47,373 bases of DNA from a virus, in the IMG/VR virus record IMGVR_UViG_3300007515_000012, positions 1-47,373 of that record; one strand, 5' to 3'. The notes beneath the pieces were generated by a model, which worked only from the letters and a program-made list of their open reading frames with translations, made no database searches and was not told where the DNA came from. Position numbers and translations under genes: made by a program. Below are positions 1 through 47,373 of the stretch, in pieces. Within the stretch, counting starts at the first letter, position 1, and each line of letters starts with the position of its first letter.

Positions 1-846
1 GTAGTACGTACGCTTTGTCTGTTATCTTTGTCCGTACTTCAGAACGACTCTGACTGGGGCTGTGCAATCGGAGATTGCTACGCCGAAGTCCTTTCCCTCA
101 TCCCCCACCCATTCCCCTTTGCACTGTGTTTAGGACAGTCAACTACGGCAATCGGAAGTGCGTAGATTGCTCGTAGTTACGTAAGCCCTAATCACAGCGC
201 AATCCAGTGGTCTTGTGACCACAGCACACCACGGAGCGATCCGTGGACGATCGACCGAAATCGGAGATTTCTATGCGCGAAGAAATTATCGGGTCCCTTG
301 AACTAAGTCTTAGACACCTCATACTATGAGGAAGCCTTAGTTCTTTCCCGATAATTTCGACCGAGTTCGCGCTGGGGTGTTTGGTTTGTATGAAACGCGA
401 CTACTAACGGCGTTGAGCGACGTAACCAAAAAATGGGAGAGAACATTTTTTGCTAAGTCTACTCCACTGTCGTAGAGGCAAGATCCTCAACACTGCGTGT
501 TGATTGCCTCTACTTATCCGTAAGTAGTCCGTAGGTAAAGCTGTGCAATCGAAGATTGCTACGCTTGCCGGCTCTTAAGTAGACACACACAGTCTCCGTA
601 CGTTAGCTAATTTACGGCTTGGAACTCGGAAGAGCGTCGAGTTCCTAAGTCTCTCCGTCAAAAGTAAACATGGCAGGTATGTAACCTCTGCGTAAAATCA
701 TCCTCACGTAAGTCTACTCGCAAGCGAGCGACTAAGTTTCTGTATTTTACACATAGCTTACATATCGCAAGCGACCATGTTGACTTTTGCTCCGAAATTA
801 ACTCACGTTCTACGACTGCGTGTGCAGAGTGCGTACGCTTTTTTGA
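1..846 (+). ncRNA. Candidate large structured non-coding RNA (ornate, about 0.85 kb)
   Basis: I found no convincing protein gene here. The stretch is filled with nested perfect inverted repeats: 64-69/73-78; 141-147/172-178 enclosing 148-153/165-170; 207-212/217-222; 229-235/240-246 with a GCGA (GNRA) loop; 257-262/266-271; 275-281/366-372 enclosing 282-293/347-358, 300-307/336-343 and 317-322/326-331; 380-386/424-430; 472-481/504-513 enclosing 488-493/497-502; 510-516/521-527 with a TCCG (UNCG-type) loop; 545-550/554-559; 621-628/638-645; and a long arm 659-673/775-789 (one mismatch) enclosing 676-684/758-766, 692-698/744-750 and 717-720/725-728. It ends at an intrinsic terminator (818-844). 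GNRA/UNCG loops and the terminator favour a plus-strand RNA. Size and ornateness recall the phage-associated GOLLD and ROOL classes, but I cannot test homology. The 5' end may lie beyond base 1 if the molecule is circular. A DNA-level role (origin, packaging site) is the main alternative. Confidence 0.6.
818..844 (+). terminator. Rho-independent terminator at the end of the structured RNA region
   Basis: An 8-bp stem with two G-U pairs (818-825 with 831-838) closes a 5-nt AGAGT loop and is followed directly by six T (839-844). It sits at the 3' edge of the hairpin-rich segment and 23 bases before the first protein gene, so it would release the non-coding RNA before translation begins. Genes downstream would need read-through or their own promoter. 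Confidence 0.6.
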
Positions 847-867
847 TTAATTCATAGGAGGTTGATC

Positions 868-1011
868 ATGAAATCCAAGCTTACATTCAGACCATTTGAA
901 GGTTTGGCTCACATCATTGATGTACCGAACACGTTCAAGACCGAAGCGGAATTCCGTATTGAGATTAGGGGTTCTGAAGGGCGATGGTCTTTACGAAAGA
1001 TTAGGAGGTAG
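868..1011 (+). CDS. Small hypothetical protein (47 aa)
   Basis: A 47-residue ORF starts at ATG 868 behind a perfect AGGAGG (856-861), 6 nt upstream. The product is basic at both ends (MKSKLTF...LRKIRR) with no recognised domain. It is the first protein gene after the structured region. Its stop codon lies inside the Shine-Dalgarno region of the next gene, so the two are probably translationally linked. The sequence around the start is nearly repeated at the next gene (AGGAGG, then TTGATC, start codon, AAATCC), suggesting duplication of the initiation region. Function unknown. Confidence 0.6.
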   Translation: MKSKLTFRPFEGLAHIIDVPNTFKTEAEFRIEIRGSEGRWSLRKIRR

Positions 1012-1017
1012 TTGATC

Positions 1018-1269
1018 TTGAAATCCATTTCGATATTTGAGTTTGGTAGTAGCCGTATGGTTGATGGCGTACTTGTTGATGAACAGGTGCGCTATCGGCT
1101 ATCGGATTCTACTGTTAGTTTTGAAGATTTTGAGCTAGTAGCGCGTATAGCTCAAATCAAACTGAACGCACCCCGCGATCAGGTTGTATACATTAAATCA
1201 ACGCGTTTAAACCCAGTTCCAAAAACAATTTGGACAATACACATACATAAGGATACACACAATGAATAA
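1018..1269 (+). CDS. Small hypothetical protein (83 aa)
   Basis: The frame opens with TTG at 1012 and again at 1018. I prefer TTG 1018 because it gives a 9-nt spacing from AGGAGG (1003-1008) and aligns with the ATG of the preceding gene in a duplicated start context. The product (MKSISIFEF...) appears to be mixed alpha/beta, with an internal stretch ARIAQIKLNAPRDQVVYIKS. No family recognised. It overlaps the next gene by 8 nt, which indicates an operon. Confidence 0.6.
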   Translation: MKSISIFEFGSSRMVDGVLVDEQVRYRLSDSTVSFEDFELVARIAQIKLNAPRDQVVYIKSTRLNPVPKTIWTIHIHKDTHNE

Positions 1270-2224
1270 AACCGATGTGGATATGGCAACCACTGAAAAT
1301 GCCATCGAAAACCCAATTACAGGTACAGAGCTTTCAAATCAACGACAAGTTGAGAAGCTCATGCGAGAACTCAAAAATGTTCTCGATTTCTCAGTCGCCG
1401 AAAGGCTAACTAAGGATCCTGCACATCCCGACAACCCTTGGGCTTTAATGAAGGCTTGGCGAATAGGTGATGACCGATTCGCAGGCTGGCTCGGTTGGAA
1501 GGAGAAGGACGGAGACTTTGCTTTCCGTTCACATGCTTGGGGCATCTTGCCATTACATGAGGACACTCCATTAACTTGGGTGGACTCAAAAGGTATGAGT
1601 TCTGCTAACGCCTCTAAAGGGCAAGTTACCCCAGTTAACACTAACCCATACTATGACATGATGCGGTGTGAGCCGTTAGTTACACAGCTACTATATGTTG
1701 TGAAGCCTGCCGAGCAGTACGGTATCGGAGCTGATGCACTACTAGTCAGGTCAATATTTCCACCTGAATTTGATGACTACAATCCTGAAACAGAAACAGG
1801 ACTCGTCATTCAGTCGGAAAGAGTTGAACTGACTAAGGGAGGAGTTACCGAAGACAGGTACTCTCTAGTGGAACACTCATACAGCGTTGATGCGGAAACA
1901 GGTGAGAAGCGACCAGCTACTCGCACTATTCCCTTCTACGTTGATGCAGACAACACTGAAGTGCTTTACTCGACTGGCAACGCTGGTCGTACGATAGCAA
2001 CTAGAGCGCACTCTAGGATGACTGGCGACAGATACCGATACGTTGCAAGTGCTGAAGTTGATGGCGACCTCATCAACTGGATGGACGAACTCCGATCCGC
2101 AATGTGGGGAGAAGAATTCGCCAAGCAACAAATAAGAGATGCTGAAATCAAAATCGAAGCATCTCTCAACTACGGCAGAGCGAGCATTGACTTGCTTGCA
2201 GGAAGCCATGTCAAGAGTGCGTAA
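1262..2224 (+). CDS. Hypothetical early phage protein (320 aa)
   Basis: At 320 residues this is one of the longest left-arm products and it is unrecognised. The N-terminal 40 residues are polar and probably disordered. The middle is rich in Trp and Asp (PWALMKAWRIGDDRFAGWLG), and the C-terminal 50 residues look helical and charged (ELRSAMWGEEFAKQQIRDAE). There is no signal peptide, membrane segment or clear catalytic motif. It starts 8 nt inside the previous gene, with AAGGA about 8 nt upstream. Codons look more C-rich than in the AT-rich small genes that follow, which may mark a different origin. It is followed by the hairpin-rich region 2225-2712. Confidence 0.7.
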   Translation: MNKTDVDMATTENAIENPITGTELSNQRQVEKLMRELKNVLDFSVAERLTKDPAHPDNPWALMKAWRIGDDRFAGWLGWKEKDGDFAFRSHAWGILPLHEDTPLTWVDSKGMSSANASKGQVTPVNTNPYYDMMRCEPLVTQLLYVVKPAEQYGIGADALLVRSIFPPEFDDYNPETETGLVIQSERVELTKGGVTEDRYSLVEHSYSVDAETGEKRPATRTIPFYVDADNTEVLYSTGNAGRTIATRAHSRMTGDRYRYVASAEVDGDLINWMDELRSAMWGEEFAKQQIRDAEIKIEASLNYGRASIDLLAGSHVKSA

Positions 2225-2712
2225 CCTCCAGCACTCAGGAAGGGGGGGGCGAAAGCCCTCCCCTACCACTCCGTTCGGGCTTAAGGGAGCGCCAAAGCAG
2301 GCTCCCTTAAGAATCCCTCTGCTTTTTTTGCTCGCTGGGCATTCTGCGAATGCCCGGCTTCGCCGAAGCGATAAGAGCAAGAGCAAGAGCAAAAACTTTA
2401 AGCGCCCAATTTCAAGAGAAGTCAACGAAATTAAAATTTCGGACTTCTTAGAAATCCCGCGGACCCCACCCTTAAGAGCAAGAGATAGTATCGGGGAACT
2501 TAATTCAAATCGAAAGAGCGTAGATTTGAATGAAGTTCCGCATATTTTCTGGACTGCCAGCAATTCAGCCCAACTACTAAAGCCGAACCTTGCTGACCGT
2601 GCGCTGAGAAAAAATCTTGTGAAGGGAACAGGAAGGGAATGTAATGGGTTTAGAAGACTAAATAGTTGGGTTTCTTACGAAGGATTAATAGGTAGTTATT
2701 CAAGGAGTCCAT
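2225..2712 (+). other. Hairpin-rich non-coding stretch
   Basis: This 488-base gap has no credible gene but many strong inverted repeats. A G-rich hairpin (2242-2249/2254-2261) has a GAAA tetraloop. An 11-bp perfect stem joins 2280-2290 and 2301-2311. The stem 2335-2344/2348-2357 has a TGC loop. A nested structure spans 2409-2455 (2417-2423/2442-2448 and 2426-2432/2435-2441), and another spans 2495-2539 (2495-2501/2533-2539 and 2504-2511/2523-2530). Tandem AAGAGC units lie around 2373-2390. The loop at 2512-2522 (GAAAGAGCGTA) resembles loops at 154-164 and 629-637, linking this stretch to region 1-846. It could be a second structured RNA, a leader or a terminator array. Confidence 0.5.
2280..2329 (+). 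terminator. Stem-loop followed by T-run, possible pseudoknot terminator
   Basis: An 11-bp perfect stem (2280-2290/2301-2311) is followed 11 nt later by seven T (2323-2329). The loop bases 2294-2300 (AAAGCAG) are complementary to 2319-2325 (CTGCTTT), so either an H-type pseudoknot or an alternative terminator hairpin directly abutting the T-run can form. It lies shortly after the 320-aa gene, so it may end or attenuate transcription of the first operon. Confidence 0.45.
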
Positions 2713-2991
2713 ATGGAAAAATGTCCACGTTGTAATAAGAATGAGTTATATCCTACTCAAGTTTTTAATTGTTTAAGTCGTACTACTAGGTCAGCTGATA
2801 CTGAACCTGTTTATGTTTGTAATCCTTGTGGGACTGATGAGGCGTTACAGCAGTGGGAGTTGGAGGGTTATTGCACTCCTCAAGATGAGTGGCCTATTAA
2901 AGAGCATGTTTATAAGAATGCTATTAGAGCATTTCAACAGTCGCATGATATTCATATAACAGAATTAATGGAAGGTGAGTTTAGTGATTAG
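2713..2991 (+). CDS. Zinc-ribbon phage protein (92 aa)
   Basis: This small soluble protein has two CxxC knuckles, C4/C7 (CPRC) and a second pair around C36/C39 (CNPCGTDEA). The layout is typical of small phage zinc-ribbon proteins, and the CNPCGTDEA-type second knuckle recurs in many actinophage and cyanophage ORFs of unknown function. The rest is acidic with aromatic residues. The start follows AAGGAG with 5-nt spacing. It is the first of a run of short, AT-rich, overlapping genes and overlaps the next by 8 nt. Nucleic-acid or protein binding is likely; exact role unknown. Confidence 0.75.
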   Translation: MEKCPRCNKNELYPTQVFNCLSRTTRSADTEPVYVCNPCGTDEALQQWELEGYCTPQDEWPIKEHVYKNAIRAFQQSHDIHITELMEGEFSD

Positions 2992-3124
2992 TTATCGGAT
3001 TCAAACACGGTCAAGTGGGAATGTTTTACATACTGTAGAACATGGAGAAAAGATAGACATTTTAGAAGATATGGAATGTCTTGGAATGGTCACAGAAATA
3101 GAGATGTATTTAGATGAGTCTTAG
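2984..3124 (+). CDS. Small hypothetical protein (46 aa)
   Basis: A 46-codon ORF starts at GTG 2984, preceded by AGGTGAG. It overlaps the zinc-ribbon gene by 8 nt and the next ORF by 11 nt. The product (VISYRIQTRSSG...YLDES) is short, mildly acidic at the C-terminus and without cysteine pairs. Its support is the uninterrupted frame, the tight overlaps on both sides, and the gap it fills between neighbours. No family recognised. Confidence 0.5.
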   Translation: MISYRIQTRSSGNVLHTVEHGEKIDILEDMECLGMVTEIEMYLDES

Positions 3125-3266
3125 TCCAAAGCAGTTATGTGAATTGTGTGATTCAGTTATTTCTGAGATCGTTACGCATTCGACTATTCCGGGTGTAACG
3201 GAGATGGTTGATGATGCTGTTGTTTGTAGTGAGTGTTTTGATGAAGCAAGAGGGGAGTTGTACTAA
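3114..3266 (+). CDS. Zinc-knuckle microprotein (50 aa)
   Basis: This 50-residue product has CELC near residue 9 and CSEC near residue 38, a compact two-knuckle zinc-binding arrangement. It ends at TAA 3264-3266, immediately followed by the next ATG at 3267. The upstream ribosome site is weak, so translation is probably coupled to the preceding ORF. It is one of several CxxC microproteins in this arm and likely folds around one Zn ion. Function unknown. Confidence 0.6.
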   Translation: MSLSPKQLCELCDSVISEIVTHSTIPGVTEMVDDAVVCSECFDEARGELY

Positions 3267-3470
3267 ATGTTTATAGATTTCACAAAAGAAATGATGAAAA
3301 GAAATTTCGCTGAAGATGGTGTGCCGAATATAGATGAGTTTATAGCTTGGCTGGAACCTAATGAAGATGATGATTTTGAAACGATGGCATGTAAATCATT
3401 TCTTGTTTTGTTTAAAGAGGTGTTGCAAGCAAATACGAGAATTGCTGAATTGGAAAGGAAGTCGGTATGA
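3267..3470 (+). CDS. Small acidic hypothetical protein (67 aa)
   Basis: The start ATG directly abuts the previous stop (TAAATG). The protein is acidic, with a run EPNEDDDFE around residues 30-38, and is predicted mostly helical, ending in a charged helix (QANTRIAELERKSV). There is no cysteine cluster or membrane segment. It lies in a chain of abutting genes. Not recognised. Confidence 0.6.
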   Translation: MFIDFTKEMMKRNFAEDGVPNIDEFIAWLEPNEDDDFETMACKSFLVLFKEVLQANTRIAELERKSV

Positions 3471-3686
3471 ATGACTGAGTGTAGGTATTGCAACAAGATT
3501 ATTATTCTCGACACGCTTAATGATATATGGCGTAGCGAAGAGGACGGTGTGATTTCATGCCGTAAGAACACTAAGAAGAGTGCGTATAGATGGACACATC
3601 AGCCGTATCCACTGAAAGAAATGAATCATAACGGAGCTGTATGGTTTGTCCAAGATAAGGAGAGTAATGAGCCAAGTCAGGTTTAA
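3471..3686 (+). CDS. Small CxxC protein (71 aa)
   Basis: The product starts MTECRYCNKII and has a further Cys at about residue 30, followed by Tyr/Trp-rich sequence. This resembles the small actinophage proteins that begin with a Cys knuckle and carry a WR...C...H segment, and a single zinc site (C4, C7, C30 plus a His) is plausible. It starts directly after the previous stop and overlaps the next ORF by 20 nt. Role unknown. Confidence 0.6.
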   Translation: MTECRYCNKIIILDTLNDIWRSEEDGVISCRKNTKKSAYRWTHQPYPLKEMNHNGAVWFVQDKESNEPSQV

Positions 3687-3807
3687 AGTTGAGAATCAAA
3701 AATATGTATGGATTTCTAATTTCCATGAAGAAACTTTAGGTGAGTTTATTTTAAAGGTGGCTATTGAAGACACTTTAGAAGGGGAAAGACATTATGAATA
3801 CAACTAA
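3667..3807 (+). CDS. Small hypothetical protein (46 aa)
   Basis: The start at ATG 3667 follows GGAGAG with 2-4 nt spacing, inside the end of the previous gene, and the stop is at 3805-3807 inside the next one. The product (MSQVRFKVENQKYVWISNF...) looks like a short beta-rich chain. Evidence is limited to the open frame, a ribosome site and the filling of an otherwise empty gap in a gapless operon. Confidence 0.5.
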   Translation: MSQVRFKVENQKYVWISNFHEETLGEFILKVAIEDTLEGERHYEYN

Positions 3808-4000
3808 GAAGGTTGAAGTCAGTGTTTTCTGGAGAATCGAAGACACAGCAGAAATAGAAGTGCCTTATGAGACTTCGCTTAGAGAAGTAAGAGACATGAT
3901 TGTTTGGGATGATGACAAATTTGATATTACAAATGGGACTATGACTGAATTCGATGTTTCTTCAGTTGAAGATGAAGAAGGAAATGAGTGGCAGTTATGA
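3794..4000 (+). CDS. Small acidic hypothetical protein (68 aa)
   Basis: The product begins MNTTKKVEVSVFWRIEDTAE, then alternates beta-like and acidic stretches and ends EDEEGNEWQL. A GGGGAAAG ribosome site precedes the ATG. It overlaps neighbours by 14 and 4 nt. The pattern of an N-terminal beta strand pair followed by an acidic helix is common in small phage proteins of unknown function. No domain recognised. Confidence 0.6.
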   Translation: MNTTKKVEVSVFWRIEDTAEIEVPYETSLREVRDMIVWDDDKFDITNGTMTEFDVSSVEDEEGNEWQL

Positions 4001-4326
4001 TGGAAATAACTGACGAAATTAGTGGGTATGGTGACCTTCATCCTATTTATTGGAGAGAATATCCGGGTGAATGGTTGAGATTTCATGCTGATAACCCTGA
4101 GGTGTATGAACATTTGCATCGGATGGCAATAGATTTACTTGAGCTTGGGCGTAGGAAATGGGGAATTAAATCTCTTATTGAGGTAGTGCGTTGGCAGATA
4201 GCAATGAATACTACTGATCCTGTGTTCAAGATTAATAACAATCATGCTCCGTATTATGCGAGGTATTTGATGGACATGGAGCCTCGGTTAAGAGACTTCT
4301 TTAATATAAGAAAGGTGAAGCAATAA
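3997..4326 (+). CDS. Conserved-type phage hypothetical protein (109 aa)
   Basis: I chose ATG 3997, which gives an ATGA overlap with the previous stop. GTG 3988 (5 nt after AAGGA) is a credible alternative adding three residues. The protein carries a pattern seen in many phage ORFs: NPEVYEHLHRMAIDLLELG, then IEVVRWQIAM, then FKINNNHAPYYARYLM, ending with an FFNIR motif. The Asn-rich NNN-YYAR segment and the conserved Arg/Trp suggest a real fold of unknown activity. It is probably soluble and helical. Confidence 0.7.
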   Translation: MMEITDEISGYGDLHPIYWREYPGEWLRFHADNPEVYEHLHRMAIDLLELGRRKWGIKSLIEVVRWQIAMNTTDPVFKINNNHAPYYARYLMDMEPRLRDFFNIRKVKQ

Positions 4327-4478
4327 TGGAAAATCAACTTAGTCCTTTAGAGACTGCGGAGTTATTAAAAGTAGGTAAAGACTACTCAACAGATGAGTTA
4401 TTAAATATGTTTCCTCAATCAGAGGGACATTTGTACATCGGTTGGGATGAACTAGAAGAAGGGAACCAGTATGACTGA
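4326..4478 (+). CDS. Small acidic hypothetical protein (50 aa)
   Basis: The start ATG overlaps the previous stop by one base (TAATG), with AAAGGTG a few bases upstream. The product (MENQLSPLETAELLKVGKDY...) begins with a helix-like segment and ends acidic. It overlaps the next gene by 8 nt. It is supported by the start context and by filling the gap; no family recognised. Confidence 0.55.
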   Translation: MENQLSPLETAELLKVGKDYSTDELLNMFPQSEGHLYIGWDELEEGNQYD

Positions 4479-4782
4479 TTTCATTACTGGAATTGAAATA
4501 GATGAGAACAAAGCTGATAGTTATTTTACATTTAAGATAACTCGTCTTATATGGGATGAGGAAGATAACAGATGGGCTAATAGAACTATATTAAGTAGAC
4601 AATATTCTCATTATGACGATGTTGTTGAAGCAGTGCATGACAATCTAATGCGTTGGGAACGTGACAATAAGCATGTAAAGAATTGGAACGAGAAAGATGC
4701 AGAAGAAAGATTTAATCGTACCGATTATTATGAAGGAACGAATGCATTGGAATTTAAAGAAGATTTCACGAAGGATAATTAG
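4471..4782 (+). CDS. Hypothetical protein (103 aa)
   Basis: This is an acidic, aromatic-rich protein. It opens MTDFITGIEIDENKADSYFT and continues with a beta-like segment and charged helices containing several Trp-Arg/Asn pairs. There is no cysteine or membrane segment. GAAGAAGGG precedes the start, 8 nt inside the previous gene. The frame is clean and codon use matches its AT-rich neighbours. Function not recognised. Confidence 0.65.
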   Translation: MTDFITGIEIDENKADSYFTFKITRLIWDEEDNRWANRTILSRQYSHYDDVVEAVHDNLMRWERDNKHVKNWNEKDAEERFNRTDYYEGTNALEFKEDFTKDN

Positions 4783-4795
4783 GGAGTTGGTCTTG

Positions 4796-4939
4796 ATGTC
4801 CAAAAGAAAAGTTTGCTCCACTAAGGGATGCGATGTGGTCTTAAGTGTGTATAATAAGATGAAGAAGTGTGCTTCTTGTGTATATACTGAAAGAAAGAAA
4901 TTATACGGTGAAGATATTGCCGAATTATTACGGAAATGA
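4796..4939 (+). CDS. Cysteine-rich basic microprotein (47 aa)
   Basis: The open frame extends upstream to 4697, but ATG 4796 is preferred: it follows AGGGAG (4781-4786) with about 9-nt spacing and starts after the previous stop. The 47-residue product begins MSKRKVCSTKGCDVVL and contains CASC later, giving a Cx4C...CxxC zinc-finger-like set in a lysine-rich chain. This is compatible with nucleic-acid binding. It is one of at least five Cys-knuckle microproteins in this arm. Confidence 0.6.
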   Translation: MSKRKVCSTKGCDVVLSVYNKMKKCASCVYTERKKLYGEDIAELLRK

Positions 4940-4945
4940 GGGGTT

Positions 4946-5251
4946 ATGATACCTGAATTGAAATACGATCATGTAATTACAGACACTACTGAGAATACAG
5001 TAGTTGAAAGACATACATTACGAGGAACATCCGAGAATATAGATATAACTATTGAAGCTGATAACAGCTGGGTAAATATTTTTGATGGGTATGACAGAAA
5101 TGATACTCCATATGTTAACATTAGTTTATCAAATGTATGGCTTAGGGTTCCGATAAAAACTTTAGAGGAAATTCTAAAGAAGGGTAATGCATTTATAGAT
5201 GAACACAACCACCGTCAGCAGGAACAGGATCTTGTCTCCGAAGTTGACTGA
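4946..5251 (+). CDS. Hypothetical protein (101 aa)
   Basis: The start follows a GAGGGG sequence. The protein looks beta-rich up to about residue 75 (ENIDITIEADNSWVNIFDG, then YVNISLSNVWLRVP) and ends in a charged helix. No domain recognised. Its last 53 bases overlap the next ORF, an unusually long overlap for this operon, so either this C-terminus or the next start may be misplaced. Confidence 0.6.
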   Translation: MIPELKYDHVITDTTENTVVERHTLRGTSENIDITIEADNSWVNIFDGYDRNDTPYVNISLSNVWLRVPIKTLEEILKKGNAFIDEHNHRQQEQDLVSEVD

Positions 5252-5501
5252 CGCTAAAGCACCTGATGTCAGTGAAGTTTTAAAATTTCCTGTAGAAAAA
5301 GTCAGGTTTAAAACCATTTCGTGGATAGTAGAAGACATCGTAGATGATGGTCTTGAAAAACTACACCGCGGTGTACATGCTGATATTGAGGGGCTAAAGA
5401 CAGCAAAGACAGATTGTTTGGAATCTTTAATGATTGCTTACAATTATATAGACCGCTGGGTCACCTCAAAAGTAGCTGAATTAGAGAACGAACCGTTCTA
5501 A
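5199..5501 (+). CDS. Hypothetical protein (100 aa)
   Basis: The frame opens at ATG 5199, 53 nt inside the preceding gene and without a good ribosome site. No later in-frame ATG, GTG or TTG appears before the conserved-looking core, so I kept the first. The C-terminal two thirds are helical and charged (VEDIVDDGLEKLHRGVHADI). No motif recognised. The downstream gap of about 20 nt holds a GAAAGAAG ribosome site for the next gene. Confidence 0.55.
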   Translation: MNTTTVSRNRILSPKLTDAKAPDVSEVLKFPVEKVRFKTISWIVEDIVDDGLEKLHRGVHADIEGLKTAKTDCLESLMIAYNYIDRWVTSKVAELENEPF

Positions 5502-5523
5502 ATAACAGAAAGAAGTTACATTG

Positions 5524-5766
5524 ATGGACTTAGAGGACGCATACTCCGCGCGCGCTGAAGAAGTTGCGTCGGATGTGTGGGATATGACATTGGCTGAAGT
5601 CAGAACTGAATTGAAAGATTCTTTAAACGTTCTTGGCTGGACAGTTGATGACATACATTCAATTCTGTACGAAAAACGTATAGAAGAAATAATAGATACA
5701 GCCTTATCTGCTGAAGTGGATAGGCAAATTGACGAACATAAGGAGATAAAACATGGCGCAAGCTAA
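5524..5766 (+). CDS. Small acidic hypothetical protein (80 aa)
   Basis: ATG 5524 is chosen over TTG 5521 on start-codon preference; GAAAGAAG lies about 8 nt upstream. The product is an acidic helical protein (MDLEDAYSARAEEVASDVWD...) with no cysteines or hydrophobic segment. Its last 14 bases overlap the SSB gene, and the SSB ribosome site (AGGAG) lies inside it, implying coupled translation. It may be an SSB-linked early protein, but nothing in the sequence gives a function. Confidence 0.6.
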   Translation: MDLEDAYSARAEEVASDVWDMTLAEVRTELKDSLNVLGWTVDDIHSILYEKRIEEIIDTALSAEVDRQIDEHKEIKHGAS

Positions 5767-6163
5767 TCAAATCGTAGTATGGGGTAACCTTACTAGAGAT
5801 CCTGAGTTAAAATTCTTTGAGAATGGAAACTCTGTCTGTAACACCGGACTTGCGATCAACAAGAAATGGACATCGCCGGACGGTGCCGAAAAAGAAAGCA
5901 CAGAATTCCTCGACCTTGCAATCTGGGGTCAAATGGGTGAGAATGTGGCTGAGTCTTTCGGTCGTGGCGATCGTGTCATGGTTGTGGGTAGTCTTAAAAT
6001 CAATCGTGTTGATAAAGATGATGGGTCTAAAGCCCAGTATCCTGAAATCTCGGTTGAAGAGATTGGTGCGACGGTTAGGTGGGCGACCACTGTTGTAAAG
6101 AAAAATGAGAAAGGATCTTCGACAGGTGCTAAGAGTAATCCGGTACCTGAAGAGGTGTTCTAA
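5753..6163 (+). CDS. ssb: Single-stranded DNA-binding protein (136 aa)
   Basis: This is a recognisable OB-fold SSB of bacterial/phage type. It has an opening strand (NQIVVWGNLTRDPELKFFE), a central segment (TEFLDLAIWGQMGENVAESF), GDRVMVVGSLKINR, and a closing strand ending IGATVRWAT at about residue 112. A short flexible tail ends PVPEEVF, an acidic, Phe-terminated tip similar in character to the DDIPF-type tail that recruits partner proteins. The start follows AAGGAG with about 8-nt spacing. SSB coats single-stranded DNA during replication and recombination. Here it is the last gene before the structured segment 6164-6456 and is one of few recognisable replication proteins in the window. Confidence 0.95.
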   Translation: MAQANQIVVWGNLTRDPELKFFENGNSVCNTGLAINKKWTSPDGAEKESTEFLDLAIWGQMGENVAESFGRGDRVMVVGSLKINRVDKDDGSKAQYPEISVEEIGATVRWATTVVKKNEKGSSTGAKSNPVPEEVF

Positions 6164-6456
6164 TTCGCACATGTTCTACTAAAGCAGGAGAAGCAGGGTT
6201 GGTCCCGAAGGGAGAATACCTTGTGTGATGGATGACTGTGGCGGTGTGCGCACGGTACATGGAGGACATGCAGGCCCGCATTGCCTGTTGAATCTTGTAC
6301 TTGACCGAGTAGTAGAACAGATACCCTATAGCCTCGTGGACGTAAAGCCTCACGGACGAATGGGTATTGATAGTGGCAGGGGGGTGGTTCCCTCCAGTTG
6401 ATCAGGAGCTAATGACCTTAACCCCTGTCACTATCAACAACTAAAATAGGAATATT
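6164..6456 (+). ncRNA. Structured intergenic RNA or whiB-like leader
   Basis: The 293-base gap between ssb and the whiB-like gene has long-range complementarity suggesting a folded RNA. A 10-bp helix joins 6172-6181 and 6310-6319. A helix joins 6321-6326 and 6362-6367. A 16-pair helix with one G-U joins 6367-6382 and 6422-6437 and ends about 20 nt before the whiB-like start. Inside are local hairpins, including a CAGGC...GCCTG stem near 6270-6290 and a CTCC...GGAG stem near 6392-6408. No T-run follows, so a cis-acting leader or a processed RNA fits better than a terminator. I saw no tRNA, tmRNA or RNase P signature. Confidence 0.5.
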
Positions 6457-6789
6457 ATGAGATTCAATTTGAAAGTACCTAAAGAACTAAATCTAGATAG
6501 TTGGTGGAACGATGCGTTCTGCAAAGGAATGAAAGCTGAACAAGTTAAACGTGACCATTGTTGGAATTGTCCTGTTCAATGGGAGTGTTTATGGGATGCT
6601 ATCAAGTTGGATGACAGGATAGGAGATCACGCAATGTTTGTGCGTGGTGGTGTATTAGCTAATAAACGTGAGGAATTATGGTATTGGACAGAAAGAGATG
6701 TTTACGAAACGTATCTTACATGCAAAGTAGAAGCGGAAAGAACTCGCTTTGCGCAACAACGTAAACAAAAAACTGGCAGAGATAAATAA
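6457..6789 (+). CDS. WhiB-like Fe-S transcriptional regulator (110 aa)
   Basis: The four Wbl cysteines are present at residues 22, 35, 38 and 44 in the order C-x12-C-x2-C-x5-C (FCKG, CWNC, CPVQWEC). They are followed by VRGGVLANKREEL at about 62-74, which aligns with the G(I/V)WGG-turn and basic segment of the family. Wbl proteins bind a [4Fe-4S] cluster, contact the principal sigma factor and are confined to Actinobacteria and their phages, so this gene is the strongest host clue. Deviations are the short C-x12 spacing and VRGG instead of WGG. AGGA precedes the start. The structured leader upstream may regulate it. Phage WhiB proteins are known to redirect host transcription; that role is inferred here. 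Confidence 0.85.
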   Translation: MRFNLKVPKELNLDSWWNDAFCKGMKAEQVKRDHCWNCPVQWECLWDAIKLDDRIGDHAMFVRGGVLANKREELWYWTERDVYETYLTCKVEAERTRFAQQRKQKTGRDK

Positions 6790-7030
6790 GGTATTAAATG
6801 GATTCAATAAGTCTCTTAAAGATAAACCATTAGATACCAAGAAGGATCATGCTAGAGCGTTGGCGCTAATCCGCTCAATAAGAAGTGTGTTACAAGGGGC
6901 GGTTAGTCAAGAACCCCCTAAGAAGTTCTATGAAGGAGAGCCTGTGGTTATGACAGATGAAATGATAGAACGCAACCTCAAAAATATTGAGGAAGCAAAA
7001 GAAATACTCAAGCAAAGGAGAAATAGATAA
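6749..7030 (+). CDS. Small charged helical protein (93 aa)
   Basis: The frame runs from TTG 6749, 41 nt inside the whiB-like gene, to TAA overlapping the next ATG by one base. No better in-frame start codon is visible before the core, so the N-terminus is uncertain. The product is Lys/Glu-rich and likely all-helical, with a C-terminal helix ERNLKNIEEAKEILKQRR. No recognised domain. Its position suggests co-expression with the WhiB-like regulator. Confidence 0.55.
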   Translation: MRNNVNKKLAEINKVLNGFNKSLKDKPLDTKKDHARALALIRSIRSVLQGAVSQEPPKKFYEGEPVVMTDEMIERNLKNIEEAKEILKQRRNR

Positions 7031-8142
7031 TGATAATGAATGAGGGGTTTAAGGATAGAGTCCTTAAGCATGGCGAAAAGAAATCTGCAAGTGAGCATTT
7101 AGTAGATGCTGATGGTGTGTTCCAAGTTAAGTACAGACCAGCTAGTTTTCTACCAAGTTATGTTGATAATCCTAGCTTTGGAATAAATGGTGTTCCTAAT
7201 ATGAATTATGTAGAAACACCAACAGTTAGGAATAAGCAAGGTGATTATGTATCTGCATATAAGTTTGCTGTTAGAGAAGACTTAGGTTCTGGTGGTGAGA
7301 ACCCTATTGTATTGGGATTACATGGTCATGGTTACGCTGAAGAAAATGGTTATCAGTTCTTAGCTAACATGGCTGATGAGATGTTCCCGGACAGTACAAC
7401 AAGTTGCACCATCTTTGATAAAGGTCAGCGTTGTATGATTGTTCAAGAGATAGGTGATCCTGTTGACTTGGGTGGTGGAGATGTCATTCGTCCTAACATA
7501 GCGTGGACTGCATCGTTTAATGGTACTTGGTCTACAGGTGTGTTTGATTTCTCAAGTCGTGTGTTTTGTTCCAATATGTTGAACATGGGTAAAGCCTTGT
7601 TTAAAGTAAGGCGAACTGAGAATCATAGAACCATGTTGGAAGAGAGATGTGAGATTGTTCAAGCAACAATGGAAAGATTCGAGAAGCTCACAACTATGGC
7701 TCGTGTATTAAAAGATTCTGAATATACTGATTCACAATTCTATGGATTGATGGAACAGATTTTACCTGAGCCTGAAACTATAACTGTTGAGGATCAAGTA
7801 ACTGGAATACATAGGGAAGTCCCTCCTCATCATCAGGCTCAAAGGCACCATGAAGAAAGATCAATGGCCATCTTAAGTGCATGGGGTAAAGAGAAAGAAG
7901 CATGGGGACATGACGTTACCTTTGAACAAGAAGATGATACTGGTACTCATCGTTGGCCAGTAAAAGTAAAGCATGGTAATAGATGGCTTGCTTACAATGC
8001 TGTGCAGGGTGCTGAACAACATTATATAAATGCAGGGTATAAGCCTAGAAGACTTAAGAATCAACATAAGGCTTTGACTAAAGCTGTTGAGGGTAAGACT
8101 CGTCTTGCTGATAGAGCATTGGCTATTTTAAGTAAAGGATAA
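7030..8142 (+). CDS. DUF932 family phage/plasmid protein (370 aa)
   Basis: The sequence follows the DUF932 (phage/plasmid-like TIGR03299) pattern. A beta-rich centre contains NPIVLGLHGHGYAEENGYQF and a KGQRCMIVQEIGDPV strand. After it come an SFNGTWSTGVFDFSSRVFCSN segment and NMLNMGKALFKVRRTENHR, matching the family run in which a 'DG(S/T)' turn is followed by a 'V.C.N(T/M)L' helix and an H-rich stretch. The C-terminal 130 residues contain a His/Glu-rich linker and a basic tail (HKALTKAVEGKTRLADRAL). The family is common on phages and plasmids; its molecular role is not settled. The start has AGGAG 10 nt upstream. Placement beside nuclease and recombination-type genes suggests DNA metabolism. 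Confidence 0.75.
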   Translation: MIMNEGFKDRVLKHGEKKSASEHLVDADGVFQVKYRPASFLPSYVDNPSFGINGVPNMNYVETPTVRNKQGDYVSAYKFAVREDLGSGGENPIVLGLHGHGYAEENGYQFLANMADEMFPDSTTSCTIFDKGQRCMIVQEIGDPVDLGGGDVIRPNIAWTASFNGTWSTGVFDFSSRVFCSNMLNMGKALFKVRRTENHRTMLEERCEIVQATMERFEKLTTMARVLKDSEYTDSQFYGLMEQILPEPETITVEDQVTGIHREVPPHHQAQRHHEERSMAILSAWGKEKEAWGHDVTFEQEDDTGTHRWPVKVKHGNRWLAYNAVQGAEQHYINAGYKPRRLKNQHKALTKAVEGKTRLADRALAILSKG

Positions 8143-8144
8143 TA

Positions 8145-8420
8145 GTGGCTAAACAATTAACTAATGAAGAAGCAGAAGAGATGATGCTATCTAATTCTCA
8201 TCACAGAAAATATCCATGGGACAAGTGGATGGATGGGAATTGGTGGCATGTCCAAGAGGACATAGATTTTGCTATTAAAAAGAAATCATTTAGGAATATG
8301 GTTTATCGAAAGCAAGATGAGTTTGGTAAGATAGATACTATAGAAATGCCAGATGGCTTTCTAATTAAAAGACTAGATAAAGAACCCAATTACTGGGCGA
8401 AGTACCATCTAGAAGATTGA
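8145..8420 (+). CDS. Small Trp-rich hypothetical protein (91 aa)
   Basis: GTG 8145 lies just after the DUF932 stop, with AAAGGA upstream. The product has an N-terminal helix (LTNEEAEEMMLSN) followed by HHRKYPWDKWMDGNWWHVQE, a compact aromatic module, then basic and beta-like segments ending YWAKYHLED. Small proteins with a YPWDxWxDG-like block occur in actinophages, but no function is known to me. It sits between DUF932 and the Cas4-like nuclease. Confidence 0.6.
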   Translation: MAKQLTNEEAEEMMLSNSHHRKYPWDKWMDGNWWHVQEDIDFAIKKKSFRNMVYRKQDEFGKIDTIEMPDGFLIKRLDKEPNYWAKYHLED

Positions 8421-8429
8421 GGGGAAATA

Positions 8430-9281
8430 ATGTTAGCGAATCCTGATACAAGACTATTCGTTCATAGAATAGCTGAACACTGGGCAGAATCTAATGAAGC
8501 ACCATCGCAACCTGAAGGCACACGTTGGCGTGGATCTTGGGCGGCGAGGTGCGCTCGTTGGGTTGCTTATAACTGTGCAGGTGAGGAGCCAAGTAACCCA
8601 CCTACTGTCTCTAGTATATGGAGAATGGGGTTGGGTTCTGTTGTCCATGAGTTGTTAGAGCCTGCTGTTCAAGCATGGTTAGATAAAGATGACAGTGTGC
8701 AGATACAAGAAGAGATGACAGTTGAGTTGGGTGAACATGGGCATGGTCATATTGATCTTGTCTTAGAAACAAATGATGGAAAGAAAATAGTATTAGAACT
8801 TAAAACTATTAATGGGTTCGGATACAAGATGGCTATTGAGCAGGGACAAGGACCAAGACACAACGCTTTAGTACAGGGTTCTATGTATGCTCATGCCATT
8901 GATGCTGACCTGTTGGTGCTTGGTTATCTTTCTTTAGAAAACATTTCAGCTGGTCGTGCTTCAAAGTTTGGTATTGATGACATCGGTACGTTTGCTAGTG
9001 AATGGCATTACACAAAAGATGAGTTCACTCCTATTGCTGAAGCTGAGATAGAAAGACTAGAGGGTATTAGCTCTGCTATATATGATGAAGGGCTTACTCC
9101 TTTGGATATACCTCGAAGGTTCTCTCACTTTGATCCTGATATTCCTTTCCCAGCTGAGATTACAGCACCGAGTAATGGTACTTGGAGAGATGGGACAGAG
9201 TTTGGGAAGGTTTGGCAATGTAATTACTGTGATTTCCAAGACCGTTGTGTGTCAGATAATATTAAAGAAGGAAATGAATGA
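8430..9281 (+). CDS. Cas4/RecB-like PD-(D/E)XK nuclease with Fe-S cysteines (283 aa)
   Basis: The core of a PD-(D/E)XK exonuclease is visible: H73 (SVVHELLEP), D109 (GHIDLVLE), E123-x-K125 (VLELKTI) and Q149 (ALVQGSMYA), the RecB-family motifs I-IV. Four cysteines are set as in Cas4 and AddB, one early (C41 in AARCAR) and three late (C264, C267, C273 in QCNYCDFQDRC), where they bind a [4Fe-4S] cluster in those families. The enzyme likely processes DNA ends during phage recombination or replication. GAGGGG precedes the start. It overlaps the next gene by 4 nt (ATGA). No cas genes or CRISPR array are present, so I read it as a phage recombination nuclease. Confidence 0.88.
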   Translation: MLANPDTRLFVHRIAEHWAESNEAPSQPEGTRWRGSWAARCARWVAYNCAGEEPSNPPTVSSIWRMGLGSVVHELLEPAVQAWLDKDDSVQIQEEMTVELGEHGHGHIDLVLETNDGKKIVLELKTINGFGYKMAIEQGQGPRHNALVQGSMYAHAIDADLLVLGYLSLENISAGRASKFGIDDIGTFASEWHYTKDEFTPIAEAEIERLEGISSAIYDEGLTPLDIPRRFSHFDPDIPFPAEITAPSNGTWRDGTEFGKVWQCNYCDFQDRCVSDNIKEGNE

Positions 9282-10135
9282 AAGAAATTAAACCATTAAC
9301 TCAATTAGGAAGGACTCCTGAGCAAGGGCGTATACGGTTGGGTGTTAAGGATAAGGGAAAAGGTTTTCCTAGATCGTTAGAAACGTTTCGGTTTACTTCT
9401 CCTGATAAGGGAGCTATTGAAGAAATTGCTGAGATATATGGAGGTTCGGTAAATAGTTGGAAGCCACCTAGAAGTAAACAAGATCAATGGGAAGTAATCA
9501 CACAAGCATCTGAGATAAGGGTATTCTTGCCTCCACATAGCATTGATGTCTGGTATGAAGCGTGGTCAGCAGGCGGTTGTCAGCGTCGATGCGATGGTGA
9601 AAATGTGGAGATTCCAATGGCGACTCCTGATGGCATGGATCTAGATACTGTTCCCTGTCTGTGTTCAAATGAAGATTCAATGTTGTGTTCTCCTGTTACT
9701 CGGCTTCGAGTTGTGTTACCCGAAATTAAATTTGGTGGTGTATGGAGACTAGAATCTAATGGATGGAACGCGGCAAATGAAATACCCGGAATGGCTGGAA
9801 TGTTAGGTCAGTTACAGGCTATAGGGTTGGCTGAATGTACTCTTAGTTTAGAGAAAAGAAGCAAGGTAAGTGCAGGTCAGACAAGACATTTTGTTGTGCC
9901 AAGATTAGCCATGAATAGTTCTCCTGATAAGATTTTGGAAGGTCAGGGAATGGCATCGGCGTTGGAAGACCCCTCACCTCCAGCGCCGGTGCTGGAATTA
10001 GTTGAACCTGATTCTGTAGTGGCTACTATTTTAGATGCTGAAGTTGTTGAAGAAGGATGGGATGTACCACCAGCAGGTGTGTCTGTTAAAAGAAACCCTA
10101 ATCCTCCACCAAAGTATGTACCTGCTGATGGCTGA
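9278..10135 (+). CDS. Gp3-like recombination directionality factor-type protein (285 aa)
   Basis: The protein matches the actinophage family named for phiC31/phiBT1 Gp3. It has an opening RIRLGVKDKGKGFPRSLETF with RFTSPDKGAIEEIAEIYGGS, then QWEVITQASEIRVFLPP, a WYEAWSAGGCQRRCDGE block, a Cys-rich CLC...C loop, and a long VWRLESNGWNAANEIPGM region leading to RHFVVPRLAMN. In phiC31 and phiBT1 Gp3 directs the serine integrase towards excision. No integrase is present here, and relatives in lytic phages are thought to have replication or DNA-binding roles. The Cys set (CQRRC, CLC, C) probably binds Zn. The C-terminal 60 residues are proline-rich and likely flexible. The family call is firm; function here is inferred. 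Confidence 0.82.
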   Translation: MKEIKPLTQLGRTPEQGRIRLGVKDKGKGFPRSLETFRFTSPDKGAIEEIAEIYGGSVNSWKPPRSKQDQWEVITQASEIRVFLPPHSIDVWYEAWSAGGCQRRCDGENVEIPMATPDGMDLDTVPCLCSNEDSMLCSPVTRLRVVLPEIKFGGVWRLESNGWNAANEIPGMAGMLGQLQAIGLAECTLSLEKRSKVSAGQTRHFVVPRLAMNSSPDKILEGQGMASALEDPSPPAPVLELVEPDSVVATILDAEVVEEGWDVPPAGVSVKRNPNPPPKYVPADG

Positions 10136-10487
10136 TATATACGGTAAAGGTGCGAAGGGTAGAGCTACACGATTACACGCACTAATCACAAGAGACTTCG
10201 GAAAATGTATGAAATGCAACAGCACACATGCTTTACAATGCGCTCACATAATCTCACGCAAATACTCACAAACTAGAACAGATTTAAATAATGCTTTTTG
10301 TTTATGTGCATCATGTCACATGTACTTTACTGACAACCCAGTTGAGTTTGGACAGTTCACAATAGATCAAATAGGCGAAGACAATTACTATGCTCTCTTA
10401 CGTAAAAGAGAAGTCATAGATAAGATGGATTGGGAAGAAGAGGCTAAACGATTGAAAGATATAGCAAAGGAGATGGGTCTTGTTTGA
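10128..10487 (+). CDS. HNH-type endonuclease or NinG-like protein (119 aa)
   Basis: I used ATG 10128 (MADIYGKGAKGR), which overlaps the previous gene by 8 nt, rather than an upstream start deep inside it. Zinc pair C27/C30 (KCMKC) is followed by ALQCAHIISRKYSQTRTDLNN, with H40 in the HNH first-His position and Asn54/55. Then come CLCASCH with a second Cys pair (C60, C63) and H64. This is the beta-beta-alpha HNH layout seen in small phage nucleases and NinG-like proteins, which cut or process DNA junctions. Position after the RDF-like and Cas4-like genes supports a recombination role. It is short but complete. Confidence 0.75.
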   Translation: MADIYGKGAKGRATRLHALITRDFGKCMKCNSTHALQCAHIISRKYSQTRTDLNNAFCLCASCHMYFTDNPVEFGQFTIDQIGEDNYYALLRKREVIDKMDWEEEAKRLKDIAKEMGLV

Positions 10488-10731
10488 AGAAGAAGAATCA
10501 GATGCACCTCCATTTGAAATACAGTTGGAGATGGACCCTGAAAATAGAATGTGGCGTATCATGGCCACTGGTTCAGCGTCAACACTATTATTCTTTTTAC
10601 TAGACGCTAGTGATACTGGTATCGTACAGAAATTATGGGAAGAAGCGAAGTTCGATAGATTAGTTAAGTATGATCTCGGAGAAATAGACGACAGGAATTA
10701 TGACGCAGGAACATCAAACTGGCAGAGCTAA
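10480..10731 (+). CDS. Small acidic hypothetical protein (83 aa)
   Basis: TTG 10480 follows AGGAGA with about 7-nt spacing and overlaps the HNH gene by 8 nt. The product begins MFEEEESDAPPFEIQLEMDP. It has a moderately hydrophobic stretch (ASTLLFFLLDAS) too short and polar-flanked to be a clear membrane helix, and ends acidic. No domain recognised. Confidence 0.55.
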   Translation: MFEEEESDAPPFEIQLEMDPENRMWRIMATGSASTLLFFLLDASDTGIVQKLWEEAKFDRLVKYDLGEIDDRNYDAGTSNWQS

Positions 10732-10846
10732 AGACTATACCAAGTGTTGGAATTGTGACGGATACATAGGAAAGAATATAACTACACGAGATGACTTTGA
10801 AAATGAATGTCCTCTATGTTTTGCTACACCTCTAATCGACGAGTAA
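10700..10846 (+). CDS. Zinc-knuckle microprotein (48 aa), last early gene
   Basis: ATG 10700 follows AGGA (in GACAGGAATT) and lies inside the end of the previous gene. The 48-residue product has CWNC near residue 16 and CPLC near residue 37, separated by a short charged linker, so it is a two-knuckle zinc ribbon. Its stop lies 15 nt inside the convergent metallophosphoesterase gene on the opposite strand. It is the final gene of the plus-strand block. Confidence 0.6.
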   Translation: MTQEHQTGRAKDYTKCWNCDGYIGKNITTRDDFENECPLCFATPLIDE

Positions 10847-11884
10847 AGCAGTCTGCCAAAGCACACCCTTATCAGGGACATTAATCCATAGTGCCTGTTG
10901 TGGCACCTCGAAAGCAAAATTCTCAGTAGCCGCATACTCATCGTAACCTTTAAGACTCCCATTCAATAGGAACCCTGATGATGGTGCCATAATTAACTGA
11001 TGAAAATGTCCGAGTACCATATAATCGAAGTCTACATTGTTGCGTTTCCTAGCTACCAAACGCATAAGTGGAGGCCATATACCACCGATACCACCACCAC
11101 CTCTAGCCTGATCTCCGTGTGTAAGTAAATATGTAGTGTCCTGTACATCAACAAGTAAGTCTGCACCTGTAGCTACATCGAAAGTAACTTTGGGATTCTC
11201 TGCAAATCTTTGTTCTAATGTCTTAGCAAGGAACCAATCAAAATTATCTTTTACTCTTAACTTAGCTCTAGGTTTTCTAGTGCGTCTGCCATGATTACCT
11301 ACTACACATGGAACGTGAACGTAATCGAAATGCTCGGCTAGTAAGTTGATACCAGCTGTGATTTGTTCAGTCCAAAAAATAACAGAAGCTAACATAGTAT
11401 CTTCGTTTGTTTCAGTCAGCTCATCATGTATGTCACCTGAAAAAATATCACCACCTAAGAAAAGTACACAGCCTTCATAGTTGATGCCTGTAATATAATC
11501 TTTAGTTAATAACACAACTTTCTGAAAGTAATTCTCTAATCTTTTGACAGCTATCTTTCTGTTGTATTCATTGCGATACTGTATCTCTTCCGGTTGGACT
11601 ACTTCATCGAAGTGGGTATCGGAAAGGATGGTGCATACTACACCGCTGGATTTCTTTTTGTTTTTGGAAAGCCATTTGGGAGGAGAGAAATCGTGTCTGT
11701 CTAGTTTTTCGTAGATGGAACCTCTTAGTTCTGCTTCGTCTAGTGCAGTTTCAAGTTCTTTTACTTGCGCTCTAGCGATGTCTCTTTCACTTTTGAGTCC
11801 ACTTAATTTTCTAGACAGTTGCGTTATCTGTTGGATGTCTGCGCCTTCTAAGGCGTATTCCTCTAGGGATTTATCGTCGCTCAC
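10832..11884 (-). CDS. Calcineurin-like metallophosphoesterase (350 aa)
   Basis: The metallophosphoesterase motifs appear in order: DTH at 89-91 (LSDTHFD), GGD at 144-146 (FLGGDIFSGD), GNH at 196-198 (VVGNHGRR), then THGD and GHFH near residues 255-300. These residues bind two metal ions and hydrolyse phosphodiester bonds; relatives include Mre11/SbcD nucleases and many small phage phosphoesterases. Residues 15-60 form a charged coiled-coil-like helix ahead of the catalytic domain. It is the last gene of the leftward operon and overlaps the previous gene by 14 nt. Its C-terminal end overlaps the convergent early block. A DNA-processing role is likely but the substrate is not evident. Confidence 0.88.
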   Translation of the reverse strand: MSDDKSLEEYALEGADIQQITQLSRKLSGLKSERDIARAQVKELETALDEAELRGSIYEKLDRHDFSPPKWLSKNKKKSSGVVCTILSDTHFDEVVQPEEIQYRNEYNRKIAVKRLENYFQKVVLLTKDYITGINYEGCVLFLGGDIFSGDIHDELTETNEDTMLASVIFWTEQITAGINLLAEHFDYVHVPCVVGNHGRRTRKPRAKLRVKDNFDWFLAKTLEQRFAENPKVTFDVATGADLLVDVQDTTYLLTHGDQARGGGGIGGIWPPLMRLVARKRNNVDFDYMVLGHFHQLIMAPSSGFLLNGSLKGYDEYAATENFAFEVPQQALWINVPDKGVLWQTALLVD

Positions 11885-12095
11885 GAGTTAATATCGCACC
11901 GACTTTACCTTGAGTAGCGTCAGTGTATCCTATTGAGTGTAGCCAATGAGTTACAGTTACCTTGCCGATGCCACCTGCTTTTGACAGGGCATCCCACGCT
12001 TGGTTGAATACATCATCGGGCAGGGTATCTACCCATGCCCCTACTTTAACCTCACGCGAAGAAGCAAATTCTTCTAGTGATTGTTTAGAGTCCAA
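11871..12095 (-). CDS. Small HTH-like DNA-binding candidate (74 aa)
   Basis: I prefer the TTG start at 12095, overlapping the endolysin stop, with GGAG 7 nt upstream. A longer frame to 12149 would lie inside the endolysin gene. The product contains VKVGAWVDTLPDDVFNQAWD followed by GIGKVTVTHWLHSIGYTDAT, resembling an actinophage small protein with a helix-turn-helix-like C-terminal half. It is basic at its end (ILTRERR). DNA binding is an inference. It could be regulatory, or a packaging accessory such as a separate small terminase, although it lies far from TerL. Confidence 0.55.
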   Translation of the reverse strand: MDSKQSLEEFASSREVKVGAWVDTLPDDVFNQAWDALSKAGGIGKVTVTHWLHSIGYTDATQGKVGAILTRERR

Positions 12096-12846
12096 TAGGT
12101 ATCTCCGGGTTCCACATAGCTGTCCATGTTTTGTGATCCATAGCCCCACTCTCTTTTAATAATAGAGATCGTTGTAACATTAAGACTGCTCGTAGAGTCT
12201 TACGTCCGTATACTCCGTCTGCTATTCCGCAATTAAAGTCTAACGAGTTGAGTTTTGATTGCACAACCTTAACGATGTCTCCTTTAGATCCACGCCTGAT
12301 AGGTGACACAGCTATCTGTCTGCCCATGTCGTCTATGATTGCTTGGATGCCAGCCCAGTTGACCTCTGGTTCTGGTGGCTTCTCGCTTAATTCTTCTAGT
12401 TTAGTTTTAAATGCAGAAGTAGAACTCTTTTCAGGGAACCAGTTATAGGCATTACGTGGCTGGAAATGCCACCATTCACCCTTAACAGTTGGTCTTATAC
12501 CGTATCTATCAGCTATATGTGTGACCTCATCAGTAGTTATACCTCGTTTAACTATACGAAAGTCGACTGCATACGAGAATCCGTCCGGTTGTTCTTGGTG
12601 AAAACTCCCACGAAAGAAACCATCGGGTCTAAGCCAATCAGGGTTCGCCGCAAGGTTACCTTTACCTCTCTTGTAACGGTCGTAGAGGGCCTTCTGAGCG
12701 GCGTATGACCTTGCACCTGAGCAAATTGCCACCTTGTTACCTATGCGTCCGTCAGAGAAGAAATCCTCTAATCGGTCTATGAATCTAGGGTGCAATATGC
12801 TTAGATCAATCGAATCCGATGTCTTGGGTAACAATGGGTTGCTCAT
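12085..12846 (-). CDS. Endolysin: M15-type peptidase plus peptidoglycan-binding domain (253 aa)
   Basis: Residues about 35-130 are a VanY/M15 metallopeptidase: SGARSYAAQKALYDRY, then Zn ligands H83 and D95 (within YAVDF) and H127 (EWWHF). Such enzymes cleave peptidoglycan peptide bridges (DD-carboxypeptidase or L-Ala-D-Glu endopeptidase). After a Glu/Pro linker, residues about 182-245 form a PG_binding_1 repeat (RRGSKGDIVKVVQSKLNSL to DHKTWTAM). There is no signal peptide, so export would use the holin encoded at 19888-20076. The start overlaps the upstream tail gene by 41 nt but has a GAGG site 7 nt before ATG. It lies about 7 kb from the holin but in the same leftward late operon. Confidence 0.92.
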   Translation of the reverse strand: MSNPLLPKTSDSIDLSILHPRFIDRLEDFFSDGRIGNKVAICSGARSYAAQKALYDRYKRGKGNLAANPDWLRPDGFFRGSFHQEQPDGFSYAVDFRIVKRGITTDEVTHIADRYGIRPTVKGEWWHFQPRNAYNWFPEKSSTSAFKTKLEELSEKPPEPEVNWAGIQAIIDDMGRQIAVSPIRRGSKGDIVKVVQSKLNSLDFNCGIADGVYGRKTLRAVLMLQRSLLLKESGAMDHKTWTAMWNPEIPIGL

Positions 12847-13897
12847 GTATATCCTCTGGAGTAGCCGTCGGAGTATATTCTAATACCATTCTACCATCAT
12901 TGTCAGTAGTATCTGTGTCAATCATGTGCTGATCTTTACGTTCACCTATCACCATCCATTGACAAACTGTTCCTTCATCCCCAGTAATAGTCAACTCACA
13001 CTCATTCAATGACCATTCAACCAGCTTCCCTGATGCTGAAACCATAGACCAAGGGTTAGTATTCAATGCTTTCCATGTACCTTCAGCCATACCAAACTGT
13101 TCATCCATGCAAATAGTTACTGGTTCAGCACCTAATGTCACAGTGCCTCGGTATATTAGATCAGCATACGGTCCCTCTATGAATGAATGGCGTAACCTTT
13201 TGTCTTCTAATACTGGGTGTTCTATATCAAATGAGCCTGATCCCTTACTCAGATTCCCAGTAATATTGAAATTGCCATTAGAATAAATAGAAGCAACAGC
13301 ACCTCTAGCTGTTGAGGTGTGTGGGTTTGAATCGTTAGGCCACGAAGCTCCAGTTACACCGTACCAATGCCAAGCATCACCGTAACAAGTAACCCATTCA
13401 TCATTGTTGCCAGCATCATTAGCCCTATTTAAATACCATCCTACCCTAACCCCATTATCGTTATGAGTTCTGGTATCGTCACCGTCCCAAATAAAACCTG
13501 CAGTATACATTCGCCCCGGATCGTTATTATCATATGTTGCCGCATCAAAATAGGGTCTTACAGAGTAATAGCTTGACGAAGTGTTGTTCATATGAGGTGG
13601 AGCTATACGCGTAAGGCCATACCAAGAACTGCTAGAACTGGAATACCAAGCGCGTGAATTCAGATAAGCACTATATTTTTGACCTTGGTATCCTGTGGTG
13701 AATGTGGCGTACCCATAAGCTGGGAGAGTAGTACCAGAGGCATCATCTTTCTGATGTTCTATTACTCCTACTCTTACACCACCGCCACCAGCAGGACCAT
13801 ATGATTGCCAAGTGTGATCGCCTTTAGGACCAAAGTCTTGTCTCTCTCTTACAGGCAGGTCAACCGTAGTATATGGAGGGAAGTAGCGTGGTTTCAC
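12806..13897 (-). CDS. Tail fibre/spike-type virion protein (363 aa)
   Basis: A Ser/Tyr/Gly/Asn-rich beta-type chain leads to the block SNGNFNITGNLSKGSGSFDI, followed by EHPVLEDKRLRHSFIEGPYA and a YRGTVTL strand. The KG(G/S)GSFxIxHP...HSFxEGP signature is shared by many phage fibres and related bacterial proteins near their C-termini, where it caps or chaperones the beta-rich fibre. The N-terminus (MKPRYFPPYTTVDLPVRER) is Pro-rich and may anchor to the tail. There is no signal peptide. It overlaps neighbours by 4 and 41 nt in the late operon. Host-receptor contact is likely. Confidence 0.75.
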   Translation of the reverse strand: MKPRYFPPYTTVDLPVRERQDFGPKGDHTWQSYGPAGGGGVRVGVIEHQKDDASGTTLPAYGYATFTTGYQGQKYSAYLNSRAWYSSSSSSWYGLTRIAPPHMNNTSSSYYSVRPYFDAATYDNNDPGRMYTAGFIWDGDDTRTHNDNGVRVGWYLNRANDAGNNDEWVTCYGDAWHWYGVTGASWPNDSNPHTSTARGAVASIYSNGNFNITGNLSKGSGSFDIEHPVLEDKRLRHSFIEGPYADLIYRGTVTLGAEPVTICMDEQFGMAEGTWKALNTNPWSMVSASGKLVEWSLNECELTITGDEGTVCQWMVIGERKDQHMIDTDTTDNDGRMVLEYTPTATPEDIHEQPIVTQDIGFD

Positions 13898-15720
13898 GAT
13901 CCTTGCACCGTAACAACAGAAACAGTAAGCACTCCTTCAAACCATCCATCATCATCTGTCCACGTATTAATGTCACCTCGTTCATAAGAAACACCTGCGA
14001 CATAAACTGTTTTAGATTCATCGCCCATAGTGAAAGTCACAAGCGATCTATCTTCTAAGAGCGAACGAATGTATGTGTAATCATCCCATGTGTCGTGGTA
14101 TATATTATTATTTTCGTATAACACTTGCGTTGAAAGTATGACAGGTAACTGTATTACTTCAGCTACGAAGGGCATAGGTATAGCTCGCGTAGTCCAACGG
14201 TAAAGAGTGGGTGTTTTCGTAGCGTCTGTTCCTCTTGTGATCGTGACTATAGGGTTGATGTACTCGCCAGATAAACCAGATACAGCTTGTATCCCTGAAC
14301 TCACACTCGTTTCTGTATTGGAAGTATTAGTTACTGTTGTACCATCGTCACTCGTTAATGCTAAAGCTATTGATTCACCAGCAAGTAAAGCACTGTGCCT
14401 CATCTCTGTTGAAACAGGAGCTTTAAGTTCTGTTATACCCCACCGAAACCTGCCCTCATTTACTGTTCCGCTTGCTACATAATCGTTAGTTGTGTAACAA
14501 ATACCTGCGCCTGACACTGTAAAGTATTGATACCCATTGACTGTTATGACACCTTGTACTTCTCCTTGCCCTGCATACATAATGTCTGTCGCGTAGGCTG
14601 GAGTTAATGGTCCTGTTAATTCTTCTAAGCTGAGTCGTCCTAAACCTGTGTAAGAACCGTCATAGTTAGTCCAGTCGAAATAAACAAACTCACCTTGCGG
14701 ATCGAAATGGTTGACACCAGTTGAACTTGTTGTGATAAGAGGACCATATTGTAAGAAACCTTGTCCTTGTGTTTGTGCTAAACGTATACCTTTATTTGTG
14801 CCTATAAGAATAAGCCCAGCATAAGCACATAGCTCTCTTACTTTTTCACCTACTGGGAGTTCAGCCGCGGGTACTGGTGAACTTATCTTTTGTGTTGAAT
14901 CGTTTAGAGTGTGGAAAAAAATACGGCCTTGGTCGCCCTTGTTCCCTGCGGAGTATATCCCTCCAGAAAATGAGCATATAGAAGTCCAAGAATCCACCTT
15001 ATCAAAAGATGTGTTCGTAACATTATAGACTGTTGAATAAGCCTCGGTAGTAAGCCAGTTTATTTGCGGTCCACATGTCGCCAGTACATAACCGTGTGCT
15101 ACATACACACCGTCCCAAGTGCCTGTGTTAGTCCAAACGTTACCGTTACCTGTGCCTGTAACCTGCGATCCTTGTATCCTGTAAATGTTTGTTCCACCAT
15201 CAGCAACATATATGTTTGTTCCGTCAGTAGCTATATCATTATTGGTTTCCGCTGTGAGAGTTAAGTCAGCAGAACCAGTGTCATCCTGAATAGTTTCCCA
15301 GCCAACACCTGATTTCCAACGATCTACTCTGGTACCGACAGTCATATAAAGATAGTCACCTAATGCAGTTAAATGTAGATTTGTATTTACACCACCAATA
15401 GAAGCAAGACCAACATCTTTTAACAGAGTCATCTCATTCTTAACCCACGGATTCACACCAAAACTTTCAAAGAATTCACGATTACCTGACTCCATAGTGT
15501 CCGCTTCACGCTGACCTGCACCCAATTCCCAATCGTTCCTGCTTCTTTTCCAAACCCCAGCTTGATTTAAAGATTGTTCACCCGGATTTCCTTGAGTGTC
15601 AAAGCCTTCACGTATCGGATCTATAGTAGCTCTCGCTAAACGTGCAACATCAATATTATACTTACGGTTACCTAAGCGAACTGGAAGAGAGTCCCGAATT
15701 GAGCCGTGAAGATTTACCAT
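13894..15720 (-). CDS. Tail structural protein, probable propeller-like nozzle or tail tube protein (608 aa)
   Basis: The 608-residue protein is beta-rich and Gly/Thr/Asn-rich. Repeated short motifs of the type TNIYVADGGTNIYRI, YVAHGYVLATCG and FSGGIYSAGNKGDQGRIF suggest blades of a beta-propeller. The N-terminal 90 residues are more helical. In podoviruses the nozzle (T7 gp12-like) is a large beta-propeller protein encoded near the capsid and connector genes. Size, order (capsid, connector, this gene, fibre) and repeats fit that role, but sequence homology is not evident by eye. It overlaps the fibre gene by 4 nt. Confidence 0.6.
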   Translation of the reverse strand: MVNLHGSIRDSLPVRLGNRKYNIDVARLARATIDPIREGFDTQGNPGEQSLNQAGVWKRSRNDWELGAGQREADTMESGNREFFESFGVNPWVKNEMTLLKDVGLASIGGVNTNLHLTALGDYLYMTVGTRVDRWKSGVGWETIQDDTGSADLTLTAETNNDIATDGTNIYVADGGTNIYRIQGSQVTGTGNGNVWTNTGTWDGVYVAHGYVLATCGPQINWLTTEAYSTVYNVTNTSFDKVDSWTSICSFSGGIYSAGNKGDQGRIFFHTLNDSTQKISSPVPAAELPVGEKVRELCAYAGLILIGTNKGIRLAQTQGQGFLQYGPLITTSSTGVNHFDPQGEFVYFDWTNYDGSYTGLGRLSLEELTGPLTPAYATDIMYAGQGEVQGVITVNGYQYFTVSGAGICYTTNDYVASGTVNEGRFRWGITELKAPVSTEMRHSALLAGESIALALTSDDGTTVTNTSNTETSVSSGIQAVSGLSGEYINPIVTITRGTDATKTPTLYRWTTRAIPMPFVAEVIQLPVILSTQVLYENNNIYHDTWDDYTYIRSLLEDRSLVTFTMGDESKTVYVAGVSYERGDINTWTDDDGWFEGVLTVSVVTVQGS

Positions 15721-15723
15721 CGT

Positions 15724-16641
15724 CTAACGTAGTGTCGTTGGAAACACGGAGGAAGCAGATGCTCCAGTCCTCACACCATAAAGAGACATCAGACGACGAG
15801 CCTCTTCCCCTACCCGACGATCATATTGCGCCTGTAATATCAGTGAATACCGCGTTCGATCACCTGCACCAATCGCCGCATCCGTACGACTATCCCCTTG
15901 ACTATGAAGATCCAATCGGAGACTTTCTTCACCTAGAATCAGAGATGATCCTGCTCCTAATGCTGGAATATCTATCATTGAAGCCTGCATTCCGACAGTA
16001 TCTACGAGAAGAGTATCCAGATTTAATGTACTAATATCAAAAGGATGGGCATAAACAAGGTTACAAGTAACAGATTTTTCTAATCCTTCTTGCCTTGTTA
16101 CTTTAAAACTATTATCTGATTGTCTTTGTACACTTATATTAAAATTAAGTAAGCGATCTTCTGAACTTCGTGCAGTTCGCGTAGCTGATAATACATGGAA
16201 AAAGCCTGTAGAAGTCATAGAAGAAACTGCTACAGATTGGGTGGTTGTAGAAAATTCAATGGTTGCCGTACTCACACCATATAAATTGTTGGGCATATGT
16301 CTTATAGCATCTCGTACAGCTTCTAATATTTGAAACCCTGTGAACCTAGGCTCTACTTCTATAGGTGTATCAGCAGTCCACGCGTATCCTGAACTACCAT
16401 CAACACCACGTTGAACAGTTGCATATGCTCCATTACGTGAATGAACATACATAGTTTCAGGAGGGTTGGTTCCATCTTCTAAAGAGATATAAGAACCTGC
16501 ACGTATACCATCAGTCTGATATTTAAGGTTTATTTGCGTAGCATCAGCTGTGATGTCTGCATTAAGAGCATCCAACTCGGTGCGAGTGTTACTCTTTATG
16601 AGCCTTTTCGTGCGTGTTATGCAATCAGCAATCGTTGACAT
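15724..16641 (-). CDS. Head-tail connector/adaptor-type virion protein (305 aa)
   Basis: A helical N-terminus (MSTIADCITRTKRLIKSNTR) is followed by a beta-rich half containing ISLEDGTNPPETMYVHSRNG and VQRGVDGSSGYAW, then a helical segment (ILEAVRDAIRHMPNNLYG), another beta region and a helical C-terminus with YDRRVGEEARRLMSLYG. The mixed composition and the position directly after the major capsid gene match head-tail adaptor proteins of tailed phages. No close family named. It ends 4 bases before the start of the next gene. Confident as a virion protein, less so as an adaptor. Confidence 0.6.
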   Translation of the reverse strand: MSTIADCITRTKRLIKSNTRTELDALNADITADATQINLKYQTDGIRAGSYISLEDGTNPPETMYVHSRNGAYATVQRGVDGSSGYAWTADTPIEVEPRFTGFQILEAVRDAIRHMPNNLYGVSTATIEFSTTTQSVAVSSMTSTGFFHVLSATRTARSSEDRLLNFNISVQRQSDNSFKVTRQEGLEKSVTCNLVYAHPFDISTLNLDTLLVDTVGMQASMIDIPALGAGSSLILGEESLRLDLHSQGDSRTDAAIGAGDRTRYSLILQAQYDRRVGEEARRLMSLYGVRTGASASSVFPTTLR

Positions 16642-16664
16642 AATTTAAATCATAGTGCGTTGAA

Positions 16665-16710
16665 GGGGGTGAGGCTATGCCCACCCCCAACAACTAGCAA
16701 TTAAATTGCT
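16665..16710 (-). terminator. Tandem hairpins after the capsid gene (attenuator or mRNA stabiliser)
   Basis: Two inverted repeats lie directly downstream of the capsid stop in the leftward direction. One is 16696-16702/16704-16710 (AGCAATT type, very small loop). The other is 16665-16671/16682-16688 (GGGGGTG with CACCCCC). No long T-run follows, so full termination is doubtful. Partial termination or 3' protection would raise capsid mRNA over downstream genes. Confidence 0.4.
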
Positions 16711-16715
16711 TGCAA

Positions 16716-17909
16716 TTAGTCTTCGTCAGCGGTATCTAAGGCAGACCATTTGCACATGTGCTGTTCGCCTTTAACCTGTAGACCCTCTTCACAGACTATT
16801 TGTACCTTGTCGCTATCACCAGTCTTAGCAAGAGCTTCGACTACTAGAGGCTGTATCACTCTACGAGAGATATTCTCTTTAGATACGGCGAATGCTGTTT
16901 CGCCACGACACCAGCGGTTTCTAACTATTTGTGTTTCACCAAACTCATGGAACACAGAGCTAACTGGTACACGACCACGACGAGGATCGTCAACAATCGT
17001 GCGGACACGGTTTGAATCAGAGATTTGATTCAATCCATTAGTGGTACCCAAAGTAATTGGGTTGCAGATCAGAAGATCAGGTACGCCACCAGCATTGTAG
17101 CAAGCCTGCATCTGAGCCTGTAGTGCGGCAAGAGTAAGTTCCTGAGAACTTGTATCATCATTTGTGGTGATGAAGTAATTCAAGCCACCTGTTGAACGAC
17201 GCTTTGTTGATGTGTCGTTCTTTTTAATGCCATACAAGTATGCTTGCTCACGAGTGATGACATTTTCAACCGAGCGTCCGTAGACTTGCTTGGCGAACTC
17301 ATCAGACACACCGTAGCGTGATACCTGCTGTTCTGTACGTGACATGTGAATCGGAGTAGGTCCGAATATTTGTGTCACATTTGAACGGATGGTGCGGTCT
17401 GCTGACCTTGCTACACCCGGATCGGAACCTTCTATAAGAGCGGTTCCTACACAGATAACCATGTCACCGACAGCGGTAGCAGGCCAATCTGATCCATTTT
17501 CCCATTCGGAAATTAGCATAACACCAGTGCCATGATCTGGGTCTGTAATTCTCATTACAGCCTTTTCATTAGCGCCACCAGATGCTTCTTGTCCCAAGAC
17601 GATAAGGTCATCTACTTGGAATTTGTAAGATTCTTGTGCGCCTACGGTGATGCTAACAGGTGTTGCACCAGAGGTACTGTTAAGTACCGATACGGTTGAA
17701 CGAGGAAGCAATAGCTCTTCGTCCATCCATTTAAACTCTTGTTGGTCAACGCCGGAACTTGAAAGAAGTTGCCTTCCATCGGTTCCAATACCGTTGATAA
17801 ACGGAGAGTCTGTTGGTGAAATCATGTAAATGAGTTCATCCATGTTGATCTTCACGCCAACCGCGAGATCGTATGAGGTTACTTTACCTCCATAGCCAAC
17901 TATAGCCAT
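16716..17909 (-). CDS. Major capsid protein, SU10/DUF5309-like HK97 fold (397 aa)
   Basis: The N-terminus (MAIVGYGGKVTSYDLAVGV, then INMDELIYMISPTDSPFING) matches the DUF5309/SU10-type major head proteins, in which a short arm precedes a conserved (S/T)P(x)DTPF-like motif. A long beta-rich central region and a C-terminal domain with NPITLGTTNGLNQ and RRVIQPLVVEALAKTGDSD follow. The length is normal for the family. It assembles the icosahedral shell. It is preceded in transcription by the scaffold and a zinc-ribbon gene and followed by hairpins and the connector gene, a classic head module. AGGAG lies about 11 nt before ATG. Confidence 0.88.
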   Translation of the reverse strand: MAIVGYGGKVTSYDLAVGVKINMDELIYMISPTDSPFINGIGTDGRQLLSSSGVDQQEFKWMDEELLLPRSTVSVLNSTSGATPVSITVGAQESYKFQVDDLIVLGQEASGGANEKAVMRITDPDHGTGVMLISEWENGSDWPATAVGDMVICVGTALIEGSDPGVARSADRTIRSNVTQIFGPTPIHMSRTEQQVSRYGVSDEFAKQVYGRSVENVITREQAYLYGIKKNDTSTKRRSTGGLNYFITTNDDTSSQELTLAALQAQMQACYNAGGVPDLLICNPITLGTTNGLNQISDSNRVRTIVDDPRRGRVPVSSVFHEFGETQIVRNRWCRGETAFAVSKENISRRVIQPLVVEALAKTGDSDKVQIVCEEGLQVKGEQHMCKWSALDTADED

Positions 17910-17925
17910 GTTGTTTCACACTCCT

Positions 17926-18294
17926 TTATTTAATAGTGGATTTACGTTTTTCTTTATCCCGCAACATCCCCTCGTACTTGGAGCGATTATCAGTAAATTC
18001 TTTGATAGGTATGGTCGAACCGTCAGCCTTGCGGTATGGGACAAAAGACCCATCTGCCCTATGCTCACCGGCTCTTCCTTTCTCCCAATTAGGCTGTGCC
18101 TTTCTTGGAGGAACCTTATTACCAGTTCTGTTCGGAGTAGCATCAGCCGTTAAAGCTGGTGACTGAAGAATCCGCTTCGCGGAATCCTTGCCACAATGTG
18201 GGCAAACCTTTACAGGTTCGTCCTTCATGCTTTGTACTAACTCCCAAAGTACCGGAGGAGTACACACCTTGCATTCATAAACATAAGTAGGCAT
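17926..18294 (-). CDS. FmdB-like zinc-ribbon protein (122 aa)
   Basis: The product starts MPTYVYECKVC and has a second knuckle CPHCG around residue 31, then AKRILQSPALT. This is the FmdB-family regulatory zinc-ribbon pattern (MPxYxYxCxxC...CPxCG...). The remaining 80 residues are basic and Pro/Gly-rich with several charged repeats, probably disordered. FmdB-like ribbons occur in phage head modules, between scaffold and capsid as here, with unknown function. It may bind nucleic acid or the capsid interior. Confidence 0.75.
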   Translation of the reverse strand: MPTYVYECKVCTPPVLWELVQSMKDEPVKVCPHCGKDSAKRILQSPALTADATPNRTGNKVPPRKAQPNWEKGRAGEHRADGSFVPYRKADGSTIPIKEFTDNRSKYEGMLRDKEKRKSTIK

Positions 18295-18300
18295 TTAACG

Positions 18301-18771
18301 TCAGCCAAGTACTCGTTCATCACCTTGACCTGCCGCTTCAAGAACAGTGTGTACAAAAGCCGCCGCCGATTCATCTTTCGGACGACCTGCATTGTACGCT
18401 TTCTGAAACTCCTCAAAGCCTTGGTCATAAGGACTCTGTGTATTTGACTCTACTGAAACACTACTATCCGCTAGTGCCTGTCGTTCTTCTGCTACTTGTG
18501 TATCAGTAGCATCTGTAGTTTCAGGTTCCGTTTCCGATTGTGTCTCCACTACTGGATTGGGATTCAATTCTTGCCATTCAGCCTGTATGGATTCTGTATC
18601 CAGTTCTCCATCATAAGCCTTAAACAACAACTGACCAGCTTTTGTGTCAGTATCAACACCAGCTTTCATAAACGCCATTTCTCGTTTCATCTCCTCAAGT
18701 TCTTGAGAAGCTTGACGACCACGTTCTGCGGCATCTCGTAATTCCTTGATACCACTGGTTTCATCTGCCAT
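18301..18771 (-). CDS. Scaffold protein candidate (156 aa)
   Basis: The open frame reaches 18867, but ATG 18771 (MADETSGIKELRDAAERGRQ) is preferred because GGAG lies about 9 nt upstream and the extension has no ribosome site. The protein is acidic, with a helical coiled-coil-like N-terminal half (ASQELEEMKREMAFMKAG), a Glu/Thr/Pro-rich disordered middle and a short C-terminal helix. This layout and the position just before the capsid gene are typical of scaffolding proteins, which bind the capsid shell during assembly and then leave. There is no sequence homology I can name. Confidence 0.7.
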   Translation of the reverse strand: MADETSGIKELRDAAERGRQASQELEEMKREMAFMKAGVDTDTKAGQLLFKAYDGELDTESIQAEWQELNPNPVVETQSETEPETTDATDTQVAEERQALADSSVSVESNTQSPYDQGFEEFQKAYNAGRPKDESAAAFVHTVLEAAGQGDERVLG

Positions 18772-18967
18772 ATCTATCACTCCTTTACTGTCGCACATAG
18801 TCGGAGGAACTATGCGGTGTGTGACTAACTCGTATCCCCAGTCGTCACTATCTGGTTCAACCTCCACTACATACTCATTAAGGGCGTGGGTAATCCTAAT
18901 GGTTGTGGCACACGCTGGGCCGACCTAACGGCTCGCCAACGGCCAATGAGATTATTATAACCTAATC

Positions 18968-19243
18968 TCAGTCTATTTCAAGGAATATGCACTCTCCGGG
19001 GCATTCTTCTGCCGCTTCAATCGCCGTTTCTGCGAGTTCTTCTGGGACTGTTGCTGTTCCATCAGCCATTCGATAAACAGGATCGCTCTTATCCGTACGA
19101 GGGTTATCTCGTCCATATAAAGAACTCCAATCTGCTTCTTTAACGTATGCTAACCCATCGTCATGCATGTCGAAAAGGCTAGGGCATATCTCTACACAAA
19201 GTCCGTCACCTGTGCATAAGTCTTGGTCAATCCAGACTTTCAT
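18968..19243 (-). CDS. Ferredoxin, actinobacterial single-cluster type (91 aa)
   Basis: The sequence MKVWIDQDLCTGDGLCVEIC with the later CPGEC is a complete small ferredoxin. Ligand candidates are C10, D13, C16 and C81, with extra C20 and C85. The order C-x2-D-x2-C-x3-C-P is the Asp-substituted motif known from Pyrococcus furiosus ferredoxin, whose third-position Asp helps hold a cluster that interconverts between 3Fe-4S and 4Fe-4S. The overall sequence looks like the actinobacterial ferredoxins that feed cytochromes P450 and other oxidoreductases. Residues about 38-62 form a longer, polar insertion. The gene overlaps the upstream small membrane-protein gene by one base and sits between lysis and head genes. 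Electron-transfer partner unknown; host-derived acquisition inferred. Confidence 0.92.
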   Translation of the reverse strand: MKVWIDQDLCTGDGLCVEICPSLFDMHDDGLAYVKEADWSSLYGRDNPRTDKSDPVYRMADGTATVPEELAETAIEAAEECPGECIFLEID

Positions 19244-19419
19244 TAACCCGGATGGTTAGAAAGGAACTGCTCATATGCTTCAGGACTATTTAGGATTACT
19301 GTTTGATATTTGTAACCATCATCACCCTTACCGAGAGTGACAGTAATCGTTCCGATTAATGTACCTACAGCTACCAACAAGGCTGTTATCGCTGTGATGA
19401 GCTTAACAGTCTTATTCAT
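19243..19419 (-). CDS. Small single-pass membrane protein (58 aa)
   Basis: The ATG is at 19419 and the TAA overlaps the ferredoxin start by one base. The product MNKTVKLITAITALLVAVGT continues as a hydrophobic helix to about residue 28 and is followed by a short soluble tail (KGDDGYKYQTVILNSPEAYE). One N-terminal transmembrane helix and a 30-residue outside tail fit an accessory lysis protein (second holin, pinholin or spanin-like). It lies in a run of three membrane-protein genes ending at the holin. The call as lysis-related is contextual. Confidence 0.6.
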   Translation of the reverse strand: MNKTVKLITAITALLVAVGTLIGTITVTLGKGDDGYKYQTVILNSPEAYEQFLSNHPG

Positions 19420-19888
19420 TTTCTTCGTAGAAGTCTTTACCCCAGTTCTTACTTTGAATAGCTTCTTCAGCTAGATATATACGATCCCAGATCGTACTAA
19501 ATTCTGAAGGAACCCAAGCCATAGAGCCGATGACCTCTTTCATTTCTTCAACGTCTTCTTTGATTACTTCTACATCAGCCGCCATAGCGCTTGTAATATG
19601 AGTAGGAGTGAAACGGCTAAGGTCATCGACCCTAGCGCTCCGCAGATCATCAAGACCGTCAGAATTTTCCATGACCCCTTGAGATATTTCATCAAGTTTT
19701 GCCAAAACTGTACTGTCTGTCCCAGTGTTTCCTTCAATTACCTGCACCTGTTTTTCCAAATCATCAATCCTGCCAGCAATACTAGCCGCATTCCATACGA
19801 CCACTCCACTGGTGATAGCTACAGACATGATGAGTCCAAGCGTTATCCTAGATACTTTGACTTGTTTAAGGTCGGTAACGTCAGTCAT
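19412..19888 (-). CDS. Membrane-anchored coiled-coil protein (158 aa), lysis-cassette candidate
   Basis: After a short N-terminus, residues about 14-40 form a transmembrane helix (RITLGLIMSVAITSGVVVWN). The remaining 115 residues are acidic and helical, with heptad-like Leu/Ile spacing (GRIDDLEKQVQVIEGN and VIKEDVEEMKEVIGSM). This suits an inner-membrane i-spanin-like or holin-regulatory role. It starts within one base of the holin stop and overlaps the next gene by 8 nt. No sequence family is recognised; function inferred from context and topology. Confidence 0.6.
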   Translation of the reverse strand: MTDVTDLKQVKVSRITLGLIMSVAITSGVVVWNAASIAGRIDDLEKQVQVIEGNTGTDSTVLAKLDEISQGVMENSDGLDDLRSARVDDLSRFTPTHITSAMAADVEVIKEDVEEMKEVIGSMAWVPSEFSTIWDRIYLAEEAIQSKNWGKDFYEENE

Positions 19889-20076
19889 TAGCTGGCGGCT
19901 GAAGCCGATCCGTCACCAAACTGCTTGGCAACAACACTCTTAACAAGGCTGAGAACAGCAGTAGCTCCTGCAAGTCCAGCCGCTTTCATACTTCCCATGT
20001 CACCAATGGTGAACACAGCAAGGAATGACTGCGCGAATGTGGCAATCACTCTTTCTAGTACGTCTTTGTTAAACAT
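19888..20076 (-). CDS. Holin, r1t-type (62 aa)
   Basis: The 62-residue product MFNKDVLERVIATFAQSFLA with AGLAGATAVLSLVKSVVA has two hydrophobic helices and the ERxIxTFAQ...LSLxKSxxA pattern of the phage r1t holin family (PF16945). Holins accumulate in the cytoplasmic membrane and open it at a set time, letting endolysin reach the wall. It overlaps the upstream 27-aa gene and the downstream gene by one base each. The endolysin is about 7 kb further along the same strand. Confidence 0.85.
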   Translation of the reverse strand: MFNKDVLERVIATFAQSFLAVFTIGDMGSMKAAGLAGATAVLSLVKSVVAKQFGDGSASAAS

Positions 20077-20159
20077 TATTTACGTTTACCTTTCTTTACC
20101 TTTTTATATGGTACTTTCTTAGCTTTCCCTTTGGAAGAGCTAGTTGCATATTTAGGCAT
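20076..20159 (-). CDS. Very short lysine-rich peptide (27 aa)
   Basis: ATG 20159 to TAA 20076 gives MPKYATSSSKGKAKKVPYKK plus seven further residues, most of them Lys, Arg and Gly (11 Lys and one Arg in 27). It overlaps the upstream virion gene by 8 nt and the holin start by one base (TAATG), so both neighbours fit a coupled translation. A strongly basic peptide could bind nucleic acid or the acidic ejection proteins. It is below normal gene-calling length, hence the modest confidence. Confidence 0.5.
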   Translation of the reverse strand: MPKYATSSSKGKAKKVPYKKVKKGKRK

Positions 20160-21486
20160 TAGCACTCCCAAATCCTGTTACTGTGCCACTTACCATAGCA
20201 CCACCTCCACCAGCGAATTCTGCTCGCCTTTCCTCTTCCCTTTGTTCAACCGATTCACTATCATCTACACCAAACATCTGTTCGATGCCTTCTTTTTCAA
20301 TACTGAGATCCTCTTCGCCTATTTTTTCAGCGAAAAGAGCTGACTTAGTTTGAAGATTGTCTAGCTTCGCCCATATTTCTCTTTGAGTTAAATTTTGTTG
20401 AGCTATTGCTCTAGCTGATTCTTCTCTAATATCCATAGAAGTATCTAGATTTAAACGCATCCTAGCCCAGCCACCTACTTCAGCTGTAGCTACTTCGTCT
20501 TGTATCTCTTGCCAGCTTCCACCCCATTCATCATTAGGATCAAGGAAAGTTTTCATTAGGTTTGACATGCCAACATCTTCACCGAACCATTCGTAATACA
20601 TATCAGTTACTTCAGTTGGGACATTACCAAGAACCCTCATAGCACTATTTAAACGGTTCTCTACTTCAACTTCTCCAACTGTATTAACAAGCAAATTTGT
20701 GATTAGCCCATCAAAATTAAGAGATTGACCTTCAATATTATATTTAGTTAAAAGTTTCTTAACACTAGTTTCAAAGTCTATATAGTCTGACGGAGACACA
20801 GGAGTAACTTCAGCACTCCGCATCGCATCAATAGCAGGAAACCTTTGTTTAAACGCATCGGTTTGCTGTATGTCTAACGTAATATTAGCTAAATCATATG
20901 TGGGATCTAAAACTTTTTCCTGCGCCCAACCCCATAGTTCATCTGCCAAATCTAAAGGTATGCCTATAGCACTTAAAGCTGTAGTGAAATCTCCCTTACT
21001 TGTTCCTGTGCCTTCACCCCCAAAACCTTCAGAACCAACTCTGCCAGCAGGAGTAAGACCAGCGCCTGCACCACCAGCACCTGTTTGCTGGTACATGTTG
21101 CCTCCACCACCAAGCGCCCAACTATCAAAAGCCATAGGTTCTTCGCCACGAAGATAAGCCTCCCATAAACCTTGTGACTCCATCCAATCTTTGAATCCCA
21201 TACCTGTCGCAGAATGTTGCCGGTAATCACCACCTTGCATTGCATACTCATCTGAAAGATCACTGCCGTAAACATTCGATTCAGTTATACGCCCTCTTCT
21301 GGCTTCTTCTTTTTCACCCATAGCCTGAGCTTCCTCAAACGTCATCCTGCCAGCGTCATACATTACGTCATTAAAATACCTGCTACGCCCTTCTTTAAGA
21401 TTTTTAGCTTCTCTCCAATACATTTCTTCACCCTCAAAAAACGCTGTATTGTTTGCATAATTATCAGCAGGATCAACATAAGTCAT
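20152..21486 (-). CDS. Virion ejection/internal protein candidate (444 aa)
   Basis: The N-terminal half is charged and glycine-rich (a Gly/Ala run near residues 125-160, probably a linker). The C-terminal half is helical and contains IGIPLDLADELWGWAQEKVL, then TDAFKQRFPAIDAMRSAE, then PVSPSDYIDFETSVKKLL. The phrase FK(Q/A)RFPAI...SP(x)(D/E)YI recurs in internal virion proteins of actinophage-type podoviruses. The C-terminus ends Gly/Ala/Ser-rich. It overlaps neighbours by 8 and 4 nt within the block of ejection-type genes (20152-37723). There is no enzymatic motif. Role as an ejection protein inferred from composition and neighbours. Confidence 0.65.
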   Translation of the reverse strand: MTYVDPADNYANNTAFFEGEEMYWREAKNLKEGRSRYFNDVMYDAGRMTFEEAQAMGEKEEARRGRITESNVYGSDLSDEYAMQGGDYRQHSATGMGFKDWMESQGLWEAYLRGEEPMAFDSWALGGGGNMYQQTGAGGAGAGLTPAGRVGSEGFGGEGTGTSKGDFTTALSAIGIPLDLADELWGWAQEKVLDPTYDLANITLDIQQTDAFKQRFPAIDAMRSAEVTPVSPSDYIDFETSVKKLLTKYNIEGQSLNFDGLITNLLVNTVGEVEVENRLNSAMRVLGNVPTEVTDMYYEWFGEDVGMSNLMKTFLDPNDEWGGSWQEIQDEVATAEVGGWARMRLNLDTSMDIREESARAIAQQNLTQREIWAKLDNLQTKSALFAEKIGEEDLSIEKEGIEQMFGVDDSESVEQREEERRAEFAGGGGAMVSGTVTGFGSANA

Positions 21487-22442
21487 AAACTAACCGCCCC
21501 TAATAGCTCTAAAATAGTTCGATCAGATTGACCCTGTTTCCTTTTATACTCTGCTGTTCTCGCATATTGAGGAGTAGGCGTTTTACCATCAGCTGAACGA
21601 GCAAGCCTACCTGCCGCTATTGGATCCAACATTTTTGTTGTTCCATCTTCAGCTTGATAAGTCATGTTGGCTTGAAACCAAGGGTCGCTAATGTGCAAAT
21701 TGTCAGCATTAGGTAACCCCCAAGCATTAGCAACAGCAGTTCTAGTATTCAAAAATCTTGCATCCAATGTAGAACCGCTTGATTCTATACGATCCCACTC
21801 TTCCTCTGATAGCCAAGGATTAGCCACACGAGCATCAGCATAAATTCCTGCTCTTGCTTGAGTTGCGTCTTTAGCCCCCGACCACAAATCTGCCGCTAAT
21901 CTTTCAGCCTCAGTAGCAGACAAAGTTATACCATTACCTAACGCCATTTGAACTAGATCATCCGCTTGCTCTGTGATGCTTCCTGTGCCTAATTCTTTTT
22001 GATCTTCAGGTATCCAACCATAAGTGAAGTTGTGCTTAACCTCAGCGTCACCCCAACCATCTACAGCTGACCTTAAACTAGCTTCCCCAAGAAGTTCGAG
22101 AGTGTCCCTAGAAACATTACGGTACCCAGCACCTTCAAGTATCCCCTTTAATCTTTCAGCTTCTTCTTTAATAAGAGCGTTATAAGTTTCAGGATCGGTG
22201 TGTTGCAACATATCCATGTTGCGGTTCGGTTCATGTTGCCCTTCACCAGTCCACCAAGCTGTATCGCGAATACCAGCTAGAAAGATTTCTTTAAGAATCG
22301 ACATATCCGCGATCGCATATGTCTCATCTTCTATTTTTTGAACAAACGAATCTACATAAGATTTAAGTTCAGGGATCTGATAAGCCCAATGATGCCCCAT
22401 CCAAGCATCTAAATTGTTAGGCAGTCCCTCTTCGTCACTCAT
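21483..22442 (-). CDS. Virion ejection/internal protein candidate (319 aa)
   Basis: I chose ATG 22442 (MSDEEGLPNNLDAWMGHHWA), with AGGTGG 8 nt upstream, over an earlier GTG at 22454. The product is helical and acidic, with ILKEIFLAGIRDTAWWTGEG, followed by DPETYNALIKEEAERLKGIL and a LRSAVDGW segment. The pattern (paired Trp, DPxTY, LG-like helix, GW) resembles repeat units seen in large actinophage virion proteins. There is no enzymatic motif. It overlaps the lysozyme-domain gene by 8 nt. Role inferred from location between other ejection-type genes. Confidence 0.65.
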   Translation of the reverse strand: MSDEEGLPNNLDAWMGHHWAYQIPELKSYVDSFVQKIEDETYAIADMSILKEIFLAGIRDTAWWTGEGQHEPNRNMDMLQHTDPETYNALIKEEAERLKGILEGAGYRNVSRDTLELLGEASLRSAVDGWGDAEVKHNFTYGWIPEDQKELGTGSITEQADDLVQMALGNGITLSATEAERLAADLWSGAKDATQARAGIYADARVANPWLSEEEWDRIESSGSTLDARFLNTRTAVANAWGLPNADNLHISDPWFQANMTYQAEDGTTKMLDPIAAGRLARSADGKTPTPQYARTAEYKRKQGQSDRTILELLGAVSL

Positions 22443-23490
22443 CGACAACACCACCTTTTCTGGAAGGACCAGCTCTTTCAGGTACTGATTCAGGTGTCAT
22501 TTCTTTCAGTTTGTCTGATACACTATCTTCCATAAGCACACTCCATAACCAACTTCTTATACCAACAGGATCAGACTTAAGCAACTTCACATCATATTCA
22601 AGACCATCACTTGCCATACTGCCTAATTCTTTAATACCATCCCATAATTTTATACCAAACCTACGAGCATTTCTTTCAGCCCACTCCGGTCCGTACGGAT
22701 AATCAAACATAATAGAATTACCAGCAGGCAAATTAGCACGACGTAAACTATTAGCCAGCTTAGTTTCTCCCTTACCTTCAAGATTCCTTATCCATTCTTC
22801 AGCAAATTGAGGTTCTACCCTCCCCACAACAGGACGCACATGACCCTTACTACTATCTATAAAAGCCTCAGCACTCCTACCAATACGAGCATGTAAACCT
22901 AAATTATATTTATCTTTAATTTCCTCTACAGTCATATCGCCTACATTAGACGGATCTAAAACATTATCTAAATCAACAGTCTCAGGATTCACACGCCCCT
23001 GCTCATATCTCTGATAACGCTCACCAGCATTCCTACCTTCTTGACTGGCAGTCGGAAGAATAATATTCCCTTCTTCCGACTCCCAGTTATTACTTGTCCC
23101 TCCATACGCATACTCATTAAACGTGTTCATTGTTTTATATCCGTCGAAATGCTTCCAATTAGGAGTTGTTCTAGGTTCGCTATACGAATGGTGCATAGCT
23201 ACAGCAAATGCCGCTTTAGAATTAAGAACTGGATCATACAAATCTTCTACAGAATCAATTCCGGGAATATTCTCTATCGCCCATTGCTTATTAACTCCTG
23301 AAATCTGCCATAAACCATACGCTCCACCACTATCATTATCAGTCCACGTATTAGGATTGCCGTTTGATTCAGCTAAAGCGATACCAGTAGCAGTCACAGC
23401 TTCTTCAAAAGAAAACCCTGCATCCATAGCAAGCTGTAAAATTTCGTCAGAGTGGAGATTACCTTCTATCGGTGTATATGTTTCACTCAT
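22435..23490 (-). CDS. Virion protein with lysozyme-like SLT domain (351 aa)
   Basis: Residues about 15-115 are a lysozyme-like/transglycosylase domain: ALAESNGNPNTW with probable catalytic E41, GAYGLWQISGVNKQW at about 57-70, then DLYDPVLNSKAAFAVAM and a W/F-rich stretch. This matches the SLT-type domains by which ejection proteins of podoviruses bore through peptidoglycan during DNA entry (compare T7 gp16). The rest is helical and charged with a Pro/Lys-rich C-terminus. It has no signal peptide, as expected for a virion component. The position among ejection-type genes supports an infection role; the endolysin at 12085 handles release. Confidence 0.85.
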   Translation of the reverse strand: MSETYTPIEGNLHSDEILQLAMDAGFSFEEAVTATGIALAESNGNPNTWTDNDSGGAYGLWQISGVNKQWAIENIPGIDSVEDLYDPVLNSKAAFAVAMHHSYSEPRTTPNWKHFDGYKTMNTFNEYAYGGTSNNWESEEGNIILPTASQEGRNAGERYQRYEQGRVNPETVDLDNVLDPSNVGDMTVEEIKDKYNLGLHARIGRSAEAFIDSSKGHVRPVVGRVEPQFAEEWIRNLEGKGETKLANSLRRANLPAGNSIMFDYPYGPEWAERNARRFGIKLWDGIKELGSMASDGLEYDVKLLKSDPVGIRSWLWSVLMEDSVSDKLKEMTPESVPERAGPSRKGGVVDE

Positions 23491-26078
23491 AATGCTTTGC
23501 CACCCTTATCACGCACAGGCATACTAACTCTAGGCATCGTAGTACCCCAAAGAACTGCGTTAGCTGAACTGATACCGCGAGAACTATAATCTTGCAGAAG
23601 ATCCAATCTGCCTTCTAAGGTCGTCATCAATTCGTCATAATCCTCTGTGCCAGCTGAACGTGCCGCTGACAAGCCTGTGTCTGCTCTCTGGAAAATGTCA
23701 TCAGCGCTGAAACCATTATTTCTTGAGTGTTCAAAACCTATAGTATTTGCGTATCTAGCCAACCCTGAACGGATCTGATCCCTTGTAGCAGTTGTAATAT
23801 CACCTTTCATTCTTTTACCCTGTGCGTCAAGACCACCATCAAGCATCATTAAGAAATTTGATATAGCCACATCTTTCCCGATTGAACCAGAACGGCCTTC
23901 CATAAGGTCAGCCGCGTGTTGTTCTCTTTCTTTATCTGTTAAAGCACCGACCTTATTGGCATAGTTCATAAAATCTGAATTGTTATGCCCGAACCGTATA
24001 TTGCTACCCCAATCAGAATCATCGTTATAAAAAGATTTTAGAATCTCTTCAGCCATCGCAACCTCATCAGGATTACCGCCCATACCCCAAGCTATGTTTC
24101 TTTCCTCAGCGGTCATATCACTCAACACTTGAGCTATGTTCTTGTTTATTTCTTCTTCAGGCATGTTCATAATAGGAACCAGCCTCTTAGCAAATTTTGC
24201 TTGAGCATAATCCGCGAACCTATTAGACGCATCTACCCTGAACTGTCCTTCTACATCCATGTCAGATTCAGCCATCCTTTGGATAAGCCCTTCGTTCTGC
24301 ATCTCTTTCCAAAGTTTTTTAACATCAGGATCTATACCCAAGCGTCGGGCTTCATCAACATTTTGAACAATATCCCATTGCACTGATTGGAATGCTTTTA
24401 TTGTCTGATCGTCAACATGACCCCATCTATCAGGAGCAGGTAACTGACCTATAGAGTCATCCATGTAACCCATCGCATACATCGTTTGCTGGAATGACGC
24501 TATTACAGAAGAACCAGTTGAACCACCTTCGTTAGTCCGATGGAACAAATCTTTAAGATAAGAAGCCGCGTGTACTGGTCCGACTTTAACCCCATACTCT
24601 CCTGAGAAAAGATCCTCAAGCGAGGTTACTTGCCCAAAACTGGAAGTGTCATACGCTTCATCAAAGCCAGTAATCATACCGCCTTCATTATCCGTAATCA
24701 TATAGGGGTTCGCTCTTGTGTGTTCCGTAATGTATCTTTCAATCACTTCATCTCTAGCACCTGAAAGAACCTTGTTTGTTATCTCCTTGCCGAATTCTTT
24801 CTCCATGTACCCAATAATGTTTTGTGATTGGGTTTGCGAATGTGGACCTGCTGGTTCCATGCCCAAATAATCCATAGATTGCACTGGGTAGCCACTTAAA
24901 ATATCGTCCCACATTGCTTCTTCATCATTACTCAACATTGATATGTCAGCTAAAACCTCTATATCCATATCTGAACTATTGATAAAATCGTCAAACCTTC
25001 GGTGTGCTTCATCAAGTAACTGTTCATGCAATCCGGGGATGTTATGCCACTCCTCTCGCATATAATTGCCCAAGGTAATTCGACCATCACCAGCCGTCAC
25101 GTTTACAACATTTAAGTTGTCCTGATCGTTAGCTAGATATTGTTCCAACGTGTTGAAATCTTGTGGCGTTGCACCCATTAGATGAGGCTGTTCTAATATG
25201 ACACGCATAAACTTGTCGTTAGCAGAATTTACAGTGTGACCTTCCCAAGCTAGTTTTTTAATAATCTCTTGGCTTTCAGGCGTAGGGCCAAAATCCCCTA
25301 AACCATCTCCCATTTCATAAGTAGGCGAATCAAAGCCACCTAATTCATCGTCGTCATCTCTCATCACATCACTTCCGGGTAATCCGGGTGTCATTGTGTT
25401 AGCGATACCGTATTGTAAAGCCGCTAATCCTGTGAGTGCAGTTCCTCTTTTTGCCAGTATTTGTCCTGAAGGACTTCTTGCCGCTTCTAACATTCCACCA
25501 AGAGGTGTATTGAATTTTGAAAGAACACCCATATTAACACCTGTATTAACATCCCATTTAGGACTTGGATGACCGGGACCTGTTGGTCGAAGGCTTTTTG
25601 TTTGTCTTATTTCCCAAGCCGACTGTCCTTCTCTGCCTTTACCAGCGGTAGTCCGCGCACGATCACCAACTGTGCTGAATCGCGAATATGGACCTCCCTG
25701 TTTGGACACACGATTTGGAGGCGCGCTTCTTAATGGTTTAGCACCTTGCGAAGTATTAGTTAAAATCTTTCTTGGTAAAATCCCCTGCTTGCCTGCTTTT
25801 CTGGCTGGGATCAGTTTAGATCCAAGTTTCTTAAATAATTTAAATTTACCCAATCCGGGTATTGGCGCTAATGTAAAAGCCATCTCAGCCATAAGACGAC
25901 CATAAGATATTTCCTTTGCATCAGGGTCACCTAGCTGATCTTGTACTGCTTCAAGTAAAGCAGGATCAAGATTCTCTATGTATTCAAGAGTCTCTTCTTC
26001 AGACATATCAGAGAAATCCATGACATCGCCAGTAATAGCCTGAAGAATCATCTGTACTTCTTCAATCCATTCGTTCAT
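23487..26078 (-). CDS. Large internal virion protein with PG-binding-like segment (863 aa)
   Basis: The protein begins with an acidic helical region, followed by a hydrophobic stretch (MAEMAFTLAPIPGLGKFKLF) and a basic Pro/Arg/Gly-rich region at about 100-220 that may be flexible or membrane-interacting. Around residues 519-570 lies a peptidoglycan-binding-like repeat (VIASFQQTMYAMGYMDDSIG, then VDDQTIKAFQSVQWD) with the 'LQ..L...GY.......G..D..T..A...F' rhythm of PG_binding_1. The remainder is long, charged and helical. It overlaps the giant gene by 4 nt. It probably forms part of the ejection apparatus with the SLT and giant proteins. Virion location inferred. Confidence 0.7.
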   Translation of the reverse strand: MNEWIEEVQMILQAITGDVMDFSDMSEEETLEYIENLDPALLEAVQDQLGDPDAKEISYGRLMAEMAFTLAPIPGLGKFKLFKKLGSKLIPARKAGKQGILPRKILTNTSQGAKPLRSAPPNRVSKQGGPYSRFSTVGDRARTTAGKGREGQSAWEIRQTKSLRPTGPGHPSPKWDVNTGVNMGVLSKFNTPLGGMLEAARSPSGQILAKRGTALTGLAALQYGIANTMTPGLPGSDVMRDDDDELGGFDSPTYEMGDGLGDFGPTPESQEIIKKLAWEGHTVNSANDKFMRVILEQPHLMGATPQDFNTLEQYLANDQDNLNVVNVTAGDGRITLGNYMREEWHNIPGLHEQLLDEAHRRFDDFINSSDMDIEVLADISMLSNDEEAMWDDILSGYPVQSMDYLGMEPAGPHSQTQSQNIIGYMEKEFGKEITNKVLSGARDEVIERYITEHTRANPYMITDNEGGMITGFDEAYDTSSFGQVTSLEDLFSGEYGVKVGPVHAASYLKDLFHRTNEGGSTGSSVIASFQQTMYAMGYMDDSIGQLPAPDRWGHVDDQTIKAFQSVQWDIVQNVDEARRLGIDPDVKKLWKEMQNEGLIQRMAESDMDVEGQFRVDASNRFADYAQAKFAKRLVPIMNMPEEEINKNIAQVLSDMTAEERNIAWGMGGNPDEVAMAEEILKSFYNDDSDWGSNIRFGHNNSDFMNYANKVGALTDKEREQHAADLMEGRSGSIGKDVAISNFLMMLDGGLDAQGKRMKGDITTATRDQIRSGLARYANTIGFEHSRNNGFSADDIFQRADTGLSAARSAGTEDYDELMTTLEGRLDLLQDYSSRGISSANAVLWGTTMPRVSMPVRDKGGKAL

Positions 26079-29000
26079 ACTTTTATCAATCCATTCTCAA
26101 ATTTTGCAACAAAATTCTCTCCCAACAATGGAAGCACTAAACTATAATATATTTCATTTAGCCACGGCTTACCACGAACAAAGTCACGGAGAGTCAAATA
26201 AACCATTACTTTAACATTGTTTCTTAATTCGGTAGCTTCACCAGTTGTTTGCCCTTTTAGCTTAAATAAGTCCTTTTCCATTTGAGTAGCTATCCCCATA
26301 ACTAGAAGCAAATCTGCTTTATATGGCCCTTCAGGTACTTTGTCAGGGTTATTAACAAGCAATTCTATTTCTTTCATAGATGCTTCACGCTTATCCCTTG
26401 ATCTACCACCTTGATACTCTTTAGCAAACACTGGGTTACTGGTCATAAATTGTAAATTATCTGCATCCCATTGCCTATCAAGCGCCGAAGTGTCCTGCTT
26501 ATTAGCTAATAATGCGTACTTCTTTTCAAGATAATCTGTTTTCATTTTCTGATATTGAGGCATCGCAGACTTGTAATACACCTCATTTAAATACTCTACA
26601 GGTGTCTGCAATTCTAAAAGACCATGAGCTACCAGTCTTGCTTTAGCGTCTGCTTCATAATCGTCGTCGTCAGAATCAAAACCACGATCCATGAAGAAAG
26701 CCGCAGTATTAGGGAAGTTATTAATAAACGGATTATTGTCAACAATCCAATCGTTAGCTTGTTCTGTCGTTTCCAAAACAGCTACCGTTCCTTTTTTATG
26801 TGTACCTACCATGAATGGTGTGTGTACAAACGGATCGAACTCGCCTTCTTCAGCGATAATCTTCTCCATCCACATTCCGTAGGCTTCCTCCCAAGGAACA
26901 CCATTGCCGACTAGATCCCATAAATCTTGGTTTCTTTCAAACGCTTCATTGTTCATAAGGTCATGTAAACGTGCCGTAGCAGGACCAGCCCACCATGACA
27001 TTGTTTGTAGAAGCGAATACTGTCTACCCATTTGCGCTACTTTGTCCATGAATCTTTCCATGAAAACTTCAGGGTTGGGTTGAGATGCTATCTCTTCAGG
27101 TGTTGGGAGCTGACCATGTAACCCTAGATATTTAATGACTTCCATTTGAGCTTTGATTTTGCCTTTAGATTCAAAACCAAATCCATCCATTATTGCAGAA
27201 ACAGGTCGTGCAATAACTTGTGGAACTACCGCACTCCAAACCACTTCTCCACGATTCTCAGGGGTGAATCTACCACCTGAAAGGTTGTTCTCAAAAGTCT
27301 TTCTGATAGTCGAATCAATGTTAGCGACTAGATTTATAGGGATTGAAAGCAAAGGACCAAAGCCCATCTGACCCATTCTGTCTAAATCATAACCCGGAAT
27401 TACATGAAGGCTTGAAGCTAGATTTGGTTTAGCTACACTACCTAAGTTCCCTCCAAAGACCCTGTTCACAACAGGCATTTTGTCCGCTAGTTCCATTACA
27501 TAACCTACTGTGTCACCTGAGTAAGGGATTACAAGGATGTGATTTCCGTGTTGGTCTTTTTGAACGACACCCATATCACGTAACGCTCCTGTGAAAAGGT
27601 TCAGATTTCGTAACATTAATGGATTGTGTGCTAACCCTCGTGCGAATCTTCTAAGGAACGTGTCTTCAGCGAACCAGAATGGTACAGCTGTATTAACCAT
27701 TGTTTGGAAGTTTGATCTGATTCTATGGTCATCAATAAATGAACTTGTTAGTGTCATAGCTCTTTGAAGACCAGTATCTCTCCACAGTTCAAGTTGCCTC
27801 TCTAAACCTGCGTTGTAAGAAAAGAAATCATCTAATAGTTTTGCATCGACTTTAGTATTTGAACTCGCCATCACGTACAGTTCTTCAAGGAACTCTGTTA
27901 TTTGCGGTGATAATGACAGAGGTGCAGTTTCTTCTGTACCGTTTAATATCACATCTAAATGCTTTTCGACCCCTTTTTGACTTCTGCTTTCTATAGCGTA
28001 GAAAAGGCCAGTAACCGGATCATCCGCATCTGGTACTCGGCTTAAAGCGTTTTGCTTCACAAAATCTTCCCAGCCGTTAATAACCAACTGTTTATTATCA
28101 TCAACGCTAGATATTTTACCTAAGCGAGTATTAAGCGTTTTGAATCTGTCAGGAGCATGGAAGTATGCTTGCCTGAAACCTTCTGTTTGTTTCATGCCTT
28201 TTGTTAGATAGTCATGGAACAACGGCTCCCTGACCATCGCACCTAACATCGGGTGAACAACACCATCAAAGAACCCTCTAAAGAGTTTCAAATAGAATGC
28301 GCTTTGGTCTTCTGCTTCAGCAGGAGCGAAACCTACTAATTCTTGTGGGGCGCTATTCCACCATCCGTCACTATCAGCATTTGCTTGCATACGACCTGCG
28401 TCAACAGGAGCGTCATTGATTACTTCATCAACCCATGGATGGAAAACTTTAAGCGAACTAGTAGTACCTCCCCTTCTACTCTGGTTTGTGTAAGTATGCA
28501 AAAGGTTATCTATAACAAGTTGCCCAGTTTCCGAAATCGCATTATGAATTGTTGGACCACTAAATATTTGTTCTTCAAGATCCCATTCATCAGGTTTATA
28601 CCATGCAAGCTCTGTTGAATTATCAGGATCTATAATCGCATTAGGTCGCAACCCATCTTTGTGTCTAGCTATTATCTTTTTGCTTACTTGATATTCGCCA
28701 TTAGTTGACATCGGCACAGGTGTAAGACCCTCAAATGGACTTAAACGATGCGCTCCTATGCCAAACACCGTTTCCCCTCGTAACCCACTGTCTCCCATTT
28801 GTGCAGAAGTAACAACACCACGCCCATCAGTAGCAAAACCATAAACATGGTTCATTGTGCGTATATCACCAAACGAAGCGTTGCTTTCTGTAGAAGTTAA
28901 ACCACCACGTTCAAGATCCCAGTCAGGAGTCTGAGCATTCTTTTCTCTTTCTCTTCTGTAATATCCGGGTTTGTTAAAGAACTCATCACCGTGAAGATCT

Positions 29001-32000
29001 TTCGTTGCTATTCTTGGGAGTCCTATCTGTTCAACAGGGACACCTTTCATTTCTGCTATTGTTTCTACAACACTTTCAGCTATAGCTTTAGCAACCATTG
29101 GATCTGTGGAAGCTGTAACTAATGGGAAATGCCCTGCGTCAGCCCACTGTTCAGCTAATTTCATATAAGTAATACCGCTATTACGAGCGCCTTTTATACT
29201 CACAGCTGGGTTTAATAATTGTGAAGCAGTAACAACTCCTCCACTTTTTCTCTTAGGACCAGTTCCACCTATTTCATCTAATTTGCGTGTAAGTGTCTCT
29301 TGAAATATTTGATGGAATTTATTAGCAGCTCCCACCAATTCAGGGTCAGCTATCATTAAAGATGTCAAATCTTCTGCCACAGAGGTTGGCACCATAGGTA
29401 CAAAACCTCTAACTACGGAATCTGGTATAGCGTGAGATATGTAAGGAGCCGCTGGATCAGTAGAAATATTTGAGCGAACTGCACTTGTATGCGCCTGTTG
29501 ACCTTCTGGTGTGCTATGCGCCCCAACGTATGCTTTGTGCATAGCATCTCTCAAAGCCTCTTCTGAATAATGTAATCTGCTTACATCTTTGTATCTTCCC
29601 GGATTCCCGAATAGCCAATGCGCTATTTGAGTGCTTTGATTTGTGCGTGGAACACCATCAGTCATATTAGGTATAGGAATACCAAGCTCAGAGAAGGTAA
29701 GCATGTTAGCTTGGTTCGCTCGCGCTAATGCTTCGACATTATCTGCGGCTGTTGTAGTGTGACCGTACCTTAAGCGTGACATTTGTGTTTCCCAAATGTA
29801 AGCCATTAAAGCAAATTGGTCGGTTAATGGTGTGTCTAAAGTAATGACATCATCTATCCCACGAGTTGCCCCATAAAGATTTACTAACTCAACAAACCTT
29901 TCAGCATCACTAAGCTGGGAAGGAACTATGTTTCTTGTCGCAAGCATTGTCACAAACTCATCAGCATTAAACCAGCCAAATTGCTTCAAAGAATCAAAAG
30001 CTGTTCCGCTGAAATTACGGTTCTCATATGCTTCTTCTATGGCGCGAAGATCAATACTAAATGAATTAGGTACAGGATCCCAAGGTGCAGTACCTCTTGA
30101 TATAGACGCTAAATGCCCTTTTGTATTAGCAACATCTTCTACTGTTACACCCCTGATAGGAGATGGGAACGAAATCAACGGATGATCCGTAGCACCTTGC
30201 ACACTGCCCTTAAGTTCTTCAAGCAACTCAGGGAATTTACTTGCCCAAAATGTATCTTTAACAGGGTGTGTAATCTGCCCTGACGCTAATAGTTCTTCTC
30301 TGAATGCAGGAGATTGATCGAATTTAGACTGAAGGATCTCTCTCATCAATTCTGTATTCGTATCAGTATCAGCTGTTAATTTGCGTCCTTTTGCTTTAGC
30401 CGATTTACCTGTAAGGTTTTCAAATCCGGGTACGTAATCTCCTGTTTTCCAAGCCTGATACGCACCTTCTGCTGTTGAAAATGCTACACCTCTGAAAACA
30501 AATTCTTCTTGATGGAAGTTGCTTAAGACAGTGTTTAAACCTTTATTGTAATGAACTTCTGTTACAACTTGTGCTTGTCTTCTCGCATCAGGACCAGCAA
30601 GTTCTTTTAATTTAGACATTATATACTCGTATGTTTTCGGCGCTCTTGAAGGCAACTGAGCAAGTCCTGTTCCTATACCATCTGTGGAATAAACTACATT
30701 TGCGCCTTCAGGTATTCTTGCGAACGCTTCATCAATCTTTGCTTTAGTAAACTTTTCAAAATCCCTATCTGAAAAAAACGAAGTTTCCTTATTGTTAGGC
30801 TCATGTTTAGTAGGGATCCCATAAGCATTAGGTTCATCTCGTATAACAGCTTGGCCAGCTTTACCTTTGCCAGCAATATTATCTCCAAAAAGATACACAG
30901 TGTCAGGATTAGCTCTTAATAATTCAGGAGTGATACGAGCGGTTTGTGTAACATTTCTACCTGTAACCATTTTCTCTGCATCGTCTACCCTCGCTAAACG
31001 TGCCTGCGAAATCATCGCAGGATTACTACGCCTGAAAGTAATATTGATACGCGGTCCAAGCCTTTCATGCGACAAACCGCGAGTAACTCGATGCTCCCAA
31101 TTTTCTTGAGTGCCTTCACGCATCAAGAAAATGTCACCGTCCTCTAACGGCATATCTATATGATGTTCACTTCTATCAGTTTTATAACCGTATTCTTTAC
31201 CATCTTCTCGCCATCTTGGTCTGAATTGGAAGTTTCTTGTTTCACCAAAATTAACCGACGCAATAATCTCTTCAGGACTACCATCGGGAAGTCTGTCGTA
31301 ATGCCAACCAAGGTCAACTGAACCGGAATCGTACCTTTGGATAATAGCTATATCGAATTTGTAACCAGTTTCTTCTTCAACCCTTTTAAGTATTCTTGCG
31401 ATCGCAGGTGGCCAACCAGCTTGAGTATCAGATTCTACCCAATTACGCCCCATTGGCCTTTCGTCGCTTAACTTAGCTCCGGGTTTTGATTTACCATCAT
31501 CAATAAGATTGAATCTTTTACCTGTGTAACCATATGATTCTCCGACTTCACCAACAACAATTATTTTTGGACCTGTTGCCTTGTTCTGTTTATAATGAGC
31601 ATCCCACCAAAAATCTGATAACTCTTCTAAAAGTTCGTCTATAGTAAACTCGCCTCTTAAAGCCGCTGGGTAAGCATCAATGTTCGCTCCACCTTCTTCT
31701 AACTGACGGTGGTTAGCTGATTTCTGTGGTTGAGCTTTAAGAGCTATCCCAGTATCAGGGTCAACCATTTCAAAGAGTATCTGTGTGTGTCCTTCGCCAT
31801 AAGGTCCACCTGTGTACCCATATACTTTCGCTGGTCTGCTTGCCGGAACTGGTATCCCCATTTTAGAGAAAAGTTCTAAAGCCTCATCGTCAAGCTCACG
31901 CCATTCTTTTGCAGTTGCTTTTCCGCTTTTAAAGTGTTTAACCATGTCTTCATGGCTCATACGTTGTTCTTTATATAACTGTGCAGGACTTGGTGTCCAA

Positions 32001-35000
32001 TTTTCGGCGGCGGCTTTAGGGCTGTAACCTTCAGGCAACGCCCATTCTTCAGGAGTTAAAGTATCTGTTTTACGAACTTCCGTGACACGAACATAAATAG
32101 GTTCTGACTGTACTCCATGTTTTGTTTTAGTGAACTTTAAATAGTCACCAACTTTCACACCTTCCACTTGAATGTCTTTGCGTGTAGTCGCTGTGCGTTG
32201 CCCATCTAAAATCGCTGTAAAAGTATCATCCGATGTTATATGAGCGGCTTTAGGCAAAGCACCTCTTTGACCGTAATCAAAATTCATTGGAAAATTTTGT
32301 GCCATTCCGGGTTCAAAAACGGAAGCGCCAGTGAAATCGCGCACTTGTCTACCATAAGTTCTTGCGGTACGTGCAGGAAGCGCCGCTCCTAAATCACTCT
32401 CTTTAATAGCCAACGCTTGTACTGTTTCTTCTCTGAACACTTCAAGATAACGAGGCGCTCTGATAACACCATCCACAGGTGGCATCAAAATATCGTGCCA
32501 TAAATGACGAACCCTATAAGGAATGTATGAAAGAACACTATTCACTACCTCTTGCCAAGTGTGGCTACCTCTTCGGGCTTCATCAAGATTGGCTTCTAAT
32601 ATACGCTTCACTCTTGGAGGCAACTGATCCAAAAAGTAAAGTAATGACTGCATCGGAGTTTTAGGTTCAATACCCGGAATAGCAGGTATGTCCTCTGCTT
32701 TAGTGGCTGTTGTACTATCGTAAACAGTTAAACGAGTCACACCATTTTCTGTAACCTCATCGTAATCTCTAGATGCTCTTCGTGAAGCGTCACCTTTAGC
32801 TTTGTTGTAAGCAGATACTTCTGCAAGTTCTTCAGCACCAGCGATTTCCGGTTTACCAAAGTTAGCTTGCGTGTCTATTTTCACCCCTGCTGACAATGAC
32901 TGATTCATAGCATCAGCGGTTCCACCCTCCCATTTTAATCCAGCTTGTACTTCAGCTGGGTTGGTTTGTGGACCGATGTACTCGAATCGTAACTCTACTG
33001 CTCTTGGTCCACCATCTGGAAAATTAGGATCCCAATTTTTAATGTTGTCATCTAGTACAGAACCTTTCTTAACCCAGTTCTTCGGTTTTTTCATTTCCTG
33101 CATGAAGCGAGGGCTTATAAGCATGTTGTCATTTTTAAGCAGTTGAGCGATTTCTTCACCCTGACGTATCGCACCACCTGTTATACGAACTAAAACAGTT
33201 TGGTCGCCTGATTTAATTGCGATTACTTGATTTATAAGGACTTTTGGATGTAAATGAAACCCCGGAGGCATGTTCGACGTTCCACCCACCATTTTTTTGA
33301 AAGCGGCATATGGAAGATACGCAACTTTTAAAGGATTTTCCGCATCTCTACCAAGACCCTTAATTTTACCTAATATAAAACTACGTTTACCAATATCTAA
33401 AGTTTTCTGAGCTTCTTGAGTTTCAAACCCTTTACCACTATGGAACGCCCAAGTCTTATCAGCTAGTCCTCTCTCCCCTCCCTCAATCGGACGGCCTTCA
33501 AGCATTCTCTTATTCCTAATAGGACCAGCTTTAGCTTTAGCAGTTGTCCAAGATTCAGCTCCTTCATCTGGAATGTAATATTGCTCTACGTTCAAACCTA
33601 ACCTGTTAGCCACCTGTTCTGCGTACTCATCCACGCCTCTAGCGCCACCCACACGAACAGTAGATCCCGGAGGTAACTGGGCTAAAGAATCATCTATCGC
33701 TTTTTTGATTCGTGCTTCGTCCTGTTCAGACACAGCGCGAACCATTTTGCCTGTTGCTTTATCCTTTTTCCAAAACCTTTGCCCAGTAATCATCACAGTT
33801 ATAGGCTCGGCTTCTTTAGCCGCCTGCAACGCTTGTTCTGTTATTTCAGCTCCCTCTGCTGGGATAATCCCACCCTTAGAAGCAGGCACATGCCTTGCAG
33901 GTATCTCCGCTCTGCCTACATGAAACTCTCTCTGTCCTTGAGTCGGCAACTGTGCGATCATCTCATTGATAAGCGGAGCTAATTTCGCTTCGTCTTCAGG
34001 ATTCACAAAATGATTCATTACGTGCATCGCCGCCTCAACACCGACATCTTCCCCATGCATCTCCGCAGATTGAGCCAAAGCCAAAATATATTCAGGGGAC
34101 TGTCCGGGGTTATTCTGAACTACTCTCAACTGGGTTGTTGAATAATCAACAGGAAGTTTTACCAACTGTGAAAGTGTCTGCCCGAAACCTGCATCACGCA
34201 TAGCGGTATCTAAAGAATTCTTAGAGAAATTAAGATAAGTGTCATGTGTATTCAATATGTCTTTAGCTACAGCATCCATCATCGTTGGATTACTTAAAGC
34301 ATGTTGTATATCAGCTATTCTCCTGTCAGCATCAGCATCTATCTTTCTTAACCAGTTCGCCATTAACTGTTGTTTACTAGGTATACCCATGCCACTTGCA
34401 GTATCACCTATCCTTCTGCTGACATAATTACTCAACTTGTGTGCATTAGCTTGTAACCATCGAGCCATCCTCGGTATGGTATCCATGTCACGTATTAGCC
34501 TTGCTCGTTCAAATTCAAACGCCGCTAATTGAGTCGCTTCATCTTTAAAGCCCCAAGCAATACCGCTTGTACCACCTTCTGGCCCTTTAATAGCATTAGC
34601 CAATGCTTTACGTGTAATAGCGTAATCGCCCACACCAGCAATCTCATTAACAGAACGAATAAGCCTACCGAATGGTTTACCTATTAGAAGACGGTGATCT
34701 GTGTCAGCTAACTCGTCAATATTTTTGACCATCTTGCGACCATACTCATCCCAAACAATGACCTTGCCTGCCGCTGTTCTAGCCATTTTACTCTTAACGT
34801 AATTTCCCGGACCTTCACGAAGCATCCATGAGAACAGCTCTTCTCCACCGTTACGAGCAACGTAACCTAATCGTAATAGAACTGCTGGTCGCCAAATCCT
34901 TCCCATCCATTTATCTATCCAAGGAATAGGTGTCGCCCAGCCGAATCTCTTATACATGTTTATGTATTTGGCTACAGCCGCTAACTCTCTATAGTTAGGG

Positions 35001-37723
35001 ATTACGTTCATTCGTGACATTTGCGCTAGGTTCATGTCGCTGACAAAAATACCTCTAGGTGCGCTCATGCCGAATACGCTTACACCGTCTTGTCTTAGAA
35101 CATCATAATGATGGCTTCCGTGACGTATGAACCTATCAACGAATTGTGTTACGTCGTCACCTGCGTGTAGCAAGATACCTGATCGTCCAACAAAATCTAA
35201 AAGAAATTCGCTTGATACAATCCAACGTTCGGCTTCGTTACCTGTAATGAATTTACGTATATAACTGTTGATTTGCGCTCTTGGCATGTGGGCTAAAGAA
35301 CCCATTTTTACAAGAGCTTTAAATTCTGAAATAGATGTCAGGGCATCAACACGATCCAAGTGACCGGCTTTAGGCACATATGTGATTAAAGATCTTGCAA
35401 ACTTCGCAGGATAATAGGCCATTGATGTGGCTGTCGCTAAACTAAATACTTTTAACTTTTCAGCTAATCCTACTTCCGCATTGAAACTTCCTTGAGGCGG
35501 TATGTTATCTGTATAATAATTTCTTGCGGCTCTCCACCAGCCTTTAGGAAGAACGTCACCTTTTTGAACGTACCTAATTTTTCCTGTCTCATCAATTACG
35601 CGACCGTCACCTTTGTAATAATTCAAAAGGTCACTAACTTCACCATCATCTATAAGTCGTCTAAAGATTTCGCCTTCATCCAATAAATATTTATGACGAT
35701 CTGTGATTTTAGTTACATCTTCTTTTGTGAAACCCATTATCGTTTCTGCCATTGAAGCTCGTTCATCTAATTGAGATGGACGAATCTTTAGCAATGTACC
35801 TAATTGTTCACCAGTAATTTCTTTTGATAACGTGAGAACTCCGTTATCAATATCTTCCATTAACAAGGCAACTGCGGTGTAATCTTGCTTTTGTAAAAAC
35901 TCACCAGATAATCTGGCTACACCAGCAGTTATCTCAGTATGACTGTTCTTACCGAAATCAACAGTCTGATCCATTAGAGTTTTAACTCGTTGCCAAGATG
36001 CGCCTCTGAAAGTTAAACGAGGAATAAATATTGCATCAGGGTCAACGCCACCCATCTTTGATGATAACGCTCTAGCACCTAAATCGTCTTTAAGGAAATT
36101 CCAAAAGCCATCATATGTTGACAAGTCTTGTGGTTTTACTCTTTGCCCAGTAGCTGTTATCCAGCCGTCATCCAATCGAACTTTCAAGTTGTATTCAATC
36201 ATGTGATGAAGCCCTTGTTCCATTCCCGGAATTAATCTAGTGAACTCTTCAAGCAAAGCATCTGCATCAACGCCTGCTAGATCAGGGTGCCTCTTAAGCA
36301 GTTCTTCTTCTACTTTCGCGTAAGTTGCATCTACACCCATCTCATCGCGAATAGCTATCCGAGCGTCTTCTGTTCTATTAAGTTTGTCGAAAGTTTCATT
36401 AACTTTCTCAATAAACCTGTTCCTAGCATTAGCGTTCATTCTCACTAAAGGATTCAATAACCCAACCGCACGTAAACCTTTATGGCTTCTTGACCATTCC
36501 TTCATCAATTCATCGTGAGTGTTTGATAGCTTCGCCATTTCTGATCGAGGTAGTTTCCCACCATGCGCTCGAACTATTCTCGAATACTGTTCAGCTAAAT
36601 CTATTGTCTTCCAAGCGTCAGCATTACGTATACCCAACTTCGTTAGTTTCGCCGCAGAAAACGCTGGTCCAAGTAGCCATGTTGTCGGATCGAGTATAAT
36701 CCCTGTAGCTAAACTTCCAGTCGTACCCACTACTTTGCCCCACTTGCTATCAGGTGCGGCATCAGGTAGGAAAGGTACATACTTGTTGTACATTCTTATA
36801 GAACCGTTGAACGTGTCTAATTTGTTTGATTGTAAAATAGCTAACGCTTCTTGACTGTCTTCTCTTGCTAAAGATTCATACCAATCCGAATGTAAATTAA
36901 TTGCGTCTTCTATTGGTCTGCCACGCGCTTCCATTTCATCTGCGAAATATTCAGCAACCGCATCATTGCCTTGAGCTATATACATTCTTAATAGCTTTGT
37001 TCTATCAGGCCCCACCAATTCTAAAGCATCAGCAATAGTGTCTTTACTGTAGGAATCATTTTCTAAACGTGTGTTGTTCCATGCTTCTCTCCATTTAGGA
37101 GGTTTAAACATAGAGCTAGAACCAAGTTCTTCTAAGTAAAGCAGACTTCTACCGAAGCGTTGCCCAGCTCTCCAACTCTTTTCAATACCCTCCCAAAGAG
37201 TTGAACCTACAAAACCTAAACCAGCGCCAACAGCTTTGACTGGAGCTAACGCCGCTTTTGGTAAAGCAAGAGGAGTACCCCAACTTCTATCATCCAACCA
37301 GTTATCAAAAGGATTTAAAGGAATGTCCCAAGTTAAAGCTCGTTGCCACCAAGGGCGTTCATCTTGTTTTTTATCAGGCAACTCGTAACCAGCACTTAAC
37401 ATCATTTGTTGAGTTGTTGGTGGAAGATTAGCAAATTCAGAAGGCTGGAATGTTTTAGGAATCTTTTTAAAATTCTCTACCTGTTGCCTTAAATAGATTT
37501 GATCGTTAGCCGTGTAAAGAGTCTCAAGCTGTTTATCTATAGATATGTTGCTACTAGCTAAATCAACTAGCCGAGTAGAAAGTTCCGGTCCTTGAATAAA
37601 CCTACCGGCACCACTTCGCATAAGCGTAGCGTAATTCTCTCCATACATAATAGAGTTGAGATTGTCTTCTCGCCCCCAGTTTCGGTTACTTGATGTAACT
37701 GGGTTGAATCTAGAATTGACCAT
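26075..37723 (-). CDS. Giant polyvalent virion protein (3882 aa) with SLOG, ASCH-like, AlkB-like, DUF7831-like and NADAR domains
   Basis: A single intact frame fills a quarter of the window. About residues 1305-1410: SLOG/DUF2493 (TVMITGQRF, GGARGVDEYAEQVANRLGL, PIRNKRML). About 1815-1910: ASCH-like (TFTAILDGQRTATTRKD, GDYLKF). About 2050-2230: AlkB-like Fe(II)/2-oxoglutarate oxygenase, with HxD in GWHYDRLP near 2140, distal His in WEHRV near 2208 and 2OG-binding Arg in RINITFRR near 2224. About 2258-2375: DUF7831-like (TVYLFGDNIAGKGKAGQAV, YGIPTK). About 2385-2508: NADAR (VLSNFHQEEFVFRG, AEGAYQAWKTGDY, LQSKF, DTFWASKFPEL). Flanking regions are long and helical, with hydrophobic patches near 150-180, like ejection proteins. 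NADAR domains remove ADP-ribose from guanine in DNA; AlkB repairs alkylated bases; SLOG and ASCH bind nucleotide or RNA-type ligands. Polyvalent injected phage proteins are an established theme, and this fits. Delivery with DNA is inferred. Confidence 0.85.
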   Translation of the reverse strand: MVNSRFNPVTSSNRNWGREDNLNSIMYGENYATLMRSGAGRFIQGPELSTRLVDLASSNISIDKQLETLYTANDQIYLRQQVENFKKIPKTFQPSEFANLPPTTQQMMLSAGYELPDKKQDERPWWQRALTWDIPLNPFDNWLDDRSWGTPLALPKAALAPVKAVGAGLGFVGSTLWEGIEKSWRAGQRFGRSLLYLEELGSSSMFKPPKWREAWNNTRLENDSYSKDTIADALELVGPDRTKLLRMYIAQGNDAVAEYFADEMEARGRPIEDAINLHSDWYESLAREDSQEALAILQSNKLDTFNGSIRMYNKYVPFLPDAAPDSKWGKVVGTTGSLATGIILDPTTWLLGPAFSAAKLTKLGIRNADAWKTIDLAEQYSRIVRAHGGKLPRSEMAKLSNTHDELMKEWSRSHKGLRAVGLLNPLVRMNANARNRFIEKVNETFDKLNRTEDARIAIRDEMGVDATYAKVEEELLKRHPDLAGVDADALLEEFTRLIPGMEQGLHHMIEYNLKVRLDDGWITATGQRVKPQDLSTYDGFWNFLKDDLGARALSSKMGGVDPDAIFIPRLTFRGASWQRVKTLMDQTVDFGKNSHTEITAGVARLSGEFLQKQDYTAVALLMEDIDNGVLTLSKEITGEQLGTLLKIRPSQLDERASMAETIMGFTKEDVTKITDRHKYLLDEGEIFRRLIDDGEVSDLLNYYKGDGRVIDETGKIRYVQKGDVLPKGWWRAARNYYTDNIPPQGSFNAEVGLAEKLKVFSLATATSMAYYPAKFARSLITYVPKAGHLDRVDALTSISEFKALVKMGSLAHMPRAQINSYIRKFITGNEAERWIVSSEFLLDFVGRSGILLHAGDDVTQFVDRFIRHGSHHYDVLRQDGVSVFGMSAPRGIFVSDMNLAQMSRMNVIPNYRELAAVAKYINMYKRFGWATPIPWIDKWMGRIWRPAVLLRLGYVARNGGEELFSWMLREGPGNYVKSKMARTAAGKVIVWDEYGRKMVKNIDELADTDHRLLIGKPFGRLIRSVNEIAGVGDYAITRKALANAIKGPEGGTSGIAWGFKDEATQLAAFEFERARLIRDMDTIPRMARWLQANAHKLSNYVSRRIGDTASGMGIPSKQQLMANWLRKIDADADRRIADIQHALSNPTMMDAVAKDILNTHDTYLNFSKNSLDTAMRDAGFGQTLSQLVKLPVDYSTTQLRVVQNNPGQSPEYILALAQSAEMHGEDVGVEAAMHVMNHFVNPEDEAKLAPLINEMIAQLPTQGQREFHVGRAEIPARHVPASKGGIIPAEGAEITEQALQAAKEAEPITVMITGQRFWKKDKATGKMVRAVSEQDEARIKKAIDDSLAQLPPGSTVRVGGARGVDEYAEQVANRLGLNVEQYYIPDEGAESWTTAKAKAGPIRNKRMLEGRPIEGGERGLADKTWAFHSGKGFETQEAQKTLDIGKRSFILGKIKGLGRDAENPLKVAYLPYAAFKKMVGGTSNMPPGFHLHPKVLINQVIAIKSGDQTVLVRITGGAIRQGEEIAQLLKNDNMLISPRFMQEMKKPKNWVKKGSVLDDNIKNWDPNFPDGGPRAVELRFEYIGPQTNPAEVQAGLKWEGGTADAMNQSLSAGVKIDTQANFGKPEIAGAEELAEVSAYNKAKGDASRRASRDYDEVTENGVTRLTVYDSTTATKAEDIPAIPGIEPKTPMQSLLYFLDQLPPRVKRILEANLDEARRGSHTWQEVVNSVLSYIPYRVRHLWHDILMPPVDGVIRAPRYLEVFREETVQALAIKESDLGAALPARTARTYGRQVRDFTGASVFEPGMAQNFPMNFDYGQRGALPKAAHITSDDTFTAILDGQRTATTRKDIQVEGVKVGDYLKFTKTKHGVQSEPIYVRVTEVRKTDTLTPEEWALPEGYSPKAAAENWTPSPAQLYKEQRMSHEDMVKHFKSGKATAKEWRELDDEALELFSKMGIPVPASRPAKVYGYTGGPYGEGHTQILFEMVDPDTGIALKAQPQKSANHRQLEEGGANIDAYPAALRGEFTIDELLEELSDFWWDAHYKQNKATGPKIIVVGEVGESYGYTGKRFNLIDDGKSKPGAKLSDERPMGRNWVESDTQAGWPPAIARILKRVEEETGYKFDIAIIQRYDSGSVDLGWHYDRLPDGSPEEIIASVNFGETRNFQFRPRWREDGKEYGYKTDRSEHHIDMPLEDGDIFLMREGTQENWEHRVTRGLSHERLGPRINITFRRSNPAMISQARLARVDDAEKMVTGRNVTQTARITPELLRANPDTVYLFGDNIAGKGKAGQAVIRDEPNAYGIPTKHEPNNKETSFFSDRDFEKFTKAKIDEAFARIPEGANVVYSTDGIGTGLAQLPSRAPKTYEYIMSKLKELAGPDARRQAQVVTEVHYNKGLNTVLSNFHQEEFVFRGVAFSTAEGAYQAWKTGDYVPGFENLTGKSAKAKGRKLTADTDTNTELMREILQSKFDQSPAFREELLASGQITHPVKDTFWASKFPELLEELKGSVQGATDHPLISFPSPIRGVTVEDVANTKGHLASISRGTAPWDPVPNSFSIDLRAIEEAYENRNFSGTAFDSLKQFGWFNADEFVTMLATRNIVPSQLSDAERFVELVNLYGATRGIDDVITLDTPLTDQFALMAYIWETQMSRLRYGHTTTAADNVEALARANQANMLTFSELGIPIPNMTDGVPRTNQSTQIAHWLFGNPGRYKDVSRLHYSEEALRDAMHKAYVGAHSTPEGQQAHTSAVRSNISTDPAAPYISHAIPDSVVRGFVPMVPTSVAEDLTSLMIADPELVGAANKFHQIFQETLTRKLDEIGGTGPKRKSGGVVTASQLLNPAVSIKGARNSGITYMKLAEQWADAGHFPLVTASTDPMVAKAIAESVVETIAEMKGVPVEQIGLPRIATKDLHGDEFFNKPGYYRREREKNAQTPDWDLERGGLTSTESNASFGDIRTMNHVYGFATDGRGVVTSAQMGDSGLRGETVFGIGAHRLSPFEGLTPVPMSTNGEYQVSKKIIARHKDGLRPNAIIDPDNSTELAWYKPDEWDLEEQIFSGPTIHNAISETGQLVIDNLLHTYTNQSRRGGTTSSLKVFHPWVDEVINDAPVDAGRMQANADSDGWWNSAPQELVGFAPAEAEDQSAFYLKLFRGFFDGVVHPMLGAMVREPLFHDYLTKGMKQTEGFRQAYFHAPDRFKTLNTRLGKISSVDDNKQLVINGWEDFVKQNALSRVPDADDPVTGLFYAIESRSQKGVEKHLDVILNGTEETAPLSLSPQITEFLEELYVMASSNTKVDAKLLDDFFSYNAGLERQLELWRDTGLQRAMTLTSSFIDDHRIRSNFQTMVNTAVPFWFAEDTFLRRFARGLAHNPLMLRNLNLFTGALRDMGVVQKDQHGNHILVIPYSGDTVGYVMELADKMPVVNRVFGGNLGSVAKPNLASSLHVIPGYDLDRMGQMGFGPLLSIPINLVANIDSTIRKTFENNLSGGRFTPENRGEVVWSAVVPQVIARPVSAIMDGFGFESKGKIKAQMEVIKYLGLHGQLPTPEEIASQPNPEVFMERFMDKVAQMGRQYSLLQTMSWWAGPATARLHDLMNNEAFERNQDLWDLVGNGVPWEEAYGMWMEKIIAEEGEFDPFVHTPFMVGTHKKGTVAVLETTEQANDWIVDNNPFINNFPNTAAFFMDRGFDSDDDDYEADAKARLVAHGLLELQTPVEYLNEVYYKSAMPQYQKMKTDYLEKKYALLANKQDTSALDRQWDADNLQFMTSNPVFAKEYQGGRSRDKREASMKEIELLVNNPDKVPEGPYKADLLLVMGIATQMEKDLFKLKGQTTGEATELRNNVKVMVYLTLRDFVRGKPWLNEIYYSLVLPLLGENFVAKFENGLIKV

Positions 37724-38093
37724 TACGTAAATGGTCTTTCAAATCTTCTGCCGCCATTCTGACAGCAGGATCAGGAACATGCTCCGCTAAATCACTTAAA
37801 AAAGCCGCGGCTCTCGTCTTATTGCTAATAATAAATTCTTGAGGACGAGAACGTATGTTCGCACCTTGAGCTGTTAATGGTGTGACCGTATTAGGGAAAC
37901 TCGATGCCACTTCCACAGGGTTCGCAGGAAGGTTTTGTTCAGGAACCGCACCTGTAGCACCAACAGTTGGCTCGGACATATCCGGCATACCTATGTCTTT
38001 AATCAACCCTTCATTAGTTTGAACTTCACCATAATCAGCGCCAGCCTCCATCGGTGTTGTTTTAACAGGGAGATTCTTTTTAGCTCTGACCAT
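37710..38093 (-). CDS. Small virion-module protein between portal and giant gene (127 aa)
   Basis: A basic N-terminus (MVRAKKNLPVKTTPMEAGAD) leads into a Pro/Gly/Asn-rich, probably disordered middle and a helical C-terminus (RAAAFLSDLAEHVPDPAVRM). It overlaps the portal by one base and the giant gene by 14 nt. No family recognised. It may be a capsid-interior or portal accessory protein; evidence is positional only. Confidence 0.55.
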   Translation of the reverse strand: MVRAKKNLPVKTTPMEAGADYGEVQTNEGLIKDIGMPDMSEPTVGATGAVPEQNLPANPVEVASSFPNTVTPLTAQGANIRSRPQEFIISNKTRAAAFLSDLAEHVPDPAVRMAAEDLKDHLRNGQF

Positions 38094-39910
38094 TAGCCAG
38101 TCCTTAATGCACTAGCTAACTCTTGTACTGCGCCCGGAGAGAATCCTTCTGTGGGTTGTTCAGCTGGGGCTTGTCCTAATCCTTGTGCGCCAGCCGCCAT
38201 CCCCATCGCTTCTTCAGGTGCCATCATTTGACCCTCTTCAGGTGGAGGAGCTACCGCCGCTTGCTCTTCACGAATTTCACGGTCAGCTTGTTCGATGGCT
38301 TCAAAAATATCTAGCCCTTTCTTGCGATGCTTTTCTATTTTAGAAACATAAACAACTGGCAGTTGCCCTGATAATGCTTGCTGTTGTATCGCCTGCATTA
38401 CGGCTTCTTCCAAAAGTTCTTCATCTACTCTACGACCTTCAGCTTCAGCATCTTCAATAAACGGATGCTTAGTACGGAAAGTTCTTAGACTAATACCCTT
38501 CATACCAAGCAACTGACCTAATTGAATTGTCGTTCCTTGAACATCTGCGCCGGGGACTGAGTACGAAACCACATTGTCATATGTCTCAAAATGTTCGTTT
38601 GGAGTAAATTCTACTTGACCCAGATCCCCAGCGTAACCAGTGAACATAGAGAATTTTTTACTACCGAAATAACCTTTATAAGAAGCGAATAGGCATTCGT
38701 TTAGATGAGGAAGATGAGCCTCCATAATCTCTTGCATTTCTTGGATACGCGGATCCAATGCCGCGCCCATAAGCGAGTCGATTCCTCTGCCTGTACGTAA
38801 CGCTCCGTAAGTTTCCCCACCAATTTGTGGGACGGTTCCTGTCGATACACGAGCATTTCTTTCCAATCTGTCGATGGCAATATTTGTACTCGGATCAGGA
38901 GTTGATCTTAATTCGCCTATTTCTTCTGCATCGAGAAGTATGTTTACTTCTCCTTCACGACCGTCTTTCCATTCACCTCCGACGATCATAGGCACCTGAC
39001 CCGATCGTCCTATTATATACCGATCAGGGAAGATAGCTTTTTCCTGTGCCATTATTTCCAATGCCATCATTTTTGACATAAGATCCACGATTCCTACAAC
39101 ATTTGATATTGAAGAAGCGATCTTATCTAAGCTCACTCGACCCGGAGTTATCACACAAGGCATACCAGCTTTATTAGGTGCGCGTGATAATTCAATCTGT
39201 GTGCTGTGTCTAGAGTAAGTATTGTTCTCAAAGAAGTGGTGGTATCTTGGCCCCATGATGCCAATGACTATGTGTTCATCATCTACCCATTCGCAAACAT
39301 CCCATAGTTCTTGTCGTGATCTTTCATCAGAATTTACAGGTCCACCATTTTCTTCTCTGGAAGCAGGGTAATGCGCTCTTAGCCAGTCCCCTGATTTACC
39401 ATAAATAAACCCACAATTCCGTGGTGGGTCTACGTCTTCATATGCTTTCGGTTCTGGATATACACCCAGAGGATCACGTATATCAATACGTGGGAGTCCT
39501 TTATTAAAATCTGGTGTTACCACTAAACAAGATGTGGCATACCCAGCTAAATGCCTATAAGCGCGGCGCATTTTAATCTTATATTTAGATGAATACCATG
39601 TCGCAGACAACGCTCTTCTGCGAATATCAGCGTATTCTCTTGACCTAATACCACGTTCTTTAGACTGGTCTATAGCTGGGCATCCGATAAAAGGCATTAC
39701 TGATGCGGCTCTTTGAGCTACAGCATCAATGTTTTCTGATATTAAAGCAGGTGTAAGAGGGGGTAGAACAGGTTCTTCATCCATAGAAGGAAGCGGTATA
39801 ACATATTCACCGTTATAACGTTCCTTTATCTCAAGCATCCGATCCAGTAAAGGACTTTGTGCGTCTTGTCGTTGTCGTATTATTGATACAATTTCATCAA
39901 ATGTATACAT
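38093..39910 (-). CDS. Portal protein (605 aa)
   Basis: The N-terminus (MYTFDEIVSIIRQRQDAQSP) and the early region LTPALISENIDAVAQRAASV with VMPFIGCP are typical of podovirus portal (head-tail connector) subunits. The body has mixed alpha/beta sequence with ISNVVGIVDLMSKMMALEIM as the long central helix and GALRTGRGIDSLMGAALDPR after it. The C-terminal 60 residues are Pro/Gln/Glu-rich and likely flexible. Twelve copies form the channel for DNA packaging. It lies directly after TerL (overlap of one base) and before the giant ejection gene, the expected order. The length is normal for podoviruses. Confidence 0.85.
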   Translation of the reverse strand: MYTFDEIVSIIRQRQDAQSPLLDRMLEIKERYNGEYVIPLPSMDEEPVLPPLTPALISENIDAVAQRAASVMPFIGCPAIDQSKERGIRSREYADIRRRALSATWYSSKYKIKMRRAYRHLAGYATSCLVVTPDFNKGLPRIDIRDPLGVYPEPKAYEDVDPPRNCGFIYGKSGDWLRAHYPASREENGGPVNSDERSRQELWDVCEWVDDEHIVIGIMGPRYHHFFENNTYSRHSTQIELSRAPNKAGMPCVITPGRVSLDKIASSISNVVGIVDLMSKMMALEIMAQEKAIFPDRYIIGRSGQVPMIVGGEWKDGREGEVNILLDAEEIGELRSTPDPSTNIAIDRLERNARVSTGTVPQIGGETYGALRTGRGIDSLMGAALDPRIQEMQEIMEAHLPHLNECLFASYKGYFGSKKFSMFTGYAGDLGQVEFTPNEHFETYDNVVSYSVPGADVQGTTIQLGQLLGMKGISLRTFRTKHPFIEDAEAEGRRVDEELLEEAVMQAIQQQALSGQLPVVYVSKIEKHRKKGLDIFEAIEQADREIREEQAAVAPPPEEGQMMAPEEAMGMAAGAQGLGQAPAEQPTEGFSPGAVQELASALRTG

Positions 39911-41628
39911 TAATAAACCTTACTTGTAGACACACTTGACTTCCAAGGTAGTCCTTTATACCTGAATTGTGAAGAGTCAACACTATATGATTGCTTTCTT
40001 TGTCGCCATAATATCCATATGAACCAGAGCGCCATTACCTGATCCTGTCTTAGTCTAGTACCACGTTGTAATGGTCGCCATGCTTTAAGCTGTCTAATCA
40101 ATTCATCAGCCTGATGGCGTGTGGAAGGATCATCAGCATATGGGATCTCAATTTCTTGTCGCATAAACGATAAAGCCATAGAAGGAACACCAATATTTTC
40201 ATCATATTTATTAACACCTGTTAAATGTTCCCTCACACGGAACCCATATCGTTCCGTCATTTCAACTAGTCTTTCATCACGAGATAACCCTTTTTGGAAT
40301 ACCATCGCTTCTATAACAACATCTGTTACAGATGAACCATTTTGTCCGCATCTCAATACAGCTTCTTCAACTACTTGTAGTATCTGTTCATTACGTGTCA
40401 GCCCTACATCTTCACGAACGAAAAGAATCTTCAATTTGTCTTCATGTGGAGTAGCCGCAATCACACAGTTGTTAGAACCAAGAGCAGGGTCTAAACCGAT
40501 ATAAACACTACAATTCTTTGGTGGGTGATGATTCACGGAACGTAATGGATTTAAACATTTCTTTATAGATTCCTCATCAAAAGTAGCTTCAGCTGAAGAA
40601 GATGGTTGTTGCATATAGTTACGTGACCATGCCTCTTCCCCAACTTTACGACGAATCCTGTCAAGAGCTTCCATAGAGAACATCTCAGGCCACAAAGGTT
40701 CAGGTTCATCATTCTCATTTTGTACAATGGCAGGGAATCTAATAACACTCAGAATGTCAGGATCTATCTCCCTCATTACCCTTTCATAGAAATCATCCTG
40801 CCCTACACGAGTACCATTAATACTCGTTCGACCATTCTCACCCGGACGAGTAAGCCAGTCCTGACGGAAAATCTCGAACATCTGTTCTGTAAGATTCAAC
40901 GAAACACGAGATTGAATATCATCAATGTGTAGATGATCGGTACGTGTACCAGCAATCTTCGATCGCCAACCTAAAGAAACCATAGAATAATCACGCTCAT
41001 CGTGACGAGACTTCTTAAACACGTTAAAATAATCAGCACCCCACGCTTGAGCAGTTTTACGACCGCTCTGATTTTGAGGTACGAAAGGTCCATATTTAGC
41101 TACATATTTAGGGAAAGGTCCATGAGGTTCCATCCGGCTACGTATACGCCCAAGAATTTTGCGCGCCATGTCTTGTCCCTCAGATCCGACGGTGATCCTG
41201 AATTCGGGGTTGGTCGCCAGTTTGTAGCAGAAGTAGTCCTCGGCCAACGTTGTTTTGCCGTGTTCTGGAGGCCAAAGGATGAGGGTAATGTTTCCGGGTG
41301 GTGTGTTTTCATACGCTTCGATGGCTTTGATATGGAACCATGGGGACATGTGGCCGAAATAGTGACTTCTGAAACTTTGAAAAGTGCCGTCCCACTTCTC
41401 CATACCGCCGTCAGCGACCGCTTTAGCTCTGATGGAGTCCGCTTTCTCAGCGAAGTCAGGTATGCGTTGTCTCCACTTATCGTAAGCGGATCGGGTGACA
41501 CCAGCGATAGCACACGCCTTAGAGATAGTTCCATGCTCCGCGAGTCCTTCAAGGAACAATTCACGAGTCTTCTGTCCCCTGATTTTGCTGACGTTGCCGC
41601 CATGTTGTTCATGCGTAGTATTAGTCAT
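39910..41628 (-). CDS. terL: Terminase large subunit with TerS-like N-terminal HTH (572 aa)
   Basis: The ATPase has Walker A at about 120-127 (WPPEHGKTT) and Walker B in TDHLHIDDIQS. The nuclease has a first Asp in VYIGLDPALGSNN, further acidic residues in VTDVVIEAMVFQKGL and a terminal D/E-type site near LRQDQVMALWF. TerL pumps DNA through the portal and cuts the concatemer. Residues about 20-70 form an extra helix-turn-helix (HGTISKACAIAGVTRSAYDK, then WRQRIPDFAEKADSIRAKA) typical of small terminase DNA-binding domains. No separate TerS gene was recognised nearby, so this may be a TerS-TerL fusion. It precedes the portal gene by a 1-nt overlap. Confidence 0.93.
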   Translation of the reverse strand: MTNTTHEQHGGNVSKIRGQKTRELFLEGLAEHGTISKACAIAGVTRSAYDKWRQRIPDFAEKADSIRAKAVADGGMEKWDGTFQSFRSHYFGHMSPWFHIKAIEAYENTPPGNITLILWPPEHGKTTLAEDYFCYKLATNPEFRITVGSEGQDMARKILGRIRSRMEPHGPFPKYVAKYGPFVPQNQSGRKTAQAWGADYFNVFKKSRHDERDYSMVSLGWRSKIAGTRTDHLHIDDIQSRVSLNLTEQMFEIFRQDWLTRPGENGRTSINGTRVGQDDFYERVMREIDPDILSVIRFPAIVQNENDEPEPLWPEMFSMEALDRIRRKVGEEAWSRNYMQQPSSSAEATFDEESIKKCLNPLRSVNHHPPKNCSVYIGLDPALGSNNCVIAATPHEDKLKILFVREDVGLTRNEQILQVVEEAVLRCGQNGSSVTDVVIEAMVFQKGLSRDERLVEMTERYGFRVREHLTGVNKYDENIGVPSMALSFMRQEIEIPYADDPSTRHQADELIRQLKAWRPLQRGTRLRQDQVMALWFIWILWRQRKQSYSVDSSQFRYKGLPWKSSVSTSKVY

Positions 41629-41641
41629 GGTCCCTCTTGGG

Positions 41642-41968
41642 TTAAGAATGATCGAAAACTGACTTCTCTACCTCTATCGCAACAGTTTCGGTACCAACAA
41701 CCCCACTAGTTCCTTCAAACTTTACTGTATGTGTACCTACTTGATCTAAGGTCACATCAACATAGTACTTGCCTGTGCTTAATCTATTGATACTGGCTTC
41801 GAGGTTCGTAGTAGTACCATCAGGTTTCTTCTGATAGACATTGACTGATTCATAAACACCATCTGCCCAACTTGCATCTGAGTCTGTTGGATCAGTTAAT
41901 ACCGATGGGTCATTAGACCAGAAAGAACCTGTGACTCTGACTACATCTCCTTTGTCATATTTTGCCAT
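41642..41968 (-). CDS. Small beta-rich virion protein (108 aa)
   Basis: The product is beta-sandwich-like in composition: MAKYDKGDVVRVTGSFWSND, then KPDGTTTNLEASINRL and GTHTVKFEGTSGVVGTETVA. It resembles small Ig-like or head-decoration proteins of marine phages. There are no catalytic residues. It overlaps the next upstream gene by one base and ends 13 bases before terL. A virion (decoration or fibre accessory) role is likely from composition and location only. Confidence 0.6.
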   Translation of the reverse strand: MAKYDKGDVVRVTGSFWSNDPSVLTDPTDSDASWADGVYESVNVYQKKPDGTTTNLEASINRLSTGKYYVDVTLDQVGTHTVKFEGTSGVVGTETVAIEVEKSVFDHS

Positions 41969-42435
41969 TAAACACCTACTTCTATTGTTACGTTCTGAAG
42001 CTGTTTAACTTCTATAGTAATTTTTGGATTCGGATTAATAATATAGTACACATCATCATTCGGTAATGTCGATGTAGTAGTTACATGGTACGTAATAATA
42101 TGCGTTATATCTGAAACAACAGTCTTACCAGTGAACAGATGCAAACCACCTGATGTGTTACGCCCACGGTAATCGAACTCGTTTAATGGGTGAACTTCAG
42201 TAGAAAACGTAGGTTGATACGTCCATTCTCCAGCAGGAAGTTCAGAAGAACCAAAGTTGTATTCTCTACGATCTTGCCCAAGCCCAGTAAACGCATACGT
42301 ATAAGTATCGTTTACATATTTTATGCCAGATAAACCAGACGCTCCGGTAGTTAAACCTTTAAATGTTAAAGAAGTGTTAGTACCGTTATAGTTTTGATCT
42401 ATCGTATAATCGGCGGCTCTGCTATACGCAGTCAT
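41968..42435 (-). CDS. Beta-rich virion protein (155 aa)
   Basis: The protein is Thr/Tyr/Gly-rich with regular beta-strand patterning (TSLTFKGLTTGASGLSGIKY, then THIITYHVTTTSTLPND and a C-terminal ITIEVKQLQNVTIEVGV). There is no helical region, signal or catalytic motif. It overlaps the next gene by one base and follows the 188-aa gene by 2 nt. The composition is that of a virion surface or fibre-associated protein. Not recognised as a named family. Confidence 0.6.
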   Translation of the reverse strand: MTAYSRAADYTIDQNYNGTNTSLTFKGLTTGASGLSGIKYVNDTYTYAFTGLGQDRREYNFGSSELPAGEWTYQPTFSTEVHPLNEFDYRGRNTSGGLHLFTGKTVVSDITHIITYHVTTTSTLPNDDVYYIINPNPKITIEVKQLQNVTIEVGV

Positions 42436-42437
42436 TG

Positions 42438-43004
42438 TTATTCTTCTTCAACCCAAGAAGTTGATGCCTCATCCCAAGAATAAGTGGTGCCAGTAACTAA
42501 TCTCATTTTGCCATCATTATCACCATCTACATATTCCCAAGTTCCGGGATATGCGACAGGTGGCGACCAGCAACCTTGAGTGCGTTTAACCCCATCATGC
42601 CAATGTGTCTGCCATGTGAATGAAGGGAAATCTTCCGGTTGTGGTGGTTGTTGCCACTCCCCAGCTTCTTCATTCCATAAATATCCGGGTGTTTCAGCTA
42701 CAGGAGCTTCCCAATAACCATTAGTTTCATTCATAACCCATGAAGGAAACGGTTTAATATCATCTGGCATTTTGAAAATGTTTAATGAACTGTCATAAAT
42801 ATCGCCTTCTTGTGCGTAATGGCCTCTAATATTATTATTGTACGAGCAACGAACCCATGTACCGCCTTCAAAAATATTTAGAGATTCAAGAAAAGCAATA
42901 GATTTAGGTTCATCATCCACACCATCCACTACAGCAATATCGTTGCTAAGAGGTGTTACAAACGTAACAATATTTTCACTATTCACATGTGCGTAATGAG
43001 CCAC
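42438..43004 (-). CDS. Cyanophage-type virion or fibre-associated protein (188 aa)
   Basis: The start MAHYAHVNSENIVTFVTPLS and the internal motif WVRCSYNNNIRGHYAQEGDI with YDSS, followed by PFPSWVMNETNGYWEAPV, match a small protein common in cyanophages and pelagiphages (MAHFAxIDxNNVVxxVIVV... W(V)QTSYNxNxR...YAxxGxxYD). It often lies near fibre genes and 2-oxoglutarate oxygenases. The C-terminal half is Trp/Pro-rich with beta signatures. It lies 2 nt from the hydroxylase-like gene. Precise role unknown. Confidence 0.75.
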   Translation of the reverse strand: MAHYAHVNSENIVTFVTPLSNDIAVVDGVDDEPKSIAFLESLNIFEGGTWVRCSYNNNIRGHYAQEGDIYDSSLNIFKMPDDIKPFPSWVMNETNGYWEAPVAETPGYLWNEEAGEWQQPPQPEDFPSFTWQTHWHDGVKRTQGCWSPPVAYPGTWEYVDGDNDGKMRLVTGTTYSWDEASTSWVEEE

Positions 43005-43006
43005 TT

Positions 43007-43660
43007 CTATCCTTCGATAAATTCTTCTACCGTCATATTAGACGACTCGGCGCTACTTTGGGAAGGTGCGTTTGCGAAAAATGAATAAAAGATAGAAATG
43101 CAATACTTTGTGTCTACAGCTTTAAGAGTGTTATGCGAGTGTGACCAAGACGATGGGAAGGTCAAACACTTACCTGCTCTGGGTTTAATTGTTGCTTCTT
43201 GAATAGGGAAAATAGTTTCCCCTCCTTCTTCCACATCGTTTAAATAAATGATTTGTGAAATGTGCCTACTGCTAGTTATATCGTTAGTCCACGGAGCGGC
43301 ATCACCATGTAAAGCGTGATACCCTTGTCCTTCTTCATATTTTAACAGTGAATAGTTCTCAGCATAAAAATCAGGAGTTCCATGAACAGCTTCAGGACGA
43401 TGTTTAATGTACTCATCTAAACATGATTGAGCATATGTTAATAAAGGTTCATGTGTGGGTGGAGGGAAATTAGGATCAAACCAAAGAACTTTTGATTCTC
43501 TACTGTTCTTATCTTCAGTACCAGCAACAACTTTAGCGGTATCCCACCTGTTTGATCTTTCAGCGTCTTCTATTAACGCTTCCAAAGTATGTAACCCTTC
43601 TGATTGTATATATGTTTGCATCAACAAAGGATCTATCCATACAATATCGCCTTCAATCAT
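43007..43660 (-). CDS. Prolyl 4-hydroxylase-like Fe(II)/2-oxoglutarate oxygenase (217 aa)
   Basis: I use ATG 43660, which has GGGAG 8 nt upstream and a 4-nt ATGA overlap with the previous stop; a 5-residue longer start (43675) lacks a site. The metal triad is visible: H118-G-D120 (HALHGDAAPW) and a distal His at 174 or 176 (SWSHSHNTL). The 2OG-binding K185 (DTKYCISIF) sits about 10 residues later. GGETIFP (147-152) is the family's typical strand. P4H-type enzymes hydroxylate proline or related residues using O2 and 2OG with Fe(II). Next to fibre genes it may modify virion proteins, but the substrate is unknown. Confidence 0.9.
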   Translation of the reverse strand: MIEGDIVWIDPLLMQTYIQSEGLHTLEALIEDAERSNRWDTAKVVAGTEDKNSRESKVLWFDPNFPPPTHEPLLTYAQSCLDEYIKHRPEAVHGTPDFYAENYSLLKYEEGQGYHALHGDAAPWTNDITSSRHISQIIYLNDVEEGGETIFPIQEATIKPRAGKCLTFPSSWSHSHNTLKAVDTKYCISIFYSFFANAPSQSSAESSNMTVEEFIEG

Positions 43661-44307
43661 ACAGGTTGCTCCCATCCGCGATGATACTTTGCATCAAATC
43701 TAAAGTTAAAAGAAATACTATACCTCACAAAATCATCTTTACCTTCAGCACGAGGAGTGCCGTGACTCAACCAAGGAGGGAAAAGTAAAATTTTTCCCAT
43801 TGCGGCTCGGTGTACCCATGAAATATTATAATTATCGAGCAACCAATCTTGATTCATCACACTATTAGGTTGTTGAAATGATATTTCACATTCGTCTGCT
43901 CTAGTTTTAACATAATAAACGCCTGACAAATCACAATTACCGTGTGTGTGAAAGTGAACATAGTCACCTTCTTCTACTTTAGTAACCCAAGACTCCACCT
44001 CATATCCCCAAGGTTCCGAGTCTTCATCTCTTTTACCTATCTCAACTAAATATTGTTGAACATTCAGATCAACTTCATCCGCTAAAAGAGGCATATCATC
44101 TAAAAGATTAGTCGAAAAAGCATTCTCGTTTAATTTGTGTGTTTTACCCCATTTTTCTAGGTAATCAAAATTAAGCGAAGGAAGAATCCCCTCAAATTCT
44201 TTAAGAACAGCTCTTTGGTCATTAATTTTATTCCAATACAAAGGAGTCGCGAAAAGCCACTCCATTGACGGTGCCATTTTTAATTTATTTTTTGGTGATT
44301 GTTCCAA
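43657..44307 (-). CDS. 2OG-Fe(II) oxygenase, TIGR02466/PF13759-like (216 aa)
   Basis: The motif YVHFHTHGNCDLSGVYYVK carries the first metal His pair, and MGKILLFPPWLSHGTP gives the distal His (about 182) with R195 in FVRYSISFNF for 2OG. This HxH...SGVYY...LFP(P/S)WLxH...R(Y/x)SISFN arrangement is the PF13759 oxygenase family, common in marine phages. The N-terminal start is uncertain: TTG 44307 with a GAGGGAA site, or ATG 44277 without one. It overlaps both neighbouring oxygenase genes. Substrate unknown; a virion or host protein target is plausible. Confidence 0.88.
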   Translation of the reverse strand: MEQSPKNKLKMAPSMEWLFATPLYWNKINDQRAVLKEFEGILPSLNFDYLEKWGKTHKLNENAFSTNLLDDMPLLADEVDLNVQQYLVEIGKRDEDSEPWGYEVESWVTKVEEGDYVHFHTHGNCDLSGVYYVKTRADECEISFQQPNSVMNQDWLLDNYNISWVHRAAMGKILLFPPWLSHGTPRAEGKDDFVRYSISFNFRFDAKYHRGWEQPV

Positions 44308-44977
44308 TTTCCCTCGGCATGTATGTAGCCACTAATACGATTCTTTCATCTCCGAAACCTGCTGGCGGTTCATGCCAGTGCATAGTTTCAAACCCTTCAA
44401 ACGTAACGATCATATCTTCTTGAGGAGCAGGACAAGGCTCATTATCAACATAGGTTATTCCCCCATACCATGTATTTAAATAGATAAGCAGATTCCAATG
44501 AGGGAATTCGTGATCCCTGTGAACAATAGATCGTGACGCTTTAGAACATTGAGTCAAATTTATATTGATTCTAAAAATTTCAGCATCGAAACCATTTTCG
44601 TTAGCGATCTGTTGTAGAACAGTGTGAGCTAAATCTTTCTTAGGAGATTCATACTGTGCAAGAGCAGAATCAGGATCGAAATGCTGTTCTAGAGGCGGTC
44701 TGTTCTGCAAAGTGTGACTATAAAGAGTTAAATCATTATAAGGCATCCATTCTTCGTCATACTTCGCTGTGAAAGTTTGCCTCGAAAAGAGACAATCGTT
44801 TGAAAGAGCAAAGGCTTTCAATTCATGGTATTCCTCAGTATGAGGGTTAAAGAGTAGCTCATGCTTAGGGTCTGAAAAAACAGTTTCAGGTTCTCTTTTT
44901 TGTTTCAAACCAGACTCGTCGTGACCTATCAAAAGTTTGTCAGTGTCAGCGCGGTTATGATCCCTCACTTCAAACAT
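44285..44977 (-). CDS. Third Fe(II)/2-oxoglutarate oxygenase-like protein (230 aa)
   Basis: A double-stranded beta-helix oxygenase motif is present: IVHRDHEFPHWNLLIYLNTW with H153-R-D155 as HxD, TFEGFETMHWHEPP with a distal His (200 or 202), and R212 in ERIVLVATY for 2OG. The N-terminal 100 residues are specific to this protein. ATG 44977 has no ribosome site but lies 6 nt after a TATAGT box, compatible with a leaderless transcript. It is the first of three adjacent oxygenase genes and lies just downstream of the glycine-rich fibre gene. Likely role: modification of a phage or host protein. Substrate not evident. Confidence 0.82.
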   Translation of the reverse strand: MFEVRDHNRADTDKLLIGHDESGLKQKREPETVFSDPKHELLFNPHTEEYHELKAFALSNDCLFSRQTFTAKYDEEWMPYNDLTLYSHTLQNRPPLEQHFDPDSALAQYESPKKDLAHTVLQQIANENGFDAEIFRININLTQCSKASRSIVHRDHEFPHWNLLIYLNTWYGGITYVDNEPCPAPQEDMIVTFEGFETMHWHEPPAGFGDERIVLVATYMPREIGTITKK

Positions 44978-44983
44978 GTTTTT

Positions 44984-44989
44984 ACTATA
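44984..44989 (-). promoter_or_regulatory. -10-like box for a possible leaderless oxygenase transcript
   Basis: The minus strand reads TATAGT, then AAAAAC, then ATG of the oxygenase gene. A -10 box 6 nt before the start codon is typical of actinobacterial leaderless promoters, and no Shine-Dalgarno is present. The -35 position is poor. The box lies within the 18-nt gap after the fibre gene, so it would allow separate expression of the oxygenase cluster. Confidence 0.4.
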
Positions 44990-44995
44990 CCAGCT

Positions 44996-45907
44996 TTAGT
45001 AGTTGATATCCCATCTTATAATGCAACAACCGCTACCACCAAAATAATTTGTAGGACCGCCAGCGCTACCTGCACCTGTGCCACTATTACCACTTCCTGA
45101 ATAAGCTCCAGCCGCCGGTGGATATGTTTGAGATACCCAACCCGGAGTAAAATAACCACCGCCGCCACCGGCGAAATATTCGTAACCATCACCTGAAGGG
45201 CCATTACCGTCACGGAAAGAAGAATAATTTACACCCGGACCACCCCAACCTTGAGGCTGTCCTGCCATGTAAGTACCACTATAATAACAAGGATAGCCGG
45301 AACCGCCAGCGCCACCGCCGCCCCCACCGCCATAATAACCAAACTGGTTGTAAGAACCATTACCGCCAGTATTACCCTGACCCGGAGAAACGCTAGGTGA
45401 ATTTCCACTTCCTGCACTTGTCCAAGAAGCATCACCGCCACCGCCGGAACCACCAGAAGTAGCTGAAGTGTACGGATACGCAGAACCATACCCACCACCT
45501 GACGCATTAATAGAACCCGAAGATGGTGACCAGTAAGAAGACTTATTCCAACTGGAAGGAACAGTAGAAGTGCCACCTTGACTATAAGAACCGCCACCAC
45601 CGATAGTTATAGTATGGGTTCCGTCTACAAGATTTAAACCTGTTAGATACCTGCACCCACCTGCACCAGAACCCCCACCACCCTGAGAACCCATTGGGTT
45701 AAAAGAACCGCCACCGCCACCTACAAGAATCATGTCGAGAGTGGCTCCTGCTGGAGCGTTTTCAAATTGTATACTTCCGCTACTTGTCCAACGGTAAAAC
45801 CGGTAACTACCAGATGTCCAGTTGTTAGCCCAATTTACAGCAGTATGATCGAAGGCACCACCACCGCCTGCAAGAAGACCAGCGTTCCTAGCAAATCCTA
45901 AAGGCAT
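44996..45907 (-). CDS. Glycine-rich tail adhesin/fibre protein (303 aa)
   Basis: The chain is built of poly-glycine runs (LVGGGGGSFNPMGSQGGGGS, YYGGGGGGGAGG, YFAGGGGGYFT) separated by short Ser/Tyr/Asn/Trp segments, ending SGCCIIRWDINY. This is the glycine-rich architecture of phage tail-tip adhesins that use polyglycine-II-like folds (compare the T-even gp38 type). The N-terminal 70 residues contain a beta-type region (GSYRFYRWTSSGSIQFENAP). Several Pro residues inside the Gly-rich part could be substrates for the adjacent oxygenases. Host recognition is the likely role. Confidence 0.75.
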   Translation of the reverse strand: MPLGFARNAGLLAGGGGAFDHTAVNWANNWTSGSYRFYRWTSSGSIQFENAPAGATLDMILVGGGGGSFNPMGSQGGGGSGAGGCRYLTGLNLVDGTHTITIGGGGSYSQGGTSTVPSSWNKSSYWSPSSGSINASGGGYGSAYPYTSATSGGSGGGGDASWTSAGSGNSPSVSPGQGNTGGNGSYNQFGYYGGGGGGGAGGSGYPCYYSGTYMAGQPQGWGGPGVNYSSFRDGNGPSGDGYEYFAGGGGGYFTPGWVSQTYPPAAGAYSGSGNSGTGAGSAGGPTNYFGGSGCCIIRWDINY

Positions 45908-46680
45908 TACGTTAAGTCGAAATCTTGTCCGGCTGTGAAACCAATCCAGTTAGTACCAGCATTGTAAGTAACAAAAGTGAAAATATCTGTCCTGTTAGCA
46001 GTAGTCGTAAGAGTCGGAGCGGTAGCCGCCGCCCAATCAACAGACGCAGGCCATGTAATAGCTCTAGAACCTGAAGCGTCCTGAGTGGTTATCAAAGTAA
46101 ACGAACAACCCTTGCCAGTAACAGCAGGATTATCGAAAGTAAAAGTAGTTGTAGCTACAGCCAAAGTGCAAGTATGCACATTACCCAAAGTAATATCAAT
46201 CGACTGCGAAGCCGCAGTGTCACCTATCGCATTAACTGTCTCTGCGTAATCAGTGAACTCTGGTGTAGTGATCGCGTTGTCGGCCATCGCAATAGCGCCG
46301 CCCATTGTCAGACCAGTCAGTGTACCAGTCGAAGTGATATTGGCTTGCGCGGCACCAGTAACAGTCGCCGCTGTGCCACTCACGTTCCCTGTCACATCCC
46401 CTGTCAAGTCCCCAACGAATCCTGTAGTCGCTGTCATAGTTCCGCTTACAGTCGGTGATGCTGACCATTCCGAAGTTCCTGTTCCATTACCAGCCATAAC
46501 CGTATTAGCAACAGAAGTCGAAGTGCCAGTACCTACCTTAGCTTCCAACTCTCTAACAGCTTGGTTGACATTAACATGCAAAGTGTCATGCTCGTAACCA
46601 GCTTCATTAAGGTCGGTGGTAGCGGTAGGTTCCGGTAACTCCGTGGTCGTATCTAGTGATGTGGGGTAATTAGTAGCCAT
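45907..46680 (-). CDS. Tail fibre protein (257 aa)
   Basis: The N-terminus (MATNYPTSLDTTTELPEPTA, then NEAGYEHDTLHVNVNQAVRE and LEAKVG) is a common attachment region of marine phage fibres. Residues about 85-130 have short repeats GDLTGDVTGNVSGTAATVTG and ITSTGTLTGLTMGG, the repetitive beta-turn type of fibre shafts. The C-terminal region has strand-rich TAASQSIDITLGNVH and WIGFTAGQDFDLT. There is no enzymatic motif. It overlaps the adhesin gene by one base and probably forms the shaft carrying the glycine-rich tip. Confidence 0.8.
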   Translation of the reverse strand: MATNYPTSLDTTTELPEPTATTDLNEAGYEHDTLHVNVNQAVRELEAKVGTGTSTSVANTVMAGNGTGTSEWSASPTVSGTMTATTGFVGDLTGDVTGNVSGTAATVTGAAQANITSTGTLTGLTMGGAIAMADNAITTPEFTDYAETVNAIGDTAASQSIDITLGNVHTCTLAVATTTFTFDNPAVTGKGCSFTLITTQDASGSRAITWPASVDWAAATAPTLTTTANRTDIFTFVTYNAGTNWIGFTAGQDFDLT

Positions 46681-46687
46681 TTGCTCC

Positions 46688-47113
46688 CTATCCTAATCTA
46701 ATTTCTAAAGCATCCGCAAGGAATGTAAAAGTATCTCCCAAAGCCGACGTAGTAGCCGTGGTCATTTCAGTGTAATACAAAAGATTCCCTCCTGTAAGAG
46801 CATCATAAATACCTATATGCGTAATAACCGCAATAGGCAAACCAGTAAAAGTATCATCATTAGTGTTCTTACAAATAGAAGGATCCGTTTCCAAACCCCC
46901 ATCAGTAGGAGTCCCAAACGTCACAACCTGCCGAGCGTAACCAGCACCGTAACCCCCAGTAACTTCAGCACCACCAGTCGGATGGTCATTACCCTCACCC
47001 GGATTCCCAGTATGCAAAGACATATACAACGGCGAAGGCATCGCATAAGCCTCAATACCCAAAGAATGCTTAAGCAACTTCTGCTCCAAATAAGTAGACA
47101 TAGAACCAGCCAA
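46688..47113 (-). CDS. Virion/tail-associated protein, first gene of the late operon (141 aa)
   Basis: TTG 47113 is supported by AGGAG 6 nt upstream; ATG 47101 would be 18 nt away. The product contains YMSLHTGNPGEGNDHPTGGA, then GYARQVVTFGTP, then AVITHIGIYDALTGGNLLYY, matching a phage virion family with a (M)SLHT(x)dPG...YAR...(v)tH.giwDA..GGN.L pattern found near fibre genes of many phages. The order of alpha and beta segments fits a small tail or fibre-tip protein. It is the first gene of the leftward transcription unit beyond the 47114-47373 non-coding end. Confidence 0.7.
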   Translation of the reverse strand: MAGSMSTYLEQKLLKHSLGIEAYAMPSPLYMSLHTGNPGEGNDHPTGGAEVTGGYGAGYARQVVTFGTPTDGGLETDPSICKNTNDDTFTGLPIAVITHIGIYDALTGGNLLYYTEMTTATTSALGDTFTFLADALEIRLG

Positions 47114-47373
47114 AAAAAACTCCTAACAATGTTTCAAAACAGTCTCCCATTATGATACAAATATATAACAACTCCGTCCAGCCTACAGAGTCCACATATG
47201 AACGAAGGCTGAGAACCCTTATCAGGTTCATATCGTCCGTCAGAGGGACATTCGTCCCCTGCAATCAAGTCAAGCAAGGGCAGAGCAAAGCGTGATCGCT
47301 CGAACTCGAAGTGGAGCCGTACTTAAAACGGTCGGATGGCACACCCAAGGGGAAACTAGGCAACCTCCCCCCC
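47114..47373. other. Terminal non-coding stretch with hairpins, upstream of late operon
   Basis: There is no convincing gene in these 260 bases. Hairpins include 47196-47203/47226-47233 (ATATGAAC with GTTCATAT) and 47245-47249/47254-47258 (GGGAC-ATTC-GTCCC). The end is a C-rich run. An AT-rich block near 47150-47170 could hold the promoter of the leftward operon, but no strong -35/-10 pair stands out. If the molecule is circular or permuted, this joins the structured region at base 1. Confidence 0.45.

Follow-up and report, generated by a model that had tools for sequence, protein, structure and literature searches.

Phages are known to encode polyvalent proteins, in which unrelated effector domains are joined in one long chain (Iyer et al. 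2017, PMC5512222), and packaged ADP-ribose enzymes of phages are likewise a described theme (PMC5512222, PMC9503650). In a survey of phage NAD–ADP-ribose enzymes, fusions of SLOG domains with Macro and NADAR domains were found to occur, with such domains being typically standalone in phages (PMC9503650). Among individual enzymes, all NADARs tested, including one from an E. coli phage, hydrolysed guanosine ADP-ribose in vitro; rescue from DarT1 was obtained only with the NADARs of E. coli C7 and of EPEC, and not with that of the E. coli phage (PMC11125620).

We analysed a giant protein encoded in a 47,373-nucleotide stretch of viral DNA (hereafter the window, i.e., the whole stretch). Like polyvalent proteins, it is a long chain that unites several effector domains of different kinds, and it is encoded near the packaging genes of a portal–terminase phage; it differs from them in having a single cargo bay, a defined scaffold and natural relatives without long cargo, and the main text of PMC5512222 makes no mention of AlkB, 2OG, ASCH or SLOG. 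As with the phage enzymes of PMC9503650, NADAR and SLOG are found in a phage near virion genes, but here they are fused with AlkB (not mentioned in that survey) and DUF7831. The NADAR domain resembles the T4 gp30.3 type (PMC11125620) in the seven-residue spacing of its glutamate and lysine and in the histidine carried by the last strand region, while differing in being embedded in a giant. N4-like virion RNA polymerases are also giant chains, and two chains with their domain PF21867 also carry DUF7831; by contrast, the window record had no PF21867 match, and we rejected the giant as a polymerase of this kind. The combination of domains had been called unusual when only the sequence was considered. 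As far as our searches reached, this held for the exact five-domain set; the polyvalent theme itself is described, and three of the domains recur in a second giant (L247, see below). Among the matches listed in the literature search, we recognised no paper that brings together AlkB, NADAR and a virion protein. AdfN, a phage anti-DarT factor, appeared in none of the matches listed in a separate search.

A giant frame beside the portal and terminase genes

The giant is encoded by a single open frame without internal stops (Table 1). In agreement with the sequence-only reading, which had placed it among virion genes, the gene adjoins the portal–terminase cluster and is shortly followed by a transglycosylase-domain gene. 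Judging from close relatives, which retain both the frame and its domains, and from dN/dS below 1, the giant frame is not a chance frame, and we rejected that candidate explanation. The PHROGs scan covered 30 neighbouring window proteins (a subset of the window frames); within it, an HNH-type protein (10035-10487) weakly matched an RNA ligase family (E 4.2e-6) over its HNH part.

The phage is probably podovirus-like, since its terminase and portal match (at 23-25% identity) those of Abafar (Beephvirinae), which is a podovirus (PMC11536984). Homologues of the terminase and portal also occur in phage ct2KA10 and in Streptomyces phages of the Beephvirinae, which likewise encode a large protein at a similar location. 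That of ct2KA10 (1,764 aa) is homologous to the giant in the C-terminal module, whereas gp09 of Immanuel3 (1,648 aa) has no detectable homology to it, and neither protein matched the window cargo in blastp.

Table 1. Features of the giant protein and neighbouring genes in the window.
Feature	Residues	Position	Strand	Basis or remark
Major head protein gene		16716..17909	-	phrog_1328
Transglycosylase-domain protein gene		22435..23490	-	SLT_3, E 2.4e-13
863-aa gene immediately after giant		23487..26078	-	4-base overlap; no family match
Giant cargo-bearing protein	3,882 aa	26075..37723	-	frame translation
C-terminal scaffold module	2698-3882	26078..29632	-	kept in relatives
Linker or scaffold stretch	2510-2697	29633..30196	-	matches L105 and L153-L155 just before C module
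Variable middle (cargo bay)	1256-2697	29633..33958	-	91-174 aa in 23/37 related loci
NADAR (phage gp30.3 type) domain	2386-2505	30209..30568	-	profile and residues
DUF7831 domain, possible TARG1/DarG-like macro fold	2255-2380	30584..30961	-	profile, model, residues
AlkB-type 2OG-Fe(II) dioxygenase domain	2075-2240	31004..31501	-	profile, phmmer, motif
ASCH-like domain	1809-1910	31994..32299	-	weak profile match, below cut-off
Two stretches	1440-1800	32324..33406	-	retained in close relatives, partly in L124
SLOG domain (YspA/YAcAr type)	1306-1415	33479..33808	-	sub-cut-off profile and motif alignment
N-terminal scaffold module	1-1255	33959..37723	-	retained whether or not relatives carry cargo
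127-aa gene between portal and giant		37710..38093	-	no family match
Portal protein gene		38093..39910	-	phrog_104, E 1.7e-8; tblastn to annotated portals
Large terminase gene		39910..41628	-	phrog_38

Domains of the cargo

Along the giant, the domains follow one another in the order SLOG, ASCH-like, AlkB, DUF7831 and NADAR, as had been read from the sequence. Two of the five (AlkB and DUF7831) passed the curated Pfam cut-offs; the others are sub-threshold profile matches backed by motifs and relatives, with signature residues present in SLOG and NADAR and a weak match for the ASCH-like domain. The AlkB profile (PF13532) matched aa 2091-2231 with 90 bits (cut-off 31.2, E 2.9e-25), and phmmer linked the region to ALKBH3 chain 8jnk (E 5.7e-18). 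The AlkB signature HxD...H...Rx5R, represented by H2141-x-D2143, H2211 and R2225-x5-R2231, was kept in 5/5 aligned sequences. As a lone stretch (match at aa 2397-2495), NADAR scored 32.4 bits against Phage_30_3 (E 9.6e-8, cut-off 36) and 30.5 bits against the NADAR profile (E 5.3e-7), whose cut-off of 35.1 was exceeded by the lone stretch of L247 (40 bits). The window NADAR keeps E2419, K2426 and H2486, corresponding to the catalytic glutamate and lysine and the phage-type histidine named in PMC11543638 and PMC11125620; the histidine was missing in 3 of 11 aligned sequences. The expectation of intact active-site residues was thus borne out for both domains. A PDB sequence search with the single window NADAR sequence gave a best E of 0.72.

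The SLOG score was 18.6 bits in the whole chain and, when the stretch was taken alone, 23.4 bits (E 5.2e-5), relative to a cut-off of 28.2, and the alignment revealed the motifs GGxxGVD and IRNxRM in the window stretch; the single SLOG sequence reached a best E of 0.21 against PDB sequences. The ASCH-like stretch matched PF04266 with 17.9 bits (E 1.5e-4, one record; cut-off 21.2) and, as a lone stretch, with 15.6 bits (E 0.027). At E up to 1, ASCH was weakly matched by 5/8 aligned stretches, including that of the window, with a best value of 0.0022; individual stretches matched HAS-barrel (0.0032) and DUF2187 (0.0054) about equally well, and the ASCH-like profile found PDB sequences at a best E of 0.34. 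The two stretches preceding this domain had no Pfam match at E 0.1. A further stretch without an assigned domain, aa 1915-2060, follows it.

DUF7831, for which we found no mention in the literature searched, matched its profile at aa 2261-2370 with 112.4 bits (cut-off 27, E 1.4e-32) and gave a structure model with pLDDT 93.9. In a structural ranking of this model, TARG1, Poa1p and DarG entries took ranks 1-5 and 7. The similarity to TARG1 4j5q (Z 5.7, rmsd 3.7, 103 aligned residues) lies below the tool's reliable level, and that to DarG 5m31 (Z 4.3, rmsd 3.8, 106 aligned) is tied with unrelated entries (rank 6, Z 4.5). Foldseek returned no significant match for the model, and PDB sequence searches with DUF7831 profiles returned only triosephosphate and peptidyl-prolyl isomerases (best E 0.057). 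We rejected membership of the Pfam Macro family, as its profile matched 0/25 DUF7831 records at E up to 10.

In the DUF7831 alignment, an asparagine, a glutamine, a threonine, a lysine and the middle glycine of a GxGxG segment were invariant (61/61 sequences), and the outer two glycines were present in 60/61. By kind and order, these residues match those of the DarG ADP-ribose pocket, i.e., N22, Q34, T79, K80 and G117-x-G119-N120-G121 (PMC5179494), but the spacing differs. From Q to T-K, DUF7831 has 14 residues, compared with 45 in DarG, and its number of strands falls short of DarG's six, so that any macro fold here would have to be greatly shortened. The further DarG contacts N8, L9, T20 and V31 are unmatched, the position of N120 is mostly a threonine, and the G-x-G-x-G segment, the site of the TARG1 aspartate, lacks an acidic residue. 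On the strength of the model and the matched residues, DUF7831 may resemble the TARG1/DarG macrodomains and may be an ADP-ribosyl hydrolase.

One cargo bay between conserved scaffold modules

All five domains sit in one cargo bay flanked by conserved N- and C-terminal modules. Both modules were found in one frame in 37 of the 40 loci analysed, with a gap between them that was short in 23 (Table 1), 403 aa in one and more than 1,000 aa in 13, four of which are the window's own clade; these lengths are BLAST boundaries and are rough for the most distant loci. The gap count excludes L134 (modules in two frames) and L150 and L158 (C module only), with L006 outside the gap analysis, and keeps near-identical contigs unmerged: L119-L122 repeat contigs of L002-L005, and the same record occurs twice as L104/L147, L103/L148, L105/L155, L106/L144 and L181/L246. 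The terminase search confirmed 573 relatives, of which 80 entered the set.

Cargo turnover involves whole domains at this one junction. In the survey of domain order in related phages, proposed from the sequence, close relatives keep the domains; DUF7831 alone is missing, with clean edges, in L004 and L007 (2/5 close relatives spanning it), and L124 has a cpYpsA SLOG domain in place of the window's AlkB and DUF7831. In five related records NADAR is split by cpYpsA, or by an ASCH-like domain and cpYpsA, and cpYpsA SLOG domains were found in 2/7 cargo stretches in one scan and 4/7 in another. The modules themselves had no tblastn match in the phage collection at E 0.001, and the C-module profile none among PDB sequences. 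The C-module model was poor (pLDDT 65, pTM 0.37); its Foldseek and VIA-align matches were mostly helical-repeat chains, which we did not take as kinship, and three phage proteins with uninformative names matched in BFVD at E up to 0.001.

Part of the cargo also occurs on another scaffold. The L247 giant (3,258 aa) contains AlkB, DUF7831 and NADAR in an order identical to that of the window, and the two chains are colinear from the AlkB end through NADAR (37% identity, E 8e-49), with no profile match between L247 and the window scaffold modules at E 0.1. The L247 chain is partly similar to a phiR18 protein annotated as virion structural. Furthermore, DUF7831 shared a frame with the virion RNA polymerase domain PF21867 in 2/23 records searched. 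These comparisons drew on 80 DUF7831 relatives kept of 200, of which 22 were scanned with Pfam, and 15 giant frames from this set were compared with the scaffold, two of them cut by the stretch end.

In the four pairs measured, cargo dN/dS was 0.14-0.67 (imprecise where dS < 0.1). Between the window and L005, dS was 0.08 in DUF7831, compared with 0.50 in the N module and 0.46 in the C module; such lower dS in cargo than in scaffold would be compatible with cargo exchange. The contrast was absent in the window/L007 pair.

Possible roles of the cargo

As a whole, the best explanation of these sequences, to which we give about an even chance, is that of a polyvalent protein which the virion delivers and which reverses the ADP-ribosylation and alkylation of bases. 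Its packaging, injection, substrates and activity are what we infer beyond the computed anatomy, one-junction variation, kept catalytic residues and recurrent row of domains. The giant would be a virion-associated scaffold protein, probably packaged near the portal and entering the cell together with the DNA. Its cassette would combine a NADAR ADP-ribosyl-guanosine hydrolase, a possible TARG1/DarG-like ADP-ribosyl hydrolase (DUF7831), a demethylase of the AlkB type, a nucleotide-linked SLOG domain and the ASCH-like domain. Ahead of phage gene expression, it would reverse changes made to nucleotides and to the bases of nucleic acids, chiefly DNA ADP-ribosylation of the DarT type and the alkylation of bases. 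A more specific version is tentative: DUF7831 would be a shortened DarG/TARG1-like hydrolase of ADP-ribosyl-thymidine, complementing NADAR for ADP-ribosyl-guanosine and AlkB for alkylation in a virion-delivered, transferable cassette against both DarT classes, from a pool common to unrelated scaffolds including those of virion RNA polymerase phages.

The cargo could instead act on soluble NAD-derived host immune signals (cyclic ADP-ribose and its relatives) rather than on modified DNA, with SLOG, DUF7831 and NADAR jointly degrading or binding them after entry. The recurrent cpYpsA domains speak for this, as does the Acidobacteria locus L271, where DUF7831 adjoins genes for SLOG (YAcAr, E 1.6e-13) and DUF4326 (E 3.1e-24), both families placed in ADP-ribose processing. 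However, AlkB and the ASCH-like domain are left unexplained, and in L264, L268 and L271 the DUF7831 gene is flanked by SSB-type genes with RNase H nearby (Pfam-checked for L271, first SSB), which points to nucleic acid. We consider signals as the sole target doubtful; that the cargo either clears ADP-ribose signals or reverses modifications of bases is, taken jointly, likely. Protection or repair of tRNA or mRNA after host toxin attack appears improbable: the sole RNA-repair name in the 30 neighbours is the RNA ligase match described above. Nevertheless, relatives that act on RNA are known for AlkB, ASCH and ADP-ribose hydrolases alike, ASCH being an RNA-linked superfamily and the substrates of ALKBH3 including RNA besides DNA. 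Reversal of RNA ADP-ribosylation has also been described (PMC11833690).

The remaining alternatives concern the chain rather than its substrates. If the giant were an ordinary polyvalent protein with a virion scaffold and loose, mostly redundant cargo without joint function, one could understand why a whole domain is gone from two close relatives and why 23/37 related loci are without long cargo; the same three domains in the same order on the unrelated scaffold of L247, the cargo dN/dS values and the kept catalytic residues make this very unlikely. The position in the portal–terminase cluster would suit late expression of an unpackaged protein that stays in the cytoplasm and acts on progeny genomes ahead of their packaging, but the gene lies between those for the portal and the transglycosylase-domain protein, and domains are shared with the virion RNA polymerase giants and with L247; we regard such a role as improbable too.

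The findings suggest a means by which phages load, and swap, tools against host defences. If virion-delivered modification reversal, as we favour, is correct, it would provide a working model of how such enzymes are carried, in which the delivery scaffold is fixed and a single bay is exchangeable; the near-empty natural versions would serve as controls, and there would be reason to test the widespread, unnamed DUF7831 family as an ADP-ribose hydrolase. Whether phages bring the reversal of DNA modification in with their genome would then be a testable question.

In bacteria, a Pfam Macro match was found in 6/22 genomes carrying DUF7831, and L323, the one Macro candidate from DUF7831-bearing bacteria that was compared, had no match among the PDB entries of DarG and TARG1. 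A phmmer search with the window SLOG found none of the neighbour genes in bacterial DUF7831 loci at E 0.001; one neighbour gene missed in this way was identified as YAcAr by Pfam.

Setting and domain content of the giant frame

Along the minus strand of the 47,373-base virus record, genes of head and tail type and for 2OG oxygenases are followed by the large terminase, the portal, a 127-aa gene, the giant frame, an 863-aa gene and a transglycosylase-domain gene, and the row continues to the major head protein and endolysin. Terminase and portal match those of Abafar (Beephvirinae), a podovirus according to a passage in PMC11536984. We recovered the giant with exactly the boundaries and length given by the sequence-only reading. 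Its five claimed domains fared unequally: AlkB and DUF7831 exceeded Pfam cut-offs, while NADAR, SLOG and ASCH were placed by profile at the right spots with sub-cut-off matches only. PHROG matches were found for the stretches of SLOG (E 2.5e-9; a family named 'GTP-binding domain'), AlkB (E 8.2e-13), DUF7831 (E 3.7e-12) and NADAR (E 2.3e-9), the last two to families without function. The NADAR stretch of L247, a giant with an unrelated scaffold, reached 40 bits when searched alone (over the Pfam cut-off). ASCH-like stretches gave weak ASCH matches in 5 of 8 cases and none in the other 3 by profile search; the SLOG stretch of the related locus L124 had no profile match at E 0.1, yet could be aligned with that of the window.

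AlkB motif residues were intact in all five aligned sequences, and the best solved relatives of this domain were ALKBH3 and ALKBH2. The window's NADAR keeps a glutamate and a lysine seven apart as well as the phage-type histidine (described for phage gp30.3 proteins in a passage of PMC11125620; catalysis is treated in part of PMC11543638). This histidine was lost in 3 of 11 aligned sequences (L148, L149, L157), and L148 has R in place of K. The observation on the giant is real, well bounded and richer than previously stated. Two adjacent 2OG-Fe(II) oxygenase-like genes are separate from its AlkB domain.

Coordinates of the features discussed (aa, residue positions; otherwise nucleotides)
Feature	Record	Position	Strand	Details
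Giant frame	window	26075-37723	minus	3,882 aa
2OG-Fe(II) oxygenase-like gene	window	43007-43675	minus	phrog_61; Pfam 2OG-FeII_Oxy_3
2OG-Fe(II) oxygenase-like gene	window	43657-44307	minus	phrog_81
N module	window	aa 1-1255		conserved
Inter-module stretch	window	aa 1256-2697		1,442 aa, variable
C module	window	aa 2698-3882		conserved
Stretch colinear with L247	window	aa 2193-2505		37% identity, E 8e-49
Stretch aligned with L250	window	aa 2248-2483		38%, E 1.8e-33
DUF7831 N28, Q37, T51, K52, G97	window	N2282, Q2291, T2305, K2306, G2351		invariant in 61 sequences
DUF7831 G95, G99	window	G2349, G2353		kept in 60
AlkB	L247	aa 1347-1478		
DUF7831	L247	aa 1504-1608		
NADAR	L247	aa 1635-1729		
Frames with N and C modules	L134	3766-8295, 8177-11821		overlapping
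Cargo	L141	aa 1296-1698		403 aa; partly similar to window aa 1662-1751

A variable middle and its likely exchange

Close relatives (L002-L007) were drawn from IMG/VR and distant ones from terminase and C-module scans. By BLAST, the giants share conserved N and C modules around a variable remainder. Both modules lay within one frame in 37 of the 40 loci analysed, separated by 91-174 aa (23 loci), 403 aa (one) or more than 1,000 aa (13, of which four, L119-L122, represent the window's own clade); in L106 they are joined by 108 aa. The C-module profile detected the ct2KA10 protein (E 5e-28) and the N-module profile L050 (E 8e-15); at E 0.1 neither detected Immanuel3 gp09 (1,648 aa, similar gene position) or the shorter giants L114, L115, L116 and L118 (L117, the fifth of this group, was the exception). 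The giant is probably a virion protein, with a modular cargo bay inside it. The 403-aa cargo of L141 had no Pfam match at E 0.1. In L134 the modules occupy two frames with the break near the cargo junction, i.e., either a sequencing error or a split gene.

Among five close relatives spanning the region, DUF7831 was present in L002, L003 and L005 and cleanly missing from between AlkB and NADAR in L004 and L007. The cargo of L124 reads SLOG, ASCH-like, cpYpsA, NADAR, with cpYpsA in the place of the window's AlkB and DUF7831. Domains were also nested: NADAR was interrupted by cpYpsA in two records (L147, also named L104; L151) and by ASCH-like plus cpYpsA in three (L148, also L103; L149; L157), and AlkB by ASCH-like in L246 (also L181; 4,486 aa, window-type scaffold), being uninterrupted in its near relative L180. 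Between the window and L005, dS was lower in DUF7831 (0.08), AlkB (0.14) and SLOG (0.20) than in the N (0.50) and C (0.46) modules, which fits recent cargo exchange; NADAR was not lowered relative to the scaffold in the L002 and L004 comparisons, and the L007 comparison lacked the contrast. For the C module the dN/dS ratio was 0.11-0.13; cargo segments gave 0.14-0.67, and ratios based on a dS below 0.1 are imprecise.

A DUF7831 scan of IMG/VR returned 200 relatives, and the figures that follow rest on 80 of them. Frames of at least 600 aa (the window's own clade counted) and of at most 200 aa numbered 38 each. Pfam matches on 22 giant stretches were 2OG-FeII_Oxy_2 (3), cpYpsA (2), NADAR, DUF4326 and vRNAP_dom_2 (one each). 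Among 15 giant frames with DUF7831, the window scaffold was found by profile in L246 alone and was undetected at E 0.1 in the other 14, two of them incomplete. Of these 14, L247 carries AlkB, DUF7831 and NADAR and is colinear with window aa 2193-2505; L250 aligns with window aa 2248-2483, although no NADAR was called in it by phmmer. In its C-terminal part L247 is similar to a Pseudomonas phage phiR18 protein whose annotation is virion structural, and its stretch after NADAR is similar to a segment of the virion RNA polymerase from Klebsiella phage Pylas. DUF7831 shares one open frame with a vRNAP domain in L259 (G051; 4,818 aa) and L260 (G046; 3,879 aa).

Possible delivery and targets

Our best reading, on which we are evenly divided, is that the giant delivers base- and nucleotide-cleaning enzymes together with the genome. 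It would be translated late in infection, packaged near the portal (as its gene's place suggests) and carried into the cell with the genome, where its cargo may act on modified DNA, judging from the domain families. The nearest support for such delivery is that the virion RNA polymerase of N4 enters the cell by injection along with the DNA, taken together with the frames joining DUF7831 to a vRNAP domain; counter-defence by an injected chain is a hypothesis built on this domain set. The main rival, drawn from passages of PMC9503650, holds that the cargo targets soluble ADP-ribose signals, which we consider unlikely. Those passages describe such phage domains as typically standalone, yet also report architectures in which SLOG is combined with Macro and NADAR; the idea of a fusion is therefore not novel on its own. 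The polyvalent protein class is described in part of PMC5512222.

DUF7831 as a candidate macrodomain

A residue motif is suggestive of a TARG1/DarG-branch macrodomain. Foldseek with the DUF7831 model (pLDDT 93.9) gave no significant match; a second structural aligner ranked TARG1 entries and Poa1p 1-5 (TARG1 4j5q: Z 5.7, rmsd 3.7, 103 aligned), an unrelated designed hydrolase 6 and T. aquaticus DarG 7 (Z 4.3), these Z values being modest and rows within 1 tied. Pfam Macro matched none of 25 records, and strands of at least three residues number four in the model, against six strands in DarG. A passage of PMC5179494 gives the DarG ADP-ribose contacts as N8, L9, T20, N22, V31, Q34, T79, G117, G119, N120 and G121, and K80 as the catalytic lysine; judged by type of residue and sequence order rather than by superposition, 7 of the 11 contacts and K80 are matched, N120 loosely (mostly T in DUF7831). 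The Q-to-T distance, 14 residues in DUF7831 versus 45 in DarG, counts against this kinship. It thereby weakens the proposal of a transferable virion-delivered cassette, with DUF7831 for ADP-ribosyl-thymidine, NADAR for ADP-ribosyl-guanosine and AlkB for alkylation, which we regard as rather doubtful.

In bacteria, a SLOG-cluster gene lay near DUF7831 at 11 of 54 loci (by BLAST grouping, with Pfam identity checked in L271 only). The Acidobacteria loci L264, L268 and L271 share a conserved row with SLOG, SSB, DUF7831, a second SSB-like gene and RNase H, which in L271 also holds DUF4326 and a 552-aa gene without a Pfam match; the row resembles a mobile element or a bacterial system not yet named.
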